Below, piece after piece: positions 1 to 64,000 of a DNA stretch of 64,000 nucleotides (position 1 is the stretch's first letter; each line of letters starts with the position of its first letter). This stretch comes from Sphingomonas jejuensis (GTDB taxonomy: Bacteria; Pseudomonadota; Alphaproteobacteria; Sphingomonadales; Sphingomonadaceae): the NCBI RefSeq assembly GCF_011927695.1, contig NZ_JAATJE010000001.1, positions 558,001 through 622,000 of the forward strand, written 5' to 3'. The position numbers were made by a program, and so were the translations under genes. The notes under the pieces were generated by a model. That model saw only the letters and a list, made by a program, of their open reading frames with translations, did no database searches and had not been told where the DNA came from.

Positions 1-137
1 CGCACGGCGGCGACGTCGAGCAGAATCTGATGTTCGCAGGACATGGTGCCTACAACTTCAAGCGGGATCCCTTCTACTCGAATGGATTCGTGCCCACTGT
101 CGGCCAGCTGGTCGACAGGATCCTGACGGGCGACTGA
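1..137 (+). CDS. C-terminal end of a nitronate monooxygenase-like protein (partial)
   Basis: Only the last 44 codons are inside the window; the reading frame is open from base 3 to the TGA at 135-137. The visible tail (ENLMFAG-type segment, then DPFYSNGFVPTVGQLVDRIL) resembles the C-terminus of 2-nitropropane dioxygenase/nitronate monooxygenase family flavoproteins, in which a late glycine-rich turn is followed by a helix that closes the barrel. Those enzymes oxidise alkyl nitronates using FMN in the cytoplasm. The assignment rests on this short tail alone, so another FMN-barrel enzyme is possible. Confidence 0.5.
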   Translation, partial: HGGDVEQNLMFAGHGAYNFKRDPFYSNGFVPTVGQLVDRILTGD

Positions 138-179
138 GACGGGCGGGCCGTCTGCCATGTGGCAGGCGGCCCGGTCCGA

Positions 180-377
180 TCACTCGGGGTCGATCGCGCC
201 GATCACGCCGCCCGCAACCGCACCCGCCGCAGCACCGTCGCCCACGTCGTTGCCGGTCGCCGCAGCCACACCTGCACCGCCTGCCGTGCCGATGGCCGCG
301 CCGCGAAGTGTCGGGGACGAACATGCGCCAAGAGCGACGGTCGCCAGCGCGAGCGCTGCCAGAGCAGATGATTTCAT
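180..377 (-). CDS. Small glycine-zipper-like lipoprotein
   Basis: A 65-residue protein with an N-terminal signal segment ending in the lipobox LGAC at about residue 19, so it is expected to be lipidated and anchored in the membrane. The mature part is almost entirely Gly and Ala in a GxxxG-like pattern (AAIGTAGGAGVAAATG, then AAAGAVAGGVIGAI), typical of small glycine-zipper envelope proteins. A strong AGGAGG ribosome site lies five to six bases before the ATG, which supports a real gene despite its size. Function is unknown. It is divergent from the SH3 protein gene and the two share an upstream region of about 95 bases. Confidence 0.75.
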   Translation of the reverse strand: MKSSALAALALATVALGACSSPTLRGAAIGTAGGAGVAAATGNDVGDGAAAGAVAGGVIGAIDPE

Positions 378-473
378 GATGACCTCCTGTTTGAAACTGT
401 TGAGGCTAACTCATGTTTGCGGGTCCGCGTTCCCGCAATTGATCCTTTGGGCAGCCTTTGGCATCGCTCCGTC

Positions 474-962
474 ATGAAGAAAGCATCCGCCTGTCTGGTC
501 GCCATCAGCCTCGTCGCCACCAGCCTCATCGCCGGCGGGGTCGCCTGGGCGCAGCAGCAGGTGCCCTATTGGGTGTCGATCTCGGCCAGCCAGGCGAGGA
601 TGCGGACCGGCCCCGGCCGGAACTTCCCGGCCACCTGGCTCTACCAGCGCCCCGGACTTCCGCTGCGCGTCATCGAGACCTTCCCCGCCTGGCGAAAGGT
701 CGAGGATCCGGACGGCACGCAGGGATGGATGCAGGCGAACCTGTTGAGCGAGCGCCGCACCGCGATGCTGCGGGGAGAGACCCGCGCATTGCGGGCCTTG
801 CCCGATGCATCCGCGAAGGTGATGTGGCGAGCAGAGCCTGGCGTCATCGGAACGATCGAGCGCTGTGACAGCGGATGGTGCGTGATCGACGTGGGTGGAA
901 GACGAGGGTTCGTCGAGTCCGCATCGTTGTGGGGCGTGTCGGCCGCCGAGGTGGTCGATTGA
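474..962 (+). CDS. Secreted bacterial SH3-domain protein
   Basis: A 162-residue protein with a Sec signal peptide (KK, hydrophobic stretch, then AWAQQQ cleavage-like site near residue 26). The mature protein holds two SH3b-type segments: the first has the ARMRTGPGRNFPATW pattern, where SH3b repeats bind cell-wall or partner peptides, and the second covers the C-terminal half, including WCVIDVGGRRGFV. Proteins of this kind act in the periplasm and are widespread beside housekeeping genes in sphingomonads. The frame is open further upstream to 417, but the ATG at 474 gives a proper signal peptide and is chosen. No enzyme domain is present. Confidence 0.8.
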   Translation: MKKASACLVAISLVATSLIAGGVAWAQQQVPYWVSISASQARMRTGPGRNFPATWLYQRPGLPLRVIETFPAWRKVEDPDGTQGWMQANLLSERRTAMLRGETRALRALPDASAKVMWRAEPGVIGTIERCDSGWCVIDVGGRRGFVESASLWGVSAAEVVD

Positions 963-1121
963 TCCAATTTGGACAGTCCTTGATAAAACTCGTTAATTTT
1001 TATTAACTTACCTGCGTTCAGTCGTTCCATAAACGCTTCAACCCGGTTCGACGCTCAAGCCGGCGAACGATACAACCCCCATCTGAGGGGGGCACGTGCA
1101 GTTCTCCGGCGGAGACTGAGT

Positions 1122-2108
1122 ATGCGTGCGCGTGGCGTTCCGGATCGTACCGAGAGTGTACGCGGCTTCGCCTGCATCCTTCTTGTGCTCTACCATGTCG
1201 TCGGATCATCGTCGGACGCCGGCATGCACTTGCCGCAGGATCACGTGCTGCGATCCCTGATGGACTGCCTAGCATTCGTGCGCATGCCGATCTTCACGGC
1301 TCTTTCGGGATATCTGTTTGCTGCCAATCCGCCCCGGCCAGAATCGCTCAGGATCTTCACACTGAAGAAGTTCCGCCGGCTCGGGGTCCCTCTGCTTGTC
1401 GCAACCGCCGTGTTCGGACTTAGCCGGTACGAGATCTATGGCGAACCCTTCGCGCTTCGATCCTTCTTCACCAGCTACCTTCATCTTTGGTTTTTGCAGG
1501 CGCTTCTGCTGCTCTTTGTCGTGTTCGGCATCTGGCATGCCTTGGCCACGCCGAGCCGGGTGCAATTGATGCTGGCGATGCTGTTTGCGTCGCTCGCCAT
1601 GTGGTCGCTTCCATGGTTCGACGGCTTCAGCCTCGGTGGAGCGCTCTACCTGACGCCTTATTTCGTCTTCGGTATACTCATGCGGCACCATCCCGCGCTC
1701 ATCGAAGCTGCCGAATGGCGCATCTTGGCGCTTGGCGTACTGTTGCTCGTCATGTCGACCAAGGCGCTCGGGACCTTCGGCTATGTGCTCGATATTCCGA
1801 CTTCGTCGCTCTTCGCCGTGATCTGCGGCTGCGCAGCGGTGCTGATCCTGATGCAGCGTATGCCGCATGTGCCGATCCTCGCCGCCGTCGGGTCGTTCAG
1901 CTATACCATCTATCTCTGGCACCCGATCTTTGGATCGGCGGCGCGTCAGCTGCTCGAACGGCTCAATGCCTGGCCGATCGGCGTCTTCCTCGCGTCGATG
2001 GGCGCTGCCTTGCTGATGCCCATCCTCGTTCACGTTGCCGCGATGCGGCTGCCTTACCTGTCAGTGGCGCTGACGGGGCTGCGACAACCCCGCCCGCGCG
2101 CTGCCTGA
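1122..2108 (+). CDS. Membrane acyltransferase (acyltransferase-3 family)
   Basis: A 328-residue polytopic membrane protein of the acyltransferase-3 (OafA/YrhL) family, which transfers acyl groups to sugars of polysaccharides, lipids or antibiotics at the inner membrane. The N-terminus carries the family hallmark, an Arg-Gly followed by a helix and the conserved His (ESVRGFACILLVLYHVVGS), then FTALSGYLF, with about ten hydrophobic segments after it. The C-terminal SYTIYLWHPIF segment is also typical. GGAG lies seven bases before the ATG. It ends five bases short of the convergent thiolase gene. The acyl acceptor cannot be told from the sequence, and no polysaccharide cluster is adjacent. Confidence 0.85.
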   Translation: MRARGVPDRTESVRGFACILLVLYHVVGSSSDAGMHLPQDHVLRSLMDCLAFVRMPIFTALSGYLFAANPPRPESLRIFTLKKFRRLGVPLLVATAVFGLSRYEIYGEPFALRSFFTSYLHLWFLQALLLLFVVFGIWHALATPSRVQLMLAMLFASLAMWSLPWFDGFSLGGALYLTPYFVFGILMRHHPALIEAAEWRILALGVLLLVMSTKALGTFGYVLDIPTSSLFAVICGCAAVLILMQRMPHVPILAAVGSFSYTIYLWHPIFGSAARQLLERLNAWPIGVFLASMGAALLMPILVHVAAMRLPYLSVALTGLRQPRPRAA

Positions 2109-2112
2109 CCGC

Positions 2113-3300
2113 TCAATTCATCAACTCCACCGCCATTGCCGTCGCCTCCCCACCACCGATGCAGAGCGAGGCGAGCCCGCGCCGCTGACCAGATCCCTCA
2201 AGTGCTGACAGGAGCGTGGCCAGCACCCGCGCCCCGCTCGCACCGATCGGATGGCCGAGCGCGCAAGCTCCACCGTGGATATTCAGCACCTCGTGCGGGA
2301 TCGACAGGTCGCGCATCGCGATCATCGCGACGCAGGCAAATGCTTCGTTGACCTCGAACAGATCGACATCGCCCACCTGCCATCCCGCCTTCTCCAAGGC
2401 CCTCTGCATCGCGAACACCGGCGCGGTGGTGAACCGCGATGGGGCATGCGCGTGCGCGGCATGCGACACGATGCGAGCGACCGGGGTGATCCCCAGCCGC
2501 TCCGCCACCGACGCCCGCGTCAGGACCAGTGCCGCGGCTCCGTCTGAGATCGACGACGCGTTCGCAGCCGTGATCGTTCCGTCCTTCGAAAAGGCCGGCT
2601 TCAGCGTCGGGATACGCGCGGCATCGCCCTTCGCAGGCTGCTCGTCCGCCTCAACGCGGACGCTGCCTTTTCTGCCCGGCACATCCACCGCGACGATCTC
2701 CCGGTCGAAGACGCCGGATGTCTGCGCGGCTTGAGCGCGGGTGAGGGAGGCGACGGCGTAATCGTCCTGCGCCTCGCGCGTGAACTGATACTCGCGTGCC
2801 GTTTCCTCGGCGAAGCTGCCCATCGGTCGGCCCGGCTCGTAAGCATCCTCAAGGCCGTCCAGGAACATGTGGTCCATCACACGGTCATGGCCGATGCGCG
2901 CACCACCGCGGTGTTTGGTGAGAAGATAAGGCGCGTTGGTCATGCTCTCCATGCCGCCGGCGACCAACAGGTCGACCGATCCGGCGGCGAGCGCCTCGGC
3001 GCCCATGATCGCCGCCTGCATGCCCGATCCGCACATCTTGTTGATCGTGGTCGCCTCCAGCCCTTCCGGCAGGCCGGCGGCGAGCCCAGCCTGGCGCGCC
3101 GGCGCCTGGCCGAGCCCGGCCGGCAGCACGCACCCCATGTAGATCCGGTCCACGTTGTCCGGAGCCACGCCCGCACGATCCACGGCAGCGGCCACCGCGG
3201 CCGCGCCCAGGCTGGTGGCGCTCAGCCCGGACAACGCGCCTTGAAAGCTTCCCATCGGCGTGCGGGCGTACGAGGCGATTACGATGGGGTCGGCGGCCAT
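2113..3300 (-). CDS. Acetyl-CoA C-acetyltransferase (thiolase)
   Basis: A 395-residue thiolase, the normal length for the biosynthetic/degradative acetoacetyl-CoA thiolase family. It condenses two acetyl-CoA or cleaves 3-ketoacyl-CoA in the cytoplasm. The nucleophile is Cys90 in NKMCGSGM. GGMESM(T)NAPY, NEAFA, the histidine in GHPIGASGAR and the second cysteine in the C-terminal CIGGGEA loop are all present, so the active site is complete. AtoB/PhaA-type function in short-chain metabolism or polyhydroxybutyrate synthesis is likely, but no phaB or other partner is beside it. The gene is monocistronic and convergent with the acyltransferase. Confidence 0.93.
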   Translation of the reverse strand: MAADPIVIASYARTPMGSFQGALSGLSATSLGAAAVAAAVDRAGVAPDNVDRIYMGCVLPAGLGQAPARQAGLAAGLPEGLEATTINKMCGSGMQAAIMGAEALAAGSVDLLVAGGMESMTNAPYLLTKHRGGARIGHDRVMDHMFLDGLEDAYEPGRPMGSFAEETAREYQFTREAQDDYAVASLTRAQAAQTSGVFDREIVAVDVPGRKGSVRVEADEQPAKGDAARIPTLKPAFSKDGTITAANASSISDGAAALVLTRASVAERLGITPVARIVSHAAHAHAPSRFTTAPVFAMQRALEKAGWQVGDVDLFEVNEAFACVAMIAMRDLSIPHEVLNIHGGACALGHPIGASGARVLATLLSALEGSGQRRGLASLCIGGGEATAMAVELMN

Positions 3301-3372
3301 TATTCTCTCCTGCTTTTCGCTCCCGATCTAGGTGCGCGCGCGTTGCTGCGCAAACCGCGTGGAGGATGCACC

Positions 3373-3636
3373 ATGGATGAAACGATGCTCGAGAGCGTGA
3401 AGTGGTTCGCCTCCATCAGCGGGATGATCGCCGCTTTCATGGTATCATTCGATGGAGGAAGGCGGTTGACCGGCTGGGGCTTCGTGCTGTTCGTGGGATC
3501 GTCGATCGCGTGGATCACTGCCGGGCTGCTTGACTCTGAAGGCGCGCTCGCGTCCCAGAACATCGTGCTGTTCGGGATCAACATCTTCGGCGTCTACCGC
3601 TACCTGATCCGCAAGCGCGCACCCGCAACGACGTGA
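3373..3636 (+). CDS. Small two- to three-helix membrane protein of unknown function
   Basis: An 87-residue protein with hydrophobic segments at roughly residues 10-27, 33-50 and 60-78, ending in a basic tail. GGAGG sits eight bases before the ATG at 3373, which fixes the start. The last codons overlap the GTG start of the prepilin peptidase gene, so the two are translationally coupled. No family is recognised; the size and helix layout resemble small inner-membrane proteins near PRC-barrel or ion-channel-like genes, but nothing specific can be claimed. Confidence 0.7.
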   Translation: MDETMLESVKWFASISGMIAAFMVSFDGGRRLTGWGFVLFVGSSIAWITAGLLDSEGALASQNIVLFGINIFGVYRYLIRKRAPATT

Positions 3637-4382
3637 CCGCGTGGTGGCCGGCAGCCGGAGCGCTGCTGGGTTTGATCGTGGGCAGCTTCCTGGCGACGGT
3701 CGCGATGCGCTGGCCTGCCGGTCGAAGCGTGTCGCGCGGCCGTTCCGCCTGCGACAGTTGTGGGCGGCGCCTCCGTGCCGCCGAACTGGTGCCGGTTCTT
3801 TCCTACGCGCTGCAGCGCGGCCGCTGCCGGACCTGTGGGGCGGCCATCGACCACCGCCACCCGGCCATCGAGATCGCCGCTGCGGTGATAGGGGCAACGG
3901 CGCTGGCAGTGACGCCAGCGCCGGTGGGCCTGATCGGCGCGGCCTTCGGCTGGTCGTTGCTGCTGCTGGCGGTTCTGGATGTCGAGCATCACTGGTTGCC
4001 CGACCGGCTGACCCTGCCGCTTGCCGCGGCAGGATTGCTCGCGTCGCTCACGTCCATGCCTCCGGATCTCCTCGACCGACTTATCGGTCTCCTTGCCGGG
4101 TATGCGTCGCTGTGGATCATCGCGACCGGCTACAGGCTGTTGCGGGGTCGCGTGGGCATGGGCGGCGGCGATTCGAAATTGATGGCCGCGCTCGGCGCAT
4201 GGCTTGGCTGGGCGCTGCTCCCTGTCGTGCTGCTGCTGGGGAGCTTGATGGGTCTGGCGGCTGTCGCGGCGGCACGGGCACGCGGGCGTCCGATGACGCG
4301 GTCGACCCGGCTGCCGCTGGGGGCGCTTCTGGCCGTTGCGGCTTATCCCGCCTTCCTGGTCATGGTAGGGACTGCTCGATGA
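3633..4382 (+). CDS. pilD: Prepilin peptidase (A24 family leader peptidase)
   Basis: A 249-residue inner-membrane aspartic protease that removes the leader of type IV prepilins or type II pseudopilins and N-methylates the new end. The N-terminal methyltransferase-associated region has the paired zinc cysteines (CDSC and CRTC), and the two catalytic aspartates are visible in LAVLDVEHHWLPD and in the GGGDSKL version of the GxGD motif. The start is GTG at 3633, overlapping the previous stop. The stop overlaps the next ATG as ATGA. No pilin or secretion genes are in the window, so it may serve a remote type II secretion or pilus cluster (gspO and pilD are equally suitable names). Confidence 0.88.
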   Translation: MTAWWPAAGALLGLIVGSFLATVAMRWPAGRSVSRGRSACDSCGRRLRAAELVPVLSYALQRGRCRTCGAAIDHRHPAIEIAAAVIGATALAVTPAPVGLIGAAFGWSLLLLAVLDVEHHWLPDRLTLPLAAAGLLASLTSMPPDLLDRLIGLLAGYASLWIIATGYRLLRGRVGMGGGDSKLMAALGAWLGWALLPVVLLLGSLMGLAAVAAARARGRPMTRSTRLPLGALLAVAAYPAFLVMVGTAR

Positions 4383-4861
4383 TCCGCCTCCTCCCCTTGC
4401 TGCTGCTCGCCGGTTGTTCGGCTGGTGCGGCATCGACCGATCCGCTGCCCACCGTCGCTCCGGCTCCTGTTGTCGAAGATGGCCTGCCGCTCCGCACTCT
4501 TTCCACCCAGCCGCTGCCGGCGCAGGGCTGCGCCCTCTTCCTTTGGACGATCTCGCCCGGTCGAAAGCTCGTCCTGATGGCGCGCAGCGACAACGCCACC
4601 AGCCGGATCGCTCTGGCGGGGGGCGAGATAGACCTGGCGCGCGCCGCGCAAAGCGGCCCGATCCTTGCCGGTTTTGCCGAGCGTGCACGATTCGCGGATG
4701 CCAGCACATCGGTGGAATGGTCGCTCAGGATCGAGCAGCGCGCCGACGTGACGGATGGCGCCGTGGTGTCGGAAGGCACGCTCGCCTACACGCCTGCCGC
4801 CGGCGATGCGGTTGCCGTGCCGGTGACCGGCATCGTCGGCTGTCGTCCGGGTCAGCGATAG
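4379..4861 (+). CDS. Putative lipoprotein coupled to prepilin peptidase
   Basis: A 160-residue protein with a short hydrophobic signal ending in LLLLAGCSAG, so Cys12 is the expected lipidation site. The mature part has no recognised domain; it contains two later cysteines (GCALF and VGCRPG), which could form a disulphide. Its start overlaps the prepilin peptidase stop by four bases (ATGA), so it is co-translated and may work with the same secretion or pilus machine, for example as a small secretion-associated lipoprotein. That link is inferred from position alone. Confidence 0.7.
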   Translation: MIRLLPLLLLAGCSAGAASTDPLPTVAPAPVVEDGLPLRTLSTQPLPAQGCALFLWTISPGRKLVLMARSDNATSRIALAGGEIDLARAAQSGPILAGFAERARFADASTSVEWSLRIEQRADVTDGAVVSEGTLAYTPAAGDAVAVPVTGIVGCRPGQR

Positions 4862-4954
4862 GATCGTTCCCGCACCGGCGAACGAGCGCGTCGTTGCCCT
4901 TCCACCAGCCCGCGCGTTAAGGCGTTCGCGTCCGCAGCAACAGCCGGAGCACCG

Positions 4955-6418
4955 ATGGCCGAGCGTTACCAGACCCTGATCCTGTTCGGCGCAACCGGCG
5001 ACCTCGCCTACCGCATGCTGTTCCCGTCGCTTTACCACCTGATGCTCGACGGGTTGCTGCCCGACGACATGTTGATCGTCGGTTCCGGGCGGACGGTCAT
5101 GGACGATGCTGCGTTCCGCGCTGAGCTGTCGGGCAAGCTCGTCGAGCATCTGAAGAAGGATCGGTTCGATCAGGCCGCGGTTGACCGGTTCCTGCAGCTG
5201 GTACGCTACTGCCCGGTATCGATCGGGGGTGAAGGCCAGGACTTCCACGCCTTGGCGGATATGGTGGCCGACCGGCGCGCCCGCGGCATCAGCGTCTATA
5301 TGTCGACGCCGCCCTCGCTGTTCGCGCCCGTGGTGCGCGGGCTGGAAGGAGCGGGCCTGTCCGGCTCTGACGTCCGCATCGCGATGGAGAAGCCGATCGG
5401 CAAGGATCTGGCGTCCTCCTGCGAGGTCAACGACGCTGTGAACGCTGTGTTTGACGAAGCCCGCGTGTTCCGCGTCGATCATTATCTCGGCAAGGAAACA
5501 GTCCAGAACCTGCTGGTGCTGCGGTTCGGCAACACATTGTTCGAACCGCTGTGGAACGCCGGCGCGATCGACCATGTTCAGATCACGGTGGCCGAAACCG
5601 TGGGTCTGGAAGGACGGGTCAGCTATTATGATGGCGTCGGTGCGCTGAAGGACATGGTGCAGAACCATCTTCTGCAGCTGCTGGCGCTGGTCGCGATGGA
5701 GGCGCCAGCGTCTACCGGGTCAACCGCGGTTCGCGACGAAAAGGTGAAGGTCCTCCGCTCCCTGCGCAAGATGAGCGCGGACGACGTCACCAAGCTGTCG
5801 GTGCGGGGGCAATACCGGGCGGGGGCGGTCGCCGGGCAGGCGGTGCCCGGCTACACGGACGAGCTTGGCGCCGAGTCAGGCACGGAGACCTTCGTTGCGC
5901 TGAAGGCCTACATCGATAATTGGCGCTGGGCCGGCGTGCCCTTCTACCTGCGCACGGGCAAGCGCATGGCGGAGCGCAAGTCGGAGATCTACATCCAGTT
6001 CAAGCCCGTGCCGCATTCCATCTTCGATCGCGCCACCGGTGCGCTGCAGTCGAACGCCATGGTCATCAACGTGCAGCCCAAGGAGAACATCCAGCTGCTG
6101 TTCATGGCCAAGCAGCCGAGCCTGGACCGCGACGGCATGAAGCTGCGGGAGGTGCCGCTCGACGTGTCGCTCTCCAGCGAGTCGTCCGGCACGCGCCGCC
6201 GAATCGCCTACGAACGGCTGCTGCTCGACTTCATCGAAGGCGACAACACGCTGTTCGTTCGCCGCGACGAGGTGGAAGCGGCCTGGGCCTGGATCGATGC
6301 CATCCACCATGCCTGGGCTGAGGCCGGACAGGACGTGAAGCGATATATGGCCGGCAGCTGGGGTCCCGACAGCAGCGTCGCCATGATCGAACGCGGAGGA
6401 GCCAGCTGGCATGAATGA
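4955..6418 (+). CDS. zwf: Glucose-6-phosphate 1-dehydrogenase
   Basis: A 487-residue enzyme that oxidises glucose-6-phosphate to 6-phosphogluconolactone with NADP or NAD, the entry to the Entner-Doudoroff pathway. The N-terminal nucleotide motif GATGDLA is at residues 12-18, and the active-site signature DHYLGKE is near residues 175-181. Length is normal for the family. GGAG lies six bases before the ATG. It overlaps the edd start by eight bases, giving a zwf-edd-eda operon. Neither pgl (lactonase) nor glk, which often sit in this operon in related bacteria, is present here. Confidence 0.97.
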
Positions 6419-8240
6419 TCTCGATCCGCGCATTGCCGCGATTACCGAGCGGATCCGCAAGCGGAGCGCCACAACCCGCCAGGCCTATCTGGACCTGATC
6501 CACCGGCAGCGCGACGCGGGCACCAATCGCGGGAGGCTGAGCTGCGGTAACCTGGCCCATGGCTTTGCCGCGTCCGGGGAGGACAAGCCTGCAATCCGCA
6601 GCGGCCATGCCGTCAACATCGGCATCGTCACCGCCTACAATGACATGCTGTCGGCGCATCACAGCTACGATCGCTATCCCGAACAGATCAAGGTCTTCGC
6701 GCGGGAGGTCGGCGCGACCGCGCAGGTCGCCGGCGGTGTGCCGGCGATGTGCGACGGCGTGACGCAGGGGCAGGCCGGCATGGAGTTGTCGCTGTTCAGC
6801 CGTGACACCATCGCCCTGTCCACAGCCGTCGCGCTCAGCCACGCGATGTTCGAAGGCGCGCTGATGCTCGGCATCTGCGACAAGATCGTCCCCGGGCTGT
6901 TCATGGGCGCCATGCGCTTCGGTCACTTGCCGACCGTGTTCGTGCCGGGCGGGCCGATGCCGTCCGGCCTGCCGAACAAGGAGAAGGTTCGCATCCGGCA
7001 GCTCTATGCAGAAGGCAAGGTCGGTCGGGACGAGCTGCTCGAGTCCGAGTCGCAGAGCTACCACACGACCGGCACCTGCACCTTCTACGGCACCGCCAAT
7101 TCCAACCAGATGATGATGGAGGCGATGGGCCTCCATGTTCCCAACAGCGCCTTCGTGCAGCCGCGCACCAAGCTGCGGCAGGAACTGACCCGCGCCGCCG
7201 TGCACCGCGTCGCGGAGATCGCGATCAGCGGCGACGACTATCGGCCGATGGGCGAGATCATCGACGAGCGGGCGATCGTCAATGCGGCCGTCGCGCTTAT
7301 GGCAACGGGCGGCTCCACCAACCATGCCATCCACCTGCCGGCGATGGCGCGTGCGGGCGGCATGGTGCTCGACTGGGCGGACCTCAACGACATTTCGGAA
7401 GCGACGCCGCTGATCGCACGGGTTTACCCCAACGGCTCGGGCGACGTGAACGCGTTCCAGGTGGCCGGCGGCACCGCCTACATCATCAAGGAGATGCTTG
7501 GTGCCGGGCTGATGCACGGCGATATCCCGACGATCTGGGCGGGCGGCATGGCCGCCTACATGGGGGAGCCGACGCTGACCGCCGACGACCAGCTGACCTG
7601 GTCGGCGGTGGGCGACAGCCGGGACGAGACGATGCTCGCGCCCGTCACCGCTCCGTTCCAGCCCAATGGCGGCATGCGCCTGTTGGACGGCAATCTCGGC
7701 CGCGCGGTGATCAAGGTGTCGGCGGTGGAGCAGGACCGCTGGATCGTCGAGGCGCCGGCCCGCGTCTTTTCCGACCAGGATCAGGTGATCGATGCGTTCA
7801 AGGCGGGTGAGCTGGAACGCGACGTTGTCGTCGTCGTCCGGTTTCAGGGACCGCAGGCGAACGGCATGCCCGAACTGCACAAGCTCACGCCGTCGCTGGG
7901 CGTGCTGCAAGACCGCGGCTTCAAGGTTGCGTTGGTGACCGACGGACGCATGTCGGGCGCCAGCGGGAAGGTGCCGGCGTGCATCCACCTGGTGCCCGAG
8001 GCGCTGGACGGCGGTCCGGTGGGCAAGGTGCGCGACGGCGATATCGTGCGGGTCGACGCCGTTGCCGGAACGATCGACGTGATCGGCGCGCCCGACTTCA
8101 CCGGTCGTCCGGTGGCCGATGCGCCGCCGGCTGCGACGGGTGTGGGGCGGGAATTGTTTGCGCTGTTCCGCCACGGCAGCGATGGGGCGGAGCGGGGAGC
8201 GTCTCCGCTCCTGTCCGCGATGGAGAACGACCGGCGATGA
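6411..8240 (+). CDS. edd: 6-phosphogluconate dehydratase
   Basis: A 609-residue IlvD/Edd-family dehydratase, full length, converting 6-phosphogluconate to 2-keto-3-deoxy-6-phosphogluconate in the cytoplasm. The iron-sulphur cysteines are seen in [17 protein letters not shown] and [11 protein letters not shown], and the SHETA-like and C-terminal [11 protein letters not shown] motifs are intact. The start overlaps the zwf end and the stop overlaps the eda start (ATGA), so all three Entner-Doudoroff enzymes are translationally coupled. IlvD itself is excluded by the length and by the operon partners. Confidence 0.97.
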
Positions 8241-8854
8241 GCAGAATCGAAACCGTGATGCGCACCAACCCGGTCATTCCGGTGCTGGTGATCGAGGACG
8301 CCGCGCATGCCCGGCCGATCGCGGAGGCGCTGGTCGCCGGCGGGCTGAAGGTGCTGGAGGTGACGCTGCGCACGCCGGCGGCGCTGGATGCCATTCGCGA
8401 GATGAAGCAGGTCGACGGCGCAATCGTCGGTGCCGGCACCGTGCTCAACGAGGAGCAGCTGGAACGCGCGATCGATGCCGGGTCGGAGTTCATCGTCAGC
8501 CCCGGCCTCACCAAGAAGCTGGGGAAGGCGGCCGTGAAGTCCGGCGTGCCGTTCCTGCCCGGCGTCGCGAACAGCGCCGACATCATGACCGGCCTGGATC
8601 TGGGCCTCGACCGGTTCAAGTTCTTCCCGGCGGAAGCGTCGGGCGGGCTGAAGGCGCTGAAGGCGTTCGCGGCGGTGTTCGGTGAGGTGCGCTTCTGCCC
8701 GACCGGAGGCATCACCGCCGAGACCGCGCCTGCCTGGCTGGCCGAGCCGAGCGTGCTGTGCGTCGGCGGCAGCTGGCTGGTCGGCAAGGGCTCCCCCGAC
8801 CCGGACGCGATCCGCGACGCGGCGGCGAAGGCAGCGGCAATCCGCCCGGCCTGA
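8237..8854 (+). CDS. eda: 2-keto-3-deoxy-6-phosphogluconate aldolase
   Basis: A 205-residue class I aldolase that splits 2-keto-3-deoxy-6-phosphogluconate into pyruvate and glyceraldehyde-3-phosphate, completing the Entner-Doudoroff pathway. The catalytic glutamate lies in LEVTLRT, the Schiff-base lysine in RFKFFPAE, and GAGTVL and PTGGI form the phosphate-binding parts. The start at 8237 overlaps the edd stop by four bases. The length is typical. This is the last gene of the operon; the next gene is convergent. Confidence 0.96.
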
Positions 8855-8878
8855 GCGCCACCGCCGCCGACCCGCGGG

Positions 8879-10165
8879 TCACACCCACAGCAACGCGGCG
8901 GTGATCCGTTCGGCGAGGCGGTCCGCCACCTCGTCCTTGCCGAGCCGAGGCCAGTCCTCGACCCCGTCCTGGGTGACGAACAGCACCCGGTTGGCGTCGC
9001 CGCCCATTACGTCGCCGGACACGTCGTTGGCGACGATCCAGTCGCAGCCCTTGCGCGCCAGCTTCTCGCGCGCATGCACCTCAACCTGTTCGGTCTCCGC
9101 TGCGAAACCGACCAGCAGGCCGGGCCGGTGGTCGGACCGCGCCAGCCCCGCGAGGATGTCCGGGTTCTCCGACAGGGCGAGCGGCGGCGGTCCTTCGCCG
9201 CGCTTCTTGATCTTCTGGTCGGCCGGCTCGGCACGCCAGTCGGCCACGGCCGCGACCAGCACGGCGGCGTCGGCCGGGAGGGCATGTTCAACCGCCGCCG
9301 CCATCTCGCGCGCCGTTTCCACATCGATGCGGTCGACGCCCGGTGGGGTCGCCAGCGCGACCGGGCCGGCAACCAGCGTGACGCGCGCGCCGCGCCGGGC
9401 AAGCGCGCCGGCGACGGCAAAGCCCTGCTTTCCGGATGACCGGTTGGCGATGTAGCGCACGGGATCGATCGGCTCGTGCGTCGGACCCGCCGTCACCAGC
9501 ACATGGCGCCCGCGCAGCCGCTCGTCACGGCCGGGGCGGGCAGGGGCGGTCGGTGCCGGCGGAGGCAGGGTCGGCGCAGCCGCCGCCGGTGCCAACGCGG
9601 CGCGGATCGCGCGGAGGATCGTGTCGGGCTCCGGCAGGCGTCCGGGGCCCCACTCGCCACAGGCCATGGCGCCTTCGTCCGGCTCCATCACGGTGACGCC
9701 GTCCGCGCGCAGCGTCGCGACGTTGCGCCGCGTGGCGGGGTGCAGCCACATGCGCACGTTCATGGCGGGCGCGGCGAGCACGGGCTTGTCGGTTGCGAGC
9801 AGCAGCGTGGTGGCGAGGCTGTCGGAGATGCCGCCCGCCATCTTCGCCAGCAGGTCGGCGGAGGCGGGACACACCACCACCAGGTCGGCCTGCCGGCTGA
9901 GCTGGATATGCCCCATCTCCGCTTCGTCCTTCAGGTCCCACAGGCTGGTGTGGACTTGCTGCTCGCTGAGTGCGGCCAGCGTCATGGGCGTGACGAAATG
10001 CGCGCCGCCGTCCGTCAAAACGCAGCGCACCGACATGCCGTCGCGACGGAGAAGACGGATCAGCTCGCACGCCTTGTAGGCCGCGATGCCGCCGCCAACG
10101 ATCAGCAAGATTCGCGGGCCCGTCGTCACCGACGACGACCCGGAAGTTGATGAAATTGATGGCAC
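8879..10165 (-). CDS. coaBC: Bifunctional phosphopantothenoylcysteine synthetase/decarboxylase
   Basis: A 428-residue fusion protein of coenzyme A biosynthesis. The N-terminal flavoprotein CoaC part (about residues 15-190) has PASADLLAKMAGG, the PAMN substrate clamp and the catalytic cysteine in MACGEWGPGRL. The C-terminal CoaB part (from about residue 225) begins with VLVTAGPTHEPIDPVRYIAN and RSSGKQG. An Ala/Pro-rich linker joins them. The position downstream of ubiB-ubiE is the common alphaproteobacterial order, although here two small genes intervene. The ATG at 10165 leaves a short Ser-rich extension before the first strand. Confidence 0.95.
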   Translation of the reverse strand: MPSISSTSGSSSVTTGPRILLIVGGGIAAYKACELIRLLRRDGMSVRCVLTDGGAHFVTPMTLAALSEQQVHTSLWDLKDEAEMGHIQLSRQADLVVVCPASADLLAKMAGGISDSLATTLLLATDKPVLAAPAMNVRMWLHPATRRNVATLRADGVTVMEPDEGAMACGEWGPGRLPEPDTILRAIRAALAPAAAAPTLPPPAPTAPARPGRDERLRGRHVLVTAGPTHEPIDPVRYIANRSSGKQGFAVAGALARRGARVTLVAGPVALATPPGVDRIDVETAREMAAAVEHALPADAAVLVAAVADWRAEPADQKIKKRGEGPPPLALSENPDILAGLARSDHRPGLLVGFAAETEQVEVHAREKLARKGCDWIVANDVSGDVMGGDANRVLFVTQDGVEDWPRLGKDEVADRLAERITAALLWV

Positions 10166-10300
10166 GTCGGCATCAACTTCGACCCGGTCGGAAGATGGTG
10201 GCGGAGCGGATGCGAGGCGCGGACGGCGAGGCGGGATCGGCTCATCACCGCCCCTATAACGATGATCGGGGCTGTAGGACAGCGCCGGGCCGCCGCCGTG

Positions 10301-10750
10301 TCAGTCCCGGTCGCAGAGCCGCCCGCGTTCGCGGCAGAAGGCGGCAGCGACATCCTTCTTGAGGTCGATCGGGCCGAGTGACGCCATCGTCTCCATCATC
10401 AGCCGTGGCTGGAGGGCGCGCATACGCTGCGCGGCGGGTTCCTCGGCAGCCGCGACGAGGCGGCGAAGATCATCGACCGAAAGCTCACGCGCGTAAACGG
10501 CGCCCATGGCGCCCAGCAGTCGCGCGCGACCGGCGTCAGCCTGCGCGCGGCCGAGGGTGAAGAGTGCGTCACGATCCGCCGCCGTCATCGCCGGATCCTC
10601 GGCGGCGAGGTCGGTCAGGTCCTTCTCGACGATCAGCGGGATGAGCGTGGCAAGCGTGCCGGTCGCCGCCAGCCGGCGGCCGAGATCGACCGCCTCCGGC
10701 GTTGCGGCGGCGGGAGCGGCGGCCTGGAGGAGGAGTGCGGCGATCAGCAT
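10301..10750 (-). CDS. Secreted DUF2059-like protein
   Basis: A 149-residue protein starting at the ATG at 10750, with a short hydrophobic signal (MLIAALLLQAAAPAAA) and an all-helical mature domain. The segment with VYARELSVDDLRRLVAA followed by a Pro/Ala turn resembles DUF2059, a family of periplasmic proteins of unknown role in which EL..L..FY-type helices recur. The frame is open further upstream, but the region before 10750 has no signal-like sequence. Family assignment is tentative, and the function is unknown. Confidence 0.6.
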   Translation of the reverse strand: MLIAALLLQAAAPAAATPEAVDLGRRLAATGTLATLIPLIVEKDLTDLAAEDPAMTAADRDALFTLGRAQADAGRARLLGAMGAVYARELSVDDLRRLVAAAEEPAAQRMRALQPRLMMETMASLGPIDLKKDVAAAFCRERGRLCDRD

Positions 10751-10871
10751 GGGTCCTGGTGTCCTCGTCCTCGGGTCCGGCGTTCTGCGCACGACCCTAT
10801 TGCCTGGGTGGCGCAATCCGATTGGACGGACCGCACCGCGCGTCCTCACGGGGGGCAGCGTGGTGGGCCAC

Positions 10872-10906
10872 AACGAAAGCGGGGCCGCCCCGAAGGACGG
10901 CCCCGC
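10872..10906 (-). terminator. Rho-independent terminator downstream of the CsbD gene
   Basis: The inverted repeat GCGGGGCCG / CGGCCCCGC (10879-10887 and 10898-10906) with a ten-base loop is followed on the minus strand by a short T-rich tract. It lies 30 bases after the CsbD stop codon, so it should end that transcript and separate it from the DUF2059-like gene. Confidence 0.7.
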
Positions 10907-10936
10907 CATGCCTCACCAACGGTGAAGAGCGTGCGC

Positions 10937-11224
10937 TCAACGCTTGCCGCGCAGCGTGTTCAGAAGCGCGATGCCGACGACGCCGGCCAGCGCCGCGGTG
11001 GCCCACGGACGCTCCTTGGCGAAGCTGCGCGCCTTGTCGGCGAGCGGCCCGGCCTGCTGCTGCACGGCGTCGGCCGCGTTGCCATAGGCCTTCTGCAGCT
11101 TGCCGCCGAACTGGTCGGTGCGGCCCTCGGCCTCCAGCGAGCGGTCGCCCGTCGCGATGCCGGCCACTTCCTTCACGCTGCCGCCCAGATCCCGGGTCGC
11201 GCCTTCGAGGGTGCTGTTGTTCAT
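10937..11224 (-). CDS. CsbD-family stress protein
   Basis: A 95-residue protein. Residues 1-55 match the CsbD pattern (a short repeat with GSVKE..G..TGD..LEAEG..DQ..GK.Q..YG), known from small general-stress proteins of unknown mechanism. The C-terminal third adds an amphipathic stretch and one hydrophobic helix (WATAALAGVVGIALL) with a basic end, so it is probably membrane-tethered, like the combined CsbD/DUF883-type proteins of alphaproteobacteria. AGGAGG precedes the ATG by about seven bases. It is flanked by its own terminator, consistent with independent stress control. Confidence 0.88.
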   Translation of the reverse strand: MNNSTLEGATRDLGGSVKEVAGIATGDRSLEAEGRTDQFGGKLQKAYGNAADAVQQQAGPLADKARSFAKERPWATAALAGVVGIALLNTLRGKR

Positions 11225-11312
11225 GCGTGCCTCCTGTCAAAAGGGCGGCCGTGTCGCCGCCATCGGTCAACAGAACGGGCAGATCGCGAGTTGGTGCCGC
11301 GCCGCAACGATC

Positions 11313-12845
11313 TCAGATGAAGATCCACATGCCGAGCGCGCCGACCAGCACCCCTGCCGCGGCGGTCGCCACATGGCGCCAGCCGGCACCCACGCGCACC
11401 AGCTGGATCTCGCGCAGCGGCGGCGGAGGCGGCGCGGCACCCTCCGGCGGATAGCTCGCCTCGATCCGGCGAAGCAGCTCCGGCAGGCGCTGGATCGTGC
11501 GGAGGTCACGCAGCACCGTGTCGGCGATCTTGGCCTCCGGCCCGAGTTCGCCGCGCAGCCATTCCTTCACGAAGGGGCCGGCTGTTTCCCACATGTTGAT
11601 GTCGGGATCGAGCGCGGTGGCGACGCCTTCCACCATCACCATCGTCTTTTGCAGCAGCAGGAGGTGCGGCTGCGTCGGCATGTCGAAGTCGCGCGTGATC
11701 GCGAACAGCCCGTCGAGCATGTGGCCGATCGAGATGTCCTTGACCTTCAGCCCGCGAATGGGCTCGCCCACGGCGCGGAGCGCGGTCGTGAATTCGGCCA
11801 GGTTGTGGTGTGGGGGCACGTACCCCGCCTCGAAATGGATCTCCGCGACGCGCGCGTAATTGCCGGTGATCAGGCCGTGGAGGATCTCGGCCAGCCACAG
11901 CCGCGCGCGCCGGTCGACCCGGCCCATGATGCCGAAGTCGATCGCGACGATGCTGCCGTCCGCGCGGGCGAACAGGTTTCCCTGATGCATGTCGGCATGG
12001 AAGAAGCCCTCGGCGATGGCCTGGCGGAGAAATGCGCGGACCAGACGCGCGGCGAGGGCGGGCAGATCATGCCCGGCAGCGATCAGATCGGCACGGCGCG
12101 ACAGCTTGATCCCGTCGATCCATTCCAGCGTCATGACCCGGCGGCCGGTGCGCGCCCAGTCGATCGCCGGCACGTCGAAGCCGGGTTCCGCCACCATCAG
12201 CTCGGCCAGCTCGGACGCGGACGCGGCCTCCCGCCGCAGATCGAGCTCCCGCAAGGTCCACTGGCGGAAGGTGGCGACGATCAGGCGGGGGCGGAGCCGT
12301 GCGACCTCGCCGCCCATGCCCTCCACCTGCGCGGCCGCCCATTCATAGGTCTCGAGCGCGCGGGTGAAGTCCTCCTCCACACCGGGGCGCAGCACCTTCA
12401 CCGCGACCTTGCGGCCGTCCGTGGTGACCGCGCGGTGGACCTGCGCGATCGAGGCAGCGCCGACCGCCACCTCGTCGAATTCGGCATAGGCGTCCGCGAT
12501 CGGCCGGTTGAGCGATTGCTCGATGCTGGTGCGGATCTGTTCGAACGGGGCCGGCGGCAGCTGATCCTGCAGGCGCAAGAGGTCGGTGGCCGCTTCCTCG
12601 CCCACCAGGTCGGGGCGCGTGGCGAGCGCCTGTCCGAACTTGATGGCGGCGGGGCCGAGCGCCTGGAACGCCTCGGCATAGCGGGGCTGATCGGGCACGC
12701 GCGCGCCGATGCGCGCGATGCGGACGAGCCGGCGCAGGGCGGGCGGGGCGAGCGGATCGCGCTCGATCCCGCGCAGCGCACCGTGGCGGGCGAGCGTGCG
12801 CCCCCAGCGGAACAGCCGCCAGAGATGGGTCGCGGTGGTCGTCAC
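11313..12845 (-). CDS. ubiB: UbiB atypical kinase/ATPase for ubiquinone synthesis
   Basis: A 510-residue member of the ABC1/ADCK/UbiB family, needed for ubiquinone biosynthesis and thought to act as a membrane-bound ATPase handling hydrophobic intermediates. It shows the KxGQ motif (AAIKFGQALATRPDL), the Ala-rich nucleotide loop (AVGAASIAQVHRA), HADMHQGNLF and the metal-binding DFG (IDFGIMG). The C-terminus ends in a transmembrane helix. The start is GTG at 12845, eight bases after the ubiE stop, giving a ubiE-ubiB operon. The upstream open frame runs antiparallel to nothing conserved and is not used. Confidence 0.95.
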   Translation of the reverse strand: MTTTATHLWRLFRWGRTLARHGALRGIERDPLAPPALRRLVRIARIGARVPDQPRYAEAFQALGPAAIKFGQALATRPDLVGEEAATDLLRLQDQLPPAPFEQIRTSIEQSLNRPIADAYAEFDEVAVGAASIAQVHRAVTTDGRKVAVKVLRPGVEEDFTRALETYEWAAAQVEGMGGEVARLRPRLIVATFRQWTLRELDLRREAASASELAELMVAEPGFDVPAIDWARTGRRVMTLEWIDGIKLSRRADLIAAGHDLPALAARLVRAFLRQAIAEGFFHADMHQGNLFARADGSIVAIDFGIMGRVDRRARLWLAEILHGLITGNYARVAEIHFEAGYVPPHHNLAEFTTALRAVGEPIRGLKVKDISIGHMLDGLFAITRDFDMPTQPHLLLLQKTMVMVEGVATALDPDINMWETAGPFVKEWLRGELGPEAKIADTVLRDLRTIQRLPELLRRIEASYPPEGAAPPPPPLREIQLVRVGAGWRHVATAAAGVLVGALGMWIFI

Positions 12846-12852
12846 GGGCGGG

Positions 12853-13584
12853 TCAGATCTTCCACCCGCTGTGGATGGCGACGAGGCCGCCCATGATCGG
12901 CTCCACCCGCGTCTGCCGGAACCCCGCATCGGCCACCATCCGCTCGAACGCGGGCATCGGCGGAAAGCGGCGGATCGATTCCACCAGATAGCGGTAGCTG
13001 GCCTCGTCGCCCGCGATGCGCTTGCCGAGCTGCGGCACCACCCGGCGGGAATAGACGTCGTAGAGGTCGGCGAACCCCGGCCATTCGACCGTCGAGAATT
13101 CCAGGCAGAAGAAGCGCCCGCCGCGGCGGAGCACGCGGTGCGCCTCCCGCAACGCCGCCGGGATGTCCGTGACGTTCCGGATGCCAAAGGCGATGGTGTA
13201 GGCATCGAAGCTGCGGTCCGGCAGATTCAGCGTCTCGGCGTTCTGTTCGGACCAGACCAGATCGGTGATGCCGCGCTTGGCCGCGCGGTCGATGCCGACG
13301 GCCAGCATTTCCGGATTGATGTCGGCCACCGTGATCGCCGCGCCGCGCGCCGCCATCCGGAAGGCGATGTCGCCGGTGCCGCCCGCCATGTCGAGAATGG
13401 CCTCGCCCGCGCGCGGCTTCACCCGGGCCACGAAGCGGTCCTTCCACAACCGGTGCATGCCGCCGGACATGGCATCGTTCATCAGGTCGTACCGGGACGC
13501 CACGGAGGAGAACACGGCGCCCACAAGGGCGGTCTTCTCGGCGGGCGCCACGGGCGTGTCGCCGAATTGCACGGTGTCGGTCAT
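12853..13584 (-). CDS. ubiE: Ubiquinone/menaquinone C-methyltransferase
   Basis: A 243-residue SAM-dependent methyltransferase that C-methylates the quinone ring. The SAM motif is ILDMAGGTGDIAFR and the family signature IAFGIRNV is present, as is MHRLWKDR near the N-terminus. The ATG at 13584 has GGAG at good spacing; a GTG six codons upstream is possible but less well placed. It is divergent from mutM, from which it is separated by 76 bases, and is followed closely by ubiB, the conserved arrangement in alphaproteobacteria. Confidence 0.95.
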   Translation of the reverse strand: MTDTVQFGDTPVAPAEKTALVGAVFSSVASRYDLMNDAMSGGMHRLWKDRFVARVKPRAGEAILDMAGGTGDIAFRMAARGAAITVADINPEMLAVGIDRAAKRGITDLVWSEQNAETLNLPDRSFDAYTIAFGIRNVTDIPAALREAHRVLRRGGRFFCLEFSTVEWPGFADLYDVYSRRVVPQLGKRIAGDEASYRYLVESIRRFPPMPAFERMVADAGFRQTRVEPIMGGLVAIHSGWKI

Positions 13585-13660
13585 GGTGGGCTCCGGTGGC
13601 ACGTCGCCCGGGCTCTACCGAAGCCTTGCTGTCCGGGCAAACCGAACCTAGCTGCGGCTG

Positions 13661-14473
13661 ATGCCGGAACTCCCCGAGGTGGAAACAACCGTGCGCGGGC
13701 TCCGGCCGGTGCTTCAGGGCGCGATCCTGGCGCGGGTCGAGGCCCGGCGCGAGGATCTTCGCCGCGCCTTTCCGCCCGACCTCATCCAGCGGCTGACGGG
13801 GGCGCGGGTGGTGTCGCTCGGGCGGCGGGCGAAATATGGCCTGGTCGACACCGACCGCGGGGCGACCATGGTGTTCCACCTGGGCATGTCGGGGCGCTGG
13901 CGGGTCGATCCGACGGACATCGGGACGCATGATCACCTGCTGATCGAGACGGACGGCGGGCGCCGGCTGGCGCTCAACGACCCGCGGCGGTTCGGCTCCG
14001 TCGACCTTCTGGACAGCGACGCGGTGGAGGCCTGGCCGCCCTTTCGCGCGCTTGGCCCCGAACCGCTCGGCCCGGACTTTTCGGGCGCGCATCTGCAACG
14101 GGTGCTCGCGGGGCGGGCCGCGCCCATCAAGGCGCTGCTGCTCGACCAGCGGATCGTCGCCGGGCTGGGCAACATCTATGTGTGCGAAGCGCTGAACGTG
14201 GCCGGCATCTCGCCGTCGCGCGCGGGCGGCGCGATCAGCCGGCGGCGGCTCGACCTGCTGGCCGACGCGGTGCGGCAGGTGCTGCTCGCCGCGATCGAGG
14301 CGGGCGGGTCGACGCTGCGCGACTATGCCCGGCCGGACGGGGAGCTCGGCTATTTCTCCAAGCAGTTCCGAGTCTATGGGCGGGAAGGGGAGCGCTGCCC
14401 GTGCGGCGGCACCGTGCGGCGGCGGGCGGAAGGCGGGCGATCGACCTTCTGGTGCCCGAAATGCCAGCGCTGA
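13661..14473 (+). CDS. mutM: Formamidopyrimidine-DNA glycosylase
   Basis: A 270-residue base-excision repair enzyme that removes 8-oxoguanine and ring-opened purines. The N-terminus is MPELPEVETT, with Pro2 as the nucleophile and Glu3 as the catalytic acid. The conserved lysine lies in GRRAKYGL, NIYVCEALN is the helix-two-turn-helix region, and the C-terminal zinc finger is CPCGG...CPKC. Length is normal. It is divergent from ubiE-ubiB, as in many alphaproteobacteria. Confidence 0.97.
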   Translation: MPELPEVETTVRGLRPVLQGAILARVEARREDLRRAFPPDLIQRLTGARVVSLGRRAKYGLVDTDRGATMVFHLGMSGRWRVDPTDIGTHDHLLIETDGGRRLALNDPRRFGSVDLLDSDAVEAWPPFRALGPEPLGPDFSGAHLQRVLAGRAAPIKALLLDQRIVAGLGNIYVCEALNVAGISPSRAGGAISRRRLDLLADAVRQVLLAAIEAGGSTLRDYARPDGELGYFSKQFRVYGREGERCPCGGTVRRRAEGGRSTFWCPKCQR

Positions 14474-14566
14474 CGGTTGACCGGACACGGCTTTTCGGCG
14501 TAAGCGCGGCTCCTTCCGGTGCTGGGGCGTCCCAGCGCCGCCATTTCATTTAGCTCGAGGACGACG

Positions 14567-14830
14567 ATGGCGAACACGCCGCAGGCAAAGAAGCGCATCC
14601 GCCGCAACGATCGGCGCGCGGTGATCAACGGCAACCGCGTCAGCCGGATCCGCACCTTCGTGAAGAAGGTGGAGGCGGCGCTGGCAGCCGGCGACCGTGA
14701 CGCCGCCACCGCGGCGATCGCGGCCGTTCAGCCGGAACTGGCGCGCGGCGTGGCCAAGGGCGTGCTCCACAAGAACACCGCCTCGCGCAAGTTCTCGCGC
14801 CTGACCAAGCGCGTCGCCGCGCTCGGCTGA
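14567..14830 (+). CDS. rpsT: 30S ribosomal protein S20
   Basis: An 87-residue basic protein with the standard S20 opening ([17 protein letters not shown]) and end ([19 protein letters not shown]), forming a three-helix bundle bound to 16S rRNA. GAGGACG precedes the ATG. It lies between mutM and dnaA and is followed by a strong terminator 27 bases after its stop, so it is expressed as a single gene. Confidence 0.97.
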
Positions 14831-14856
14831 TCCGCCGACAAATACGGGGTTCACGA

Positions 14857-14888
14857 GGCCCGTCGCGAGCGATCGCGGCGGGCCTTTT
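14857..14888 (+). terminator. Rho-independent terminator of rpsT
   Basis: A GC-rich stem (GGCCCG.CGCGA pairing with TCGCG.CGGGCC) around the four-base loop GCGA is followed directly by TTTT. It begins 26 bases after the rpsT stop and isolates rpsT from the dnaA upstream region. Confidence 0.88.
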
Positions 14889-14889
14889 G

Positions 14890-15307
14890 CCGTCCGGTCG
14901 AGTCGCCATCCAAATGGGGAGGTCGGCGCGTACGAACGAACATCAAGAAGGTTCCCGACGGCATCTTCAACGACGATCCATCAACTTCGCACAAGCCCCG
15001 GAGTCTCCACGATTCGAGCCTCCAGACGTGTTCGTACAATTTTAAAAACCGCTCAATCACAGTGACTTAGCAACGGCATGCTGAAAGTCGCGGAAATCCG
15101 GAGTCAACTGGGTTTATTTCCGAAATTTGACAGCCGGTCCCTTGATCGCCCGGCTTTTCCCTTCCTAGAAACAGCTTCCGGCAGCCGTCGTTGCCGGATC
15201 ACAGCGCAAGCGAGCCTGCTGTCCGGAAACCCGTTTTCCGGTGAGGGGATCGCTGCGCCTCGTGAAGATGATGGTCGGGGATGGCGATGCTGGCAGAACG
15301 AGAGGCG
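14890..15307. promoter_or_regulatory. Long non-coding leader region upstream of dnaA
   Basis: About 418 bases without a convincing gene. It contains an exact 8-bp inverted repeat (GTACGAAC at 14930-14937 and GTTCGTAC at 15030-15037), an AT-rich stretch around 15037-15060, a TTGACA hexamer at 15127-15132 without a matching -10, and a weak hairpin (AGCCGG...CCGGCT followed by TTTT, 15132-15158). No consensus DnaA boxes were found by eye. It most likely holds the dnaA promoter and its regulatory sites. Confidence 0.45.
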
Positions 15308-16681
15308 ATGACCGACACCGCGGACGACGGGATGCTGGGCGCTGCCTGGACGTCGATCCGTGACGGTCTTCGCCGCGACTGCGGCGCGCGCCTGTTCGAC
15401 CGGTGGTTGAAGCCGATCGCGCTCGCCGGCCTTGCCGAAGACGGCGTGGTGCTGCTGACGCTTCCGTCCGAGTTCATGGCGAACTGGGTGACCGCCCATT
15501 ATGCCGACCGGCTGGTGCTGGCCTGGCGCAGCACGCTTCCCGCCATCCACGGCGTCCGCATCGCCGCCAGCATGGAGCGCCCGCGGCTGGTCAGCGTGCC
15601 GAGCGACGCGGAGCCCGCAGCTCCCGTCCCGGCCGCAGCCGCAATCCCGGCCCAGCCGAACCGGTCCACCGCGTTCGATCCGCGGCTCGGCTTCGACAGC
15701 TTCGTGGTGGGTGACGAGAACCGCGTCGCCGCCAATGCCGCCATGAGCCTCGGGCGCGGCGAGATGCGCTTCACCCCGCTGTTCATCCACGGCGCGACCG
15801 GGCAGGGCAAGACGCACCTCCTGCAGGCGATCGGCCAGGCCTTCACCGCATCGCGCCCCGGCGCCACCGTGCTGTCGATGTCGGCCGAGCGCTTCATGGT
15901 GGAATTCGTGTCCGCGATGCGCGACCGCGACACGCTGAGCTTCAAGGCCCGCTTGCGCGCCGCCGACCTGCTGATGATCGACGACATCCAGTTCATCGCC
16001 GGCAAGGGATCGACGCAGGAGGAGTTCCTCCACACGATCGACGAGATCATCGCCGCCGGCGGCCGGCTGGTCATCACGGCCGATCGCAGCCCGCAGGCCC
16101 TGACCGACCTGGAAGGGCGCATCCAGTCGCGGATCGTGGGCGGCCTGGTGTGCGACATCCGCCCCGCCGGCGAGGCGCTGCGCCGCCGCATCCTTGATGC
16201 CAAGTGCGCGGCCTTGGGCAGCCGCCTGCCGGACGACGTGTCGGCGCTGCTCGCCCGCCGCATGGCGTCCAGCGTCCGAGAGCTGGAGGGCGCGCTCAAC
16301 CGGCTGACCGCCTATGCCACGCTCAGCGAGCGGACGATCGACACTGCCTTTGCAGCAGAGGTGCTGGGCGAGATGCTGGACGCCGCGCCGCGGCGGCTGA
16401 CCATCGACGACATCCAGAAGGCGGTGGCCGAACATTATGGCATGCGGCAGAGCGAGATGCTGTCCGCGCGCCGCAGCCGCGCCATCGCGCGCCCGCGGCA
16501 GGTGGCCATGTACCTGGCCAAGCGGCTGACCCCGCGCTCGCTGCCCGAGATCGGCCGCCGCTTCGGCGGGCGCGACCACACAACGGTGATCCACGCCGTC
16601 AAGCAGATCGACCGCCTTCGCCTGGAAGACCAGGAGTTGGACGGGGACGTCCGTGTGCTGCTTCGCCAGCTGGAGAACTAG
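15308..16681 (+). CDS. dnaA: Chromosomal replication initiator DnaA
   Basis: A 457-residue DnaA. Domain I (about residues 10-95) starts [15 protein letters not shown] short Ala/Pro-rich domain II follows. The AAA+ domain has Walker [13 protein letters not shown] and Walker [13 protein letters not shown], and C-terminal domain IV carries the DNA-binding signature [16 protein letters not shown]. It binds DnaA boxes to open the origin. AGAGG lies just before the ATG at 15308; an in-frame ATG at 15281 is an alternative. Its 3' end overlaps the convergent membrane protein gene by four bases. Confidence 0.97.
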
Positions 16682-17547
16682 AGCGGAAGCTTGGCTTCTA
16701 GGACGTGGCGTCGATGTAGATACCACCAGAGCAGTCCGCAGGTGCACCCGTAAATGGTGCCGGAACTCCTGATGATCAGGTCGGCCGTGGTCGGCGCATC
16801 GCCGGTAAGCAGCACCGCGCCGGGGATGGCTCCGCCGATCCCATAGGTGGACGCTCGCTCCCAATGAAGGCGGGAAACAAGCCGAGTGAAGGGCAAGCCG
16901 ATGAGGATGGCGCCGGCTGCCACCACCGGACCTGACGCAACGATCGCCGCGAAAATGATGAAAGCGGTTGCTGGAACGCTGCCTAGACCTGAGATCTCAA
17001 GTTCGAATGTAAAGGCAACGCCGATTGCGACTGAACCGATGACGGTTGCGCCACCGACCGCGGAGAGCAGCCCGAAGAGTGGCCCTTCCTTGTCACGAAC
17101 GGTCGTGGCGAAATGGACGACAGCCGTCCTTAACTTCAGCCAAGACGGCGCTGACGTTGGCCTTGGAGGCTGTGCCTCAATCCTGCCTCCCCTCACCAGT
17201 TCGGCGTAGCGGAAAAGAGCAAGGCAAGTCACCGCAACAAGGACTGCACCGATCAGGATGATCGGCAGGGAATGCCGACCACCCATGGATTGATTGACCA
17301 AACGGACCGTGACTTCGAACGTGAACACGCCCGAGTACACACGCCAGAAGCTGACCGGTAAGATGCGAAAGCCAAAGCTGTACCCGAGCAGACCAAGCGG
17401 GACGCAGAGCCAGTAAGCCAATCTGACGCCATCCAATACCGAAGCCATCTCCTGGCTGCGATCCTTCACGATCAGCAGGTACATGAAGAAGGACACGAAG
17501 ACCGCGAACGCGCGCCAAGATGGGGATTGTACCGGCAGCCGCTCCAT
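16678..17547 (-). CDS. Multi-pass membrane protein of unknown function
   Basis: A 289-residue protein with about eight hydrophobic segments and no recognised family. A hydrophilic loop around residues 120-150 separates two halves. Base composition is visibly lower in GC and codon choice less biased than in neighbouring dnaA or trpS, suggesting recent acquisition. The start has no clear ribosome site. The stop overlaps the dnaA stop on the other strand. No transporter, enzyme or signalling motif was found, so no function is proposed. Confidence 0.6.
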   Translation of the reverse strand: MERLPVQSPSWRAFAVFVSFFMYLLIVKDRSQEMASVLDGVRLAYWLCVPLGLLGYSFGFRILPVSFWRVYSGVFTFEVTVRLVNQSMGGRHSLPIILIGAVLVAVTCLALFRYAELVRGGRIEAQPPRPTSAPSWLKLRTAVVHFATTVRDKEGPLFGLLSAVGGATVIGSVAIGVAFTFELEISGLGSVPATAFIIFAAIVASGPVVAAGAILIGLPFTRLVSRLHWERASTYGIGGAIPGAVLLTGDAPTTADLIIRSSGTIYGCTCGLLWWYLHRRHVLEAKLPL

Positions 17548-17665
17548 TCAAGCCTTATTCGACCGCAAGAGTAAAGAAGCTGATACGCTGGTGAACTTTA
17601 CGAACACGAGCCGGAGCGTCGTCGATTGTGCGTAAGCGAATTCCGACGTTCTCGCTGCTATCATG

Positions 17666-17695
17666 AAAAAAGGGGCTCCGCCGTGGCGAAGCCCC
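17666..17695 (-). terminator. Rho-independent terminator downstream of the DUF4136 gene
   Basis: The stem GGGGCTTCGCC/GGCGGAGCCCC is followed on the minus strand by six consecutive T residues (17671-17666). It lies about 25 bases after the DUF4136 protein stop and ends that transcript. Confidence 0.88.
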
Positions 17696-17720
17696 TTCCT
17701 CTATGATCTCGCCGAAGGCG

Positions 17721-18380
17721 TCAGCGGCGATCGGGCGGCGGCACGCTGATGCGGACGGTCTCGCCACTGTTGCCCGGGAAGCCCGTGAACATGGCCTCGA
17801 CCAGGTTCGGGACCACATAGGGCAGGTCGTTGGAGCGGGAGACGGCGTTGGCGCGCCCCTCGAACAATCGCTCGCCATTGCCGGCACGCTCGATCTGCAT
17901 TTCAAGCGAGCTGGTGTAGATGGTGTAGCTGTTCACCTCCGGGCCCCAGCCGGGGCCGTAGAGGAACGGGTCGTTCCAGCCATAATAGAAGCCCGCGCGA
18001 CCGCGGCGGCCGTACCAGGGGCGATAAAAGCCGCCATAGGGCGCGCCCCACGCACCGCCACCGAAGCCCGGCGTGCTCACCACCCGCTCACGCCCGTTGT
18101 CGACGTCATAGTCGAGTTTGACGATCAGATTGGCGTTGTTGCCCTGGGCCTGCCGGTAGCCGACCTGCTCCAGCTGGCGGGCGACCAGGCTGGCATATTG
18201 GCTGAATTCCAGTCCGCCCTGCTTGTCCGGGTCGAGCGCACGGATGGCGAAGGTCTGTCCCTGCGGGACCGGAAGCTGCTGAAACCGCGAGACGTCCGCG
18301 CGGAACGGGGTGGCGCACGCCGCGAGGCCCAGGAAAGCCGCGGGTACGAGTGACATGAACAGGCGACGACGCGGATTCAT
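17721..18380 (-). CDS. DUF4136-family lipoprotein
   Basis: A 219-residue protein with a signal ending in the lipobox GLAACATPF (Cys near residue 22). The mature domain fits DUF4136: an N-terminal strand with F..LP, a dedicated segment LVARQLEQVGYRQA, and a C-terminal strand pair before VVPNLVEAMFTGFPG. A Gly/Tyr/Trp/Phe-rich insertion (about residues 105-145, GGFYRPWYGRRGRAG) is typical of the sphingomonad members. The family is periplasmic or outer-membrane associated, and its role is unknown. AGAGG precedes the ATG at 18380; a GTG one codon earlier is the alternative start. It has its own terminator. Confidence 0.83.
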   Translation of the reverse strand: MNPRRRLFMSLVPAAFLGLAACATPFRADVSRFQQLPVPQGQTFAIRALDPDKQGGLEFSQYASLVARQLEQVGYRQAQGNNANLIVKLDYDVDNGRERVVSTPGFGGGAWGAPYGGFYRPWYGRRGRAGFYYGWNDPFLYGPGWGPEVNSYTIYTSSLEMQIERAGNGERLFEGRANAVSRSNDLPYVVPNLVEAMFTGFPGNSGETVRISVPPPDRR

Positions 18381-18506
18381 CACTGAACCTCTCTTTGAAG
18401 CCGGCGCGCGGAAAGCGGCACCGTTATCAACATCTTGCCGGATGCGGCATGAATTGATGTTGAACGACGCACGCGGCGAACGGTTGCCGGTGCGCGTCGG
18501 ATGGTG

Positions 18507-19514
18507 TCAGCGCGCGAGCCCCAGCGCGGTATAGGCGGCCGCCAGCCGGGGTGCGGCAAGCGTCCGCGCCTGCTCCGCCCCCGCCCGCAGCGCGCCGTCG
18601 ATCGCCTCCGGATCGGCCTCCAGCGCCACCAGCCGGTCGCGGATCGGGCCGAGCACGCCGATGATCCGTTCGGCGATGGCGGTCTTCAGCGGCCCGAACC
18701 CGCCGCCGGCATGACGGGTTAGCACGTCCGCCACCGTCTCGTCGCCCAGCGCGGCATGGATGCCGAGCAGGTTACGTGCCTCCGGCCGGTCGGTGAGCCC
18801 GTCCTCCGTGTCCGGCAGCGGCTGCGTGTCGCTCTTGGCCTTTTTCAGCTTCTGGACGATCTGATCGTCGCTGTCGGTCAGGTTGATGCGGCTCATGTCG
18901 GACGGGTCCGACTTGGACATCTTGGCGCTGCCGTCGCGCAGCGACATGATCCGCGCCGATGCCGCCGGAATGATCGGGTCGGGGAGCACGAAGGTGTCGG
19001 TGCCGGTGTCCGTGTTGAACTTGGCCGCGATGTCGCGGGCAAGCTCCAGATGCTGCTTCTGGTCCGCGCCGACCGGCACATGGGTGGCACCGTAAAGCAG
19101 CACGTCGGCGGCCTGCAGCACGGGATAGCCGAACAGGCCCACAGAGGCGCCCTCCCGGTCCTTGCCCGATTTCTCCTTGAACTGCGTCATTCGGCCCAGC
19201 CAGCCCATGCGGGCGGTGCCGTTCAGGAGCCAGCAGAGCTCGGCATGGGCGGGCACCCGCGCCTGGTTGAACAGGACGGAGCGGGTCGCATCGACCCCGC
19301 ACGCGATCAGCGCCGCCGCCATGGAGCGGGTGTTGGCGGCAAGCTCCGCCGGGTCCTGCCGAACGGTAATGGCATGGAGATCGGCCAGGAAGAACAGCGT
19401 GGTGCCGCCGGCGGCGTGGTTCTCGTCCTGCATCCGCACCCAGTTGCGGATCGCGCCGAGATAATTGCCCAGGTGCAGGCTGCCGGTCGGCTGGATGCCG
19501 GAAACGATGCGCAT
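18507..19514 (-). CDS. trpS: Tryptophanyl-tRNA synthetase
   Basis: A 335-residue class I aminoacyl-tRNA synthetase charging tRNA-Trp. The HIGH-type motif appears as GSLHLGN at residues 11-17 and the KMSKS loop as AKMSKSDPSD near residue 195. Length is normal. The ATG at 19514 overlaps the murJ stop by one base (TGATG), so translation is coupled. The frame stays open into murJ, but the N-terminus MRIVSGIQPTG is the conserved start. Confidence 0.97.
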   Translation of the reverse strand: MRIVSGIQPTGSLHLGNYLGAIRNWVRMQDENHAAGGTTLFFLADLHAITVRQDPAELAANTRSMAAALIACGVDATRSVLFNQARVPAHAELCWLLNGTARMGWLGRMTQFKEKSGKDREGASVGLFGYPVLQAADVLLYGATHVPVGADQKQHLELARDIAAKFNTDTGTDTFVLPDPIIPAASARIMSLRDGSAKMSKSDPSDMSRINLTDSDDQIVQKLKKAKSDTQPLPDTEDGLTDRPEARNLLGIHAALGDETVADVLTRHAGGGFGPLKTAIAERIIGVLGPIRDRLVALEADPEAIDGALRAGAEQARTLAAPRLAAAYTALGLAR

Positions 19515-21088
19515 CAGGCGGCTCCTCCCGCAGTGGCGCCGCGGCGGCGGCGGGTGAGCGTCAGGATCGCCTCGCGGTCGACCGCGCCGATCGCCCAGGC
19601 GACGCCGAAATAGACGATGCCGCCGGTCGCCACGATCGCGCCGACCGCGGCCATCCGCTCGATCGTGGAGCCGGCGAAGAAATCGGCCATGGCGGTGCGC
19701 ACGCCCCACAATGCCGCGACCATCGCGCCGCCGGCGGCAAGCTGTCGCAGGATGCGGCTCCACAGCCACGGCTCGATGCGGAAATGCCCGCGGCGGGCAA
19801 GCACCACCGTCAGCATGATGCAGTTCAGCCAGGAACAGGCGGCGATCGCGATGGCGAGGCCGTAGATGCCGAAGGGCGGGATCAGGAGGAAATTGAGCGC
19901 GACGTTGGCGATCAGCACGATGGCGGCGGTTTTAACCGGCGTCTTGGTATCCTCGCGCGCGTAGAAGCCGGGGGTGATCACCTTCACCAGCACATAGGCG
20001 GGCAGGCCGGAGACGATGATGGCCAGGGTGTTGCCGGTGATCAGTGCGTCTTCGGGCGTGAAGCGGCCGCCCTGGAACAATGCTGCGACCAGCGGCCCTG
20101 CGACCACCGCAAGGGCAAGCGCGGCGGGCAGGCAGAGCAGCATGGACAGCTCAACCGCCTGACCCTGCACCTTTGCGGCCTCGTCCGGCTCGCCCTTGGC
20201 GATGAAGCGGCTGATCTGCGGCAGGATGGCGGTGCCGAGCGCGGTGCCGATGATCGACAGCGGCAGCTGGTTCAAACGGTCCGAATAGTTGAGGTAGCTC
20301 ATCGACCCTTCGGGCAGGCGCGTGGCGAAGAAGGTGTCGATGAACTGGCTGATCTGGTAGACGCCGGCGCCCAGCGTGGCGGGGATCACGACCACGAAGA
20401 ACTGCTTCACAGACGGCGTGATGCGTGGCCGCCGGAGGGCGAGCGAAATGCCGGCGCGGCGCGCGGACCACCACAGCAGGGCGAGCTGCAGGAAACCGCC
20501 CACCGTGACGCCGATGGAGAGCGCATAGGCGCTCGGCACGCCGCCGGTCGGCTCCAGGATCAGCGCGCCCAGCATCGCGATGTTGAGGAGCGCGGGCGCG
20601 AACGCCGCGGCCACGAAGCGGGTGAGCGAATTCAACACGCCCGAGAACAGCGACACCAGGCTGATCAGGAGCAGGTAGGGAAAGGTGATGCGGGTGAGCG
20701 CGACGGTCAGGTCGAACTTGGCCGGTTCGTCGGCATAGCCGGATGCGATCGCCCACACGAAAAGGGGCATCGCCAGCTCGAATACCAGCGTGAAGGCGAA
20801 CAGCATCGGCAGGAAGATCGCCAGCACCTCTTCGGAGAAGCGCTTGGCATCCTCGATCCCGCCCGATCCGTGCAGCCGCTGGCTGAAGAGGGGCACGAAG
20901 CCGGCGGAAAAGGCGCCCTCGCCGAACAGCCGGCGGAAGGTGTTGGGCAGTCGGAACGCGACCAGGAAGGCGTCGGCCGCGCCGGACGCCCCCATGATCC
21001 GCGACATCATCATTTCGCGCGCGAAGCCGAACACGCGGCTGACCATGGTCAAGCCGCCGATCGTTCCGACCGCCTTCATGAGGTTCAT
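19514..21088 (-). CDS. murJ: Lipid II flippase MurJ
   Basis: A 524-residue polytopic membrane protein with about 14 hydrophobic segments, starting MNLMKAVGTIGGLTMVSRVFGFARE, the characteristic MurJ (MviN) first helix. It moves the peptidoglycan precursor lipid II across the inner membrane. Conserved pieces include FLVAFRLPNTFRRLFGEGAF and the charged central cavity segments. It is coupled to trpS by a one-base overlap and lies 27 bases downstream of secB, so secB-murJ-trpS is likely one transcription unit. Confidence 0.96.
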   Translation of the reverse strand: MNLMKAVGTIGGLTMVSRVFGFAREMMMSRIMGASGAADAFLVAFRLPNTFRRLFGEGAFSAGFVPLFSQRLHGSGGIEDAKRFSEEVLAIFLPMLFAFTLVFELAMPLFVWAIASGYADEPAKFDLTVALTRITFPYLLLISLVSLFSGVLNSLTRFVAAAFAPALLNIAMLGALILEPTGGVPSAYALSIGVTVGGFLQLALLWWSARRAGISLALRRPRITPSVKQFFVVVIPATLGAGVYQISQFIDTFFATRLPEGSMSYLNYSDRLNQLPLSIIGTALGTAILPQISRFIAKGEPDEAAKVQGQAVELSMLLCLPAALALAVVAGPLVAALFQGGRFTPEDALITGNTLAIIVSGLPAYVLVKVITPGFYAREDTKTPVKTAAIVLIANVALNFLLIPPFGIYGLAIAIAACSWLNCIMLTVVLARRGHFRIEPWLWSRILRQLAAGGAMVAALWGVRTAMADFFAGSTIERMAAVGAIVATGGIVYFGVAWAIGAVDREAILTLTRRRRGATAGGAA

Positions 21089-21115
21089 GGGCGGTGCCCG
21101 CCTGGTCGGAAGGGG

Positions 21116-21601
21116 TTAGGCGTTGCCGATCGACTGGCTGTCGCCGCCGCCCTGCTGCGCCACCGCCTGCTGCTGATAGAAGGCGCCGAAGTCGACGGGA
21201 TCGAGCAGCATCGGCGGGAAGGCGCCGTCGCGCACGCTGTCGGCCAGCACGCGCCGCGCGAACGGGAACAGCAGCCGCGGCGCTTCCGCCAGCAGGAAGG
21301 GCTGGAGATGCTCGTCCGGCAGGTTGCGGATCGCGAACAGCCCGGCATAGGCCAGCTCGACCTGATAGGCGGTGCGGCCCGCGCTGTCGGCCTTCAGGTC
21401 GATCTTCAGGACAACCTCGTAGACGTCGTCGCCGACCTTGTTCGACTGGATGTTGAACTGAACGTCGACGCGCGGCTGCTCCTGGAACTGGTACACCGCC
21501 GGCGCATTTGGGTTCTCGAAGGAGAGATCCTTCAGATATTGGGCGACCATGCCGACCTGCGGCTGGTTGTCCGCACCATTGGGAAGCGCGTCGTCGGCCA
21601 T
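21116..21601 (-). CDS. secB: Protein-export chaperone SecB
   Basis: A 161-residue cytosolic chaperone that holds preproteins unfolded and delivers them to SecA. The family pattern is clear: YLKDLSFENPNAP near the N-terminus, ELAYAGLFAI in the middle and the conserved LLFPFARRVLAD / PPMLLDPVDF region. Length is typical for alphaproteobacteria. It is divergent from the Tim44-like gene across a 174-base region that should hold promoters for both. Confidence 0.96.
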   Translation of the reverse strand: MADDALPNGADNQPQVGMVAQYLKDLSFENPNAPAVYQFQEQPRVDVQFNIQSNKVGDDVYEVVLKIDLKADSAGRTAYQVELAYAGLFAIRNLPDEHLQPFLLAEAPRLLFPFARRVLADSVRDGAFPPMLLDPVDFGAFYQQQAVAQQGGGDSQSIGNA

Positions 21602-21775
21602 CCTGTTTCTTTCCGTGGCTGTCGTGAACGGGTCAGGCCCATGGGCGGATCGCCCGGGGCCGGTTTCCGCGGCGGACTAGCAGGCAGGGCCGGGGAGGGC
21701 AATCGCGTCGCCGTTTGAAGTGGCGGCCGCTGTGCCCTATGTTGTCGCCTCGCTCGTTCGCGGATCGGAGTTGCA

Positions 21776-22432
21776 GTGGTCGCAGTCGTTCTCATCGCCA
21801 TGGTGGCAGCGTTTCTTGCGCTCCGGCTCTACATGGTGCTCGGCAAGCGGTCCGGGCACGAAGAGTCGTTCCCGACGCAGGCGGAGGACAGGGCCGTGAC
21901 GCAGGGCGCGACCCGGCCGGTGACCGACGCCGTGCCGCCGAAGGACGGGCTGATCGCGCTCGACAGCAGCGTCGAACCGGGCGCCGCCGCCGGCCTTCGC
22001 CAAATCGCGCAGGCGGAGAACGGCTTCGACGCCGCCGCCTTCCTTGATGGCTCCAAGTCCGCCTATCGCATGATCCTCGAGGCCTATTGGAAGGGCGATG
22101 AGGAACAGCTCGGCTGGCTGACGGACGCCGACGTGCGCGAGAGCTTTTCCGAAGCGATCGCGGCGCGCCGCGCGGCGGGCGAGGTGCTCGACAACCGGCT
22201 GGTCACGATCGAGAAGGCGGTCATCTCGGCCGCGTCGGTGGAAGGGCGCACTGCCCGCATCACCGTGCGGTTCGATGCGGACATCGCCGCGGTCACCCGC
22301 GACAGCGCCGGCAACGTGATCAACGGCTCGATGGACGATGCCGTGCCGACGCACGACGTATGGACCTTCGCGCGCCCGCTGAAGTCCAACGATCCCAACT
22401 GGCTGCTCGTCGAAACCGACGAGGCGTCGTGA
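21776..22432 (+). CDS. Tim44-like domain protein
   Basis: A 218-residue protein with one N-terminal transmembrane helix and a C-terminal Tim44/TimA-like fold (about residues 75-215: FLDGSKSAYRMILEAYWKGD, then the ARITVRFDADI strand). Alphaproteobacterial relatives of mitochondrial Tim44 are inner-membrane proteins with a soluble domain; their role in bacteria is not settled. The gene starts at GTG 21776, divergent from secB, and overlaps mltA. The order secB, tim44-like, mltA, smr is conserved in sphingomonads and rhizobia. Confidence 0.88.
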   Translation: MVAVVLIAMVAAFLALRLYMVLGKRSGHEESFPTQAEDRAVTQGATRPVTDAVPPKDGLIALDSSVEPGAAAGLRQIAQAENGFDAAAFLDGSKSAYRMILEAYWKGDEEQLGWLTDADVRESFSEAIAARRAAGEVLDNRLVTIEKAVISAASVEGRTARITVRFDADIAAVTRDSAGNVINGSMDDAVPTHDVWTFARPLKSNDPNWLLVETDEAS

Positions 22433-23640
22433 TCCGGCACCTGGCGGCCGCGACGGCGGCGACGGGCGCCCTGCTGCTGGCAGGCTGCGTCGCACCGCGC
22501 ACGCCGCCGCCGGCCGCGCAGCCGCGACCGGCGCCCACCGCCGCACCCCGACCGACGCCCGCCCCCACGCCACCGGCCGCGCCGCCCGCACCCGTCGGCA
22601 CCACGGCGGTCGAAGCAGGGGTGGAGGTGGTCGCAGGCGCGCCGATCCCGCTCGACGCCGCACGCGCGCTTTCCGCATTCCGCACCAGCTGCCGCGCGCT
22701 TGAACGGCGCACCGACCAATCCGGCCTGACGCAGCCCGGCGACTGGCGGGAGGCCTGCGCCGCCGCCGCCACCGTCGCGCCCGGCGGTGAGCCGGGCTTC
22801 TTCGCGAACCAGTTCGCCGCCGTCCGCGTCGGCGGCGGCGATGCTTTCATCACCGGCTATTACGAGCCGGAGATCGCCGGGTCGCGCGCCCCGTCCGCCG
22901 GCTATGCGGTGCCGGTCTATCGCCGCCCGCCCGACTTGGTCGAGACGCGCACCGACGGGCGGCGGGCGCGGGGCCGGCTGCAGGACAGGCGCGTGGTGCC
23001 GCATTTCAGCCGCGGCGAGATCGAGGACGGCGCGCTGGCCGGCCAGGGGCTGGAACTGGCCTGGGCGGCCGATCCGGTCGATCTGTTCTTTGTGGAGATC
23101 CAAGGATCGGGGCGCCTTCGCCTGCCGGACGGCGGCGTGTTGCGCATCGGCTATGACGGCCAGAACGGCCATCCCTATACCGCGATCGGCGCCCTGTTGC
23201 GGCAGCGGGGCGAGCTTCCGCCCGGCATCGGCATGGCGGAGATCGTCGGCTGGCTTCGCGCCGACCCGGCACGCGGCCGCGCGCTGATGCGCGAAAACGC
23301 GTCCTTTGTCTTCTTCCGCGAACTGACCGGACCGGGGCCGATCGGCGCGATGGGGGTCGCGGTAACCCCCAACGCCACCGTCGCCGCCGATCCGCGGTTC
23401 ACGCCGCTTGGCGCGCCCGTGCTGATCGAGGCGGAGACGCCGGCCGCAACCGGGCTGTGGGTGGCGCAGGACACCGGCGGCGCGATCCGCGGTGCCAACC
23501 GCTTCGACACCTTCTGGGGTGCGGGCGCGGCGGCGCAGGCGACGGCGGGGTCGATGTCCAGCCGGGGCCGGGCGCTGGTGCTGATCCCGCGCGCGGCGGC
23601 GGCACGGCTGGGGCGGGGCGATGCGGCGGCTGGACGCTGA
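22429..23640 (+). CDS. mltA: Membrane-bound lytic murein transglycosylase A
   Basis: A 403-residue lipoprotein that cleaves peptidoglycan glycan strands to 1,6-anhydro-muropeptides. The signal ends in LLLAGCVAP, and a proline-rich linker follows to about residue 60. The MltA domain shows GYYEPEIAGSR and the 3D-type C-terminal part contains VAQDTGGAIRGANRFDTFWG, including the catalytic aspartate region. The GTG start at 22429 overlaps the upstream stop (GTGA). Its end overlaps the Smr-protein start by 20 bases. Confidence 0.93.
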   Translation: MIRHLAAATAATGALLLAGCVAPRTPPPAAQPRPAPTAAPRPTPAPTPPAAPPAPVGTTAVEAGVEVVAGAPIPLDAARALSAFRTSCRALERRTDQSGLTQPGDWREACAAAATVAPGGEPGFFANQFAAVRVGGGDAFITGYYEPEIAGSRAPSAGYAVPVYRRPPDLVETRTDGRRARGRLQDRRVVPHFSRGEIEDGALAGQGLELAWAADPVDLFFVEIQGSGRLRLPDGGVLRIGYDGQNGHPYTAIGALLRQRGELPPGIGMAEIVGWLRADPARGRALMRENASFVFFRELTGPGPIGAMGVAVTPNATVAADPRFTPLGAPVLIEAETPAATGLWVAQDTGGAIRGANRFDTFWGAGAAAQATAGSMSSRGRALVLIPRAAAARLGRGDAAAGR

Positions 23641-24160
23641 CGAGGCGACGCTATGGGCGCGGGTGGTGGCGACCATCCGGCCGCTGGAGCCGCTGAAGCC
23701 GCGATCCGCAGCGCCGAAGGCAGCGACCGCCCCGCCGCCGAAACCGGCGGCAAAGCCGGCCAAGGTCGCGCCCCCGATCCCTCCCGCGCGCATCCCCGAT
23801 CAGAAGAAGCCGGCCCGCGCCCCGGCCAACACGCTGGACGGCGGGTGGGACCGCCGGCTGAGCCGCGGCATCGCCGAACCGTCGATGACGGTCGACCTGC
23901 ACGGCCACACGCTTTCCACCGCGCATGCCACGCTGGACGCGGCGCTCGACCGTGCCGTGCGGGACGAACACCGGCTGGTGCTGCTCGTCACCGGCAAGGC
24001 GCGCCGCGACGGATCCGGGCGCGGCGCGATCGCGCGGGCCGTGGGCGACTGGCTGGCGGCGTCCCGCCATGCGGGGGCGATCGCCGCCGTCCGCGGTGCC
24101 CATCCGCGCCATGGCGGATCGGGCGCGCTCTACATCGTCATGCGGCGGCGACGCGCGTGA
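23621..24160 (+). CDS. Smr-domain protein
   Basis: A 179-residue protein. A basic, Ala/Pro/Lys-rich N-terminal half is followed by an Smr domain (about residues 85-178) with the signature TVDLHGHTLSTAHATL, a GKARRDGSGRGAI loop and the end HPRHGGSGALYIVMRR. Smr domains are nicking endonuclease-like or nucleic-acid-binding modules related to the MutS2 C-terminus. The start lies inside the mltA end, so the pair is translationally coupled, a conserved pairing in alphaproteobacteria. Confidence 0.9.
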   Translation: MRRLDADEATLWARVVATIRPLEPLKPRSAAPKAATAPPPKPAAKPAKVAPPIPPARIPDQKKPARAPANTLDGGWDRRLSRGIAEPSMTVDLHGHTLSTAHATLDAALDRAVRDEHRLVLLVTGKARRDGSGRGAIARAVGDWLAASRHAGAIAAVRGAHPRHGGSGALYIVMRRRRA

Positions 24161-24237
24161 GGTGTCGCATCGACAGGGCCGGATGATCCGCTAGTCTGCG
24201 ACAGCGACACGGCCGTTCGCGCGGCCCCGGAGGTGCT

Positions 24238-24564
24238 GTGGCAGACGACTTCCCCGATGGTGTGGCGCACCGGGCGCCAGAGGACCTCCGCAGCGCGGTC
24301 CGCGCCGACCCGGGGGTGATGGCGCGGTGGGCGGCGCTGACGCCGCTCGGCCGCAACGAGTTCATCTGCTGGATCGAGGACGCGAAGCAGCCGGCCACGC
24401 GCCGACGTCGGATCGACCGGACGATCGCGGAAGTGACCGACGGCAAGAAGCGGCCCTGCTGCTGGGCCGGCTGCATCCACCGGACCGACAAGGCGCCGGG
24501 ACAGTGGCAGCAGGCCGTGCTGATCGATGGCGCGGCGAAGAAGGCCACCCATGGCGCCGGCTGA
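24238..24564 (+). CDS. YdeI/OmpD-associated family small protein
   Basis: A 108-residue cytoplasmic protein starting at GTG 24238, 8 bases after a GGAGG-like site. The pattern LTPLGRNEFICWIEDAKQ, then ID RTIAEVTDGKKRPCCWAGC, matches the C-terminal helical module of the YdeI/OmpD-associated (bacteriocin-protection) family, whose biochemical role is unknown. Its last codons overlap the start of the GFA-family gene by 14 bases, suggesting co-translation. Confidence 0.7.
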   Translation: MADDFPDGVAHRAPEDLRSAVRADPGVMARWAALTPLGRNEFICWIEDAKQPATRRRRIDRTIAEVTDGKKRPCCWAGCIHRTDKAPGQWQQAVLIDGAAKKATHGAG

Positions 24565-24970
24565 CGCGCAGGCCATCATCCGCACGGCGAGCTGCCGTTG
24601 CGGGCAGCTGCAGGCGCGCTGTTCGGGCGAGCCGGTCCGCATCTCCGTCTGCCACTGCCTCGCCTGCCAGCGCCGGTCTGGGAGCGCCTTTGCGACCCAG
24701 GCGCGCTGGCCCGATGCGCAGGTGGAGATCACGGGCCGCCACCGGGACTATGTCCAGGCGGGCGACAGCGGCACGCGCGCCACCTTCCGCTTCTGCCCCG
24801 ACTGCGGTGCCACCCTGTGCTTTCGCAGCGACGGCGTGCCGGGGATGACGATGGTTGCGGTCGGCGCCTTTGCGGACCCCGCTTTTCCGCCGCCGACCGT
24901 CTCCGTCTATGAAGAGCGACGCCACCCGTGGGTCGCCATCACCGGCGACGCGGTGGAGCATTATGACTGA
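24551..24970 (+). CDS. GFA/CENP-V family zinc protein
   Basis: A 139-residue protein with the complete GFA zinc pattern: CRCGQL, then CHCLACQRRSGSAFA, then FCPDCGATL. The family includes glutathione-dependent formaldehyde-activating enzyme and many uncharacterised carbon-sulphur-lyase-like proteins, so the substrate is unknown. The ATG at 24551 is preferred because it starts just before the first strand; an upstream in-frame start at 24527 would add eight Arg-rich residues. It overlaps the convergent dapE by ten bases. Confidence 0.85.
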   Translation: MAPADAQAIIRTASCRCGQLQARCSGEPVRISVCHCLACQRRSGSAFATQARWPDAQVEITGRHRDYVQAGDSGTRATFRFCPDCGATLCFRSDGVPGMTMVAVGAFADPAFPPPTVSVYEERRHPWVAITGDAVEHYD

Positions 24971-26103
24971 AGCTGGGCGATCCCGGCGACACGGCGGATG
25001 ACGCCTTCGTAGATGCGGGTGAGCGATCGAAGCTGCTCCACCGGCACCGCCTCGTCCCGCTTGTGCATGGTCGCGTTCAACAAGCCGAACTCGATTACCG
25101 GGCAGAGCGCGCGCAGAAATCGCGCGTCCGATGTCCCGCCGCTGGTCGACAGGGCGGGCTCGCTGCCGGTTTCCGCCAGGATGGCGTCGGAGACGATCGC
25201 CGACAGCGCCCCGGGCTCGGTCAGAAAGGCTTCTCCGGAGACCACGCCGCGCACGGTCGCGCCCGGTGCGTGTTCCGCCGCCAGCGCCCTGATCCGCTCC
25301 ACCAGCGCGTCGCCGCGGTGAAGGTCGTTGAAGCGGATGCTGAGCCGTGCGGAGGCCGCGGACGGGATCACGTTGGTCGCCGGATTGCCGACGTCCACCG
25401 TCGTCACCTCGATGTTCGACGGGTCGAACCAGGCGGTGCCGGCGTCCAGCACCACCGCATCGATGGCGCCGAGCAGGCGGACGAGGCGCGGCACCGGATT
25501 GTCGGCCAGGTGCGGGTAGGCGACATGACCCTCGCGCCCGGGCACGTCGATCCAGATGTTAACGGATCCGCGCCGGCCGATCTTGATGGTGTCGCCCAGG
25601 CGCGACACGCAGGTCGGCTCGCCCACCAGGCACAGGTCGGGGCGCACGCCCGCATCCGCCATGTGCCGCATCAGCGCGCGGGTGCCGTGCACCGCCGGCC
25701 CTTCCTCGTCGCCGGTGATGATCAGGCTGGTGGTGCCCGGCAGGTCGCCGGTCGCGGCGGCGGCGGCGGCAAAGGCGGCCACCGCGCCCTTCATGTCCAC
25801 CGCGCCGCGCCCCACCAGCGCGCCATCCTCGATCGTCCCTGAAAAGGCGCCGTGCGTCCATCCCGAGCCGGCGGGCACGACGTCGACATGGCCGGCAAAG
25901 GCCAGGTGAGGCCCGCCCGTGCCGCGCACGGCCAGCAGGTTTTCGACCGGGCCGTCGGGCGCTTCGCCGTCCAGAAAGCGGGTGACGGTGAAGCCGGCTG
26001 CGGCCAGCGCGTCCTCAAGGACGTCGAACACGGCGCCGCGCGCCGGCGTGACACTGTCGGCGCGCAGCAGCGCCTGGGCGAGGGGCAGGGGATCGATCGG
26101 CAC
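24961..26103 (-). CDS. dapE: Succinyl-diaminopimelate desuccinylase
   Basis: A 380-residue M20 metallopeptidase-family enzyme of the lysine/meso-diaminopimelate pathway, acting on N-succinyl-LL-diaminopimelate. The metal ligands are in AFAGHVDVVPAG, AVDMKG, GDEEGPA and GEPT, and the C-terminal histidine is in LLNATMHKRDE. Length and sequence fit DapE rather than ArgE or peptidase T. It is monocistronic and convergent with the GFA gene. Confidence 0.94.
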   Translation of the reverse strand: MPIDPLPLAQALLRADSVTPARGAVFDVLEDALAAAGFTVTRFLDGEAPDGPVENLLAVRGTGGPHLAFAGHVDVVPAGSGWTHGAFSGTIEDGALVGRGAVDMKGAVAAFAAAAAATGDLPGTTSLIITGDEEGPAVHGTRALMRHMADAGVRPDLCLVGEPTCVSRLGDTIKIGRRGSVNIWIDVPGREGHVAYPHLADNPVPRLVRLLGAIDAVVLDAGTAWFDPSNIEVTTVDVGNPATNVIPSAASARLSIRFNDLHRGDALVERIRALAAEHAPGATVRGVVSGEAFLTEPGALSAIVSDAILAETGSEPALSTSGGTSDARFLRALCPVIEFGLLNATMHKRDEAVPVEQLRSLTRIYEGVIRRVAGIAQLQS

Positions 26104-26179
26104 CGGCGTGGCCTAGCGTCGCGGGGGCGGCTTGCCTAGCGAGCGGGCAGGCGCCAGCGCGCCACCGATCCGGCCGCGG

Positions 26180-26845
26180 TCAGGCGGGTTGCGGCTCGTA
26201 GCGTTCGATGACCCATTCTTCTTCCTGCGCCGCCGCGATCCAGTCCTGCATCCAGCGGTGCGCCAGGACCGCTTCCATATAGGCGGCGGCAAAGCCGGGC
26301 ACCGGGATCTGGTAGGTGACGAAGCGGGTGACGACGGGTGCGTACATGATGTCCGCCGCGCCGAACGCGCCGAACAGGAACGGCCCGCCCGATCCCCAGC
26401 GTGCCCGCGCCTCCGCCCACAGCTGCAGCACGCGCACGATGTCCTGCGCGACGTCGGTGGCGGGCGGCTTGAACGGGAAGCGGGCGCGGATGTTCATGGA
26501 GCATTCGCGGCGCAGCGCGGCGAAGCTGGAATGCATCTCCGCCGCCATCGACCGCGCCATCCCGCGCGCGGCGTCATCCTCCGGCCAGAAGTGGTCGCGG
26601 CCCACCTTGTCGGCCAGCCATTCGATAATGGCGAGCGAATCCCAGACCACCGTGTCGCCGTCCCACAGCAGCGGCACCTTGCCGCCCGACGGCGCGAACT
26701 CGCCCCCACCGCGCCGCTTGTCCCATTCGGCATCATAGAGGGGAACGGTGACTTCCTCGAACGGGAGGCCGGACTGCTTCACGGCCAGCCAGCCGCGGAG
26801 CGACCAGCTGCTGTAAGCCTTGTTGCCGATGACGAGGCGGATCAT
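26180..26845 (-). CDS. Glutathione S-transferase family protein
   Basis: A 221-residue protein starting MIRLVIGNKAYSSWSLRGWLAV, a typical thioredoxin-fold beginning in which the Ser residues after YSSWS activate glutathione. The cis-proline motif KVPLLWDGD and the SLAIIEWLADK helix follow, then an all-helical C-terminal domain. It resembles the YfcF/YfcG-like or maleylacetoacetate-isomerase-related cytosolic transferases; the substrate is unknown. The frame extends upstream to 26881, but the conserved start is the ATG at 26845. Confidence 0.88.
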   Translation of the reverse strand: MIRLVIGNKAYSSWSLRGWLAVKQSGLPFEEVTVPLYDAEWDKRRGGGEFAPSGGKVPLLWDGDTVVWDSLAIIEWLADKVGRDHFWPEDDAARGMARSMAAEMHSSFAALRRECSMNIRARFPFKPPATDVAQDIVRVLQLWAEARARWGSGGPFLFGAFGAADIMYAPVVTRFVTYQIPVPGFAAAYMEAVLAHRWMQDWIAAAQEEEWVIERYEPQPA

Positions 26846-27032
26846 GCGGGCGGGGATAGGCAGCCGGGCCGCCCGCCGCAACCACGGTTGCCCCCGCGTG
26901 ACAAATCTTTGCTGGGACGGGCCGGGGATCGATCGAGGCTTGCGGCGGGGCGTGATCCGCCCACCTAGGTGCCACCCAGCGCGGGACCGGCGATCCCGCT
27001 TGTTTCAAGAAACGGCAAGGAGAACACCCACC

Positions 27033-27662
27033 GTGACCCTCTTTTCGGACATGATCGACGGCTATTACCGGTTCCGCGGCGGCGAATGGCTGGAGGAGCG
27101 TGAACGCTGGATGGAGCTGTCCGGCGGGCAGAGCCCCAAGGTCATGATCATCGCCTGTTCAGACAGCCGCGTCGATCCCGCCACCATCTTCGGCACGCGG
27201 CCGGGCGAGGTGTTCGTGGTGCGCAACGTCGCCAACCTCGTCCCCCCCTGCGAGGAGGGCGGCGGCCGCCACGGCGTGTCCGCGGCCGTCGAGTTCGCGG
27301 TCACCAAGCTTGGCGTGGAGGAGATCCTGATCCTGGGCCACGGCGCCTGCGGCGGCGTGAACGCCGCGCTGACCGGCAGCCTCAAGGACGCGGGGATCGG
27401 CGACGGCGGCTTCGTGGCCAAGTGGATCGACCTGCTTGACGAGGCGCGCGAGAAGGTCGTCGCCGAGCATGGCACGGGCGAGGCGGGCCAGAAGGCGCTG
27501 GAGCAGGAATGCGTCCGCGTTTCCATGAAGAACCTCCTCACCTTCCCCTTCGTGAAGGAGCGGGTGGACGCCGGCACGCTGAAGATCCACGGCGCTGTCT
27601 TCGCCATCGCCGACGGCCGCCTGCGCGTGCTGGAGGACAGCGGCCAGTTCGAAGCCGCCTGA
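27033..27662 (+). CDS. can: Beta-class carbonic anhydrase
   Basis: A 209-residue beta carbonic anhydrase that interconverts CO2 and bicarbonate in the cytoplasm. The zinc site is complete: Cys and Asp-Arg in ACSDSRVDP and His-x-x-Cys in GHGACGGV. RPGEVFVVRNVANLV is also characteristic. The start is GTG at 27033, preceded by AAGGAGA at good spacing; the open frame upstream is not conserved. The gene stands alone, with a GC-rich hairpin after it. Confidence 0.94.
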   Translation: MTLFSDMIDGYYRFRGGEWLEERERWMELSGGQSPKVMIIACSDSRVDPATIFGTRPGEVFVVRNVANLVPPCEEGGGRHGVSAAVEFAVTKLGVEEILILGHGACGGVNAALTGSLKDAGIGDGGFVAKWIDLLDEAREKVVAEHGTGEAGQKALEQECVRVSMKNLLTFPFVKERVDAGTLKIHGAVFAIADGRLRVLEDSGQFEAA

Positions 27663-27669
27663 TGTGTCC

Positions 27670-27695
27670 GGAGGCGGGTCGCCCGGCCCGCCTCC
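27670..27695 (+). terminator. GC-rich hairpin after carbonic anhydrase
   Basis: A perfect nine-base inverted repeat (GGAGGCGGG / CCCGCCTCC) with an eight-base loop begins eight bases after the carbonic anhydrase stop. No T tract follows on either strand, so it may be a transcript-end stabiliser or an atypical bidirectional terminator between convergent genes. Confidence 0.5.
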
Positions 27696-27720
27696 GCTAC
27701 GCCCGCATTGCGGTTTCGGC

Positions 27721-28866
27721 TCAGGCAGCCATGGGCAGCGCCACCGCGTCGGCGAGCGCGTCGCAGACGACCTGAACGTCCCCGTCGGTCATCTTAACGT
27801 GCAACGGCAGCGACAGGAGCTGGTCGCTCGCCTGCTCCGCGCGCGGCAGCGATGCCGAAAACCGGTCGTAGGGCGCAAACCGCGTGTTGAGCTGGTAATG
27901 CACGCCGGGGTGGATGTTCATGCCCCGCAGCCTGTCGAGCACCAGATCGCGATCGGCGACTTCGACCTGATAGAGGTGGCGCGATGGCGTGCACTGAGCG
28001 GCCATCGGCACCCGGTCGATCCCGCCCACCGGTGCAAGCCGCGCATCATAGAGCCCGGCCAGTCGGCGGCGCTCGGCATTGTCCCGCTCCAACCGGCGAA
28101 GCTGGACAAGGCCGATCGCCGCCATGACCGAGTTGCCGTGATATTTGAAGCCGACCTCCGGCACATCGTACCGCCACTGGTAGGTGCCCGATGCCGCCGT
28201 GCGCTCAAACGTCGTCTTGTCGATGCCGAGCCAGGAGAGGCGCCGCGCCGCCGCGTCGAGTTTGGCATCGGGCAGGCAGATCATGCCGCCATCCGCGGTG
28301 CCGAGGTTCTTGACCGCGTGGAACGAGAACACCGCGGCATCGGCATCGCGGGCCGGTGCCTGGCCATTGAGGCGCGTTCCGCTCTGATGGGCTGCATCGA
28401 GAACAAGGCGGAGGCCATGGCGCCGGCAGAGCGCCACCACCCGGTCCCACTGGCCCGCATTGCCCCCGAGCCCGACGAACATGACCGCGCGCGTTCGCGG
28501 CGTGATGGCCCGCTCGATCGCATCGGGATCGAGGCACAGCATGGCGTCCACGTCACAGAAGACAGGCGTCAGGCCGGCATGGAGGATCGCATGGTTGGTG
28601 CTGACAAAGGTCAGGGCGGTCGTGATGACCTCGTCCCCATCCGCCCAGCCGTCCGCCCGCTTCAGGACCTCCAGCGCAAGATGAAGGCCGGCGGTCGCTG
28701 AACTCAGGAAATGGGCATGATCGAGCCCGGCATACTGGCAAAATGCAGCCTCGAACTCGTCCGTCTTGAACCCCATTCCGGTCCAGCCCCGCTCAAGGCA
28801 GGTCCTGATCTCGGCAAGACAGTCGTCCACGTCGAAGTCTGGCGAGAAAACATTGATCGCATGCAT
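27721..28866 (-). CDS. DegT/DnrJ/EryC1/StrS-family aminotransferase
   Basis: A 381-residue PLP-dependent sugar aminotransferase-type protein. The PLP pocket shows SSATAGLHLALE, the aspartate in VLDAAHQSGT and the lysine in SFHAVKNLGTADGGMI. Such enzymes make 3- or 4-amino sugars for polysaccharides and glycoproteins or act in secondary metabolism. No other sugar-biosynthesis gene is adjacent, so the substrate is open; the stretch NIHPGVHYQLNTRF fits the family's C-terminal domain. It is convergent with carbonic anhydrase and lies 59 bases upstream of engB on the same strand. Confidence 0.88.
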   Translation of the reverse strand: MHAINVFSPDFDVDDCLAEIRTCLERGWTGMGFKTDEFEAAFCQYAGLDHAHFLSSATAGLHLALEVLKRADGWADGDEVITTALTFVSTNHAILHAGLTPVFCDVDAMLCLDPDAIERAITPRTRAVMFVGLGGNAGQWDRVVALCRRHGLRLVLDAAHQSGTRLNGQAPARDADAAVFSFHAVKNLGTADGGMICLPDAKLDAAARRLSWLGIDKTTFERTAASGTYQWRYDVPEVGFKYHGNSVMAAIGLVQLRRLERDNAERRRLAGLYDARLAPVGGIDRVPMAAQCTPSRHLYQVEVADRDLVLDRLRGMNIHPGVHYQLNTRFAPYDRFSASLPRAEQASDQLLSLPLHVKMTDGDVQVVCDALADAVALPMAA

Positions 28867-28925
28867 GGCTAACCCCCCGGTCGTCCGGGAAGTTACCTCA
28901 TGAGTGGTGCCGCCGCGTCAATAAC

Positions 28926-29567
28926 TTATCCGATTGCTTCCAGGACGGCGGCGCGCAGTTCCGGGACACCCAGGCCGGTTTCGCTCGACGTCGCGATGAC
29001 GTCCGGGTGCGCGGCCGGGTGGGTGCGGGCTTCGGCCTCGGTGGCGGCGCGGGTGGCGTCCAGTTCGGTCGGCTTGATCTTGTCGGCCTTGGTCAGCACC
29101 AGCCGGTAGCTGACGGCCGCCTTGTCGAGCATGCCCATCAGCTCGCGGTCGACATCCTTCAGGCCGTGCCGGCTGTCGACCAGCACCAGCGTGCGCTTCA
29201 GCACCTGCCGCCCGCGCAGATAGTCGTTCACCAGGTGCTTCCACTTGCGCACCAGGTCCTTGGGCGCCTTGGCAAAGCCGTAGCCCGGCATGTCCACCAG
29301 CCTGAGCGTGAGCGGATCGCCGACATCGAAGATGTTCAGCTCCTGCGTGCGGCCGGGCGTGTTCGACGTGCGCGCCAGCGCCTTGCGCCCGGAGAGCGCG
29401 TTCAGCAGCGACGACTTGCCGACGTTCGACCGGCCGGCAAACGCCACCTCCGCCACCATCGGATCTGGCAGGAAGTGGAGCTGCGGCGCGGACAGCAGGA
29501 AGTCGACGCGCCCCGCGAACAGCCGCCGCGCATCCTCCAGCAGGTCGGCGGCCTCGTCCTCCGTCAT
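28926..29567 (-). CDS. engB: Ribosome-biogenesis GTPase YihA/EngB
   Basis: A 213-residue GTPase required for assembly of the 50S ribosomal subunit. G1 is AGRSNVGKSSLLN, G3 DMPGYGFAKAPK and G4 TKADKIKP, with LARTSNTPGRTQ as the switch I loop. The ATG at 29567 overlaps the yidC stop by four bases (ATGA). It completes the conserved rpmH-rnpA-yidD-yidC-engB block. Confidence 0.95.
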   Translation of the reverse strand: MTEDEAADLLEDARRLFAGRVDFLLSAPQLHFLPDPMVAEVAFAGRSNVGKSSLLNALSGRKALARTSNTPGRTQELNIFDVGDPLTLRLVDMPGYGFAKAPKDLVRKWKHLVNDYLRGRQVLKRTLVLVDSRHGLKDVDRELMGMLDKAAVSYRLVLTKADKIKPTELDATRAATEAEARTHPAAHPDVIATSSETGLGVPELRAAVLEAIG

Positions 29568-31273
29568 GCCTTGGCTTCTGACGCCTGGAGCGCGGGATGG
29601 CGCGAATAGAGCCACTTCTGCTGCGCGATGGTCAGCACGTTGGACATGACCCAGTAGAGCTGCAGCCCGGCCGCGAACGGCGCCATGATGAACATGAAGA
29701 TCCACGGCATGATCGAGAAGACCTGCTGCTGCACGGGATCGGGCGGCGTCGGGTTGAGCTTGAACTGCAGGTACATGGTGATGCCGAGGAGGATCGGCAG
29801 CACGCCGATCGCCAGGAAGGTCGGCGGCGTGAAGGGCAGCAGCCCGAACAGGTTCAAGGGCGTCAGCGGATCGGGCGCGGACAGGTCGCGGATCCACAGG
29901 GCGAAGGGCTGGTGCCGCATCTCGATGGTCAGCATCAGCACCTTGTAGAGCGCGTAGAACACCGGAATCTGCAGCAGGATCGGAAGGCAGCCTGCCAGCG
30001 GGTTGACCTTTTCGCGCTTGTAGAGCGCCAGCATCTCGGTCTGCAGCTTCTGCTTGTCGTCCTTGTGCCGCTCCTGCAGCTGCTTCAGCTTGGGCTGCAG
30101 CGCACGCATCGCCGCCATGGACGCGAACTGCCGCTGCGCGATCGGGAACATCAGCCCGCGCACCACGCAGGTGAGCAGAATGATCGCCACGCCGAAATTG
30201 CCGACCAACGCGAACAGCCAGCTGAGCAGAAAGAAGATCGGCAGCTCGAACCAGTAGAACCAGCCCCAGTCGATCGCGAGGTCGAGACGGCCGATGCCGG
30301 CCCGCTGATAGGCGTCGAGAACCTTGTTCTCCTTGGCGCCGGCGAACAGCCGCGTGGCCGTCGCGGCGGCCTGGCCCGGTGCGATCACCTGCGCGGCGTT
30401 GGCGTTGGCGGCGGCGCTGTAGACCCCCGGCGTCTGCTGGAAGAAGCCGGCGTCCAGCGTCTGCCCGGCGGCCGGCAGGAGCGCGGTCAGCCAGTATTTG
30501 TCGCCGAAGCCCAGCCAGCCGCCCGGCGCGATGCCGAAGCGCTGCCCGGACGTCCCGATGGCCAGATCGTCATAGTCGGTGCCGAACTGGTCCGACCCGT
30601 TCCAGTAGCCGACCGGGCCGGTGTGGATGGTCCAGCTGTCGCGGTCTTCCGGATGCGTCGACGCGCCGGTGCGCGCGATCAGGCTGTACGGGCGCACCGC
30701 CACCGGAGCGCCGCTGGCGTTGCGCACGCGCTGCTGCACCGTGAACAGATAATTCTCGTCGACCGAGACGATGATGTCGAAGGTGAGCCCCGCACCGTTG
30801 TTCCAGCTGAGCGTCACCGGCGCGCCCGGCGCCAGCGTGTCGCCGCTCGCCGTCCAGCGCGTGCGCGCATCGGGCACGCGCACGGTGTCCGCCGTCCAGC
30901 CGAACGTCGCCAGATAGGCCTCCGGCGCGCCTTCCGGCGACAGGAGGCGGACGGGGGGCGAGCCATCGGCGATGGTCTGGCTGTGCGATTTCAGGACGAG
31001 ATCGTCGATCCGCGCGCCGACCAGGTTGATCGACCCGCCCAGCCGCGGCGTGTCGATGCGCACGCGCGGGCTTTCGCGCAGCACCAGCACCCGGTCGCGC
31101 ACGGCGGCGGCGGGCTGGCTCTCCTGCGTCGGCAGCGCGACCTGCTTGCCGGCTTCCACGCGCGTCGTCTGCGGCGCGGCGGTGGGGAAGTAGCGTTCGG
31201 AGATCAGGCTCCATCCGAGCAGGACGATCGCCGACATGACAATCGCCAGGATCAGGTTGCGCTGGTTGTCCAA
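29564..31273 (-). CDS. yidC: Membrane protein insertase YidC
   Basis: A 569-residue insertase that places proteins in the inner membrane alone or with SecYEG. The first helix is in DNQRNLILAIVMSAIVLLGW, a large periplasmic domain occupies about residues 50-330, and the five C-terminal helices include the conserved insertase core around GWFYWFELPIFFLLSWLF and FPIAQRQFASMAAM. The start is TTG at 31273, matching the family N-terminus (usually MDNQRN); an upstream in-frame ATG at 31417 would add an unlikely Arg-rich leader. It lies 32 bases after yidD and overlaps engB. Confidence 0.95.
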   Translation of the reverse strand: MDNQRNLILAIVMSAIVLLGWSLISERYFPTAAPQTTRVEAGKQVALPTQESQPAAAVRDRVLVLRESPRVRIDTPRLGGSINLVGARIDDLVLKSHSQTIADGSPPVRLLSPEGAPEAYLATFGWTADTVRVPDARTRWTASGDTLAPGAPVTLSWNNGAGLTFDIIVSVDENYLFTVQQRVRNASGAPVAVRPYSLIARTGASTHPEDRDSWTIHTGPVGYWNGSDQFGTDYDDLAIGTSGQRFGIAPGGWLGFGDKYWLTALLPAAGQTLDAGFFQQTPGVYSAAANANAAQVIAPGQAAATATRLFAGAKENKVLDAYQRAGIGRLDLAIDWGWFYWFELPIFFLLSWLFALVGNFGVAIILLTCVVRGLMFPIAQRQFASMAAMRALQPKLKQLQERHKDDKQKLQTEMLALYKREKVNPLAGCLPILLQIPVFYALYKVLMLTIEMRHQPFALWIRDLSAPDPLTPLNLFGLLPFTPPTFLAIGVLPILLGITMYLQFKLNPTPPDPVQQQVFSIMPWIFMFIMAPFAAGLQLYWVMSNVLTIAQQKWLYSRHPALQASEAKA

Positions 31274-31304
31274 GGCCTTGAACGCTCCTTCGGGCGCGGA
31301 AAAA

Positions 31305-31532
31305 TCAGGGAACGGGGTCGTGACCGCAGCCACCCCACGGATGACAGCGCAGCAGCCGGTGCGCGGCCAGCCACGCGCCCTTGGCGGCGCCATAGCGGGA
31401 GACCGCCTCGATTGCATAGGCCGAACAGCTCGGGCTGAAGCGGCACGACGGCGGCAGCACGCGGGACGGCCCGACCTGCCAGCCGCGGATCACCAGGATC
31501 ATGGCCTTGCCGACGGCGTTCCGGCCGCTCAT
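31305..31532 (-). CDS. yidD: Membrane protein insertion efficiency factor YidD
   Basis: A 75-residue protein with the complete YidD signature: [19 protein letters not shown] and [13 protein letters not shown]. It is associated with the membrane face and helps YidC-dependent insertion. It overlaps the rnpA stop by four bases and precedes yidC, the universal gene order. Confidence 0.93.
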
Positions 31533-32008
31533 CGCGCGAGCTTCGTGAGGGCGCGCGTCAGCTCCCGGCGCAGGTCGTCGATTGGCCGTTCGATCCCGCC
31601 CTGGCGGCCGATGATGACATGGTCGGCCCCGGCCAGCCCATGCTGCGGCACCAGTTCGCGCGCAAGCGCACGGAAGCGGCGCTTCATGCGGTTGCGCACC
31701 ACCGCGCCCCCGATCTTCTTGGTGACGGTGAACCCAACGCGCATCGTCGGATTGCCGTCACCGCGCGGGTGGACGATCAGCACGAAACCGGCGGTGGGTT
31801 GGCGGCGGCCGCGATTGGCCGCCAGGAAATCCGCGCGACGCGTCAGCGTCGCGACGGCAACGGGCGTCAGGCCGACAGGCGCTTGCGGCCGCGGGCCCGG
31901 CGGGCTGCCAGCACCTTGCGGCCACCCACCGTCGCCGTACGGGCGCGGAAGCCGTGGCGACGCGCACGAACGAGATTGCTCGGCTGGAAGGTGCGCTTCA
32001 TCGGTCAT
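31529..32008 (-). CDS. rnpA: Ribonuclease P protein component, with the rpmH frame nested inside
   Basis: The C-terminal 105 residues are a clear Rnp[10 protein letters not shown], the [24 protein letters not shown]-binding signature and DHVIIGR. RnpA binds the RNase P RNA for tRNA 5' processing. The only ATG in frame is at 32008, seven bases upstream of the rpmH ATG, giving a 159-residue protein whose first 45 codons overlap all of rpmH in another frame. No GTG or TTG lies between; the only shorter options are CTG codons at 31870 (113 residues, overlapping the rpmH stop) or 31846. Which start is used is unresolved. Confidence 0.85.
31867..32001 (-). CDS. rpmH: 50S ribosomal protein L34
   Basis: A 44-residue very basic protein with the standard start [19 protein letters not shown] and a KRLSA end, bound to 23S rRNA. 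It is first in the rpmH-rnpA-yidD-yidC-engB block. All its codons are also read in another frame if rnpA starts at the ATG at 32008. Confidence 0.97.
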
Positions 32009-32158
32009 TCCTCAACAAATCGATCGGTCAACGGAAAAGGGCCGCCGACAAGGGCGACCTGCGTGGAGGCGCATTGCCGAATGGAGGGGCGGGCGTCAAG
32101 ATGGAGATGGCAGCACCCGTCCGACGGCCGGGTCCGACTGGTGGCGAGGGGAACATGG

Positions 32159-32665
32159 GTGAGCGATAGCGGGAACGCGGTTGTCGGTGTCGGCTATTTC
32201 GACGGACAGCCGATGGAGGTCGAGTTGCCGCCGAGCGACGATGCGTGCCGGGCAGCGCTGGCCGCCTTCCTGGCCCTGACGCCGCAGGACCGGCTGAAGG
32301 ACACGCCGCACGTCTACGCCTATTACCGCGAAACCTGCGAGGAGATGGCGCGCGACGGCGACGATCCGCTGGACATGGTCCGGCCCGCCTTTCCTGCGCA
32401 GATCTGGGATCATGTCCGGCCCGTCTACATCACCGTCGACGATCGTCGGCACATGGACGAGGATGCCGCCTACATCTCCATCGAATGCCGATGCGCGTGG
32501 GAGGGCGAACATGGGCTGATGATGGTGTGGCGGCACGGGCGCGACCTGGTGAAGGTCGGGCCCTATGACGGTCATCTGCTGAACAGCGATGCCTACGGCG
32601 ACGACCGGCTGTTGAACGTCGTGTTCCATTCGCTGGATCCGCGCCTCAGCACCCATCGCCGCTGA
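32159..32665 (+). CDS. DUF6985-like conserved hypothetical protein
   Basis: A 168-residue soluble protein starting at GTG 32159 behind a GAGGGGA site. An N-terminal part has LPPSDDACRAALAAFLAL and a helical region with YYRETCEEM. The C-terminal beta-rich part contains ECRCAWEGEHGLMMVWRHGRDLVKVGPYDGH, which resembles the WD.EHGLG..F..G...VG pattern of the DUF6985/DUF2004-type family, often found in immunity-protein-like contexts. No function is known. It is divergent from rpmH and lies 60 bases upstream of comM. Confidence 0.65.
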   Translation: MSDSGNAVVGVGYFDGQPMEVELPPSDDACRAALAAFLALTPQDRLKDTPHVYAYYRETCEEMARDGDDPLDMVRPAFPAQIWDHVRPVYITVDDRRHMDEDAAYISIECRCAWEGEHGLMMVWRHGRDLVKVGPYDGHLLNSDAYGDDRLLNVVFHSLDPRLSTHRR

Positions 32666-32725
32666 CGCCGGGCGCTTCCAAACCCCCGCCGCCCATGCTC
32701 TAAGCCGCGGGCGGGGGAGAAGAAC

Positions 32726-33903
32726 ATGGTCGCCGAGGTCGCAACCGTCGCCTTTCTGGGGCTGGAGGCGCGCGCCGTCGAGGTTCAGGTGCAGCTGTCG
32801 TCGGGTGTCCCGTCGTTCGTGGTGGTCGGGCTGCCGGACAAGGCGGTCGCGGAGAGCCGCGAGCGCGTCCGCGCGGCGGTGGCATCGATGGGGCTGTCGC
32901 TTCCGCCCAAGCGGATCACCGTCAACCTGTCGCCCGCCGACCTGCCGAAGGAAGGCTCGCACTACGACCTGCCGATCGCGCTCGGCCTGCTCGCCGCGAT
33001 GGGCGTGGTGGATCGGGAGACGCTGGCCGAAACGGTTGTCGTGGGGGAGCTGTCGCTGGACGGGCGCATCGGCCCGGTGCCCGGTGTGCTGCTGGCGGCA
33101 CTCCACGCGTCTGAGGCGGGCAGGGGGCTGATCTGTCCGGCCGCGCAGGGCGCGGAGGCCGCCTGGGCGGCCGGCGTGCCGGTGGTCGCCGCGCCCGACC
33201 TGCTGACACTCCTCAATCACCTGAAGGGCAGCGTGATCCTGTCGCCGCCGTTGCCGGGCGAGGCCTCCGCGCCGGACGCCGGCCCCGACCTGCGGCAGGT
33301 CAAGGGGCAGGAGGTCGCCAAGCGCGCGCTGGAGATCGCGGCGGCGGGTGGACACAACCTGCTGTTCGTCGGGCCGCCGGGCGCGGGCAAGTCGCTGATG
33401 GCGGCGTGCCTGCCCGGCATCCTGCCGCCGCTCGACGCGGCGGAGGCGCTGGAGGTGTCGATGGTCCGGAGCGTCGCGGGAACGCTGGAGGGCGGCCGCA
33501 TCAGCCGGCAGCGCCCGTTCCGGTCGCCGCATCACAGCGCATCGATGGCCGCGCTCACCGGCGGGGGGCTGCGCGTCCGGCCGGGCGAGGTCAGCCTGGC
33601 GCATCTCGGGGTGCTGTTCCTGGACGAGCTGCCGGAATTCCAGCGTGCGGTGCTCGATTCGCTGCGGCAGCCGCTGGAGACCGGCACCGTGTCCGTTGCG
33701 CGGGCGAACGCGCATGTCAGCTTTCCCGCGCGCGTCCAACTGGTGGCGGCGATGAACCCGTGCCGCTGCGGCCATCTCGGCGACGCCAGCCTCGCTTGCG
33801 CCCGCGCGCCCAGATGCGCGGCCGACTACCAGACCAAGATTTCCGGGCCGCTGCTCGACCGCATCGACCTGCATGTGGAGGTGCAGGCGGTGTCCGCCGC
33901 CGA
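32726..33903 (+). pseudogene. comM: comM 5' fragment, interrupted by a Tn7-like transposon
   Basis: The first 392 codons of ComM (YifB, Mg-chelatase-like AAA+ helicase), which aids branch migration of incoming DNA during natural transformation. Walker A is GPPGAGKSLMAACLPG, the sensor region FLDELPEFQ is intact, and the zinc-like NPCRCGHLGD segment is present. The frame is native as far as VSAAD and is then broken by the transposon, running on to a stop at 34093 through 63 foreign codons. The missing 110 codons lie at 61516-61846. Natural transformation is expected to be impaired. Confidence 0.95.
33899..33903. repeat. Left target-site duplication (GCCGA)
   Basis: Five bases of comM directly before the element's terminal TGT. 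The same five bases follow the terminal ACA at 61511-61515. Removing the element and one copy restores the comM frame as VSAADLVLPPPTEGS. Confidence 0.92.
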
Positions 33904-33934
33904 TGTCAAACATGGAAGTATGTTGGAATATCGG

Positions 33935-33947
33935 AAGCTAGTCGGAA
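33935..33947 (-). repeat. Left-end copy of the putative TnsB-binding repeat
   Basis: AAGCTAGTCGGAA, 31 bases inside the left end, is the reverse complement of TTCCGACTAGCTT, which matches the right-end copy at 61442-61454 (TTCCGACTGGCTT) in 12 of 13 positions and in inverted orientation, as expected for transposase sites at opposite ends. A weaker GTTGGAATA resemblance lies just outside it. Confidence 0.6.
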
Positions 33948-34151
33948 CGACGCCGAGCCGCTTGCGCCGTGGTAGGGCGGCTAAGCGATTCGTTGGACAC
34001 TACAATTCGGGATCGCGAGAGCTGTCTCGCAAGCATGCGGGTCCAATTTCAATGGTCTTCGACCCGCCAATAATTTTACGCGCCGCCGCTTGATGTTCCT
34101 AATCCGTTCGACGCGCTCCACGCTTCGGGGCGCGTCGGATGGAGAATGCCG

Positions 34152-35042
34152 ATGTTGCGGCAGAACGGAGTGGAGGATCTCGTCGAGCGCCTGGAGCGCG
34201 ACGGCGGCCACCGCGTCCTCAGGCGCCTGGACCTGCGTGAGGGCAGGACGGGCGTGGACTATGACGGCGGGCCGACCTCGATCGGGCTGGTGCTTGACGT
34301 GGAGACCACCGGCAAGGACGCCGGCACCGACCTGATCATCGAGCTCGCCATGAGGCGGTTCCGCTACGACCGGCTGGGTCGCGTGCTGAAGATCGACCGC
34401 GCGTGGTCGTGGCGCGAGGATCCAGGCCGCGCGCTGGACGACGAGATCGTGCGGCTGACGGGCATCACCGACGCGGATCTGGTCGGGCAGGAGATCGACG
34501 AGGACGCCGCCGCGCGCCTCCTCGCATCGGCCGACCTCGTCATCGCGCACAACGCGGCCTTCGACAGGAAGTTCGTCGAGCGTCGCCTGCCGGGATCCGC
34601 GGGGCGGGCGTGGTGCTGCACCTGCGCCGAGATCGACTGGGCGGCGGCGGGATTCGAGGGCAGGTCCCTGGGCTGGCTCTGCTCGCAGGCCGGCTTCTTC
34701 TACGACGCTCACCGCGCGGGCAACGACGTCGACGCCGTCATCGAGCTGCTGCGCCACGAGCTGCCGGATGGCCGCACCGTGCTGGCCGAGCTGGTCGACA
34801 GCGCCGAGTGCCCGACGGTCCGCGTGGAGGCGTTCGGCGCCGACTTCGGCGTCAAGGATGCGCTCCGCGCCCGGGGTTACCGCTGGAACGCCGAATCCAA
34901 GGTGTGGTGGCGCGAGGTGACCGCCGACGCGCTGACGGCGGAGGAGTTCTGGCTCGCGCGCGAGGTCTACGCGCCCGAGCACCGCCCCCGCGCCCTCGGT
35001 CCGAGGCTCACCGAGATGACGGCCCGCGAACGCTACGCGTGA
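34152..35042 (+). CDS. DEDDh-type 3'-5' exonuclease with C-terminal accessory domain
   Basis: A 296-residue protein with an epsilon-subunit-like exonuclease fold at about residues 42-210: ExoI motif LDVETTGKDAGTD, ExoII AHNAAFDRKF and ExoIII HRAGNDVDAV (His and Asp present). The C-terminal part (about residues 225-270, DFGVKDALRARGYRWNAESKVWW) resembles the DUF5710-like module seen in plasmid and phage proteins. It degrades or proofreads DNA or RNA ends by inference. The ATG at 34152 is six bases after GGAGA; the ATG at 34146 is too close to it. It is the first cargo gene inside the left end and leads a run of three genes. Confidence 0.8.
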   Translation: MLRQNGVEDLVERLERDGGHRVLRRLDLREGRTGVDYDGGPTSIGLVLDVETTGKDAGTDLIIELAMRRFRYDRLGRVLKIDRAWSWREDPGRALDDEIVRLTGITDADLVGQEIDEDAAARLLASADLVIAHNAAFDRKFVERRLPGSAGRAWCCTCAEIDWAAAGFEGRSLGWLCSQAGFFYDAHRAGNDVDAVIELLRHELPDGRTVLAELVDSAECPTVRVEAFGADFGVKDALRARGYRWNAESKVWWREVTADALTAEEFWLAREVYAPEHRPRALGPRLTEMTARERYA

Positions 35043-35082
35043 CGGCGACCTCCGGTTTTCCCCATTCACCAAGGATCTGACC

Positions 35083-35904
35083 ATGACCAAGAAGAAGATC
35101 GACGCTACCCCGAAGACGACCACCGCGGCCCTCGCCACGCTGCCCGAGGCCAAGCTCGCCCCGTTGTTCGGCTCCCCGCTCGCCTTGGACAAGCTGCCGG
35201 GCTCGCGCGGAGACGTGACCCGCGAGGAGGGTGTCACGCTCGTCACCGGCCGGGCATACGCCACCCGCGACCGCACCGTGCCCGCGAGCGAGGTGTTCTT
35301 CGTCCCTGGCGCCAAGCCCCGGGGTGACGGCCCCTGGTTGGGGGAGGCGGACAAGCTCAGCTGGCGCGACGAGGAGACGGGGTTCGAGTGCATCATGCTG
35401 CGCGACACGCATGGTGGCCACCTCTGCGGCTACGTCGGCATCCCGCGCGGTCATCCGCTCTGGGGATGGGATCACAATGCGGTGCCTGCGGAACTCGGGG
35501 TCGAGGTGCATGGCGGGCTCACCTACTCGCGGATCTGCGCCGAGGGTCCCAGCCCCGCCCGGCGTCTGGTCGCCGAGGCGAGGCGGATCTGCCACGTGCC
35601 GCCCTCGGCCGTCAGGTACATGCCGCTGGAGCACGCGACCGAACACCGCCCCGGTGACGCCCACGCCTGGTGGTTCGGCTTCTCGTGCGACCACGTCTAC
35701 GACGTCGTGCCGGGCGATCGCGGCGACCGCGCGAGGTTCCTCGGCGCCGAGACCGCGGCCGAGTATCGGGACGACGCCTACGTCGTGCGCGAGATCCTGA
35801 ACCTCGCGCGCCAGCTCCGCGCGATCGCCGATGGCGCGCCGGTGCCGCCGAGGGAAGGCCCGCCGCTGCCCGCCTTCGGCCTCGACCCGAAGAAGGGAGC
35901 CTGA
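35083..35904 (+). CDS. Hypothetical protein with CGYVG-GHPLWG and WWFGF motifs
   Basis: A 273-residue soluble protein, 40 bases after the exonuclease. The middle half carries three landmarks: CGYVGIPRGHPLWGWD, VHGGLTYSRIC and WWFGFSCDHVYDVVPG, with Cys and His at positions that could bind a metal. From memory this motif trio recurs in unnamed proteins of phages and mobile elements; no function is known to me. The first 45 residues are Lys/Thr/Ala-rich and probably disordered. It is coupled by a two-base gap to the next gene. Confidence 0.65.
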   Translation: MTKKKIDATPKTTTAALATLPEAKLAPLFGSPLALDKLPGSRGDVTREEGVTLVTGRAYATRDRTVPASEVFFVPGAKPRGDGPWLGEADKLSWRDEETGFECIMLRDTHGGHLCGYVGIPRGHPLWGWDHNAVPAELGVEVHGGLTYSRICAEGPSPARRLVAEARRICHVPPSAVRYMPLEHATEHRPGDAHAWWFGFSCDHVYDVVPGDRGDRARFLGAETAAEYRDDAYVVREILNLARQLRAIADGAPVPPREGPPLPAFGLDPKKGA

Positions 35905-35906
35905 AG

Positions 35907-36695
35907 GTGGACCGGCGCGATCGACACTCGGGCGAGCTGCCGTGGGGATGGTGGCTCCGCGTGCGCGGGGGCGAGATCGAGGACGAGGACGGCCGCACCT
36001 GGAGCACGGTGCGCGACGCCTTCTGGGAGGGCGAACTCGGCTTCCCTGACGTCCACTTCGCGCCGGAGCAGCACGAGCTGATGACCCGGGTCCTCACCGC
36101 CATCGACGGCCGGTGGCTCCTCGGCGACGAGCGCAGGCACGACCTGTTCGGTGGCGACATGCTGTTCTGGCGCTTCTACCAGTGCTGGCTCGGTTCGATC
36201 GGGATGCTCGACACGGCCCACAGGACGAGCTTCGGGACCGCGCCGCTGGAGGCGCCGCTTTCGCCGGAGGGCCGTTCCGTGATGCTGATGCTGCAGGCCA
36301 CCCGCGAGCCGGCATGGGAACGCATGCCGATGGCCGAGGTCGTCGAGGCGGTCGCAGCCGCGGGGCGAGGCGCAGATGGCGGCCGAGAGGCTGCGCTCAG
36401 GGAGTTCGAGCGATCCGTCGGGTTCAGGCGCCACGTCTTCGCCCGCGAGCGCGTCGGCCGCACCCACCTTGTGACCCTCACCGGCATCGCGGCGGAGGCG
36501 CGCATGCCGACGATGCGCGTCTCATGGTCGCAGGCCTTCACGGACGAGACGGGCAGGGACGACCTGTTCGCCTGGCTCGCCCGGAGGGTCGATCGCTGGG
36601 ACGACTGGGGGAGGTTGGCGCATGGCCGCGGCGCGGACGCGCTGACCCGCCATCTGCTGGGGCTCATCGTCCAGGAAGGGGGGCTTCGCGCCTGA
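35907..36695 (+). CDS. Hypothetical protein, third gene of the exonuclease block
   Basis: A 262-residue protein starting at GTG 35907, two bases after the preceding stop and behind AGAAGGGAG. It is rich in Arg, Trp and acidic residues and predicted helical from about residue 100 onward (MLMLQATREPAWERMPMAEVVEAV). No signal, membrane segment or family motif was recognised. The tight spacing indicates co-expression with the exonuclease and the preceding gene; a shared role in DNA handling or defence is only a guess. Confidence 0.6.
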   Translation: MDRRDRHSGELPWGWWLRVRGGEIEDEDGRTWSTVRDAFWEGELGFPDVHFAPEQHELMTRVLTAIDGRWLLGDERRHDLFGGDMLFWRFYQCWLGSIGMLDTAHRTSFGTAPLEAPLSPEGRSVMLMLQATREPAWERMPMAEVVEAVAAAGRGADGGREAALREFERSVGFRRHVFARERVGRTHLVTLTGIAAEARMPTMRVSWSQAFTDETGRDDLFAWLARRVDRWDDWGRLAHGRGADALTRHLLGLIVQEGGLRA

Positions 36696-36770
36696 GCGGC
36701 GCTGGACTGGAGCGTAACACCGTGGCGCAGACTATCCAGGCGGGCGGAAGCCCGCGGATCCATCCCGCGA

Positions 36771-37034
36771 TCAGTTGGGGAAGGCGTCCCGCTCGAACAG
36801 GAAGCCCGCATCGATGATCGCGTCGACGAGGTCGGGGAAGTAGCGGAACTCGACCACCAGCGCCTTTCCCATCCACGTCGCCTCGGCGTCGACGTTGGCG
36901 CGCAGCCAGGACTCGGCTCGCGGCGTCAACGGCTCGATCATGGCGAAGCTGCCTTCGTGGGTCGCCAGGAAAGCGGCGCCCGCGTCGCGAGGTGCGCAGA
37001 ACTTGAGCAGGGGGTTTTCGGATGTGTTGGTCAT
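36771..37034 (-). CDS. Small hypothetical protein
   Basis: An 87-residue acidic soluble protein (MTNTSENPLLKFCAPRDAG start; EFRYFPDLVDAIIDAGFLF near the end). No family recognised. It lies on the minus strand 48 bases downstream of the PD-(D/E)XK protein gene and is convergent with the exonuclease-led trio. Composition is normal for a real gene, and the ATG is preceded by a GGACCTGAGCC segment rather than a strong ribosome site. Confidence 0.5.
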   Translation of the reverse strand: MTNTSENPLLKFCAPRDAGAAFLATHEGSFAMIEPLTPRAESWLRANVDAEATWMGKALVVEFRYFPDLVDAIIDAGFLFERDAFPN

Positions 37035-37082
37035 GGCTCAGGTCCGATATGTGCATCTTCGAGGGGGTCGGTGGCCAGCCTT

Positions 37083-37586
37083 TCAGGTTGCGGCTGCGCC
37101 AAGCAGGTGCCACGCCTCGCGGTATAGCTCCAGCCAACCGGCCTCCAACTTGTCCATCTTCAGGTGGCCGTAGTCGGGCAGGAACCGCCGGAAGTCGCTG
37201 TCCTTTCGCTGCTGGCCCCATTTTCCCGGCTGCGAGAGCCAGGCCTGGTGCGCCTCGGCCAGCGTGGCGGCGACGATCGCGGCGGGGACGACGTAGGTGA
37301 ACGCGCCGCCCGGCTTGTGCGCGGCGAAGTCCACGAAGCAGTAGAACAGCGTGGGCGAGGTCAGCGCCTCGTGCTTCTTGCGCATGTGCCAGCCGTCATC
37401 GGCCCCGGTGCTGTTCCGGGTCTTAACCTGCACGGCGCAGAGACGGTCGCCAATCTCGTCGGTGACGACGATGTCGCAGTTGGGAACGCCTGCCGGCGCG
37501 AGCGCCGCTATGTAGCCGCGCCGGAGCAGCTCGCTCATCACGAAGTGCTCGCCGGCCGCGCCCGTCAGACTGGTGGCGCTCACCAT
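37083..37586 (-). CDS. PD-(D/E)XK nuclease-like protein (DUF4365-like fold)
   Basis: A 167-residue protein with the core of a restriction-type nuclease: an N-terminal helix AAGEHFVMSELLRRGY with the conserved Glu, then VPNCDIVVTDE supplying the Asp, then CAVQVKTRN supplying the Q/E-x-K pair. This is the layout of group-I-intron-associated and archaeal-Holliday-junction-like endonucleases. It could cut DNA, or be an inactive binding version. Its ATG lies within the end of the DUF5818 gene, so the two are coupled. Confidence 0.7.
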   Translation of the reverse strand: MVSATSLTGAAGEHFVMSELLRRGYIAALAPAGVPNCDIVVTDEIGDRLCAVQVKTRNSTGADDGWHMRKKHEALTSPTLFYCFVDFAAHKPGGAFTYVVPAAIVAATLAEAHQAWLSQPGKWGQQRKDSDFRRFLPDYGHLKMDKLEAGWLELYREAWHLLGAAAT

Positions 37587-37798
37587 CCGGATGGCTCGAT
37601 CCGGCTGACGGCCAGCACGTTGAACGCGTCCCTCGTCCCGAGGACCCGGACGTTGCGACCAACGAGCCCGCTCGCCTTCCAGCCCGCGAGGAAGCCGGTG
37701 TCGAGCCGCCACTGACCGCCTCCGTCAGGACGGAGGATGAAGCCGTGTCCGTCTCGGTCGAGCCGGCCCGTCAGCTCGTGTTGCGATCCGCGCGGCAT
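37580..37798 (-). CDS. DUF5818-family small protein
   Basis: A 72-residue beta-rich protein starting MPRGSQHELTGRLDRDGHGFILRPDGGGQWRLD, the typical beginning of DUF5818, a family common in sphingomonad chromosomes and plasmids. The fold is predicted to be a small OB-like barrel; the role is unknown. GAGGTGG lies five bases before the ATG at 37798. It overlaps the PD-(D/E)XK gene by seven bases and follows the 355-aa protein gene by 21 bases. Confidence 0.75.
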   Translation of the reverse strand: MPRGSQHELTGRLDRDGHGFILRPDGGGQWRLDTGFLAGWKASGLVGRNVRVLGTRDAFNVLAVSRIEPSGW

Positions 37799-37819
37799 GG
37801 CCGCCACCTCAGCCAAGGA

Positions 37820-38887
37820 TCAGCCGCATAGCTTGCGGCCTTCCTGGATGAGGTCGCCGATGTTGATCCTCAGCGTCGGGCCGCCCTTCGCTCCCGCCGC
37901 CCGCAGCTCGCGCATCATCTGCTGGTTTTCCGCCCATATCGGCTTGATGTCCCTGTACTGCCGCGCGGCCGCGCCGTTCACAGCGTAGAAGGTTAAGTCG
38001 GGAGCCTCGAACCAGACCGCGTCGCCGGCACAGCCGAGCCAGCCCCTGTCCACGGTCAGCGGCCAGGTGAGCCCGCGCGAGGCGAAGTCGGCCCTGGTCG
38101 CGTTCGGCGCGGGGATGGCGTTGCCGTCCTTCCACGTCGCCACCTTGTGCGTGACCTGGTTCACCAGCAGCGTCATGCCCGGTCCGGGATAGTAGAAGGC
38201 GTCGTGCAGGTTCAGGTCGGACGGGCCGCGCTCGGCCCTACCCAGCTGCCGCTCGAACGCGGCCCGGTCGAACGGGGTGCCGACGATCACGTTCTCCATG
38301 ATCCAGCGCCGGCGCTCGTCCCGCTGCTGCGTGTCGGCGACGCTGCCGCCCGAGGCCGACAGCCGGAACTGCCGCTCGGCGTGGAGCTCGGGCACGCCTG
38401 CCGCGGCCGGGTTGCCCTCCGCGCCCCACTTGGGGAAGAAGCTGACGGTCGCGTCGTAGGTCGAGGCCGGCAGCGGCTTGTCGGCCTTGGCCGTGTCCAG
38501 CACCACCTTCGTGGTCGCCGCCGTGAGCGTCACGAACTCGCTGTAGCCGACGTAGGTGTCCGTGCCCTTCTGGCCGTGCAGGTCGATGCTGGTCGAAACC
38601 TTGATCGGGGTCGGCACGTTCGTGCCGATGCTCAGCTCGACGCGGTGGGCGTCGAGCGCACGCGGCTCGATGGTCAGGAACGGCTTGGAAGGTGCGGCCG
38701 GCGTTGCCGTCGGTGCGGCCGCGGCCGGCACGTTGGTGGGCTTGGCGCCGTTCGGTGCGGCGATGCCGATCCCGAGGAACGCGGCCAGCGCGCCGAGGCC
38801 GAACTGCCAGCGCCTCGCGCCGGGGAGGTATGGGTAGACGACTCCCGCCAGCGCCGCGAGCAGGAGCAATACGAGAATGCCGATCAT
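37820..38887 (-). CDS. Membrane-anchored hypothetical protein
   Basis: A 355-residue protein starting MIGILVLLLLAALAGVVYPYL, with a second hydrophobic stretch (WQFGLGALAAFLGIGIA) before an Ala/Pro/Thr linker. The remaining 290 residues are soluble and probably exported: a beta-sandwich-like domain (about residues 70-180) and a C-terminal domain with Cys in RGWLGCAGDAVWFEAP and GRKLCG. AGAAGGAC precedes the ATG at 38887. No family recognised. It is divergent from the Argonaute operon, sharing a 90-base promoter region, but this does not prove a common role. Confidence 0.6.
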   Translation of the reverse strand: MIGILVLLLLAALAGVVYPYLPGARRWQFGLGALAAFLGIGIAAPNGAKPTNVPAAAAPTATPAAPSKPFLTIEPRALDAHRVELSIGTNVPTPIKVSTSIDLHGQKGTDTYVGYSEFVTLTAATTKVVLDTAKADKPLPASTYDATVSFFPKWGAEGNPAAAGVPELHAERQFRLSASGGSVADTQQRDERRRWIMENVIVGTPFDRAAFERQLGRAERGPSDLNLHDAFYYPGPGMTLLVNQVTHKVATWKDGNAIPAPNATRADFASRGLTWPLTVDRGWLGCAGDAVWFEAPDLTFYAVNGAAARQYRDIKPIWAENQQMMRELRAAGAKGGPTLRINIGDLIQEGRKLCG

Positions 38888-38977
38888 CCGGTTGTCCTTC
38901 TGTCCGTTATTGTCACCGTCTTCTGCCGCATTGCCAAGCCGCTTCATGGCGGCGCCGCGGTCTGCTACATTCCCGCT

Positions 38978-40327
38978 ATGTTCCAGAGCCAGCCTCAACC
39001 GAAGCGCCTCCACCAGAACGTCCTCAACGGTCACCAGGGCGAGCAGCTCGTGTCCGCCCGGGCCGCGTCGATGGGGTTCGCGTTCCATGGCCTGAACCGG
39101 CTGGAGACGGGCGTGGACGGCATGATGGAGCTGCGCGACCCGCTGACGCACGCGATGCTGGCGAAGTGGGTGGGCGTGCAGGTCAAGACGACGGTGGGCG
39201 GCAGCTACACGGGGGAGGATGAGCAGCGATTCGAATACCTTTTAGAGCCGGCTGACCTCGCATATTGGGGTCCGTCGAATATCCCGATGATCATCGTGCT
39301 GGTCCGTCTGAGCGATCACACGATGTTCTGGAAGGCGGTCAATGCGGGGCGTCTCGACGAGCCGCGCCGGCTGGACTTCGACAAGGCGGCCGACGTGTTC
39401 GACGCCAAGGCCGCCGACGCGATCGCGGCGCTGACGATCGAGAAGAACACGTTCGGAACCTACGTGCCGCCGATGCTGGCGGGCGAGCCCGCGCACCTGA
39501 ACCTGGTTCGCATGGTGCTGCCGGAGGAGATCTTCGTCGCGGAATCGCCGTTCAAGTCGGGCCGCGAGGCGGTGAAGGAGATGCTGCTGCACGACGGGCC
39601 GATGCACTTCGACTGGGTGATCCGCGATCGGACCTTCTGGTCGTTCCGCGATCCGCGCGGCACGGTGCTGGAGGAGATCGTCGACGTCGGCTCGGTCGAG
39701 GCGGTGGAGACCGAGGCCGTGGTGCTGCTCGACGACGTGGACGACCAGAACGCCGTCATCGAGCTGCTGCGCCGGAGCGTCGAGGCGCAGCTGTCCGGCG
39801 ACTGCTTCTTCGACAAGGAGACGCGCGGCCTGTGCTTCCGCGCGCCGGGGCCCGGGATGAAGCGGGAATACGTCTACCGCTCGCTCCAGAACGTGACGAG
39901 CGCCGACGTGGTGACGCTGATCGGCAAGGAGGGTCGCGACGACATCATGCGCCACCACGCCTTCGTGCCGCGCTATCAGCGGATCGGCGACGAATGGTTC
40001 ATGTCGATCACGCCCACCTTTGTCTTCACCTCGGACGGCTACCGCACCCATCCGGCGTCCAGCATCATGCTCGCCGGCAAGAAGAAGCTGGAGAAGGCGG
40101 GTGCGATCCGCGGCCAGTTCATCATGTGGCGCCATCTGCTGATCGCCTCGGCCACCGCACCGGCGCCGACCCTTCTCGACGATCCGGCCGAGGGCGTCGA
40201 CGACCGCCCGCGCATCGGGTTCGAGCCGCTGGAGCCGCTGTCGCTGCCTGTCAGCGTGCCGGAGGACGTTTGGCGAGAGGAGGACCCGGAGGAGGCGGAG
40301 CGGGTCGCTCAGGAGGGAATGATCTGA
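38978..40327 (+). CDS. SPARDA effector: DUF4365/DREN nuclease fused to APAZ domain
   Basis: A 449-residue protein. Residues 1-125 form a DUF4365 PD-(D/E)XK nuclease: Glu in NGHQGEQLVSARAA, Asp in TGVDGMMELRD and Gln-x-Lys in WVGVQVKTT. Residues about 130-449 lack enzyme motifs and fit an APAZ domain, the N-domain-like module that pairs with short Argonautes. In SPARDA systems the complex uses a small guide to sense invading plasmid or phage DNA, then this nuclease degrades DNA and RNA indiscriminately and kills or arrests the cell. The stop overlaps the Argonaute ATG by one base (TGATG). No clear ribosome site precedes the ATG at 38978. Confidence 0.78.
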   Translation: MFQSQPQPKRLHQNVLNGHQGEQLVSARAASMGFAFHGLNRLETGVDGMMELRDPLTHAMLAKWVGVQVKTTVGGSYTGEDEQRFEYLLEPADLAYWGPSNIPMIIVLVRLSDHTMFWKAVNAGRLDEPRRLDFDKAADVFDAKAADAIAALTIEKNTFGTYVPPMLAGEPAHLNLVRMVLPEEIFVAESPFKSGREAVKEMLLHDGPMHFDWVIRDRTFWSFRDPRGTVLEEIVDVGSVEAVETEAVVLLDDVDDQNAVIELLRRSVEAQLSGDCFFDKETRGLCFRAPGPGMKREYVYRSLQNVTSADVVTLIGKEGRDDIMRHHAFVPRYQRIGDEWFMSITPTFVFTSDGYRTHPASSIMLAGKKKLEKAGAIRGQFIMWRHLLIASATAPAPTLLDDPAEGVDDRPRIGFEPLEPLSLPVSVPEDVWREEDPEEAERVAQEGMI

Positions 40328-41781
40328 TGTTCACCCCGATCTACATGCCCGAGCCGAGGCTTGAGTTCGGCGACGGTGGCCTCCACATCGACCCGCGCGC
40401 GGGGCTGCTGGACTACGGCCCGCTCCAGCCGATGGTCGGCGACGTCATCCGCGTGGGCGTGATCGGGACCGGCGAGTCGATCGCCGGCTTCTCCAGGTTC
40501 CTCGAGCGGTGCCGGGAGGGCATCGGCGGCAAGCTGACGAAGGATGGCAAGCCGCACCCCCGCGCCAACCTCTTCCCGCCTTTCCCCGGGCTCCAGAACC
40601 GCAACCCGTTCCGCTGCGGCTTCACCACCGACGACACGCTGCAGCGGATGATCCCGAACGGCGACATCCGCAAGGTGACGGGCATCGCGAAGCAGAACGA
40701 CGCCGTCGGCGCGGCGGTCGAGCTCTTCGCCGACCAGACCCGCATCCTGCTGGAGGGGTCGTCCAAGCCGGACGTGATCGTGGCGGCGCTGCCGACCGAC
40801 CTGATCGCGAAGATCGTCAACGCCAAGGCCGGAGGTGGCACCGAGGATGGCGACGACGACCGCGACCCGCTCAACTTCCGCGACATGTACAAGGCGCGGG
40901 CGCTGCTGATGCACGCCCCCACGCAGGTCGCGTGGCCGACGCTGTGGGACGACCACGCGAAGATCCCCCACAAGATCCGCAAGACCATGCGCAAGGTGCA
41001 GGACCCGGCGACCCGCGCGTGGAACATGCTCAACGCGCTTTTCTACAAGGCCGGTCGGGCGCCGTGGCGGCTGCCGGTCAGGGAGGGCGAATACAAGACG
41101 ACGTTCCTGGGCATCGGCTTCTACAAGGACCTCGGCGGTCGCAACCTGATGACCAGCACCGCGCAGATGTTCGACGAGCGCGGCCGGGGCCTTATCCTGC
41201 GCGGCGGCAAGGCGCTGCACGACAAGCACGACAGGCATCCCTATCTCGAGCGCGGCGACGCCTATCAGCTCGTCGTGCGGTCGCTCGAGGAGTATCGGGC
41301 GCAGCACGGCCACCTGCCTGCGCGGCTGGTGATCATGAAGACTTCGCGCTTCGACGCGGCCGAGGCGGACGGCATGATGGCGGCGGCGACCGATGCGGGC
41401 ATCTCGTTCAGCGACCTCGTCTGGGTGTCGGAGAGCCCGCACCAGATGCTGATGCGCGAGGGCAACTACCCGGCCTTCAGGGGGACGGGCGTAGAGCTCG
41501 GCGGCGACCTGATGCTCTACACCCGCGGCAGCGTGCCGTGGTATCGCACCTACCCCGGCGCCAGGACGCCCAATCCGCTGCTGCTGCGTCCGCACAGCTG
41601 CGACTCGCCGATCGAGCAGCTGGGCGAGGAGATCCTTGGCCTGACGAAGATGAACTGGAACTCCACCCAGTTCGACCAGGCCCTGCCGATCCCGATCCGC
41701 GCCGCCCGGCAGGTGGGCAAAGTGCTGAAGCACGTCAGCGACGCGCAGATCGAGCGGTCGGACTATCGATTCTACATCTGA
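40327..41781 (+). CDS. Short prokaryotic Argonaute (MID-PIWI, catalytically inactive)
   Basis: A 484-residue protein with the size and layout of short pAgos: no N or PAZ domain, a MID domain (about residues 35-220) and a PIWI domain (about 260-484). Landmarks are FLGIGFYKD, where active Argonautes have an aspartate in place of the Gly/Phe positions, RLVIMKTSRF (the pAgo HKTSRF region), and the conserved end DYRFYI. The catalytic DEDX tetrad is not visible, so it should bind guide and target without cutting. It is co-translated with the DREN-APAZ protein, its expected partner. Confidence 0.82.
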   Translation: MFTPIYMPEPRLEFGDGGLHIDPRAGLLDYGPLQPMVGDVIRVGVIGTGESIAGFSRFLERCREGIGGKLTKDGKPHPRANLFPPFPGLQNRNPFRCGFTTDDTLQRMIPNGDIRKVTGIAKQNDAVGAAVELFADQTRILLEGSSKPDVIVAALPTDLIAKIVNAKAGGGTEDGDDDRDPLNFRDMYKARALLMHAPTQVAWPTLWDDHAKIPHKIRKTMRKVQDPATRAWNMLNALFYKAGRAPWRLPVREGEYKTTFLGIGFYKDLGGRNLMTSTAQMFDERGRGLILRGGKALHDKHDRHPYLERGDAYQLVVRSLEEYRAQHGHLPARLVIMKTSRFDAAEADGMMAAATDAGISFSDLVWVSESPHQMLMREGNYPAFRGTGVELGGDLMLYTRGSVPWYRTYPGARTPNPLLLRPHSCDSPIEQLGEEILGLTKMNWNSTQFDQALPIPIRAARQVGKVLKHVSDAQIERSDYRFYI

Positions 41782-41836
41782 GACGGCCTGTGCTGTCGTC
41801 CGGCTGCTTATCGGCCGGACGCGAAGGCCGGATTGG

Positions 41837-42253
41837 TCATGACCACCAGCTGTGGACGTGGGCACGTGCGCGATCGCCCAGGCTCGCGTTGAGGATGTCG
41901 CAGACCACCTCGGCCATCGTGCAGTCCACGCCGCATTCCTGTCCGTGGTGGGCCCAGGTGCGCTTCACGTCCCAGGTGCCGGAGTAGGTGCCCTTCTCGA
42001 CGGCGCCGATGCGCTTGAGCGCGTTGAGCAGCCTGCGGTCGTCGACCGTCATGATGACGCATGCGCCGCCATAGGCGTCGAGGCCCAGGTTGAGCCTGCG
42101 CCGTTCCTCGCGCCAGGCGTGGACCGCCTCCTCGGCGCGCATCCCCGCATAGTCGAACAGCTCGGCGAGCGCGGCGTCGTCGGCGTCCTTGCCGCCGTCG
42201 ATCGGCATGTGCGGCGCGGCCGCCAGGTCGTGACGGGGCGGCCCGGCCCTCAC
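41837..42253 (-). CDS. 138-aa protein, last gene of the DUF499/DUF1156 operon
   Basis: A 138-residue protein whose GTG start at 42253 overlaps the helicase stop by four bases (GTGA). It is mostly helical, with the segment LLNALKRIGAVEKGTYSGTW, then WAHHGQECGVDCTMAEVV, containing two closely spaced cysteines and two histidines that could bind metal. No family recognised. Overlapping coupling implies it is part of the same complex or control circuit. It converges with the Argonaute gene, 55 bases apart. Confidence 0.65.
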   Translation of the reverse strand: MRAGPPRHDLAAAPHMPIDGGKDADDAALAELFDYAGMRAEEAVHAWREERRRLNLGLDAYGGACVIMTVDDRRLLNALKRIGAVEKGTYSGTWDVKRTWAHHGQECGVDCTMAEVVCDILNASLGDRARAHVHSWWS

Positions 42254-45200
42254 GCCGCCGCCCTCGACGGCAGGGCGCCCGAGGCTGGCGCACCGCCGGG
42301 GAACGCGGGCGAGCCCGGCGTCCAGAACTCGGCCGAATCGAAGTTCTTGCCGTAGAAGTCCCGGTCCAGGGTGACGCGCACCGGCTTGGTCAGCGTGTCG
42401 GTCGACACCGTCCACTCCTTCGGGCTGAGGGTCGCCGCCTGGTATCCGGGCGGCAGCAGGTCGGCGTCACCGATGACGCGCACCAGATCCGCGAGGTCGA
42501 GCGCCGCGCGGCCGAGCGTCGGCATCTCGTCCAGGGCGGCGTCCGCGTCGTCCAGGTCGACGGCTGGCGGCGGCTGGTTGACCTGCCCGGCGACCATGGC
42601 GTCGATGTCGACGTGCGCGCCCGACAGGGCCAGTTCGGCGATGCGCTTGCTCACCGACGAGAGGATCGGCTGCAGGCCGCCGACCAGCGTCTCGAAGAGC
42701 CGGATGCGGGACGACAGCGCCTGGTAGACCTGCGTCTCGATGGTGTCGGCGTAGTGCAGGTTGACGATGCGGATGTCGTCGAACCTCTGGCCGAGGCGGT
42801 CGACGCGCCCGATGCGCTGCTCCACCCGCATCGGGTTCCAGGGCATGTCGTAGTTGATGAGCGACCCGCAGAACTGGAAGTTCAGCCCCTCGGCGGCCGC
42901 GTCGGTGCAGAGCAGGACGTCGCCCTGGCCGGCCCGGAACCGACGCTTGATGTCCGCCCGTGACACCGGCCGCCATCGGCCGTCCACGCCGCGGACTTCG
43001 CCGCCTCGGCCGGAGAAGCAGATGATCTCGCGCCCCGTCTCGCGGGCGAGCCAGTCGCGCAGCGCATCCATCGTGTCGGTGTAGCCGGTGAACACCATGG
43101 TCTGCTGGTAGCCGTCCGCCTCAAGCGTCTTCAGCTCGCGCGCTAGGGCGAGCGCCTTGCTGTCGGGTGGCAGCTGCGCGATCCGGTCGAGGAGCGATTG
43201 GATGGCGTCGGCCTCGAGCAGCTGGCGCGCCTCCCGGTCGTGCTCCGCGGCCTCGTCCGCGTCGACCTCCTGACCCTCGTCCTCCAGCCCGACGAGGTCG
43301 TCGTCGCTGTCCTTCGCCCGCTCCAGCCGGCCCCGCAGCGAGCAGGCCAGCGCGGTGAAGCTGGACGACAGTCGCTTGCGGTAGATGGTGAGGACGAAGC
43401 CGACCGCGGCGCGCGTTTTCTCGTCGGCGGTGGCGTAGGCGTCGGTGATCAGCTTCTCGGTGGCCTCGTAGAGCTCGCGCTCGGCTGGGCTCATGTCGAT
43501 GAAGCGGTCGGCGACGACGCGGGTCGCGATCCGCGCGTCCAGCTTGCCCTCGGCGCGATAGCGGCGGAGCAGTGCCCGGGTGTGGCGCGAGACGAGGGCG
43601 CTGATCGGCGTGTGGCCGAGCATGATGCGGACGGCGGCCTGACGCTCGGTGGGACCGAGTCGCCGCCGCTTGATCGAGGACTCGCCCCGGAGCGCGGCGA
43701 GCACCGTCCGCACGGCCACGCGTGAGAGCGGCGGGTTTCGGCCGCCGGCGCCCATCGCGGCGGCGCGATGCTCGGCGATCGAACCGTATTCCCGCTCTGT
43801 CGCCTGGAACAGCCGGGCGCAGGCCTCGAACGCAGATGCAGGCACGAGCGGCTCGCGAAGCGCCTGAAAGTAGCGCTCGAACTCGTCGGGCGTCCATTCG
43901 TCGGGGAGGCCAAGGAGGGCCAGCAGGTCGTAGAGCTCCAGCGCGTTGGTCTGCAGCGGCGTAGCCGTGAGCAGGACGAGGCCGCGGGTGCGGGCGCGTA
44001 GATCGCGCAGCAGCCGCATCAGCATGTTGGGCTCGGACTTCCTTCCCGTCCGCGACACCCGCGCATGATGAGCCTCGTCGACGACGACGAGATCGTATTC
44101 GTCGGCGGTGAGCAGCTCGGGCCGACGGTCGCGCCGGCGGGCCAGATGGCTCGACATGATGACGAAGGGCTCGCGCGACCAGGCTGTCCGGCTTACCGGC
44201 GTCGCAACGGTGGTCTGCGTCGCCGGGTCGTAACGGTGCATGCACTGGCCGTCGTAGAGGGGCCAGTTTAGCGCGAACTTCTCGCGCAGCTCCGCCTGCC
44301 ACTGCGGGCAGACGTTGGCGGGGGCGAGGATGATCGCCCGGCGCATGCGGCCGGCCAGCCACGACTGGCGGATGAGGAGGCCGGCCTGGATGGTCTTGCC
44401 GAGGCCGACCTCGTCGGCGACCAGCAGCCTCGGTGCGTGGTCGGGCGCGTCGCCGTACATGCGCAGGAACGCCTTCCGCTGGTGCGGCCAGGCTTCGACG
44501 GGGCTGGTCGCCTCGCCGACCCAGATCCCGCCATCAGGATTCGTGGCGGCGTTGGCGATGCTGTCCCAGACCTCGGCACGACGCTCGGCCGGGCTGACGT
44601 CCTCGACCGGCGTCGGCTCCTCGATCTCGACGTTCGGCTCCTCCGCCGTGGGTTGGTCCTCCTGCTCCTTCGCGGCGCGCTTGAGCCGCCGCGGTGCCTC
44701 GTCGTCGGGCGGCAGGAACTTGAGCAGCTCGTCGCGAACGGCCGTGGGCACGTCCACCACGATGACGCTGTCCGCCTCGTCCTGCCAATATCGGTCGAAG
44801 GCGGCGTCCTCGTCGTCGACGTATTCCGCCGCGGGTCCCCAGGAAGTGAACACGCTGATCGTCTCGCCGTTGAGCCGCCAACCCTGGTATGTCTCGTTGA
44901 GCGACCCGGTGAAGGCCAGCCGGTCGCCGGTCTTGTCCTCGACGATGCCGCACTTCTCGTGGAAGATCGTCGTGCCACCCACTGGAATGCGGGTGCCGGG
45001 CCGGCATCGGACGGCGACCTTTATGTCGAGCAGGCGGTGGCAGACGAGCCAGGCGAGCAGCTCGAGCGCCTGGCGCTCGTCTCCCTCCTTAGCGGCGGGC
45101 AGGGCCTGCCCGAGCTTGTCGGAGAGCATCTCCCCCATCGACAGGCCTTCCTCGACGGCCTTCACCTCGGCGTCGTCGAGCGTGCAGCCGACGATCAACC

Positions 45201-45390
45201 GCATCGTGCCCTCGTTCAGAGCGAGGTGTTCGATGCCGGCCGAGGCGAGGGCGAGGCCCTCGGCGTTGAAGTAACCCGTGATGCGGTCGTAGCGCTTGGC
45301 GGTGGAGAGCGCTGGCACGTAGAATTTGCGCACGAGGTCGCCGTCCTCGCGCGTGTATTTTCGCTTCCAGATGCGGTCGCTCAGAAGCAT
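42250..45390 (-). CDS. PLD-domain SNF2 helicase of a DISARM-related defence operon
   Basis: A 1046-residue fusion. Residues about 20-230 are a phospholipase-D-like domain with HEKCGIVED and GSLNET. An SNF2 superfamily 2 helicase follows: Walker A ADEVGLGKTIQAG near residue 325, Walker B VVVDEAHHAR near 433, motif III LTATPLQTN, and C-terminal motif VI EQRIGRVDRLGQ near 853. Such helicases (relatives of DISARM DrmD) translocate on DNA in restriction-type systems, and the PLD part may be the nuclease. The ATG at 45390 is used; the open frame upstream is proline/arginine-rich and overlaps the previous gene. The stop overlaps the 138-aa gene start. Confidence 0.85.
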   Translation of the reverse strand: MLLSDRIWKRKYTREDGDLVRKFYVPALSTAKRYDRITGYFNAEGLALASAGIEHLALNEGTMRLIVGCTLDDAEVKAVEEGLSMGEMLSDKLGQALPAAKEGDERQALELLAWLVCHRLLDIKVAVRCRPGTRIPVGGTTIFHEKCGIVEDKTGDRLAFTGSLNETYQGWRLNGETISVFTSWGPAAEYVDDEDAAFDRYWQDEADSVIVVDVPTAVRDELLKFLPPDDEAPRRLKRAAKEQEDQPTAEEPNVEIEEPTPVEDVSPAERRAEVWDSIANAATNPDGGIWVGEATSPVEAWPHQRKAFLRMYGDAPDHAPRLLVADEVGLGKTIQAGLLIRQSWLAGRMRRAIILAPANVCPQWQAELREKFALNWPLYDGQCMHRYDPATQTTVATPVSRTAWSREPFVIMSSHLARRRDRRPELLTADEYDLVVVDEAHHARVSRTGRKSEPNMLMRLLRDLRARTRGLVLLTATPLQTNALELYDLLALLGLPDEWTPDEFERYFQALREPLVPASAFEACARLFQATEREYGSIAEHRAAAMGAGGRNPPLSRVAVRTVLAALRGESSIKRRRLGPTERQAAVRIMLGHTPISALVSRHTRALLRRYRAEGKLDARIATRVVADRFIDMSPAERELYEATEKLITDAYATADEKTRAAVGFVLTIYRKRLSSSFTALACSLRGRLERAKDSDDDLVGLEDEGQEVDADEAAEHDREARQLLEADAIQSLLDRIAQLPPDSKALALARELKTLEADGYQQTMVFTGYTDTMDALRDWLARETGREIICFSGRGGEVRGVDGRWRPVSRADIKRRFRAGQGDVLLCTDAAAEGLNFQFCGSLINYDMPWNPMRVEQRIGRVDRLGQRFDDIRIVNLHYADTIETQVYQALSSRIRLFETLVGGLQPILSSVSKRIAELALSGAHVDIDAMVAGQVNQPPPAVDLDDADAALDEMPTLGRAALDLADLVRVIGDADLLPPGYQAATLSPKEWTVSTDTLTKPVRVTLDRDFYGKNFDSAEFWTPGSPAFPGGAPASGALPSRAAA

Positions 45391-46109
45391 CTGTCTTCCC
45401 GGGGCCTGCCGCCCGTCACTTCTTCGCCGGCGGGGGCGGAGGAGGTGGTGGTGGCAGCGTCTGAGTCGGGGCGCGCGGTGCCGGCGTGACGCCCCCCTGG
45501 ACGCGCCCGCCCGGGGCGATGTGGCTCGGCGCGCGTGGTGGAGGCGACGTCCCCCGCGTGCCGGTCGACGGACGGGGTGGGCTGGGCGGCGGCGGGGGTG
45601 GGGCAGGCGCACGTGTTGGCGCTCGCGGCGGGGGGTTGACACCCTCGTTGAGGCGCGACGGCCGGGATGGTGGGCTGGGCGGAGGCGGGGGGCTTGGACG
45701 ACGGCTCATCGGCGGACACCACGTTCGCTGTGACGAAGGAGAACAAACATAGAAGACTGACCGGGAAGGACCAGAGGGAAATGGCGTTAAGGATGTCCAG
45801 CACTGGTGATGAGGGAGGGTCGTCGTCGTTGAGGGCGCGCCGACGCGCGTCAATCGCGCGACGGGCGGCCCCGAAGCTGAACGTGAGGGCGAGCAACCCG
45901 AGCACGCTGGCGATCCAGCCGAGGATCAGGGCCGGCCGCCAGACCGCATCCTTGAGCGGAGTGACATCGCCGACGAACGCGACCGAGGACGCGAAGAGGG
46001 CGGTGTGCGCCAGCGCGACGAACGAGTCTCGTCCGGTCTCGTTCTGCGCGTAAGCCGCGTCGAGCGTTCCGCGCTCGTGCGCGAAGTCGTCTGCCGACCT
46101 GCTTGCCAT
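45381..46109 (-). CDS. Small membrane protein in the defence operon, tail frame uncertain
   Basis: A 242-residue protein as the frame stands. Three hydrophobic segments (about residues 30-48, 58-78 and 110-130) are followed by a long low-complexity tail, and the gene overlaps the helicase start by ten bases. A second frame, ending at 45416, gives a cleaner proline-rich tail closing in PPPPPPPPPAKK and would leave a normal gap to the helicase, so a frameshift near 45650 is possible. The start overlaps the methyltransferase stop (TGATG). The resemblance to small multi-helix membrane effectors is structural only. Confidence 0.6.
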   Translation of the reverse strand: MASRSADDFAHERGTLDAAYAQNETGRDSFVALAHTALFASSVAFVGDVTPLKDAVWRPALILGWIASVLGLLALTFSFGAARRAIDARRRALNDDDPPSSPVLDILNAISLWSFPVSLLCLFSFVTANVVSADEPSSKPPASAQPTIPAVAPQRGCQPPAASANTCACPTPAAAQPTPSVDRHAGDVASTTRAEPHRPGRARPGGRHAGTARPDSDAATTTSSAPAGEEVTGGRPREDRCF

Positions 46110-48985
46110 CACGCGGCGTCGAGCTGCTCGTAGAGCGACAGCTGCTTCGGCGCGCCGATTTCCTCGCCGTAGACGATGCGGCGCAGCTTCTCGAGCGCGT
46201 CGAAGTCGTCTGCGGCAGGCTTCACGGCGTCATCGGCGTCGATGCCCGAGAATGTCTTGGACGGCGGCAGCACCTCCAGCATCACCTCCAGCGCAACCTT
46301 AAATTCGTCGTCGTTCAGCAACCCGTTGGCCTCTAGCTGGTCGCGCGCCGCCTCCACGCTCTGCTTGCGCGCGGTGTTGGCGGCATGGTGGAGGGCGTCG
46401 ATCATGCCGCGCGAACCATCCGCCGGTCCGAGCGCGCCCTTGGCGACGCGAGTGGCGCTGTCCCACAGCTTGAGGTCGGATCCCTTCTTCTCGGCCAGGC
46501 GCCCGACCACCTGCGTCATGTCGAGGCCGACGGCACGTGCAAGGCGAAGTCCCTCGTCATAGGCGAACTGCGGCGCACGGAACGCGTCCCAGGCGAGCGC
46601 GACCCACGCGGTGGCTGGATCCATGTCGCGGCTGGCGCGACGATCGGCGAGCTGGGCGAGGCGCCACGCCTTCACTTCCCGGCGCGCGGCGTTGAGCGCG
46701 TCCTCGGGGCGGACGGCATATGGGTCGAACTCCTCCAGCAGGTCGCCCTGCGATCCGCGCTTGGCCGGCGGCTGCGGCGCGGGAGTGCCGCGCGTCAGCG
46801 GCCAATGGCGCGAGAACGCCTCCAGCGCCGGGCCGAAGCTGGCGAGGTACAGGTCGACGCCGGCGATGCCGGACGCTTGGAACTCGTCGATGCGCTCGCG
46901 GACCGCCTTGGCGACGAGCGGCTCGACCTCCTCCCAGTAGCTCGCCTCGCCGCCTTGCTCCAGGCGGGGGCGGCAGACGAGGAAGATAGTGGAGTTGGCG
47001 GCGGCCTTGTCCTTGATGTGGAGTGAGCCGGACGCCTCGGTGTTCACCGGCCAAGACGCGGTGATGACGAAGCCGGCGTCCATCAGCGACATGGCCAGCG
47101 CGTCCCACGCGCCCGTGTCCTTGTGGGTGAACATGACGGTCATGATGCCGTCGTCCTTCAGGACCCGGCGGCACTCGGCGAAGATGCCGGCCATCTTGTC
47201 CTGATAGTCGCGATTGGCCAGCTTGGCCGCGCCCTTCTGGCCCTTGAAGTGCGCCGCATTGGCGACGGCTTCGGCTTCCTTGTCAGCAAGGCGCCGAGTA
47301 AACAGTTCTGGGACGACAAGGCCGGCGGTGCGCTTCAGCCAGACATAGAAGAAGTCGGACAGCTCGGCATACATGACGTTGGCGCCGTAGGGTGGGTCGA
47401 TGATGACGGCGTCCACCGAACCATTTTCGATATGAGGCAGCGACGAGCCGCTCGAATTTGAAATGGCTATCCGCCCTGTCGTATTGTCGGAAAACAGGCT
47501 GACATCCGGACTGATGAGATCGATAATGCTCGACAACGAGTCTTTACTCCCGGCGAGTGCCCATTCAAGGCCACGTCCGACGTGAGAAGCAGCCATTTCG
47601 GCATACGACCACTTAAAGGCGAAGTCATGCCGATCGAAGGTGTTGACGATCACCTCACGCTTGGAGTGCCATCGCGTCATTCTCGAATTGTAGTCTCTGA
47701 ACTTGTCGAGGGAGAACGCGATGTAAACAAATGCAGCCTTGGTAAGATCGTCGAGGGTTCCTGCTCGGTCGTGCTCATCGACCATGGCACGGAACACCTC
47801 GGACGAAGTTCCATGAGCGAACAGTTGACGATTAGAGAATTGATCGCGCCAAAGTGGCATTCCATAGTTTAGAGGTCGGTCATCGTTGCTTATTTCCGGA
47901 TAGGACTCGTTTGGAATAATGTCGAATGCTTCCCATTCTGGGAGCTTGGCGGCGAGTAGGCCATCAACCTCTTGCCGGTTGTCGTCTTTGTCGCGAGCGG
48001 CACGGTAGTTTCGCTCCCAAGCAGATCGGGTCGATCCATTCTTGGTCACTTTATCAACGCGACGTCTGTAAGCGACGGCGACGAGCTGATCACCCATCTT
48101 GCCCGATTTGGCGAGAGTCTTGATTTCCGTCCCCGAGATGGCTCGGCCGCAGTCTTCGAAGACGCATACGCCGTCGCCACCGGCGACAGTCGGCTCAGTG
48201 GCGGACGATGCGGCCACAAGATCATAGGTGCAGACCCGACCCGGTGTGTTGGGTCCCGCGCCTAGGTGCGGTCCAACCTTGATGCCGCGGCCGGGGGCGA
48301 TCACCCAAGTCGGGGAAAGCGGGGTCTCGCCTCCGCAATACGGGCATTCGGTGGTTCGGGTCCAAATATACCCGTCGACTCGGCAGCCCTCGTCTTCTTC
48401 CGGATAGAGATACTGAAGAGCCGCCTCAACCCGCCCGCTAAATTCCCCAGCCAACTGCTTGTATCGCTCTAGGAGCGGCTTGCCAAAGCGATACGGATAC
48501 TCGGTGGTGGCCTTCAGGATAATGGCGGCGACAGGGTTAAGATCGTTCGCGAGCGATGTGGTCCCCAGACGAAGAGCTTCAAACGGTATGGAACCACCAC
48601 CCGCGGTTGCGTCTAAAACGACTTTCTCGGCGATGTCAGGGACGATCTTGGCTGCGTCGCGAGCGGGATCATACTTGAACGCGCGCGGGTAACCGTATGG
48701 GTCACTCCCAAGATCCCGACCCGTTCGCTTAGCGGCTTCGATGGCAGCTCGCGTCGCGACGGGGTCGCCGGCTATGCCAAGCGCTTTCTGGAATTCGGCG
48801 TGGTCCGTCGTCGCGGGAGCGAGCGACGCGAGAATAGCGGAGCGAGAGGCGACGAGCGGCCGACGCGCCCACCACACGTGCAGGAAGTTGATCGGCGGCA
48901 GCGAGGTCGGGAGCCGACGCTCTCTGGCACCTTCTTCTCCGATGGCGGCAATTGGCAAAAAGCGCTCGATTAGGCGGGTCGTCAT
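46109..48985 (-). CDS. DUF1156-containing DNA methyltransferase
   Basis: A 958-residue adenine- or cytosine-N4-type DNA methyltransferase. The DUF1156 N-terminus is at residues 30-55 (PINFLHVWWARRPLVASR), SAM motif I at 123-140 (VVLDATAGGGSIPFEA) and catalytic motif IV VIIDPPYGANVMY near 529. The C-terminal 350 residues are helical and lack known motifs. It presumably marks host DNA for the restriction machinery encoded in the same operon. The interior coding for about residues 100-525 (roughly 47.4-48.7 kb) is distinctly lower in GC than both ends, suggesting exchange of the target-recognition region. Confidence 0.88.
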   Translation of the reverse strand: MTTRLIERFLPIAAIGEEGARERRLPTSLPPINFLHVWWARRPLVASRSAILASLAPATTDHAEFQKALGIAGDPVATRAAIEAAKRTGRDLGSDPYGYPRAFKYDPARDAAKIVPDIAEKVVLDATAGGGSIPFEALRLGTTSLANDLNPVAAIILKATTEYPYRFGKPLLERYKQLAGEFSGRVEAALQYLYPEEDEGCRVDGYIWTRTTECPYCGGETPLSPTWVIAPGRGIKVGPHLGAGPNTPGRVCTYDLVAASSATEPTVAGGDGVCVFEDCGRAISGTEIKTLAKSGKMGDQLVAVAYRRRVDKVTKNGSTRSAWERNYRAARDKDDNRQEVDGLLAAKLPEWEAFDIIPNESYPEISNDDRPLNYGMPLWRDQFSNRQLFAHGTSSEVFRAMVDEHDRAGTLDDLTKAAFVYIAFSLDKFRDYNSRMTRWHSKREVIVNTFDRHDFAFKWSYAEMAASHVGRGLEWALAGSKDSLSSIIDLISPDVSLFSDNTTGRIAISNSSGSSLPHIENGSVDAVIIDPPYGANVMYAELSDFFYVWLKRTAGLVVPELFTRRLADKEAEAVANAAHFKGQKGAAKLANRDYQDKMAGIFAECRRVLKDDGIMTVMFTHKDTGAWDALAMSLMDAGFVITASWPVNTEASGSLHIKDKAAANSTIFLVCRPRLEQGGEASYWEEVEPLVAKAVRERIDEFQASGIAGVDLYLASFGPALEAFSRHWPLTRGTPAPQPPAKRGSQGDLLEEFDPYAVRPEDALNAARREVKAWRLAQLADRRASRDMDPATAWVALAWDAFRAPQFAYDEGLRLARAVGLDMTQVVGRLAEKKGSDLKLWDSATRVAKGALGPADGSRGMIDALHHAANTARKQSVEAARDQLEANGLLNDDEFKVALEVMLEVLPPSKTFSGIDADDAVKPAADDFDALEKLRRIVYGEEIGAPKQLSLYEQLDAA

Positions 48986-49002
48986 GTTCAGTTCTTCCCC
49001 GA

Positions 49003-49476
49003 TCAGCGCTGGGTGGTGGTGAGCAGCACGCGCAGCGCGGTCAGGACGCGGCGCGGGTTCTTACGATGGACGGCCATGCCGAGCCAGTAGGCGGCTTCTT
49101 CGCGCGCCATGTCCTCGATACCCTCGGCGACCTGCACCATGGCGGCGCGCGAGCGCATGGGAGCCAGCACGCGGAACATCAGCGCGATCCGCAGCGCCGC
49201 CGCCTCATCGATGGGTGCGCGCAAGCCGTCGACCGGCATGACGTCTAGGCGGATGCCGGCGTCGCGCAGTCGCTTGAGGATCCGGATCTGGTTGATCTCC
49301 AGGTTGCGTCCGGCGAGGCCGGCGACCCGCACGGGGACCGTGACGTGGGGGCTCGCCGGCGAGGGCAGCTGCCAGATCTCGACCTGGAGCTCGTTGCCGG
49401 CCCGACGTGCGCGGACCTCGTAGGAGGGCTGGATGGTGGGACGGGCCATGTATTCGGCTTTCCTGCGGGTCTGCAT
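49003..49476 (-). CDS. 157-aa protein between DUF499 and DUF1156 genes
   Basis: A 157-residue basic protein: an N-terminal beta-rich part (PSYEVRARRAGNELQVEIWQLP) and a helical C-terminal part rich in Ala, Arg and Met (EAAYWLGMAVHRKNPRRVLTALRVLL). It may correspond to the small DUF7680-type partner of DUF499/DUF1156 systems, recalled with low confidence. The ATG at 49476 overlaps the DUF499 stop (TGATG) and the stop lies 17 bases before the methyltransferase start, so it belongs to the operon. Confidence 0.7.
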   Translation of the reverse strand: MQTRRKAEYMARPTIQPSYEVRARRAGNELQVEIWQLPSPASPHVTVPVRVAGLAGRNLEINQIRILKRLRDAGIRLDVMPVDGLRAPIDEAAALRIALMFRVLAPMRSRAAMVQVAEGIEDMAREEAAYWLGMAVHRKNPRRVLTALRVLLTTTQR

Positions 49477-52400
49477 CACGAATTCACCTTGGCGGAGGCT
49501 TCGACGAAGGCGGCGGCGGCGCCGAAGCGGGTCAGACGGTCGACAATGCGCTCGGGAGCATCGCCGTCGAGCGCGAGGCCGCTGGCGAAGTCGAGCCGGA
49601 TGACGACCTCGAGCCGCTTCTCGCTCGCGGCCCGGAGCAGGGGCTCGACGAACTCGCGCAGCCCCTTCATCTCCGTCAGCGTGCCCTCGGCCCGGATGCT
49701 GAGCTCGCCGCCGGCCGCGGTGGCGAGGTCGCCCTCCATCTCGACGTGCTTGGTGGCGTCGGGCACGCCCTCGGCCACAGGCAGCAGCTTGAAGGCGTCG
49801 GCGTAGTCGAAGGGCGAGATGGTCACCGACGCAAGACTGACCGCCTTTGCGCTGCGCGCCTTCTGGAAGACGACGTTGAGCGCCTCCTTCAACACGCCCT
49901 CGTGCATGAACACTGTGCCCGGGCTTGCCCCGCCTGCGTCAGCCGCGCCGCGTTGTGTCGTCGCGCCGGGGTCGCCTGTCGCGGGTCCGCCAGCTCCAGT
50001 CTGGTGCGCGCCGGCGGTGGTCTCGCCGCCCTGCGATCCGCCGTCGGCCGAGTTGGTGCCTCCCCCCTCGATGCCGCCAGACCCGACGCCACCGCCGGTG
50101 GTTGGTGCCGGCCGCGGCCAGATGCCGTGCTCCTTGGCGTAGTCGGCGGTGAAGATGACCGAGGACTCATCGATGACGATGCTGGGCATCGGCTCGCCCT
50201 GACCAGCGACGAGGTCCTCGCGCCGGTATACGAACACGCCGTCTTCGATCCCCTTGCGCACGATCTTCTTGAACGGGTCGTCGCCGATCTGGATGGGTAG
50301 GCTCGGGTCGCGCCGGAATTCCTCTCGCAGCGCAGCGGCGGTCATCTGGCGCTTGCTCTTGAGCGGCGTGCGGTCGCGGATGTAGGCGGGCGCGTCGGGT
50401 GCGTCCTCCGGCGACTTGAGCTTGTTGCTCGCCGAAAGCTGCCGGACGACCTGCACCTGTCCGGCGCCGGGCTTCTCCGCGGTCGAGGGGTTGTCTATCG
50501 AGGCGTAGCCGAGGCTGACCGACCCGTCGCCCAGCGCCGCCTTGGATGGGTAGAGCAGGTGGCGGTAGCATCCCTGGATCGCGACGGCGACGGCCTGCTC
50601 CGACCGCTGCTCCTGCCGCAGGATCTCCTGCTGCTGGTGGTCGGCCAGGTCGACCAGGCGCTCGGGGCGTTTGAGCTCGGCGAGGGCAATGCGGCGGCTC
50701 ATTGCCTCGCGCATCTGGGACACCGCGCGCTCGTCGGCGAGCAGGAAGACGAGGTTGTTGCGCAGGAGTCGGATCTTGTCCTCCTCGGCACCCTTACGCG
50801 TGTACATGCGGGCGATGAACTCGGGCACTGCGTCGAGTTGCGACGAGACCTCAAGCGTCTCGTGCTTGACCACGACCAGGCGCGGCTTGCCGTCGCCGAC
50901 GTCGTCCGGCACATCGAACGCGCCGGCCGGGAACAGGATCGGGTCGAAGGTCGGCCGGTCGCCGGAGAAGATGTCCTTGATCCGGCTGTCGAGTTCGAGC
51001 CGGATGCGCTCCGCGTCGATGCCCTTCTCCTCGCGCGCGATGATCTGCGTGAGGTTGGCCTCTGCGTTGAAGCGAAGTGGAGCGCCGGGGCGATCGTCGA
51101 GATACGCGCTATCGGTCTGGAAGCGCACCAGGCTGGCGTCGAGCAGGTCGAGGTCGGAGGCCGGCGAAGCGATCGAGTAGCGCAGCTGTGCAGGCGTGAT
51201 GCCGCGAAGCTCGTTGTTGAACGCGAGCGTGTGCACGAAGATCGTCCGGGCGGCGTAGGAGGCATACGGAAGCAGCCCGGCGTTCATGTCCGCGTCGACT
51301 GCCTGGGCGAGCGCGGGCTTGCCGGCCGGACCGGCGACGTCGTTGTTGATGGCGGGAACGAACGCAGACTGGCCGAGACGCGTCGTGAACTCTCGCTGCA
51401 CGTCCTCCTGGCCGAGGTCGATGTGGTGCGTGTGGATGGCGAACGCGTCCGGAGCGCGCCGGGCCCAGAGGCCGGCCACCGTCTTGGCGAGGATGCGCAG
51501 CATGCCGCGCACGCGCTGGAAGTCGGCCAGCGTCGCCGTCTTGTCGGTCAGCGTGTCGATGAGGTCGGGGTGGAACGGGTAGGTGTCGGCCAACCGGGAT
51601 CCTCGCACCCCCTCGCGGCTCTCGACCCGCTTGTCCGCCTGCACCGTTGCGTAGGCGGCGGCGACCTCGTCGGCGGCACCGGGCCGGATCGTCTCGAACA
51701 GGCGGCGGCGCAGCACGGCCACCGTCTCGTCGTCACCGGTCGGGTTGAGGATGGTGGCCTTGCGGCCGGACACGCTCTCGGCCTCGGCGATCAGCTTCGC
51801 GACGGCCTCGTTCTCGGCGGCGAAGGCGTCGGTCGCCTTGCCGTCGGCGCGCACCGCGAGCGTGAACACCACGGCGGCGCGCGGCGAGGACTCGACGGCC
51901 GAGAACAGCGCCTTGATGAAGGCGGCGAGCTGGTCGCGGCCGCCGGCGCCTGGGCTCTTGCGCAGATACTCGCCGATCTCGTCCAGCACGATCAGCGCCG
52001 GCTCGTCGCCCAGCAGCTCGGACAGCGTCTCGGAGCCGGGTGCCTTCCGCTCCACGTCGGACGCGCGGACGCGCTCGTAGCCGTCGCGGCCGCGCAGCTG
52101 GTAGGCCAGCTCGCCCCAGGGCGTGTAGGCGAGCACGCCGTCGCCCATGGCGCGCCCGTTGGTCGGATCGGACGCCTCGCCGTCGAAGGCGGCGACGCGC
52201 GCAGTCCCCGGCATCGTCACCGACGTGAACTCGGCCAGGTTGGGGATCGACGCTGCGCTGCGTGCCGCGTGGATTAGCGCGATGAGCCCGTGCGTCTTGC
52301 CGCCGCCGAAGCTGGTGTCGAGGCGGAACACCGAGGAGACCGCACCGGGCGTGCCGGACAGGCGGCGCAGCACCTGGTCGAGCAGCTCCTTGAGGCCGGC

Positions 52401-52565
52401 CGTCGGATAGGTGTTGGTGAAGAAGCGGATCGGGTCGACGTAGTCGGGATGGCCGGTGCGGTTGACCACCGGCCCGAGGCGCGCCGCGAAGTCGCCCTCC
52501 GACATCGCGCCCGACAGCACGTCGGGGCGCGGGGCGCAGAGGTCGTAGATGGTCGGTGCGCTCAT
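49476..52565 (-). CDS. DUF499 AAA-type ATPase
   Basis: A 1029-residue ATPase of the DUF499 family, which accompanies DUF1156 methylases and helicases in restriction-like loci. The Walker A is at residues 83-92 (DTSFGGGKTHG) and a Walker B-like ALIVLDEIGEYLRK lies near 190. A Gly/Thr/Ser-rich flexible linker (about residues 815-880) separates a C-terminal beta domain with FDYADAFKLLP. It probably powers assembly or DNA loading of the complex, possibly like BREX PglY/BrxC-type ATPases. The ATG overlaps the HTH gene stop by four bases. Confidence 0.86.
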   Translation of the reverse strand: MSAPTIYDLCAPRPDVLSGAMSEGDFAARLGPVVNRTGHPDYVDPIRFFTNTYPTAGLKELLDQVLRRLSGTPGAVSSVFRLDTSFGGGKTHGLIALIHAARSAASIPNLAEFTSVTMPGTARVAAFDGEASDPTNGRAMGDGVLAYTPWGELAYQLRGRDGYERVRASDVERKAPGSETLSELLGDEPALIVLDEIGEYLRKSPGAGGRDQLAAFIKALFSAVESSPRAAVVFTLAVRADGKATDAFAAENEAVAKLIAEAESVSGRKATILNPTGDDETVAVLRRRLFETIRPGAADEVAAAYATVQADKRVESREGVRGSRLADTYPFHPDLIDTLTDKTATLADFQRVRGMLRILAKTVAGLWARRAPDAFAIHTHHIDLGQEDVQREFTTRLGQSAFVPAINNDVAGPAGKPALAQAVDADMNAGLLPYASYAARTIFVHTLAFNNELRGITPAQLRYSIASPASDLDLLDASLVRFQTDSAYLDDRPGAPLRFNAEANLTQIIAREEKGIDAERIRLELDSRIKDIFSGDRPTFDPILFPAGAFDVPDDVGDGKPRLVVVKHETLEVSSQLDAVPEFIARMYTRKGAEEDKIRLLRNNLVFLLADERAVSQMREAMSRRIALAELKRPERLVDLADHQQQEILRQEQRSEQAVAVAIQGCYRHLLYPSKAALGDGSVSLGYASIDNPSTAEKPGAGQVQVVRQLSASNKLKSPEDAPDAPAYIRDRTPLKSKRQMTAAALREEFRRDPSLPIQIGDDPFKKIVRKGIEDGVFVYRREDLVAGQGEPMPSIVIDESSVIFTADYAKEHGIWPRPAPTTGGGVGSGGIEGGGTNSADGGSQGGETTAGAHQTGAGGPATGDPGATTQRGAADAGGASPGTVFMHEGVLKEALNVVFQKARSAKAVSLASVTISPFDYADAFKLLPVAEGVPDATKHVEMEGDLATAAGGELSIRAEGTLTEMKGLREFVEPLLRAASEKRLEVVIRLDFASGLALDGDAPERIVDRLTRFGAAAAFVEASAKVNS

Positions 52566-52840
52566 TGTCCCTCTCTCGCCTTTTCCTCTTGCGCCGTCGG
52601 GCGGCCGCCCTCCGCGCGCACGTGTTCCTCTATCCTCGCGGCCAGCCGCGCCATGCTGTCGCCCCGCTGCCGCAGGATCGTCAGCAGCTTGTCCGGCACG
52701 TCGCCGGGCACCTCGTGGCGACCCGCCGCCCAGTTCCGCATGGTGCGGTCGGTCACGCCCAGGTCGCGGGACAGCGGCGTCTGCCAGCGCTCCCCGTAGA
52801 GCGCCTCACCCGCCTGCCTGAGAATGTCCGACCCCTTCAT
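52562..52840 (-). CDS. Small helix-turn-helix regulator of the defence operon
   Basis: A 92-residue protein with an XRE-like helix-turn-helix at about residues 20-55 (WQTPLSRDLGVTDRTMRNWAAGRHEVPGD, DNA-recognition helix around VTDRTMRNWA) and a C-terminal helix. It is first in the seven-gene operon, overlaps the DUF499 start by four bases, and is well placed to autoregulate the promoter in the 207-base divergent region shared with umuD. Confidence 0.85.
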   Translation of the reverse strand: MKGSDILRQAGEALYGERWQTPLSRDLGVTDRTMRNWAAGRHEVPGDVPDKLLTILRQRGDSMARLAARIEEHVRAEGGRPTAQEEKAREGQ

Positions 52841-52974
52841 CGTTTCCGCATTATAGGAAGAAGCGGCTGGTGGACCAAGCGCTTTCGTCCGCGCGAGCTT
52901 TTTTCTCGACAGGCGCGGTGCGCGCCGCCGGTGTCGTGGTCCATCCTGGCCGCGTTCCCGTCCGCGGGGTCCGA

Positions 52975-52989
52975 GTTCCCGCTTTGTTC
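52975..52989 (+). promoter_or_regulatory. SOS (LexA) box upstream of umuDC
   Basis: GTTCCCGCTTTGTTC is an exact match to the alphaproteobacterial LexA operator GTTC-N7-GTTC. It ends 58 bases before the umuD ATG and lies in the intergenic region shared with the divergent defence operon, so DNA damage should derepress umuDC and may also influence the other promoter. Confidence 0.78.
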
Positions 52990-53047
52990 GTTCCGGGGCT
53001 CCAGCCTATAACCGCTGCATGACGACCGGGAGGACACAGGGACGGCC

Positions 53048-53476
53048 ATGAACGCGATCCGGCTCATCGAGGTGCCGTTCCAGCTGGTGCCCGCCGAGGC
53101 GAGGCTGCTGCTGTGCACGACGCCGGCGGGGTTCCCGTCGCCCGCGCAGGACGACATGGAGGAGCCGATCGACCTGGCGGCATGGCTGATCGACCATCCG
53201 GCGGCGAGCTACGTCATGCGGGTGGCGGGGCACTCGATGGTGGACGCGGGCGTGAACGACGGCGACCTCGTCGTCGTCAGCCGCGCGGTGCAGGCACGAC
53301 CCGGCGACATCGTCGTGGCGCTGGTCCATGGCGACAGGACCATGAAGCGGCTGCGCCGCCGCGGGGACCGCCTGTGGCTGGTGCCCGAGGCGGAGGGTTA
53401 CGACGCGATCCGCGTCGACGAGCACGTCGAGATCTGGGGCGTGGTCGTGGCGCTGGCACGACGCTACCGCGCGTGA
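53048..53476 (+). CDS. umuD: UmuD-like S24 peptidase (translesion polymerase subunit)
   Basis: A 142-residue protein aligning with E. coli UmuD throughout: the self-cleavage junction at [10 protein letters not shown] (Ala-Gly in place of Cys-Gly), the catalytic serine in [14 protein letters not shown] and the lysine in DRTMKRL. RecA-stimulated self-cleavage yields the active form that joins UmuC in DNA polymerase V. The ATG follows GGGACGGCC. Its stop overlaps the umuC GTG start. A perfect SOS box is upstream. Confidence 0.92.
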
Positions 53477-54741
53477 CCGCCATCGGCCTGATCGACTGCA
53501 ACAACTTCTACGTCAGCTGCGAGCGGGCGTTCGACCCCAAGCTCGTCGGCGTGCCGGTCGTGGTGGCCAGCAACAACGACGGCTGCGCGATCGCCAGGTC
53601 GAACGAGGCGAAGGCGCTTGGTGTGAGGATGGGCGATCCCATCCATCTCATCCGCGACCGTCTGGACAAGCATGGCGTCGTCGTGCGCTCGTCCAACTAC
53701 ACCCTCTACGGCGACATGCAGCGCCGCGTCGTCGCGGCGGTCGAGGAGTTCGCCAGCGAGGTTGAGATCTACTCGATCGACGAGAGCTTCCTCGATCTGG
53801 CGCCCTTCGCCGACCGCGACCTGACCGTCCACGCGAACGGGATGCGCGACCAGGTGCGGCGATGGACGACGATCCCCACCTGCGTCGGGATAGGTCCCAC
53901 CAAGACGCTGGCCAAGGTCGCCAACGCGGCCGCGAAGAAGAACCCGCTGTTCGACGGCGTGGCCGACCTGCGCGATCCCGCGATCCGCGCGTTCGTGCTC
54001 GACCGCTTTCCCGTCGCCGACGTGTGGGGCGTCGGCCGCGCCACGGCGGCCAAGCTGGCGACGCTTGGCGTCACGACCGCCGGTCAGCTCCGCGACATGC
54101 AGCTGAAGCAGGCGCGCGGGCTCGGGACGGTGGTGCTCGAGCGGCTGGTGGCCGAGCTGCAGGGCGTGGCCGCCAGCGTCGTCGAGGTGGTCGAGCCGCG
54201 GCGCAAGGGCATGGCGGTGACCCGCTCGTTCGGCGCGCCGGTTTCCGACCTGGAGACGCTGATGGGCGCCGTGGCCCAATATGCGATGCGGGCGGGCGAG
54301 AAGCTGCGATCGCACGGGCTGGTGGCCGGACAGCTCACCGTCTTCTTCCACACCAATCCCCATCGCCGGGATCTTCCGCAGCATCACGGCAGCCGCCGCA
54401 TTGCGCTGCATCCGATGACGGCCGACTCGCTCGAGTTGCTCGCCGCCGCGCGGCGCGGGGTGGAGGCGGCGTGGCGGGACGGGCCGGCATACACCAAGGC
54501 GGGCATCATGCTCGACGACCTGGTCGCAGAGGAGCAGCGGCCGCGCACGCTGTTCGAGGGGGACGTGGACCGCCGGGCGAGGTTGATGACCGCGCTCGAC
54601 GAGGTGAACGGCAGGTTCGGACGGTTCACCGCGGTGCCTGCGGCACAGGGCTTCGCCCGCGAGTGGCGGATGCGGGCGGAGGCCAAGTCGCCGGCGTGGA
54701 CGACCCGCATCGCCGAGGTTCCGGTCGTGTCGGCCCGCTGA
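53473..54741 (+). CDS. umuC: UmuC, Y-family DNA polymerase V catalytic subunit
   Basis: A 422-residue error-prone translesion polymerase. Catalytic carboxylates are in [17 protein letters not shown] and [30 protein letters not shown] and the helix-hairpin-helix [13 protein letters not shown] follow, and the C-terminal little-finger domain is complete. Start GTG at 53473 overlaps umuD (GTGA). Carried on the transposon, the pair would increase SOS mutagenesis or help survive damage. Near the end, [11 protein letters not shown] is at the position of the usual beta-clamp motif but is degenerate. Confidence 0.94.
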
Positions 54742-54759
54742 TCCCGACGCTGGTACACG

Positions 54760-56517
54760 ATGGTCAGCGTCGTCGCGTGGCCTCGAACGACTCGCGTTGC
54801 GACTTCGCCCGCTCTACCTTCCGGCGTGCCGAATCGACCCGTCCTCATCGACAGCTTCGTCTCTCTGCCGGGAACCACCGAGATCGTGGGCCTGGGCGGC
54901 GTGCGCCAGCCGCGCGGCGAGGCGCAGGAGGTGGAGGTCGAGGTGGTCGTCGCGTCGGACATGGACGCGCCCGGCTTCGATCCGGTCCATGACGTGTCGT
55001 CGCACTGGCTCGGCTGCGGCCAGCTGGACCTGCTGGCGCCGGGGTCGTGCTGGGTGGGAGGCCAGTGGAAGCGGTGGGCGCCGGGGCTTGCCATCGAGGA
55101 CAGCTTCGAGTGCAATGGCTGGAGGGAGGAGATCGGGGTGGGGCTCCACCCGCAGCCGCGGGGTCGACCGTTCCCGTCGCGGCGCTTCGCGTCGGTTCCG
55201 GGCTTCCTGTTACGTCGGCTGGCCGTGGAGGGGAATGCGCCGCGCGAGCGGAGGTGGAATGACCCCGACTGGGTCCTGCTGCCGCCCATGGCGCTGCTTC
55301 GCGCGCTGTTCGGCGTGAGCAGCGGGTTCCTGCTGGAGCTCTTCGACGGCATACGCGACCCCGCCGTGTCGGGCGAACGCGGCCTGGTCAGCCGCCAGCT
55401 CTCGCGGGTGCGCGATGACGGCACGGTCGTGCTGGAGGCTGGGCGCGACCTGTCGCGCGACGAGGCCGTCGCCGCCGCCGCGGTGATAGCGGACAAGGCG
55501 ATCCGCTCGCTGCACGATGCGGCGTTCCAGCAGCTGAGCGTGGACCACGAGGCGCGTGACGGTCGCGCCGTCAACCTTGATCTGGTGTGGCCGTGGCGAG
55601 TGCCTGTTCGGATGCGATTGGTCGGACGATGGGTAACGAGGGTCGACGCCCAGCCGAGGTTCGTCGCGTTGCGCATCGAGGCGATCGCTCCGCCACTGCC
55701 ATTCAAGCGCGTCGAGGTGCGTCACCCCGGTTCCGAGCGAGGCGCCGGACGGGACCTTCCGCCGCCTGACGGCAGGACAAGGCCCGCCAACGCCCGTCTG
55801 GTCGTCCTGACCACCGGCCGCGCCGGCTCGACCGGCCGTCGGTCGGTGGAGGTGCCGACCGGATCGGTCGATCTCGTCAGCGCGAGGGATGTCGAGGTGG
55901 TCTCCGTCGCCTGCGGCGCAGGCGTTCGGCGCGACCGGGCTTTGATCGGAGAGGATCCCCGGGACGCCGCGCCATTCGGCACCGGCGGGCGCCAGCCTGG
56001 AGCCGACCCGGAGGTCGGCGCGGCGGTCCTGAGGCGCAGGGCGAGAGCGGGCGAAGTGGCGGCCCGTCTACCATTCAAGGCGCTGGCTGACACCTGGATC
56101 GCTCTTGAGACGGCATGCCGATCACGGGGCTGGCGGCTGGACGCGCAGCCAACCACGTCGGGCCGTAGGTCGCCGCACGGGGGCCTCGATCTCACGCGCG
56201 AGCCGCTGGTTGCCATCGTGCGAGTGGGGGGACGACGGCTCGTCGTCGTGGATCGAGGCTCGCCACTAGGCGACGAGCGCAGCCTGGGACTGCTGTTGCC
56301 GAAGAGAGGGGGCATGAGCGACCGCGACCTTGCCAATGCGGCCCGAAGGGCTTGCGTCTCGGTCGACGGGAGCTGGCGCTCGCCGAAGGTCGCCCAGCCC
56401 GGCTTCGCGCCGGAGTTCGTGGTTAGGGGCGTCGCGCGCCCCTTCGGCCTGTGGGACGACCGCGCGGCCTATGCCGACTTCATGCGTCGGCGTATCGCGT
56501 CAGCCCTGGCTCTCTAG
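54760..56517 (+). CDS. Possible TnsE-like transposition protein
   Basis: A 585-residue protein (563 if it begins at GTG 54826; no clear ribosome site at either). Size and layout echo TnsE: an N-terminal half with PPMALLRALFGVSSGFLLELFDG, a middle region with NLDLVWPWRVPVRMRLVGRW, a low-complexity linker, and a C-terminal domain beginning LADTWIALETACRSRGW. TnsE sends Tn7 to replicating plasmids by binding lagging-strand DNA and the sliding clamp. This reading is based on remembered architecture and on the location beside tnsD, with which it converges and overlaps by 18 bases, so it is only a hypothesis. It follows umuC by 18 bases. Confidence 0.45.
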   Translation: MVSVVAWPRTTRVATSPALPSGVPNRPVLIDSFVSLPGTTEIVGLGGVRQPRGEAQEVEVEVVVASDMDAPGFDPVHDVSSHWLGCGQLDLLAPGSCWVGGQWKRWAPGLAIEDSFECNGWREEIGVGLHPQPRGRPFPSRRFASVPGFLLRRLAVEGNAPRERRWNDPDWVLLPPMALLRALFGVSSGFLLELFDGIRDPAVSGERGLVSRQLSRVRDDGTVVLEAGRDLSRDEAVAAAAVIADKAIRSLHDAAFQQLSVDHEARDGRAVNLDLVWPWRVPVRMRLVGRWVTRVDAQPRFVALRIEAIAPPLPFKRVEVRHPGSERGAGRDLPPPDGRTRPANARLVVLTTGRAGSTGRRSVEVPTGSVDLVSARDVEVVSVACGAGVRRDRALIGEDPRDAAPFGTGGRQPGADPEVGAAVLRRRARAGEVAARLPFKALADTWIALETACRSRGWRLDAQPTTSGRRSPHGGLDLTREPLVAIVRVGGRRLVVVDRGSPLGDERSLGLLLPKRGGMSDRDLANAARRACVSVDGSWRSPKVAQPGFAPEFVVRGVARPFGLWDDRAAYADFMRRRIASALAL

Positions 56518-57714
56518 GGCCGCCATGGCCTCGGTGCGCCAGCGCGAGGGAACCGCCTGCCGCCGTTCGTAGTCCATGTGCCGGTATATGGCGGCGCGGC
56601 TCTCGCCGCAGATCGCGCGCAGGTCGCGGTATGTCGCCTTGCCCCTGGTCCGGCGGAGCCAAGCCGCGGCGGCGGCGACCTCGGGCTCCGTGGCTTGGTA
56701 TGGTGTGGCGTCCATGTAGGCGCGCATGACCCGCTCGTAGGCGAACGGTGGGTTCGGCATGTCCTTGATGGCATGGGAGCGGTGCATGCCCGCCTCCAGG
56801 CATGAGTGGACGAACCGGTGCGGCCAGCCCCTCATCAGCCGTTCGACCATGTCGAACAGGCGGTGCCGGTCGGCGACGTCGAGATACTCGAACGGCTGGC
56901 GCGCCGTCGGCTTCTCGTAGGGCGCGGGATCCCCGCCCCAGTCCCTCGCAACCACTTGGCGAAGGGCTTGCGCGTGGCGGCCGTTGACGAGCAGGGCAGC
57001 GACCTGCCGCACGATGGCGAACGCGACGTGGGCGCGGAGATGCTCGTCGCCGAGCGGCCCCCAGCCACGCTCCAGCGCCGCCTCAAGCATGCTCTGCCAG
57101 GCGATGTGGTCGTGCCGCGCGACCGCCGCAGCCTGCTCGCACAGCTCGCCGCCGCACTTGAAGCAGTGCATCGCAGATGCGGCGGCGTGCTGATGGACGG
57201 GCGCGTCGCATTGCGGGCATCGGTCGCGCAGCAGCTGGCCGTGGGTCGTGCAGGACGTGACGAATGCCAGTCGCCATCGCCGTCTGAAGTAGGGCTTCGC
57301 GTCGGTGGCGAGGCACGCGGGGCAGTATTGCAGCCCGGTCCTCAGGCGCACGTTGTTGTCGATCGTCGTCGGCAGCAGCCAGGGGTTACGGCCCTTCGGG
57401 TTGTGCGCGGTGATCAGCGTTCCGGCGTAGGCCCGCAGCGTGCAGGCGTGGATCTCCTCGGCGGGCCGCAGCGTGCCGAGTGCGATCCGCTCGACGATCC
57501 GGGGTGGCGCGAAGTTGTCGAGGTCCTGCGCCAGCAGGTTCTTCGCCGAGCCGAACACCGTGTTGAGGAAGGTGATGGGCTTCAGGTCCATGCCGACGGC
57601 GAGGCGGCACAGGTAGGACGATAGCAGTTCGTCCGGCAGCGGCTGCGGCCGGAACGGCCACGGCTGTATTGCAGGCTTCGGCCGCGGACGCGGCAGGAGC
57701 GTCTCGACCGGCAT
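56500..57714 (-). CDS. tniQ: TnsD/TniQ-family target-selection protein
   Basis: A 404-residue TniQ-type protein, shorter than Tn7 TnsD. The N-terminus ELLSSYLCRLAVGMDLKPITFLNTVFG is typical, followed by a zinc region with YCPACLATD, RCPQCDAPVH and CFKCGGELC, and a C-terminal HTH-like part (KATYRDLRAICGESRAAIYRHM). It should recognise the comM target and recruit TnsC. The ATG at 57714 overlaps the tnsC stop (ATGA). It is the last gene of the transposition operon. Confidence 0.9.
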   Translation of the reverse strand: MPVETLLPRPRPKPAIQPWPFRPQPLPDELLSSYLCRLAVGMDLKPITFLNTVFGSAKNLLAQDLDNFAPPRIVERIALGTLRPAEEIHACTLRAYAGTLITAHNPKGRNPWLLPTTIDNNVRLRTGLQYCPACLATDAKPYFRRRWRLAFVTSCTTHGQLLRDRCPQCDAPVHQHAAASAMHCFKCGGELCEQAAAVARHDHIAWQSMLEAALERGWGPLGDEHLRAHVAFAIVRQVAALLVNGRHAQALRQVVARDWGGDPAPYEKPTARQPFEYLDVADRHRLFDMVERLMRGWPHRFVHSCLEAGMHRSHAIKDMPNPPFAYERVMRAYMDATPYQATEPEVAAAAAWLRRTRGKATYRDLRAICGESRAAIYRHMDYERRQAVPSRWRTEAMAALESQG

Positions 57715-58619
57715 CAGGCCACCCGGCGACCGACCGACACGATGCTGCGGTCTCTGACGCGGTCGATGGTGGACAACGTGATCCGCTCCTCGCCGCTGTC
57801 GATGGCGACCTTGCAGGCGTCCTCCAGCAGGTAGTTGAGGCGGCCGATGTAGCCCTGCGTCAGCGTGTACGCGAGCTGGACCAGCCCCTCGTTCTCGCGG
57901 AACCGCGACTGCCGGCGCAGCGGGAGCATGCGCTCGAAGGCCAGCAGGATCATCGCGAACTCGGACAGCGTGAACGGCTTCAGCTTGATCACCGTGTTGA
58001 GCCTGCCGGCGATCTGGTCCTCGCTCGCGATCATGTCGAGGACGACCTGCGTGCCGCCGACGACGAACGGCCGCCCCGTGTCGTTGATGAGGCTCTTCAT
58101 GAACACGAGGAAGCTGACGATCTTCGAGTTCATGCGGCTGTCGCGCGAGATGTCGTGGATCTCGTCGATCATGACGGTTCCGACGCGGCAGGCCTTGAGC
58201 ATGGTGACGGCGTGGCTGCGCAGGTCGGCGGGCGAGGGGTTGTAGCGCAGCGGATGTCCGAGCTCGGCGAGGATCTTCTTGAGCACGACGACCGGATCGG
58301 GGTTGTCCGGCGCGGTCAGGTAGATGACGCGGTGCTCGGCGTATTCGCTTTCCGGGTCCATGCGCGGCTGGTGGAGGTCGCGGAACGCCTGCATCGTGCG
58401 GCTCTTGCCCGTGTCGGCCTCGCCCGTGATGATGAGGCCTCGCGGCTTCGTGGACTGCGCGGCGTTCATGCAGTCCTGCAGCTCGATGAACGCCTCCTTG
58501 GTCGAGGGCGTCGGCACCCAGACACGGTTCCAGCACTCGCCGAGACGCCCGCGGCCCTCGATGTCGAGGAACTCCTGCATTTCCGGCCGGAGCGTCGGGT
58601 TGTCGTAGGTGTCGCTCAT
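57714..58619 (-). CDS. tnsC: TnsC/TniB AAA+ transposition regulator
   Basis: A 301-residue AAA+ ATPase that bridges the target complex and the transposase. Walker A is IITGEADTGKSRTMQ near residues 64-78, Walker B TVMIDEIHDISRDSR near 145, and the sensor-like VVGGTQVV and the GYIGRLNYLLEDA region follow, as in TniB/TnsC. The ATG overlaps the tnsB stop by four bases, and its own stop overlaps tniQ, so tnsB-C-D are one coupled unit. Confidence 0.92.
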   Translation of the reverse strand: MSDTYDNPTLRPEMQEFLDIEGRGRLGECWNRVWVPTPSTKEAFIELQDCMNAAQSTKPRGLIITGEADTGKSRTMQAFRDLHQPRMDPESEYAEHRVIYLTAPDNPDPVVVLKKILAELGHPLRYNPSPADLRSHAVTMLKACRVGTVMIDEIHDISRDSRMNSKIVSFLVFMKSLINDTGRPFVVGGTQVVLDMIASEDQIAGRLNTVIKLKPFTLSEFAMILLAFERMLPLRRQSRFRENEGLVQLAYTLTQGYIGRLNYLLEDACKVAIDSGEERITLSTIDRVRDRSIVSVGRRVA

Positions 58620-60559
58620 TCGAACATCGCCTCCACGTCGTCGTCGCTGATGCCCGCGAGGATGGCGGCGATGCTGCCCTCGGCGGGTGCCTGTTGTGTC
58701 TTCCCGTTCCGCACGGGCTGCTCGTCGGATTGCGTCGATGCTGGCGTCGAGGTCGGCTGCACGAACCTCGGCACGGCTCCGCTCCGGGCGGCGGGCACCG
58801 GCGCCTCCTTTCTGATCCTGCTGTGGTGCTGCTGCCGTGCGGCCTCGCGCTGGGCACTCTTGGTCTTCTTGACCGCCTCTTCGATGTGGCGGTGCTGCTC
58901 GTCTATGATCTTGCTGAGCAGTTCGGGCGTGGGCTCGCGCTTGCGCCGCAGCGCCTCGCGCCGTGCCGCCTGCAGTTCGTGGATGCTGGCTTCGGGGAAG
59001 TTGAGCTGGCGGACGTGGACCGGGATCCACTCGTCCCCGTCCGTCGCGTCAGGGTCCTCGGCCTTCCTGTCCGGATGCTTGACGTAGATGACGCGCACGT
59101 CGAACGGGTGGCGGCGGATCTCGAGCTGGCCGTAGCTCTTGCGGTTCCTGACCAGCCACTCCAGCGACTCGCTGTAGTAGTCGAGGTGGTCGATCCTGAT
59201 GCCGTAGCGCTGGATGCTGCGCTTCACGAGCGGGAACCAGTGGATGCGGAACTGGAGGTTGTCGACGAACACGTCCGGCAGTCGGTGCTTCTGCCCGTTC
59301 GGGCCGAAGTAGTAGCCCCTGAACTTCTCCAGCGGCGGCATGCCGATCCCAGTGTGGACGTCGTTGTGGTATTCGTCGACGATCATCCATGCGTGCTTGG
59401 TGACGTCCTCCAGAGTGAACGCCGCCGTCATCTCGGGGCGGAGCTCCCCTCGCTCGGTCGATGTAGCGCCTGTGGCACCCGGCAGGTCCTTGAAGCGGTC
59501 GGCCAGATTGCCGTTGAGCCTCTCGATGTGTGCGCCGTATTGGGGTTGGCCCAGGGGCCGCCACTTCAATCGAATGTTGAAGTGCGCCGCCGATGCGTTC
59601 GCCGACTCGCCGGTGAACTCGCGCGCGTTGTCGGCCTCGAGCCGCTCGGGCTTGCCGCACATCGGGTTGTCCCACTCGAGCCCGTATCGCTCGGCGATCG
59701 CGTCCTTGCGCGTCATGCCGTTGATCATGGCCATGGCGAACGTGGTCGTGCTTGGCGCGTCGATGCCGACGTGCATGCCGAACACCATGCGCGAGTAGAC
59801 GTCGATGGCGAGCGTGATCCAGACGCGGCCGATGACCTGCAGGCGGTCGTCGGACAGGATCTCGATGTCCGCCTTCCAGTGGTCGATCTGCACGACCTCC
59901 AACGGGCGATGCACCTCGGGATAGTGATCCCTGATCGGGTCGTGCGTCTTGCGGGTCTCGTTGTAGCCCTTGCGCGTCTTGGTCCAGCGGTGCTCCGGGA
60001 TCTTCGTCAGGCGGTCGGCGAGGGTCGCGTGCGCGACCTGCAGCCCTGCCTTCTCCAGCCGGCGCTTGACCTCGCGGAAGAACTTGCGGGGTTTGGCCCC
60101 GCCGCGCTTCAGCACGGTCGCCTCCAGCACCTCCTCGATGATCTTTTGCGCCTTGGGGTTGATGCGCGACTTGCCCCGTCCGCCCGGCCGTGTCGGCGGC
60201 GGCAGCTGGTCCGTCGTGCCCGTCTCCCTGAACCGCCTGATCGCGTCGTATGCGGCGGAGGTGGAGATGCCGAGCTTCTTCGCGGCTTCGGTCACCGCGG
60301 CCTTGGTGTTGCGGTCGTTGCCGAGCAGCGGTCCGAGCGCCTCGACATAGGCTGGCACCTTCGCGGCGCGCTTGGGGTCGACGGAGGTGCCGGAACGCAC
60401 CTGTCCCACCGCCTCCGCCTCGAGATCCTTGATCGACGCGTCGAAGTACTCGCCCTCGGCGCTTACCACGACGAGCGTGTCGAGGTCACGCGCGCCGATG
60501 ACGCGCATCTGCGCGCCCCCGTATCGGACCTTGTCACCCTTCTTCGTGCCGATCTTCAT
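58616..60559 (-). CDS. tnsB: TnsB/TniA DDE transposase
   Basis: A 647-residue Mu/Tn7-type transposase that cuts and joins the 3' ends. Two N-terminal HTH regions (about residues 70-160, with KLGISTSAAYDAIRRFRETG) precede the DDE core: first Asp in VQIDHWKADIE, second in RLEADNAREFTG and Glu in YGAHIERLNGNLADRF. The C-terminal beta-barrel and Lys/Arg-rich tail interact with TnsC. A copy of the end repeat lies 14 bases upstream of its ATG, compatible with autoregulation. Confidence 0.95.
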   Translation of the reverse strand: MKIGTKKGDKVRYGGAQMRVIGARDLDTLVVVSAEGEYFDASIKDLEAEAVGQVRSGTSVDPKRAAKVPAYVEALGPLLGNDRNTKAAVTEAAKKLGISTSAAYDAIRRFRETGTTDQLPPPTRPGGRGKSRINPKAQKIIEEVLEATVLKRGGAKPRKFFREVKRRLEKAGLQVAHATLADRLTKIPEHRWTKTRKGYNETRKTHDPIRDHYPEVHRPLEVVQIDHWKADIEILSDDRLQVIGRVWITLAIDVYSRMVFGMHVGIDAPSTTTFAMAMINGMTRKDAIAERYGLEWDNPMCGKPERLEADNAREFTGESANASAAHFNIRLKWRPLGQPQYGAHIERLNGNLADRFKDLPGATGATSTERGELRPEMTAAFTLEDVTKHAWMIVDEYHNDVHTGIGMPPLEKFRGYYFGPNGQKHRLPDVFVDNLQFRIHWFPLVKRSIQRYGIRIDHLDYYSESLEWLVRNRKSYGQLEIRRHPFDVRVIYVKHPDRKAEDPDATDGDEWIPVHVRQLNFPEASIHELQAARREALRRKREPTPELLSKIIDEQHRHIEEAVKKTKSAQREAARQQHHSRIRKEAPVPAARSGAVPRFVQPTSTPASTQSDEQPVRNGKTQQAPAEGSIAAILAGISDDDVEAMFE

Positions 60560-60572
60560 CTTGGCCTCGGCG

Positions 60573-60586
60573 GCTAACTGGTCCGC
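60573..60586 (+). repeat. Internal copy of the TnsB-binding-type repeat upstream of tnsB
   Basis: GCTAACTGGTCCGC in the 54-base gap between tnsA and tnsB matches the right-end repeats at 61384-61454 (GCTAACTGGTCGC) with one extra C. Its place directly before the tnsB start suggests transposase autoregulation or an old end remnant. Confidence 0.6.
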
Positions 60587-60613
60587 CTAGCTTACATTAT
60601 GTTCCCTGAATGT

Positions 60614-61396
60614 TCACTCGGAATCTGCGTCCCACAATGACATCATGATCGGATCGTCGTCGGGCCTGGGAAGGTCGCCGGGCGCGCGGGCGCAGACCAC
60701 GGTCGCGTCGTCGAACGGACGGGAGAGGTCGCACAGCAGCATGCGCCAGGCCACGGCCTGCTCGATGCCTGCGCGGATGTCGGGCTCGTCCATGCCCAGG
60801 CTGCGCAGCAGCGCGATCGCCTCCGCCACGGTGACGCCATGCGCGCCAAGCTCCCGGCGAATGTGGTCGAACGCCGCGAGCTCCGGGTCGGCGTCGAGGT
60901 GGCGTCGGAGCAGGCGCGCGTTGGCGAGGTAGGGCGTGCGGATGCGATCCTCGCTCATGATGCGGAAGGCGGCCCCCACGTTCTCGGCGGCGACGCGCCC
61001 GGCCTCGAACTTGGGCGCGTATTGCGCCGCGTTGGCGATAAGGTCGGCCTGGCGCTTCACCTCAATGACATAGCGGCTTGGTGCGTCGTCCCCTGACGCG
61101 TGCAGCTGCACGATGATGTCGGGGGTGTATCGCCGCGCCCTGCCGTTCGTCGCGTATTCGATGATCGGCTGCGTGAGCAGGTCGTAGGTGCCGGGCGCGA
61201 AGGCCAGCTGCTCCAGCAGTTCGGCCTCCAGCTCCGATTCGACCTGCTGCGGTCCCGAAGGCGTGCGCAGCGGGACCATGCTTCGGAACGAACTGAACGT
61301 CGCCTCGATGGGGCGCTGCTGGAAGTGCTCTTTAAGGACCATAAGACCGACTTTAGAATAGGTTACGGCTCTCCCGCCACGCGAAACTGGTCGCAT
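60614..61396 (-). CDS. tnsA: TnsA endonuclease
   Basis: A 260-residue TnsA, the restriction-like nuclease that cuts the 5' strands so that the element moves by cut-and-paste. The catalytic core is Glu in SELEAELLEQ, Asp in RRYTPDIIVQL and Glu-x-Lys in YVIEVKRQADL. A C-terminal helical part follows. The ATG at 61396 is preceded by GGAAAAG, but the first codons coincide with an end repeat, so a start at the ATG at 61342 cannot be excluded. Having tnsA means simple insertion, in line with the clean ends. Confidence 0.9.
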   Translation of the reverse strand: MRPVSRGGRAVTYSKVGLMVLKEHFQQRPIEATFSSFRSMVPLRTPSGPQQVESELEAELLEQLAFAPGTYDLLTQPIIEYATNGRARRYTPDIIVQLHASGDDAPSRYVIEVKRQADLIANAAQYAPKFEAGRVAAENVGAAFRIMSEDRIRTPYLANARLLRRHLDADPELAAFDHIRRELGAHGVTVAEAIALLRSLGMDEPDIRAGIEQAVAWRMLLCDLSRPFDDATVVCARAPGDLPRPDDDPIMMSLWDADSE

Positions 61397-61454
61397 GTGC
61401 TTTTCCTCTCTTGCTAACTGGTCGCGCTGACTTGTCAGCTATTCCGACTGGCTT
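61384..61454 (+). repeat. Right-end array of three putative TnsB-binding repeats
   Basis: Three direct copies of an ACTGG-centred repeat lie at 61384-61394 (AAACTGGTCGC), 61413-61425 (GCTAACTGGTCGC) and 61442-61454 (TTCCGACTGGCTT). The ACTGG cores are spaced 31 and 30 bases apart, close to three helical turns, as in Tn7-type ends. The outermost copy is 56 bases from the terminal ACA. Confidence 0.7.
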
Positions 61455-61510
61455 GTGCGATGTTCGGGGCTCGGGGAATGATCCGGTCCGACATGGTTTT
61501 CGGATTCACA

Positions 61511-61515
61511 GCCGA
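61511..61515. repeat. Right target-site duplication (GCCGA)
   Basis: Second copy of the 5-bp duplication, immediately after the terminal ACA of the transposon; matches 33899-33903. Confidence 0.92.
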
Positions 61516-61846
61516 CCTCGTGCTGCCGCCGCCGACCGAAGGATCGGCGGAGGTCGGCGCGCGCGTCGCCGAAGCGCGGGACCGTCAACGCATGCGCTAT
61601 GCCGAGGCGGGCGCCCGCACCAACGCCGATGCGCCGGGAGCGGTGGCGGAGGCGGCGGCCGCGCCGGACGAGCCCGGCACCCGCCTGCTCGCCCAGGCGG
61701 CGGAGGCGACGCGCATGTCGGCGCGCGGCTATGCCCGCACGCTGCGCGTCGCGCGCACGATCGCCGATCTCGCAGGCGCGGACCGGGTCGGCCGCATCCA
61801 TGTCGCCGAAGCACTCAGCTATCGCAGGCGTGCGCCGGTCAGCTAG
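61516..61846 (+). pseudogene. comM: comM 3' fragment
   Basis: The remaining 110 codons of ComM, read LVLPPPTEGSAEVGARVAEA to a TAG at 61844-61846, containing the C-terminal helical region SARGYARTLRVARTIADLAG. The frame is open upstream to an ATG at 61460 inside the transposon end, but this would give only a 128-residue fragment without the ATPase. Joined to 32726-33903 it gives 1509 bases (502 residues plus stop), the normal ComM length. Confidence 0.94.
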
Positions 61847-61890
61847 AGACTGGACGCCGGCCGAGGCGCTGTGGCAAGGCGCGTGGCGAC

Positions 61891-61975
61891 GCGGGCGTGG
61901 TGAAATTGGTAGACGCGCCGGACTCAAAATCCGGTTCCGCAAGGAGTGTCGGTTCGAGCCCGACCGCCCGCACCA
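61891..61975 (+). tRNA. tRNA-Leu (anticodon CAA)
   Basis: The acceptor stem GCGGGCG pairs with CGCCCGC, followed by an encoded ACCA. The D-arm contains TGGTGAAATTGGTAGACGC, typical of class II leucine tRNAs; the anticodon stem CCGGA/TCCGG encloses the loop CTCAAAA, so the anticodon is CAA (reads UUG). A short variable arm and the T-arm GTCGG-TTCGAGC-CCGAC complete it. It lies 44 bases after comM and is intact. Confidence 0.95.
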
Positions 61976-62104
61976 TCCTCTGCCCGCCCTGCCGTAGCGT
62001 CAGGTTGAAGTCGGCGGTTTTCCGCCATTTTCCGCGCTTGCACACGCCCGATCGCCGGCTATGGTCGCGCCCCACACGGTCGAAACGGCCGGGAGAGGAT
62101 GCCC

Positions 62105-63366
<1,262 letters not shown>

Positions 63367-63370
<4 letters not shown>

Positions 63371-64000
63371 GCGACCTGAATGAGGCGGCGCTGAGCCGCT
63401 GGATGGCGGCGACCATCGCCGGCTTCGACGGGGAGGCAAGCGCCACCAAGTTCAGCGGCGGCCAATCAAACCCCACCTACCGCATCGATGCGGGCGGCCG
63501 CGCCTATGTGCTGCGTAGAAAGCCGTTCGGCCCCGTGCTCCCGTCCGCGCATGCCGTCGACCGCGAGCACCGGCTGATGACGGCGCTCCACCCGACCGGC
63601 TTTCCCGTGCCGCGTCCGCTTGGTCTGTGCATGGACGAGAGCGTGATCGGCGCGCCCTTCTTCGTGATGGAGCTGGTGGACGGCCGCACGGAATGGGCCG
63701 GTCAGCTGCCCGCGCTGTCGCCCGATGCGCGCCGCGACACCTATCACGCGATGATCGACACGCTCGCCCGGCTCCACGCGATCGATCCGGAAGCGGTCGG
63801 CCTTGGCGATTATGGCCGCGCCGGCAATTATTTCGCCCGTCAGGTGGAGCGCTGGACCAAGCAGTACCGCGCGGCGGAGACGGAGCATCTGCCAGCGGTC
63901 GAGCGGCTGATCGACTGGTTGCCGCGCACGGTGCCCGACCAGACGCGCACCGCGATCATCCACGGCGACTACCGGCTCGACAACCTGATCCTGGCGCCGG
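63367..64000 (+). CDS. APH-family phosphotransferase paired with acyl-CoA dehydrogenase (partial)
   Basis: The first 211 codons are in the window; the gene runs off the end. Kinase-like features are visible: [25 protein letters not shown] (ATP-binding strands with Lys) and [13 protein letters not shown], the Brenner motif with catalytic Asp. The family is that of ACAD10/11-type aminoglycoside-phosphotransferase-like kinases, which phosphorylate hydroxyacyl-CoA so that the partner dehydrogenase can process it. The ATG at 63367 overlaps the upstream stop by four bases. Confidence 0.9.

Follow-up and report, generated by a model that had tools for sequence, protein, structure and literature searches.

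The window analysed here, a stretch of 64,000 nucleotides from Sphingomonas jejuensis, contains a Tn7-like transposon inserted in comM, and the large gene that converges on its tniQ is very probably a divergent tnsE, an alternative target selector of this element. That reading, raised in a preliminary description of the sequence, draws on profile comparison via intermediates, with shuffle and reversal controls, and on a structural match of the C-terminal domain, both of which bear it out.

An intact Tn7-like element at a fixed position in comM

The element is 27,607 bp long and interrupts comM, a gene of the YifB family, after about 393 codons (Table 1). Its termini begin TGTCAAAC and TGTGAATC, GCCGA flanks it on both sides, and it is intact, bounded by 5-bp duplications, and occupies a constant site in comM: three relatives (L001, G163 and G159) are found at the identical position with GCCGA, at both ends for G163 and G159 (where the left copies were read off the sequence directly) and at the right end for L001. 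In the eight other relatives with intact comM (11 minus G004, G007 and G400, where the gene is in pieces) the empty site is uninterrupted, with the exact GCCGA in 2 of 8. A tRNA-Leu (61891) lies outside the element.

The cargo includes an Hma-like defence operon and a DUF4365/APAZ-type protein. Downstream of the DUF4365 gene, the ORF at 40509-41984 has no PADLOC match and the frame at 40327-41778 no Pfam match. DUF499/DUF1156 genes are also present in related elements, close ones in L001 and more distant ones in G163. The umuDC pair next to the putative tnsE had been taken as a hint of the role of that gene, a hint that carries no weight: umuDC is cargo, and tblastn found neither umuC nor umuD in the three other sphingomonad elements (L001 being covered to 10 kb left of tnsE). 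A umuC of 38% identity also occurs inside the element of G1334.

Table 1. Features of the element and its insertion site (positions in the window)
Feature	Position	Strand	Remarks
comM 5' part, about 393 codons	32726..33903	+	YifB family, TIGR00368 to model position 396 of 499
Target-site duplication GCCGA, left copy	33899..33903	.	
Tn7-like element, 27,607 bp	33904..61510	.	ends TGTCAAACATGG (left) and TGTGAATCCGAA (right, read inwards)
DUF4365/APAZ-type protein, 726 aa	38147-40327	+	PADLOC: Argonaute-associated REase, 3.9e-136
Hma-like defence cargo operon	42250..52565	-	helicase, DUF1156 methylase, DUF7680, DUF499 ATPase
Helicase	42250-45642	-	HmaA among many helicase matches
DUF1156 methylase, HmaB-like	46109-48985	-	
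DUF7680	49003-49479	-	
DUF499 ATPase, HmaC-like	49476-52565	-	
umuD and umuC, cargo of this copy	53048..54741	+	
tnsE homologue (probable)	54826..56517	+	563 aa from GTG 54826; ORF open from 54760
QLDLL, residues 66-70, putative	55021..55035	+	resembles beta-clamp motif QL(S/D)LF
C-terminal domain, residues 410-563	56053..56514	+	model matches TnsE C-terminal structures 9d5l, 5d17, 5d16
tniQ, 404 aa	56500..57714	-	Pfam TniQ 1.8e-29; 3' end overlaps tnsE 3' end (56500-56517)
tnsC (TniB/AAA), 301 aa	57714..58619	-	Pfam
tnsB transposase, 647 aa	58616..60559	-	Pfam Mu-transpos_C and rve
tnsA, 260 aa	60614..61396	-	Pfam Tn7_TnsA-like_N
Target-site duplication GCCGA, right copy	61511..61515	.	
comM 3' part	61511..61846	+	

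A coding frame convergent with tniQ

The 585-codon ORF at 54760-56517 (+), downstream of umuDC and convergent with tniQ, is present as it had been described, open throughout, real and coding. Third codon positions are GC-rich along its whole length, and three orthologues align with it from end to end (94, 46 and 46% identity), the closest coming from Sphingomonas corticis (L001). The ratio dN/dS is 0.029/0.106 = 0.28 between the window gene and this 94% copy, and 0.025/0.102 = 0.24 for the orthologue pair L003-L004. The GTG at 54826 is probably the start, giving 563 aa, since it aligns with the ATG of the orthologues at 46% identity.

Compared with L001, tnsE has diverged further (94% aa identity, dS 0.106) than tniQ, tnsC and tnsB (at least 99% aa, dS 0.009-0.027), as might be expected if TnsE had lost its function and were decaying. 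We regard this as very improbable, however: the four orthologues are without internal stop or frameshift (the one TGA of G159 lies upstream of the ATG used), and both dN/dS ratios speak against decay. Moreover, identity to L001 is about 98-100% over the core but 85-97% across the 5' two thirds of tnsE (54826-56026), so that the drop begins inside the gene, upstream of about 56026; the pattern suggests recombination or an N-terminal part that changes faster.

Profile comparisons point to TnsE

Standard searches do not label the protein a TnsE: Pfam and NCBIfam (E <= 1) and a PDB sequence search gave no TnsE match. Pfam TnsE_C (PF18623), which detects two Tn7-type TnsEs at 6.7e-54 and 1.2e-42, has no match to the window protein at E <= 1, and three orthologues and one intermediate match 0 Pfam families at E <= 10, TnsE_C included; the model serves to detect the family rather than to define it. 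A scan with PF18623 hit 0 of 59 family genomes and no control genome either, making that search uninformative.

The connection to Tn7 runs through more distant relatives. A profile of the four orthologues recovered one relative besides its own genome in a class sample of 385 genomes, an alphaproteobacterial protein of 596 aa that abuts a broken comM (G882, E 1.9e-7); in an order sample of 396 genomes it found only its own genome, G159 and three matches judged to be chance. With the G882 protein added, the profile yielded four more relatives (G1192, G1334, G1336 and G1302) in a phylum sample of 398 genomes, with E values of 4.1e-18, 1.4e-13, 8.7e-12 and 8.1e-4. A further relative of 613 aa comes from G400, of the same order, at a profile E of 2.8e-7 in a search limited to a small set of ORFs.

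These proteins were compared with 11 Tn7-type TnsEs, gathered by homology to annotated Tn7 TnsE from Tn7-type elements; the truncated TnsE-like fragments in L041 and L042 were excluded from all alignments. With hhalign, the four orthologues match five intermediates at a probability of 98.2, and the five intermediates match Tn7-type TnsE at 87.7 over 457 columns. As members are added to the window profile, its probability against Tn7-type TnsE climbs from 5 (four members) and 28 (five) to 93.5 over 465 columns (nine) and 95.4 (ten), the last over 240 columns that are N-terminal only; such an HMM-HMM comparison was what the preliminary description had proposed. In 40 column shuffles the score never exceeded 18.7, and reversing the alignment gave 19.5, against 74.8 for the true ten-member profile. 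Taken alone, the N-terminal part scores 40.1 (control at most 17.1) and the C-terminal part 34.7 (control at most 13.5), and the parts do not match crosswise (N- versus C-terminal score 14.4). Judged by these alignments, the window protein is homologous to Tn7 TnsE in both its N- and C-terminal parts, via the intermediates.

Could the gene nevertheless be cargo unrelated to TnsE, its similarity having arisen by chance? The failure of Pfam, NCBIfam and PDB sequence searches to name TnsE would fit this, as would the weakness of the direct comparison between the four orthologues and Tn7-type TnsE without intermediates (probability 5, P 0.0072) and the result that the nine-member profile finds nothing among PDB sequences at E <= 10, whereas the Tn7-type profile recovers 5d17, 5d16 and 9d5l. 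On its own, the C-terminal part of the four orthologues also shows no match to the corresponding part of the five intermediates (probability 0.3). Yet the shuffle and reversal controls, the separate matches of both parts, the structural match described below and the constant location next to tniQ in four elements that differ in part of their remaining cargo make coincidence barely credible. In a tree of 22 TnsEs, the 11 of the window branch split from the 11 Tn7-type proteins with 100/100 support (midpoint root, long branches flagged). On this evidence from sequence, the window protein is best described as a TnsE homologue of a branch other than that caught by Pfam TnsE_C.

The modelled C-terminal domain resembles that of TnsE

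A full-length AlphaFold model (two sequences) reached a pLDDT of 28 and was kept out of structure searches; the C-terminal domain modelled alone reached pLDDT 60.8 and pTM 0.62. When the latter model was compared with 509 chains by VIA-align, the three solved TnsE C-terminal domains took ranks 1-3, with Z of 8.4 for 9d5l (138 aligned, rmsd 3.7), 8.3 for 5d17 and 8.1 for 5d16, bearing in mind that a Z near 8 can reflect a common arrangement in unrelated folds. The alignments to TnsE chains cover 136-138 of the 154 model residues, and the next rank went to a type III secretion chaperone (Z 6.9). Foldseek returned nothing at E <= 0.001 for the C-terminal model, and TnsE was absent among the best 50 rows. 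The model is middling and the same family is named by sequence; together they suggest that the C-terminal domain has the fold of the TnsE DNA-binding domain. Structural similarity to TnsE, whose absence would have counted against the original proposal, was thus found. As for the domain outline proposed at the same time, the compact C-terminal domain and a poorly conserved middle stretch were recovered, whereas the N-terminal helical part was not confirmed by the full-length model. For TnsE, two N-terminal domains resembling SSB have been described (PMC10293859).

Relatives are linked to a Tn7-like core

Searching 397 family genomes for tnsE gave nine with matches. Three are the own genome, G159 and G163 (the last two at 45-46%); the matches in the other six are weak and were all rejected as chance. 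Those in G292, G121 and G075 fall in PhaC-like polymerases (L005 identified, the other two by likeness), that in G364 is truncated where the contig ends, next to the aminotransferase gene that also neighbours the G075 match, and those in G139 and G363 are located within other genes or on the strand opposite to them (gene names assigned by inspection). Order-sample matches in G292 (same place), G554 and a second place in the own genome (G000) were also dismissed (L027 and L029 inspected), and the order-sample match in G519 involves the same residues as the PhaC matches. Viral contig scans with the window protein, A3 and A5 gave no confirmed relative.

A TnsB query matches 18 of 337 family genomes at E <= 1e-20, only three of them above 34% identity (100, 73 and 73%). 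The three genomes with this tnsB clade (at least 73%, of 337) are the same as those with this tnsE (of 397), which ties tnsE to this transposase clade. In G160, tnsABC-tniQ comes without a tnsE match in the 60 kb read, and as the contig ends about 1.7 kb past tniQ this provides no test.

Both genes could be placed in 11 elements (the window, L001, G159, G163, G400, G882, G1192, G1302, G1336, G1334 and Deinococcus gobiensis), and tnsE and tniQ are on opposite strands in all of them. The orientation, which had been put forward as an oddity of the window gene, is therefore nothing unusual, and is also known from Tn6022 (PMC10293859). Tail-to-tail arrangement with overlapping 3' ends holds in 5 of 11, namely the four sphingomonad elements and G400, where the overlap is 8 bp and comM is broken at about codon 286; in G882, tnsE lies about 68 kb from tniQ. 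Homologues unlinked to Tn7-like genes had been named as evidence against the TnsE reading, and every full-length homologue (11/11) has a Tn7-like core in the same contig or record, adjacent or 4 to 68 kb away.

The G1192 and G1334 relatives stand beside broken comM; in G1192, G882 and G400 the comM piece reaches as far as about position 284 of the model. In G1334 (L081, L058, L066) the break in comM falls at about codon 76; tnsE occupies one end of the element and the core lies about 44 kb off. In G1336 and G1302 (L056, L057), the Tn7-like elements that carry a tnsE of this branch immediately follow lipA (lipoyl synthase), which may serve them as an attachment site in place of comM. The S. jejuensis genome itself encodes, on an 84-kb contig (G000:C3:34985-35413; L053, L065), another TniQ, accompanied by tnsC- and tnsB-like genes, 25-36% like those of the window; no TnsA match was seen in the 19 kb read around it.

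Plasmid-borne relatives and a possible role of TnsE

In 72,556 plasmid records, neither the window tnsE protein nor L030 as query found a match, and the window TnsC matched 1,569 records at E <= 1e-10, all of them below 60% identity (27-31% for the 25 listed). The G1192 protein (L055) matched four plasmid records in part. One of these, plasmid P3 of D. gobiensis (NC_017771), has a 547-codon open frame opposite tnsABC-tniQ that is a full-length TnsE relative; its start is unsettled because the first four possible starts listed are all CTG. The P3 element has one candidate duplication, CTTCT on both sides, with ends beginning TGT, and sits between annotated MmeI and methyltransferase pieces in the same orientation, which, from their order and annotation, may be halves of one gene. 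The other three records are enterobacterial, with partial matches to truncated copies; in the two that were opened, no annotated Tn7-like core lies within 20 kb of the truncated copy. On the Enterobacter and Pantoea plasmids (L086, L088), the TnsE-like ORF is accompanied by an IS21, a recombinase-family gene and a DNA methylase.

What might such a protein do? Tn7 TnsE directs transposition into conjugating DNA, sensing features of lagging-strand replication and contacting the beta clamp, as described in PMC11406308, PMC5371812 and PMC9690074. By homology, the TniQ route would take the window element into comM, its chromosomal home, whereas TnsE with TnsABC would recognise replicating DNA (lagging-strand or conjugal), perhaps via the beta clamp, and send the element to plasmids; we infer such a plasmid-directed route from the likeness to Tn7.

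A different role is conceivable, in which the TnsE homologue has been repurposed as a partner of TniQ that reads the comM site. In the four sphingomonad elements and in G400, tniQ and tnsE are neighbours whose 3' ends overlap, which leaves no same-strand gene after tniQ. This would agree with such a role, as would the dependence of Tn6022 on TnsF to find comM (PMC10293859) and the lack of a match to the window tnsE in the 72,556 plasmid records. Against it, G400 shares the tail-to-tail layout yet uses a different comM site, and related proteins occur in elements after lipA and on a plasmid outside comM, so the TnsE family does not track comM. On balance we find a comM-reading partner unlikely and prefer a TnsE that would act on plasmids.

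QLDLL is a candidate motif for contact with the clamp. It is invariant in 4 of 4 orthologues and departs from the clamp consensus only at the last residue; 0.2% of 5,000 shuffles match the clamp pattern used, which permitted L at that place. QLPLL occurs in one of the five intermediates, and in the other four it is mainly the hydrophobic portion that is retained, so that QLDLL may instead be structural. It also lies elsewhere than PQLELA, which we take to be the clamp motif of Tn7 TnsE and at whose place the aligned residues are PPMALL or PKMELI. One might go further and imagine that the tniQ/tnsE 3' overlap produces mutual antisense RNA acting as a switch between homing and plasmid transfer, with QLDLL as this TnsE's own clamp contact at a new place, but we hold this combination to be doubtful.

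Relation to known elements

TnsE in comM elements is already known (PMC11406308, PMC10293859), so the nearest comparison is with Tn6022/AbaR-type elements, the Acinetobacter Tn6022 TnsE being likened by its published description only. As those papers describe it, Tn6022 shares with the window element a tnsABC-tniQ core, insertion in comM, and a tnsE that is opposite the core and divergent from that of Tn7. The two differ in that the window element inserts at about comM codon 393 whereas the Tn6022 site overlaps the Walker B motif (PMC10293859), and in that the window tnsE is next to tniQ, tail-to-tail, whereas that of Tn6022 is far off at the left end (same source). Furthermore, Tn6022 has tnsF (orf3) in an operon with tniQ, while the window element has no tnsF beside tniQ; as tniQ overlaps the convergent tnsE, no gene follows it on its strand. 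Without tnsF there, we treat the window element as a relative of Tn6022 and do not file it as a member.

Tn7 TnsE itself (E. coli NZ_CP033762, P0001; PF18623; 5d16, 5d17, 9d5l) resembles the window protein in length, order of matched regions and modelled C-terminal fold, but its gene lies behind tnsD on the same strand, whereas the window tnsE is opposite the core and missed by Pfam. The D. gobiensis P3 element is like that of the window in having a full-length TnsE of the branch opposite tnsABC-tniQ and a 5-bp duplication (CTTCT), and unlike it in being on a plasmid, not between comM pieces, and in measuring about 15.5 kb from tnsE to tniQ. Our literature searches, mostly by title, did not meet a sphingomonad element, a comM site near codon 393 or a tnsE tail-to-tail with tniQ. 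What we describe is a divergent TnsE variant that differs from the known ones in gene layout and comM site and has no tnsF next to tniQ.

A review (PMC11406308) presents TnsE as the only known target-selecting family other than TniQ, with information on mechanism from Tn7 alone; TnsF has been described as a further target selector besides TnsE (PMC10293859). A distant TnsE in an element with defined ends, a fixed comM site and no tnsF next to tniQ, and with a plasmid-borne relative, offers a starting point for asking which TnsE regions replication-directed transposition requires. This branch escapes the Pfam TnsE model, so counts of plasmid-directed routes may be too low.
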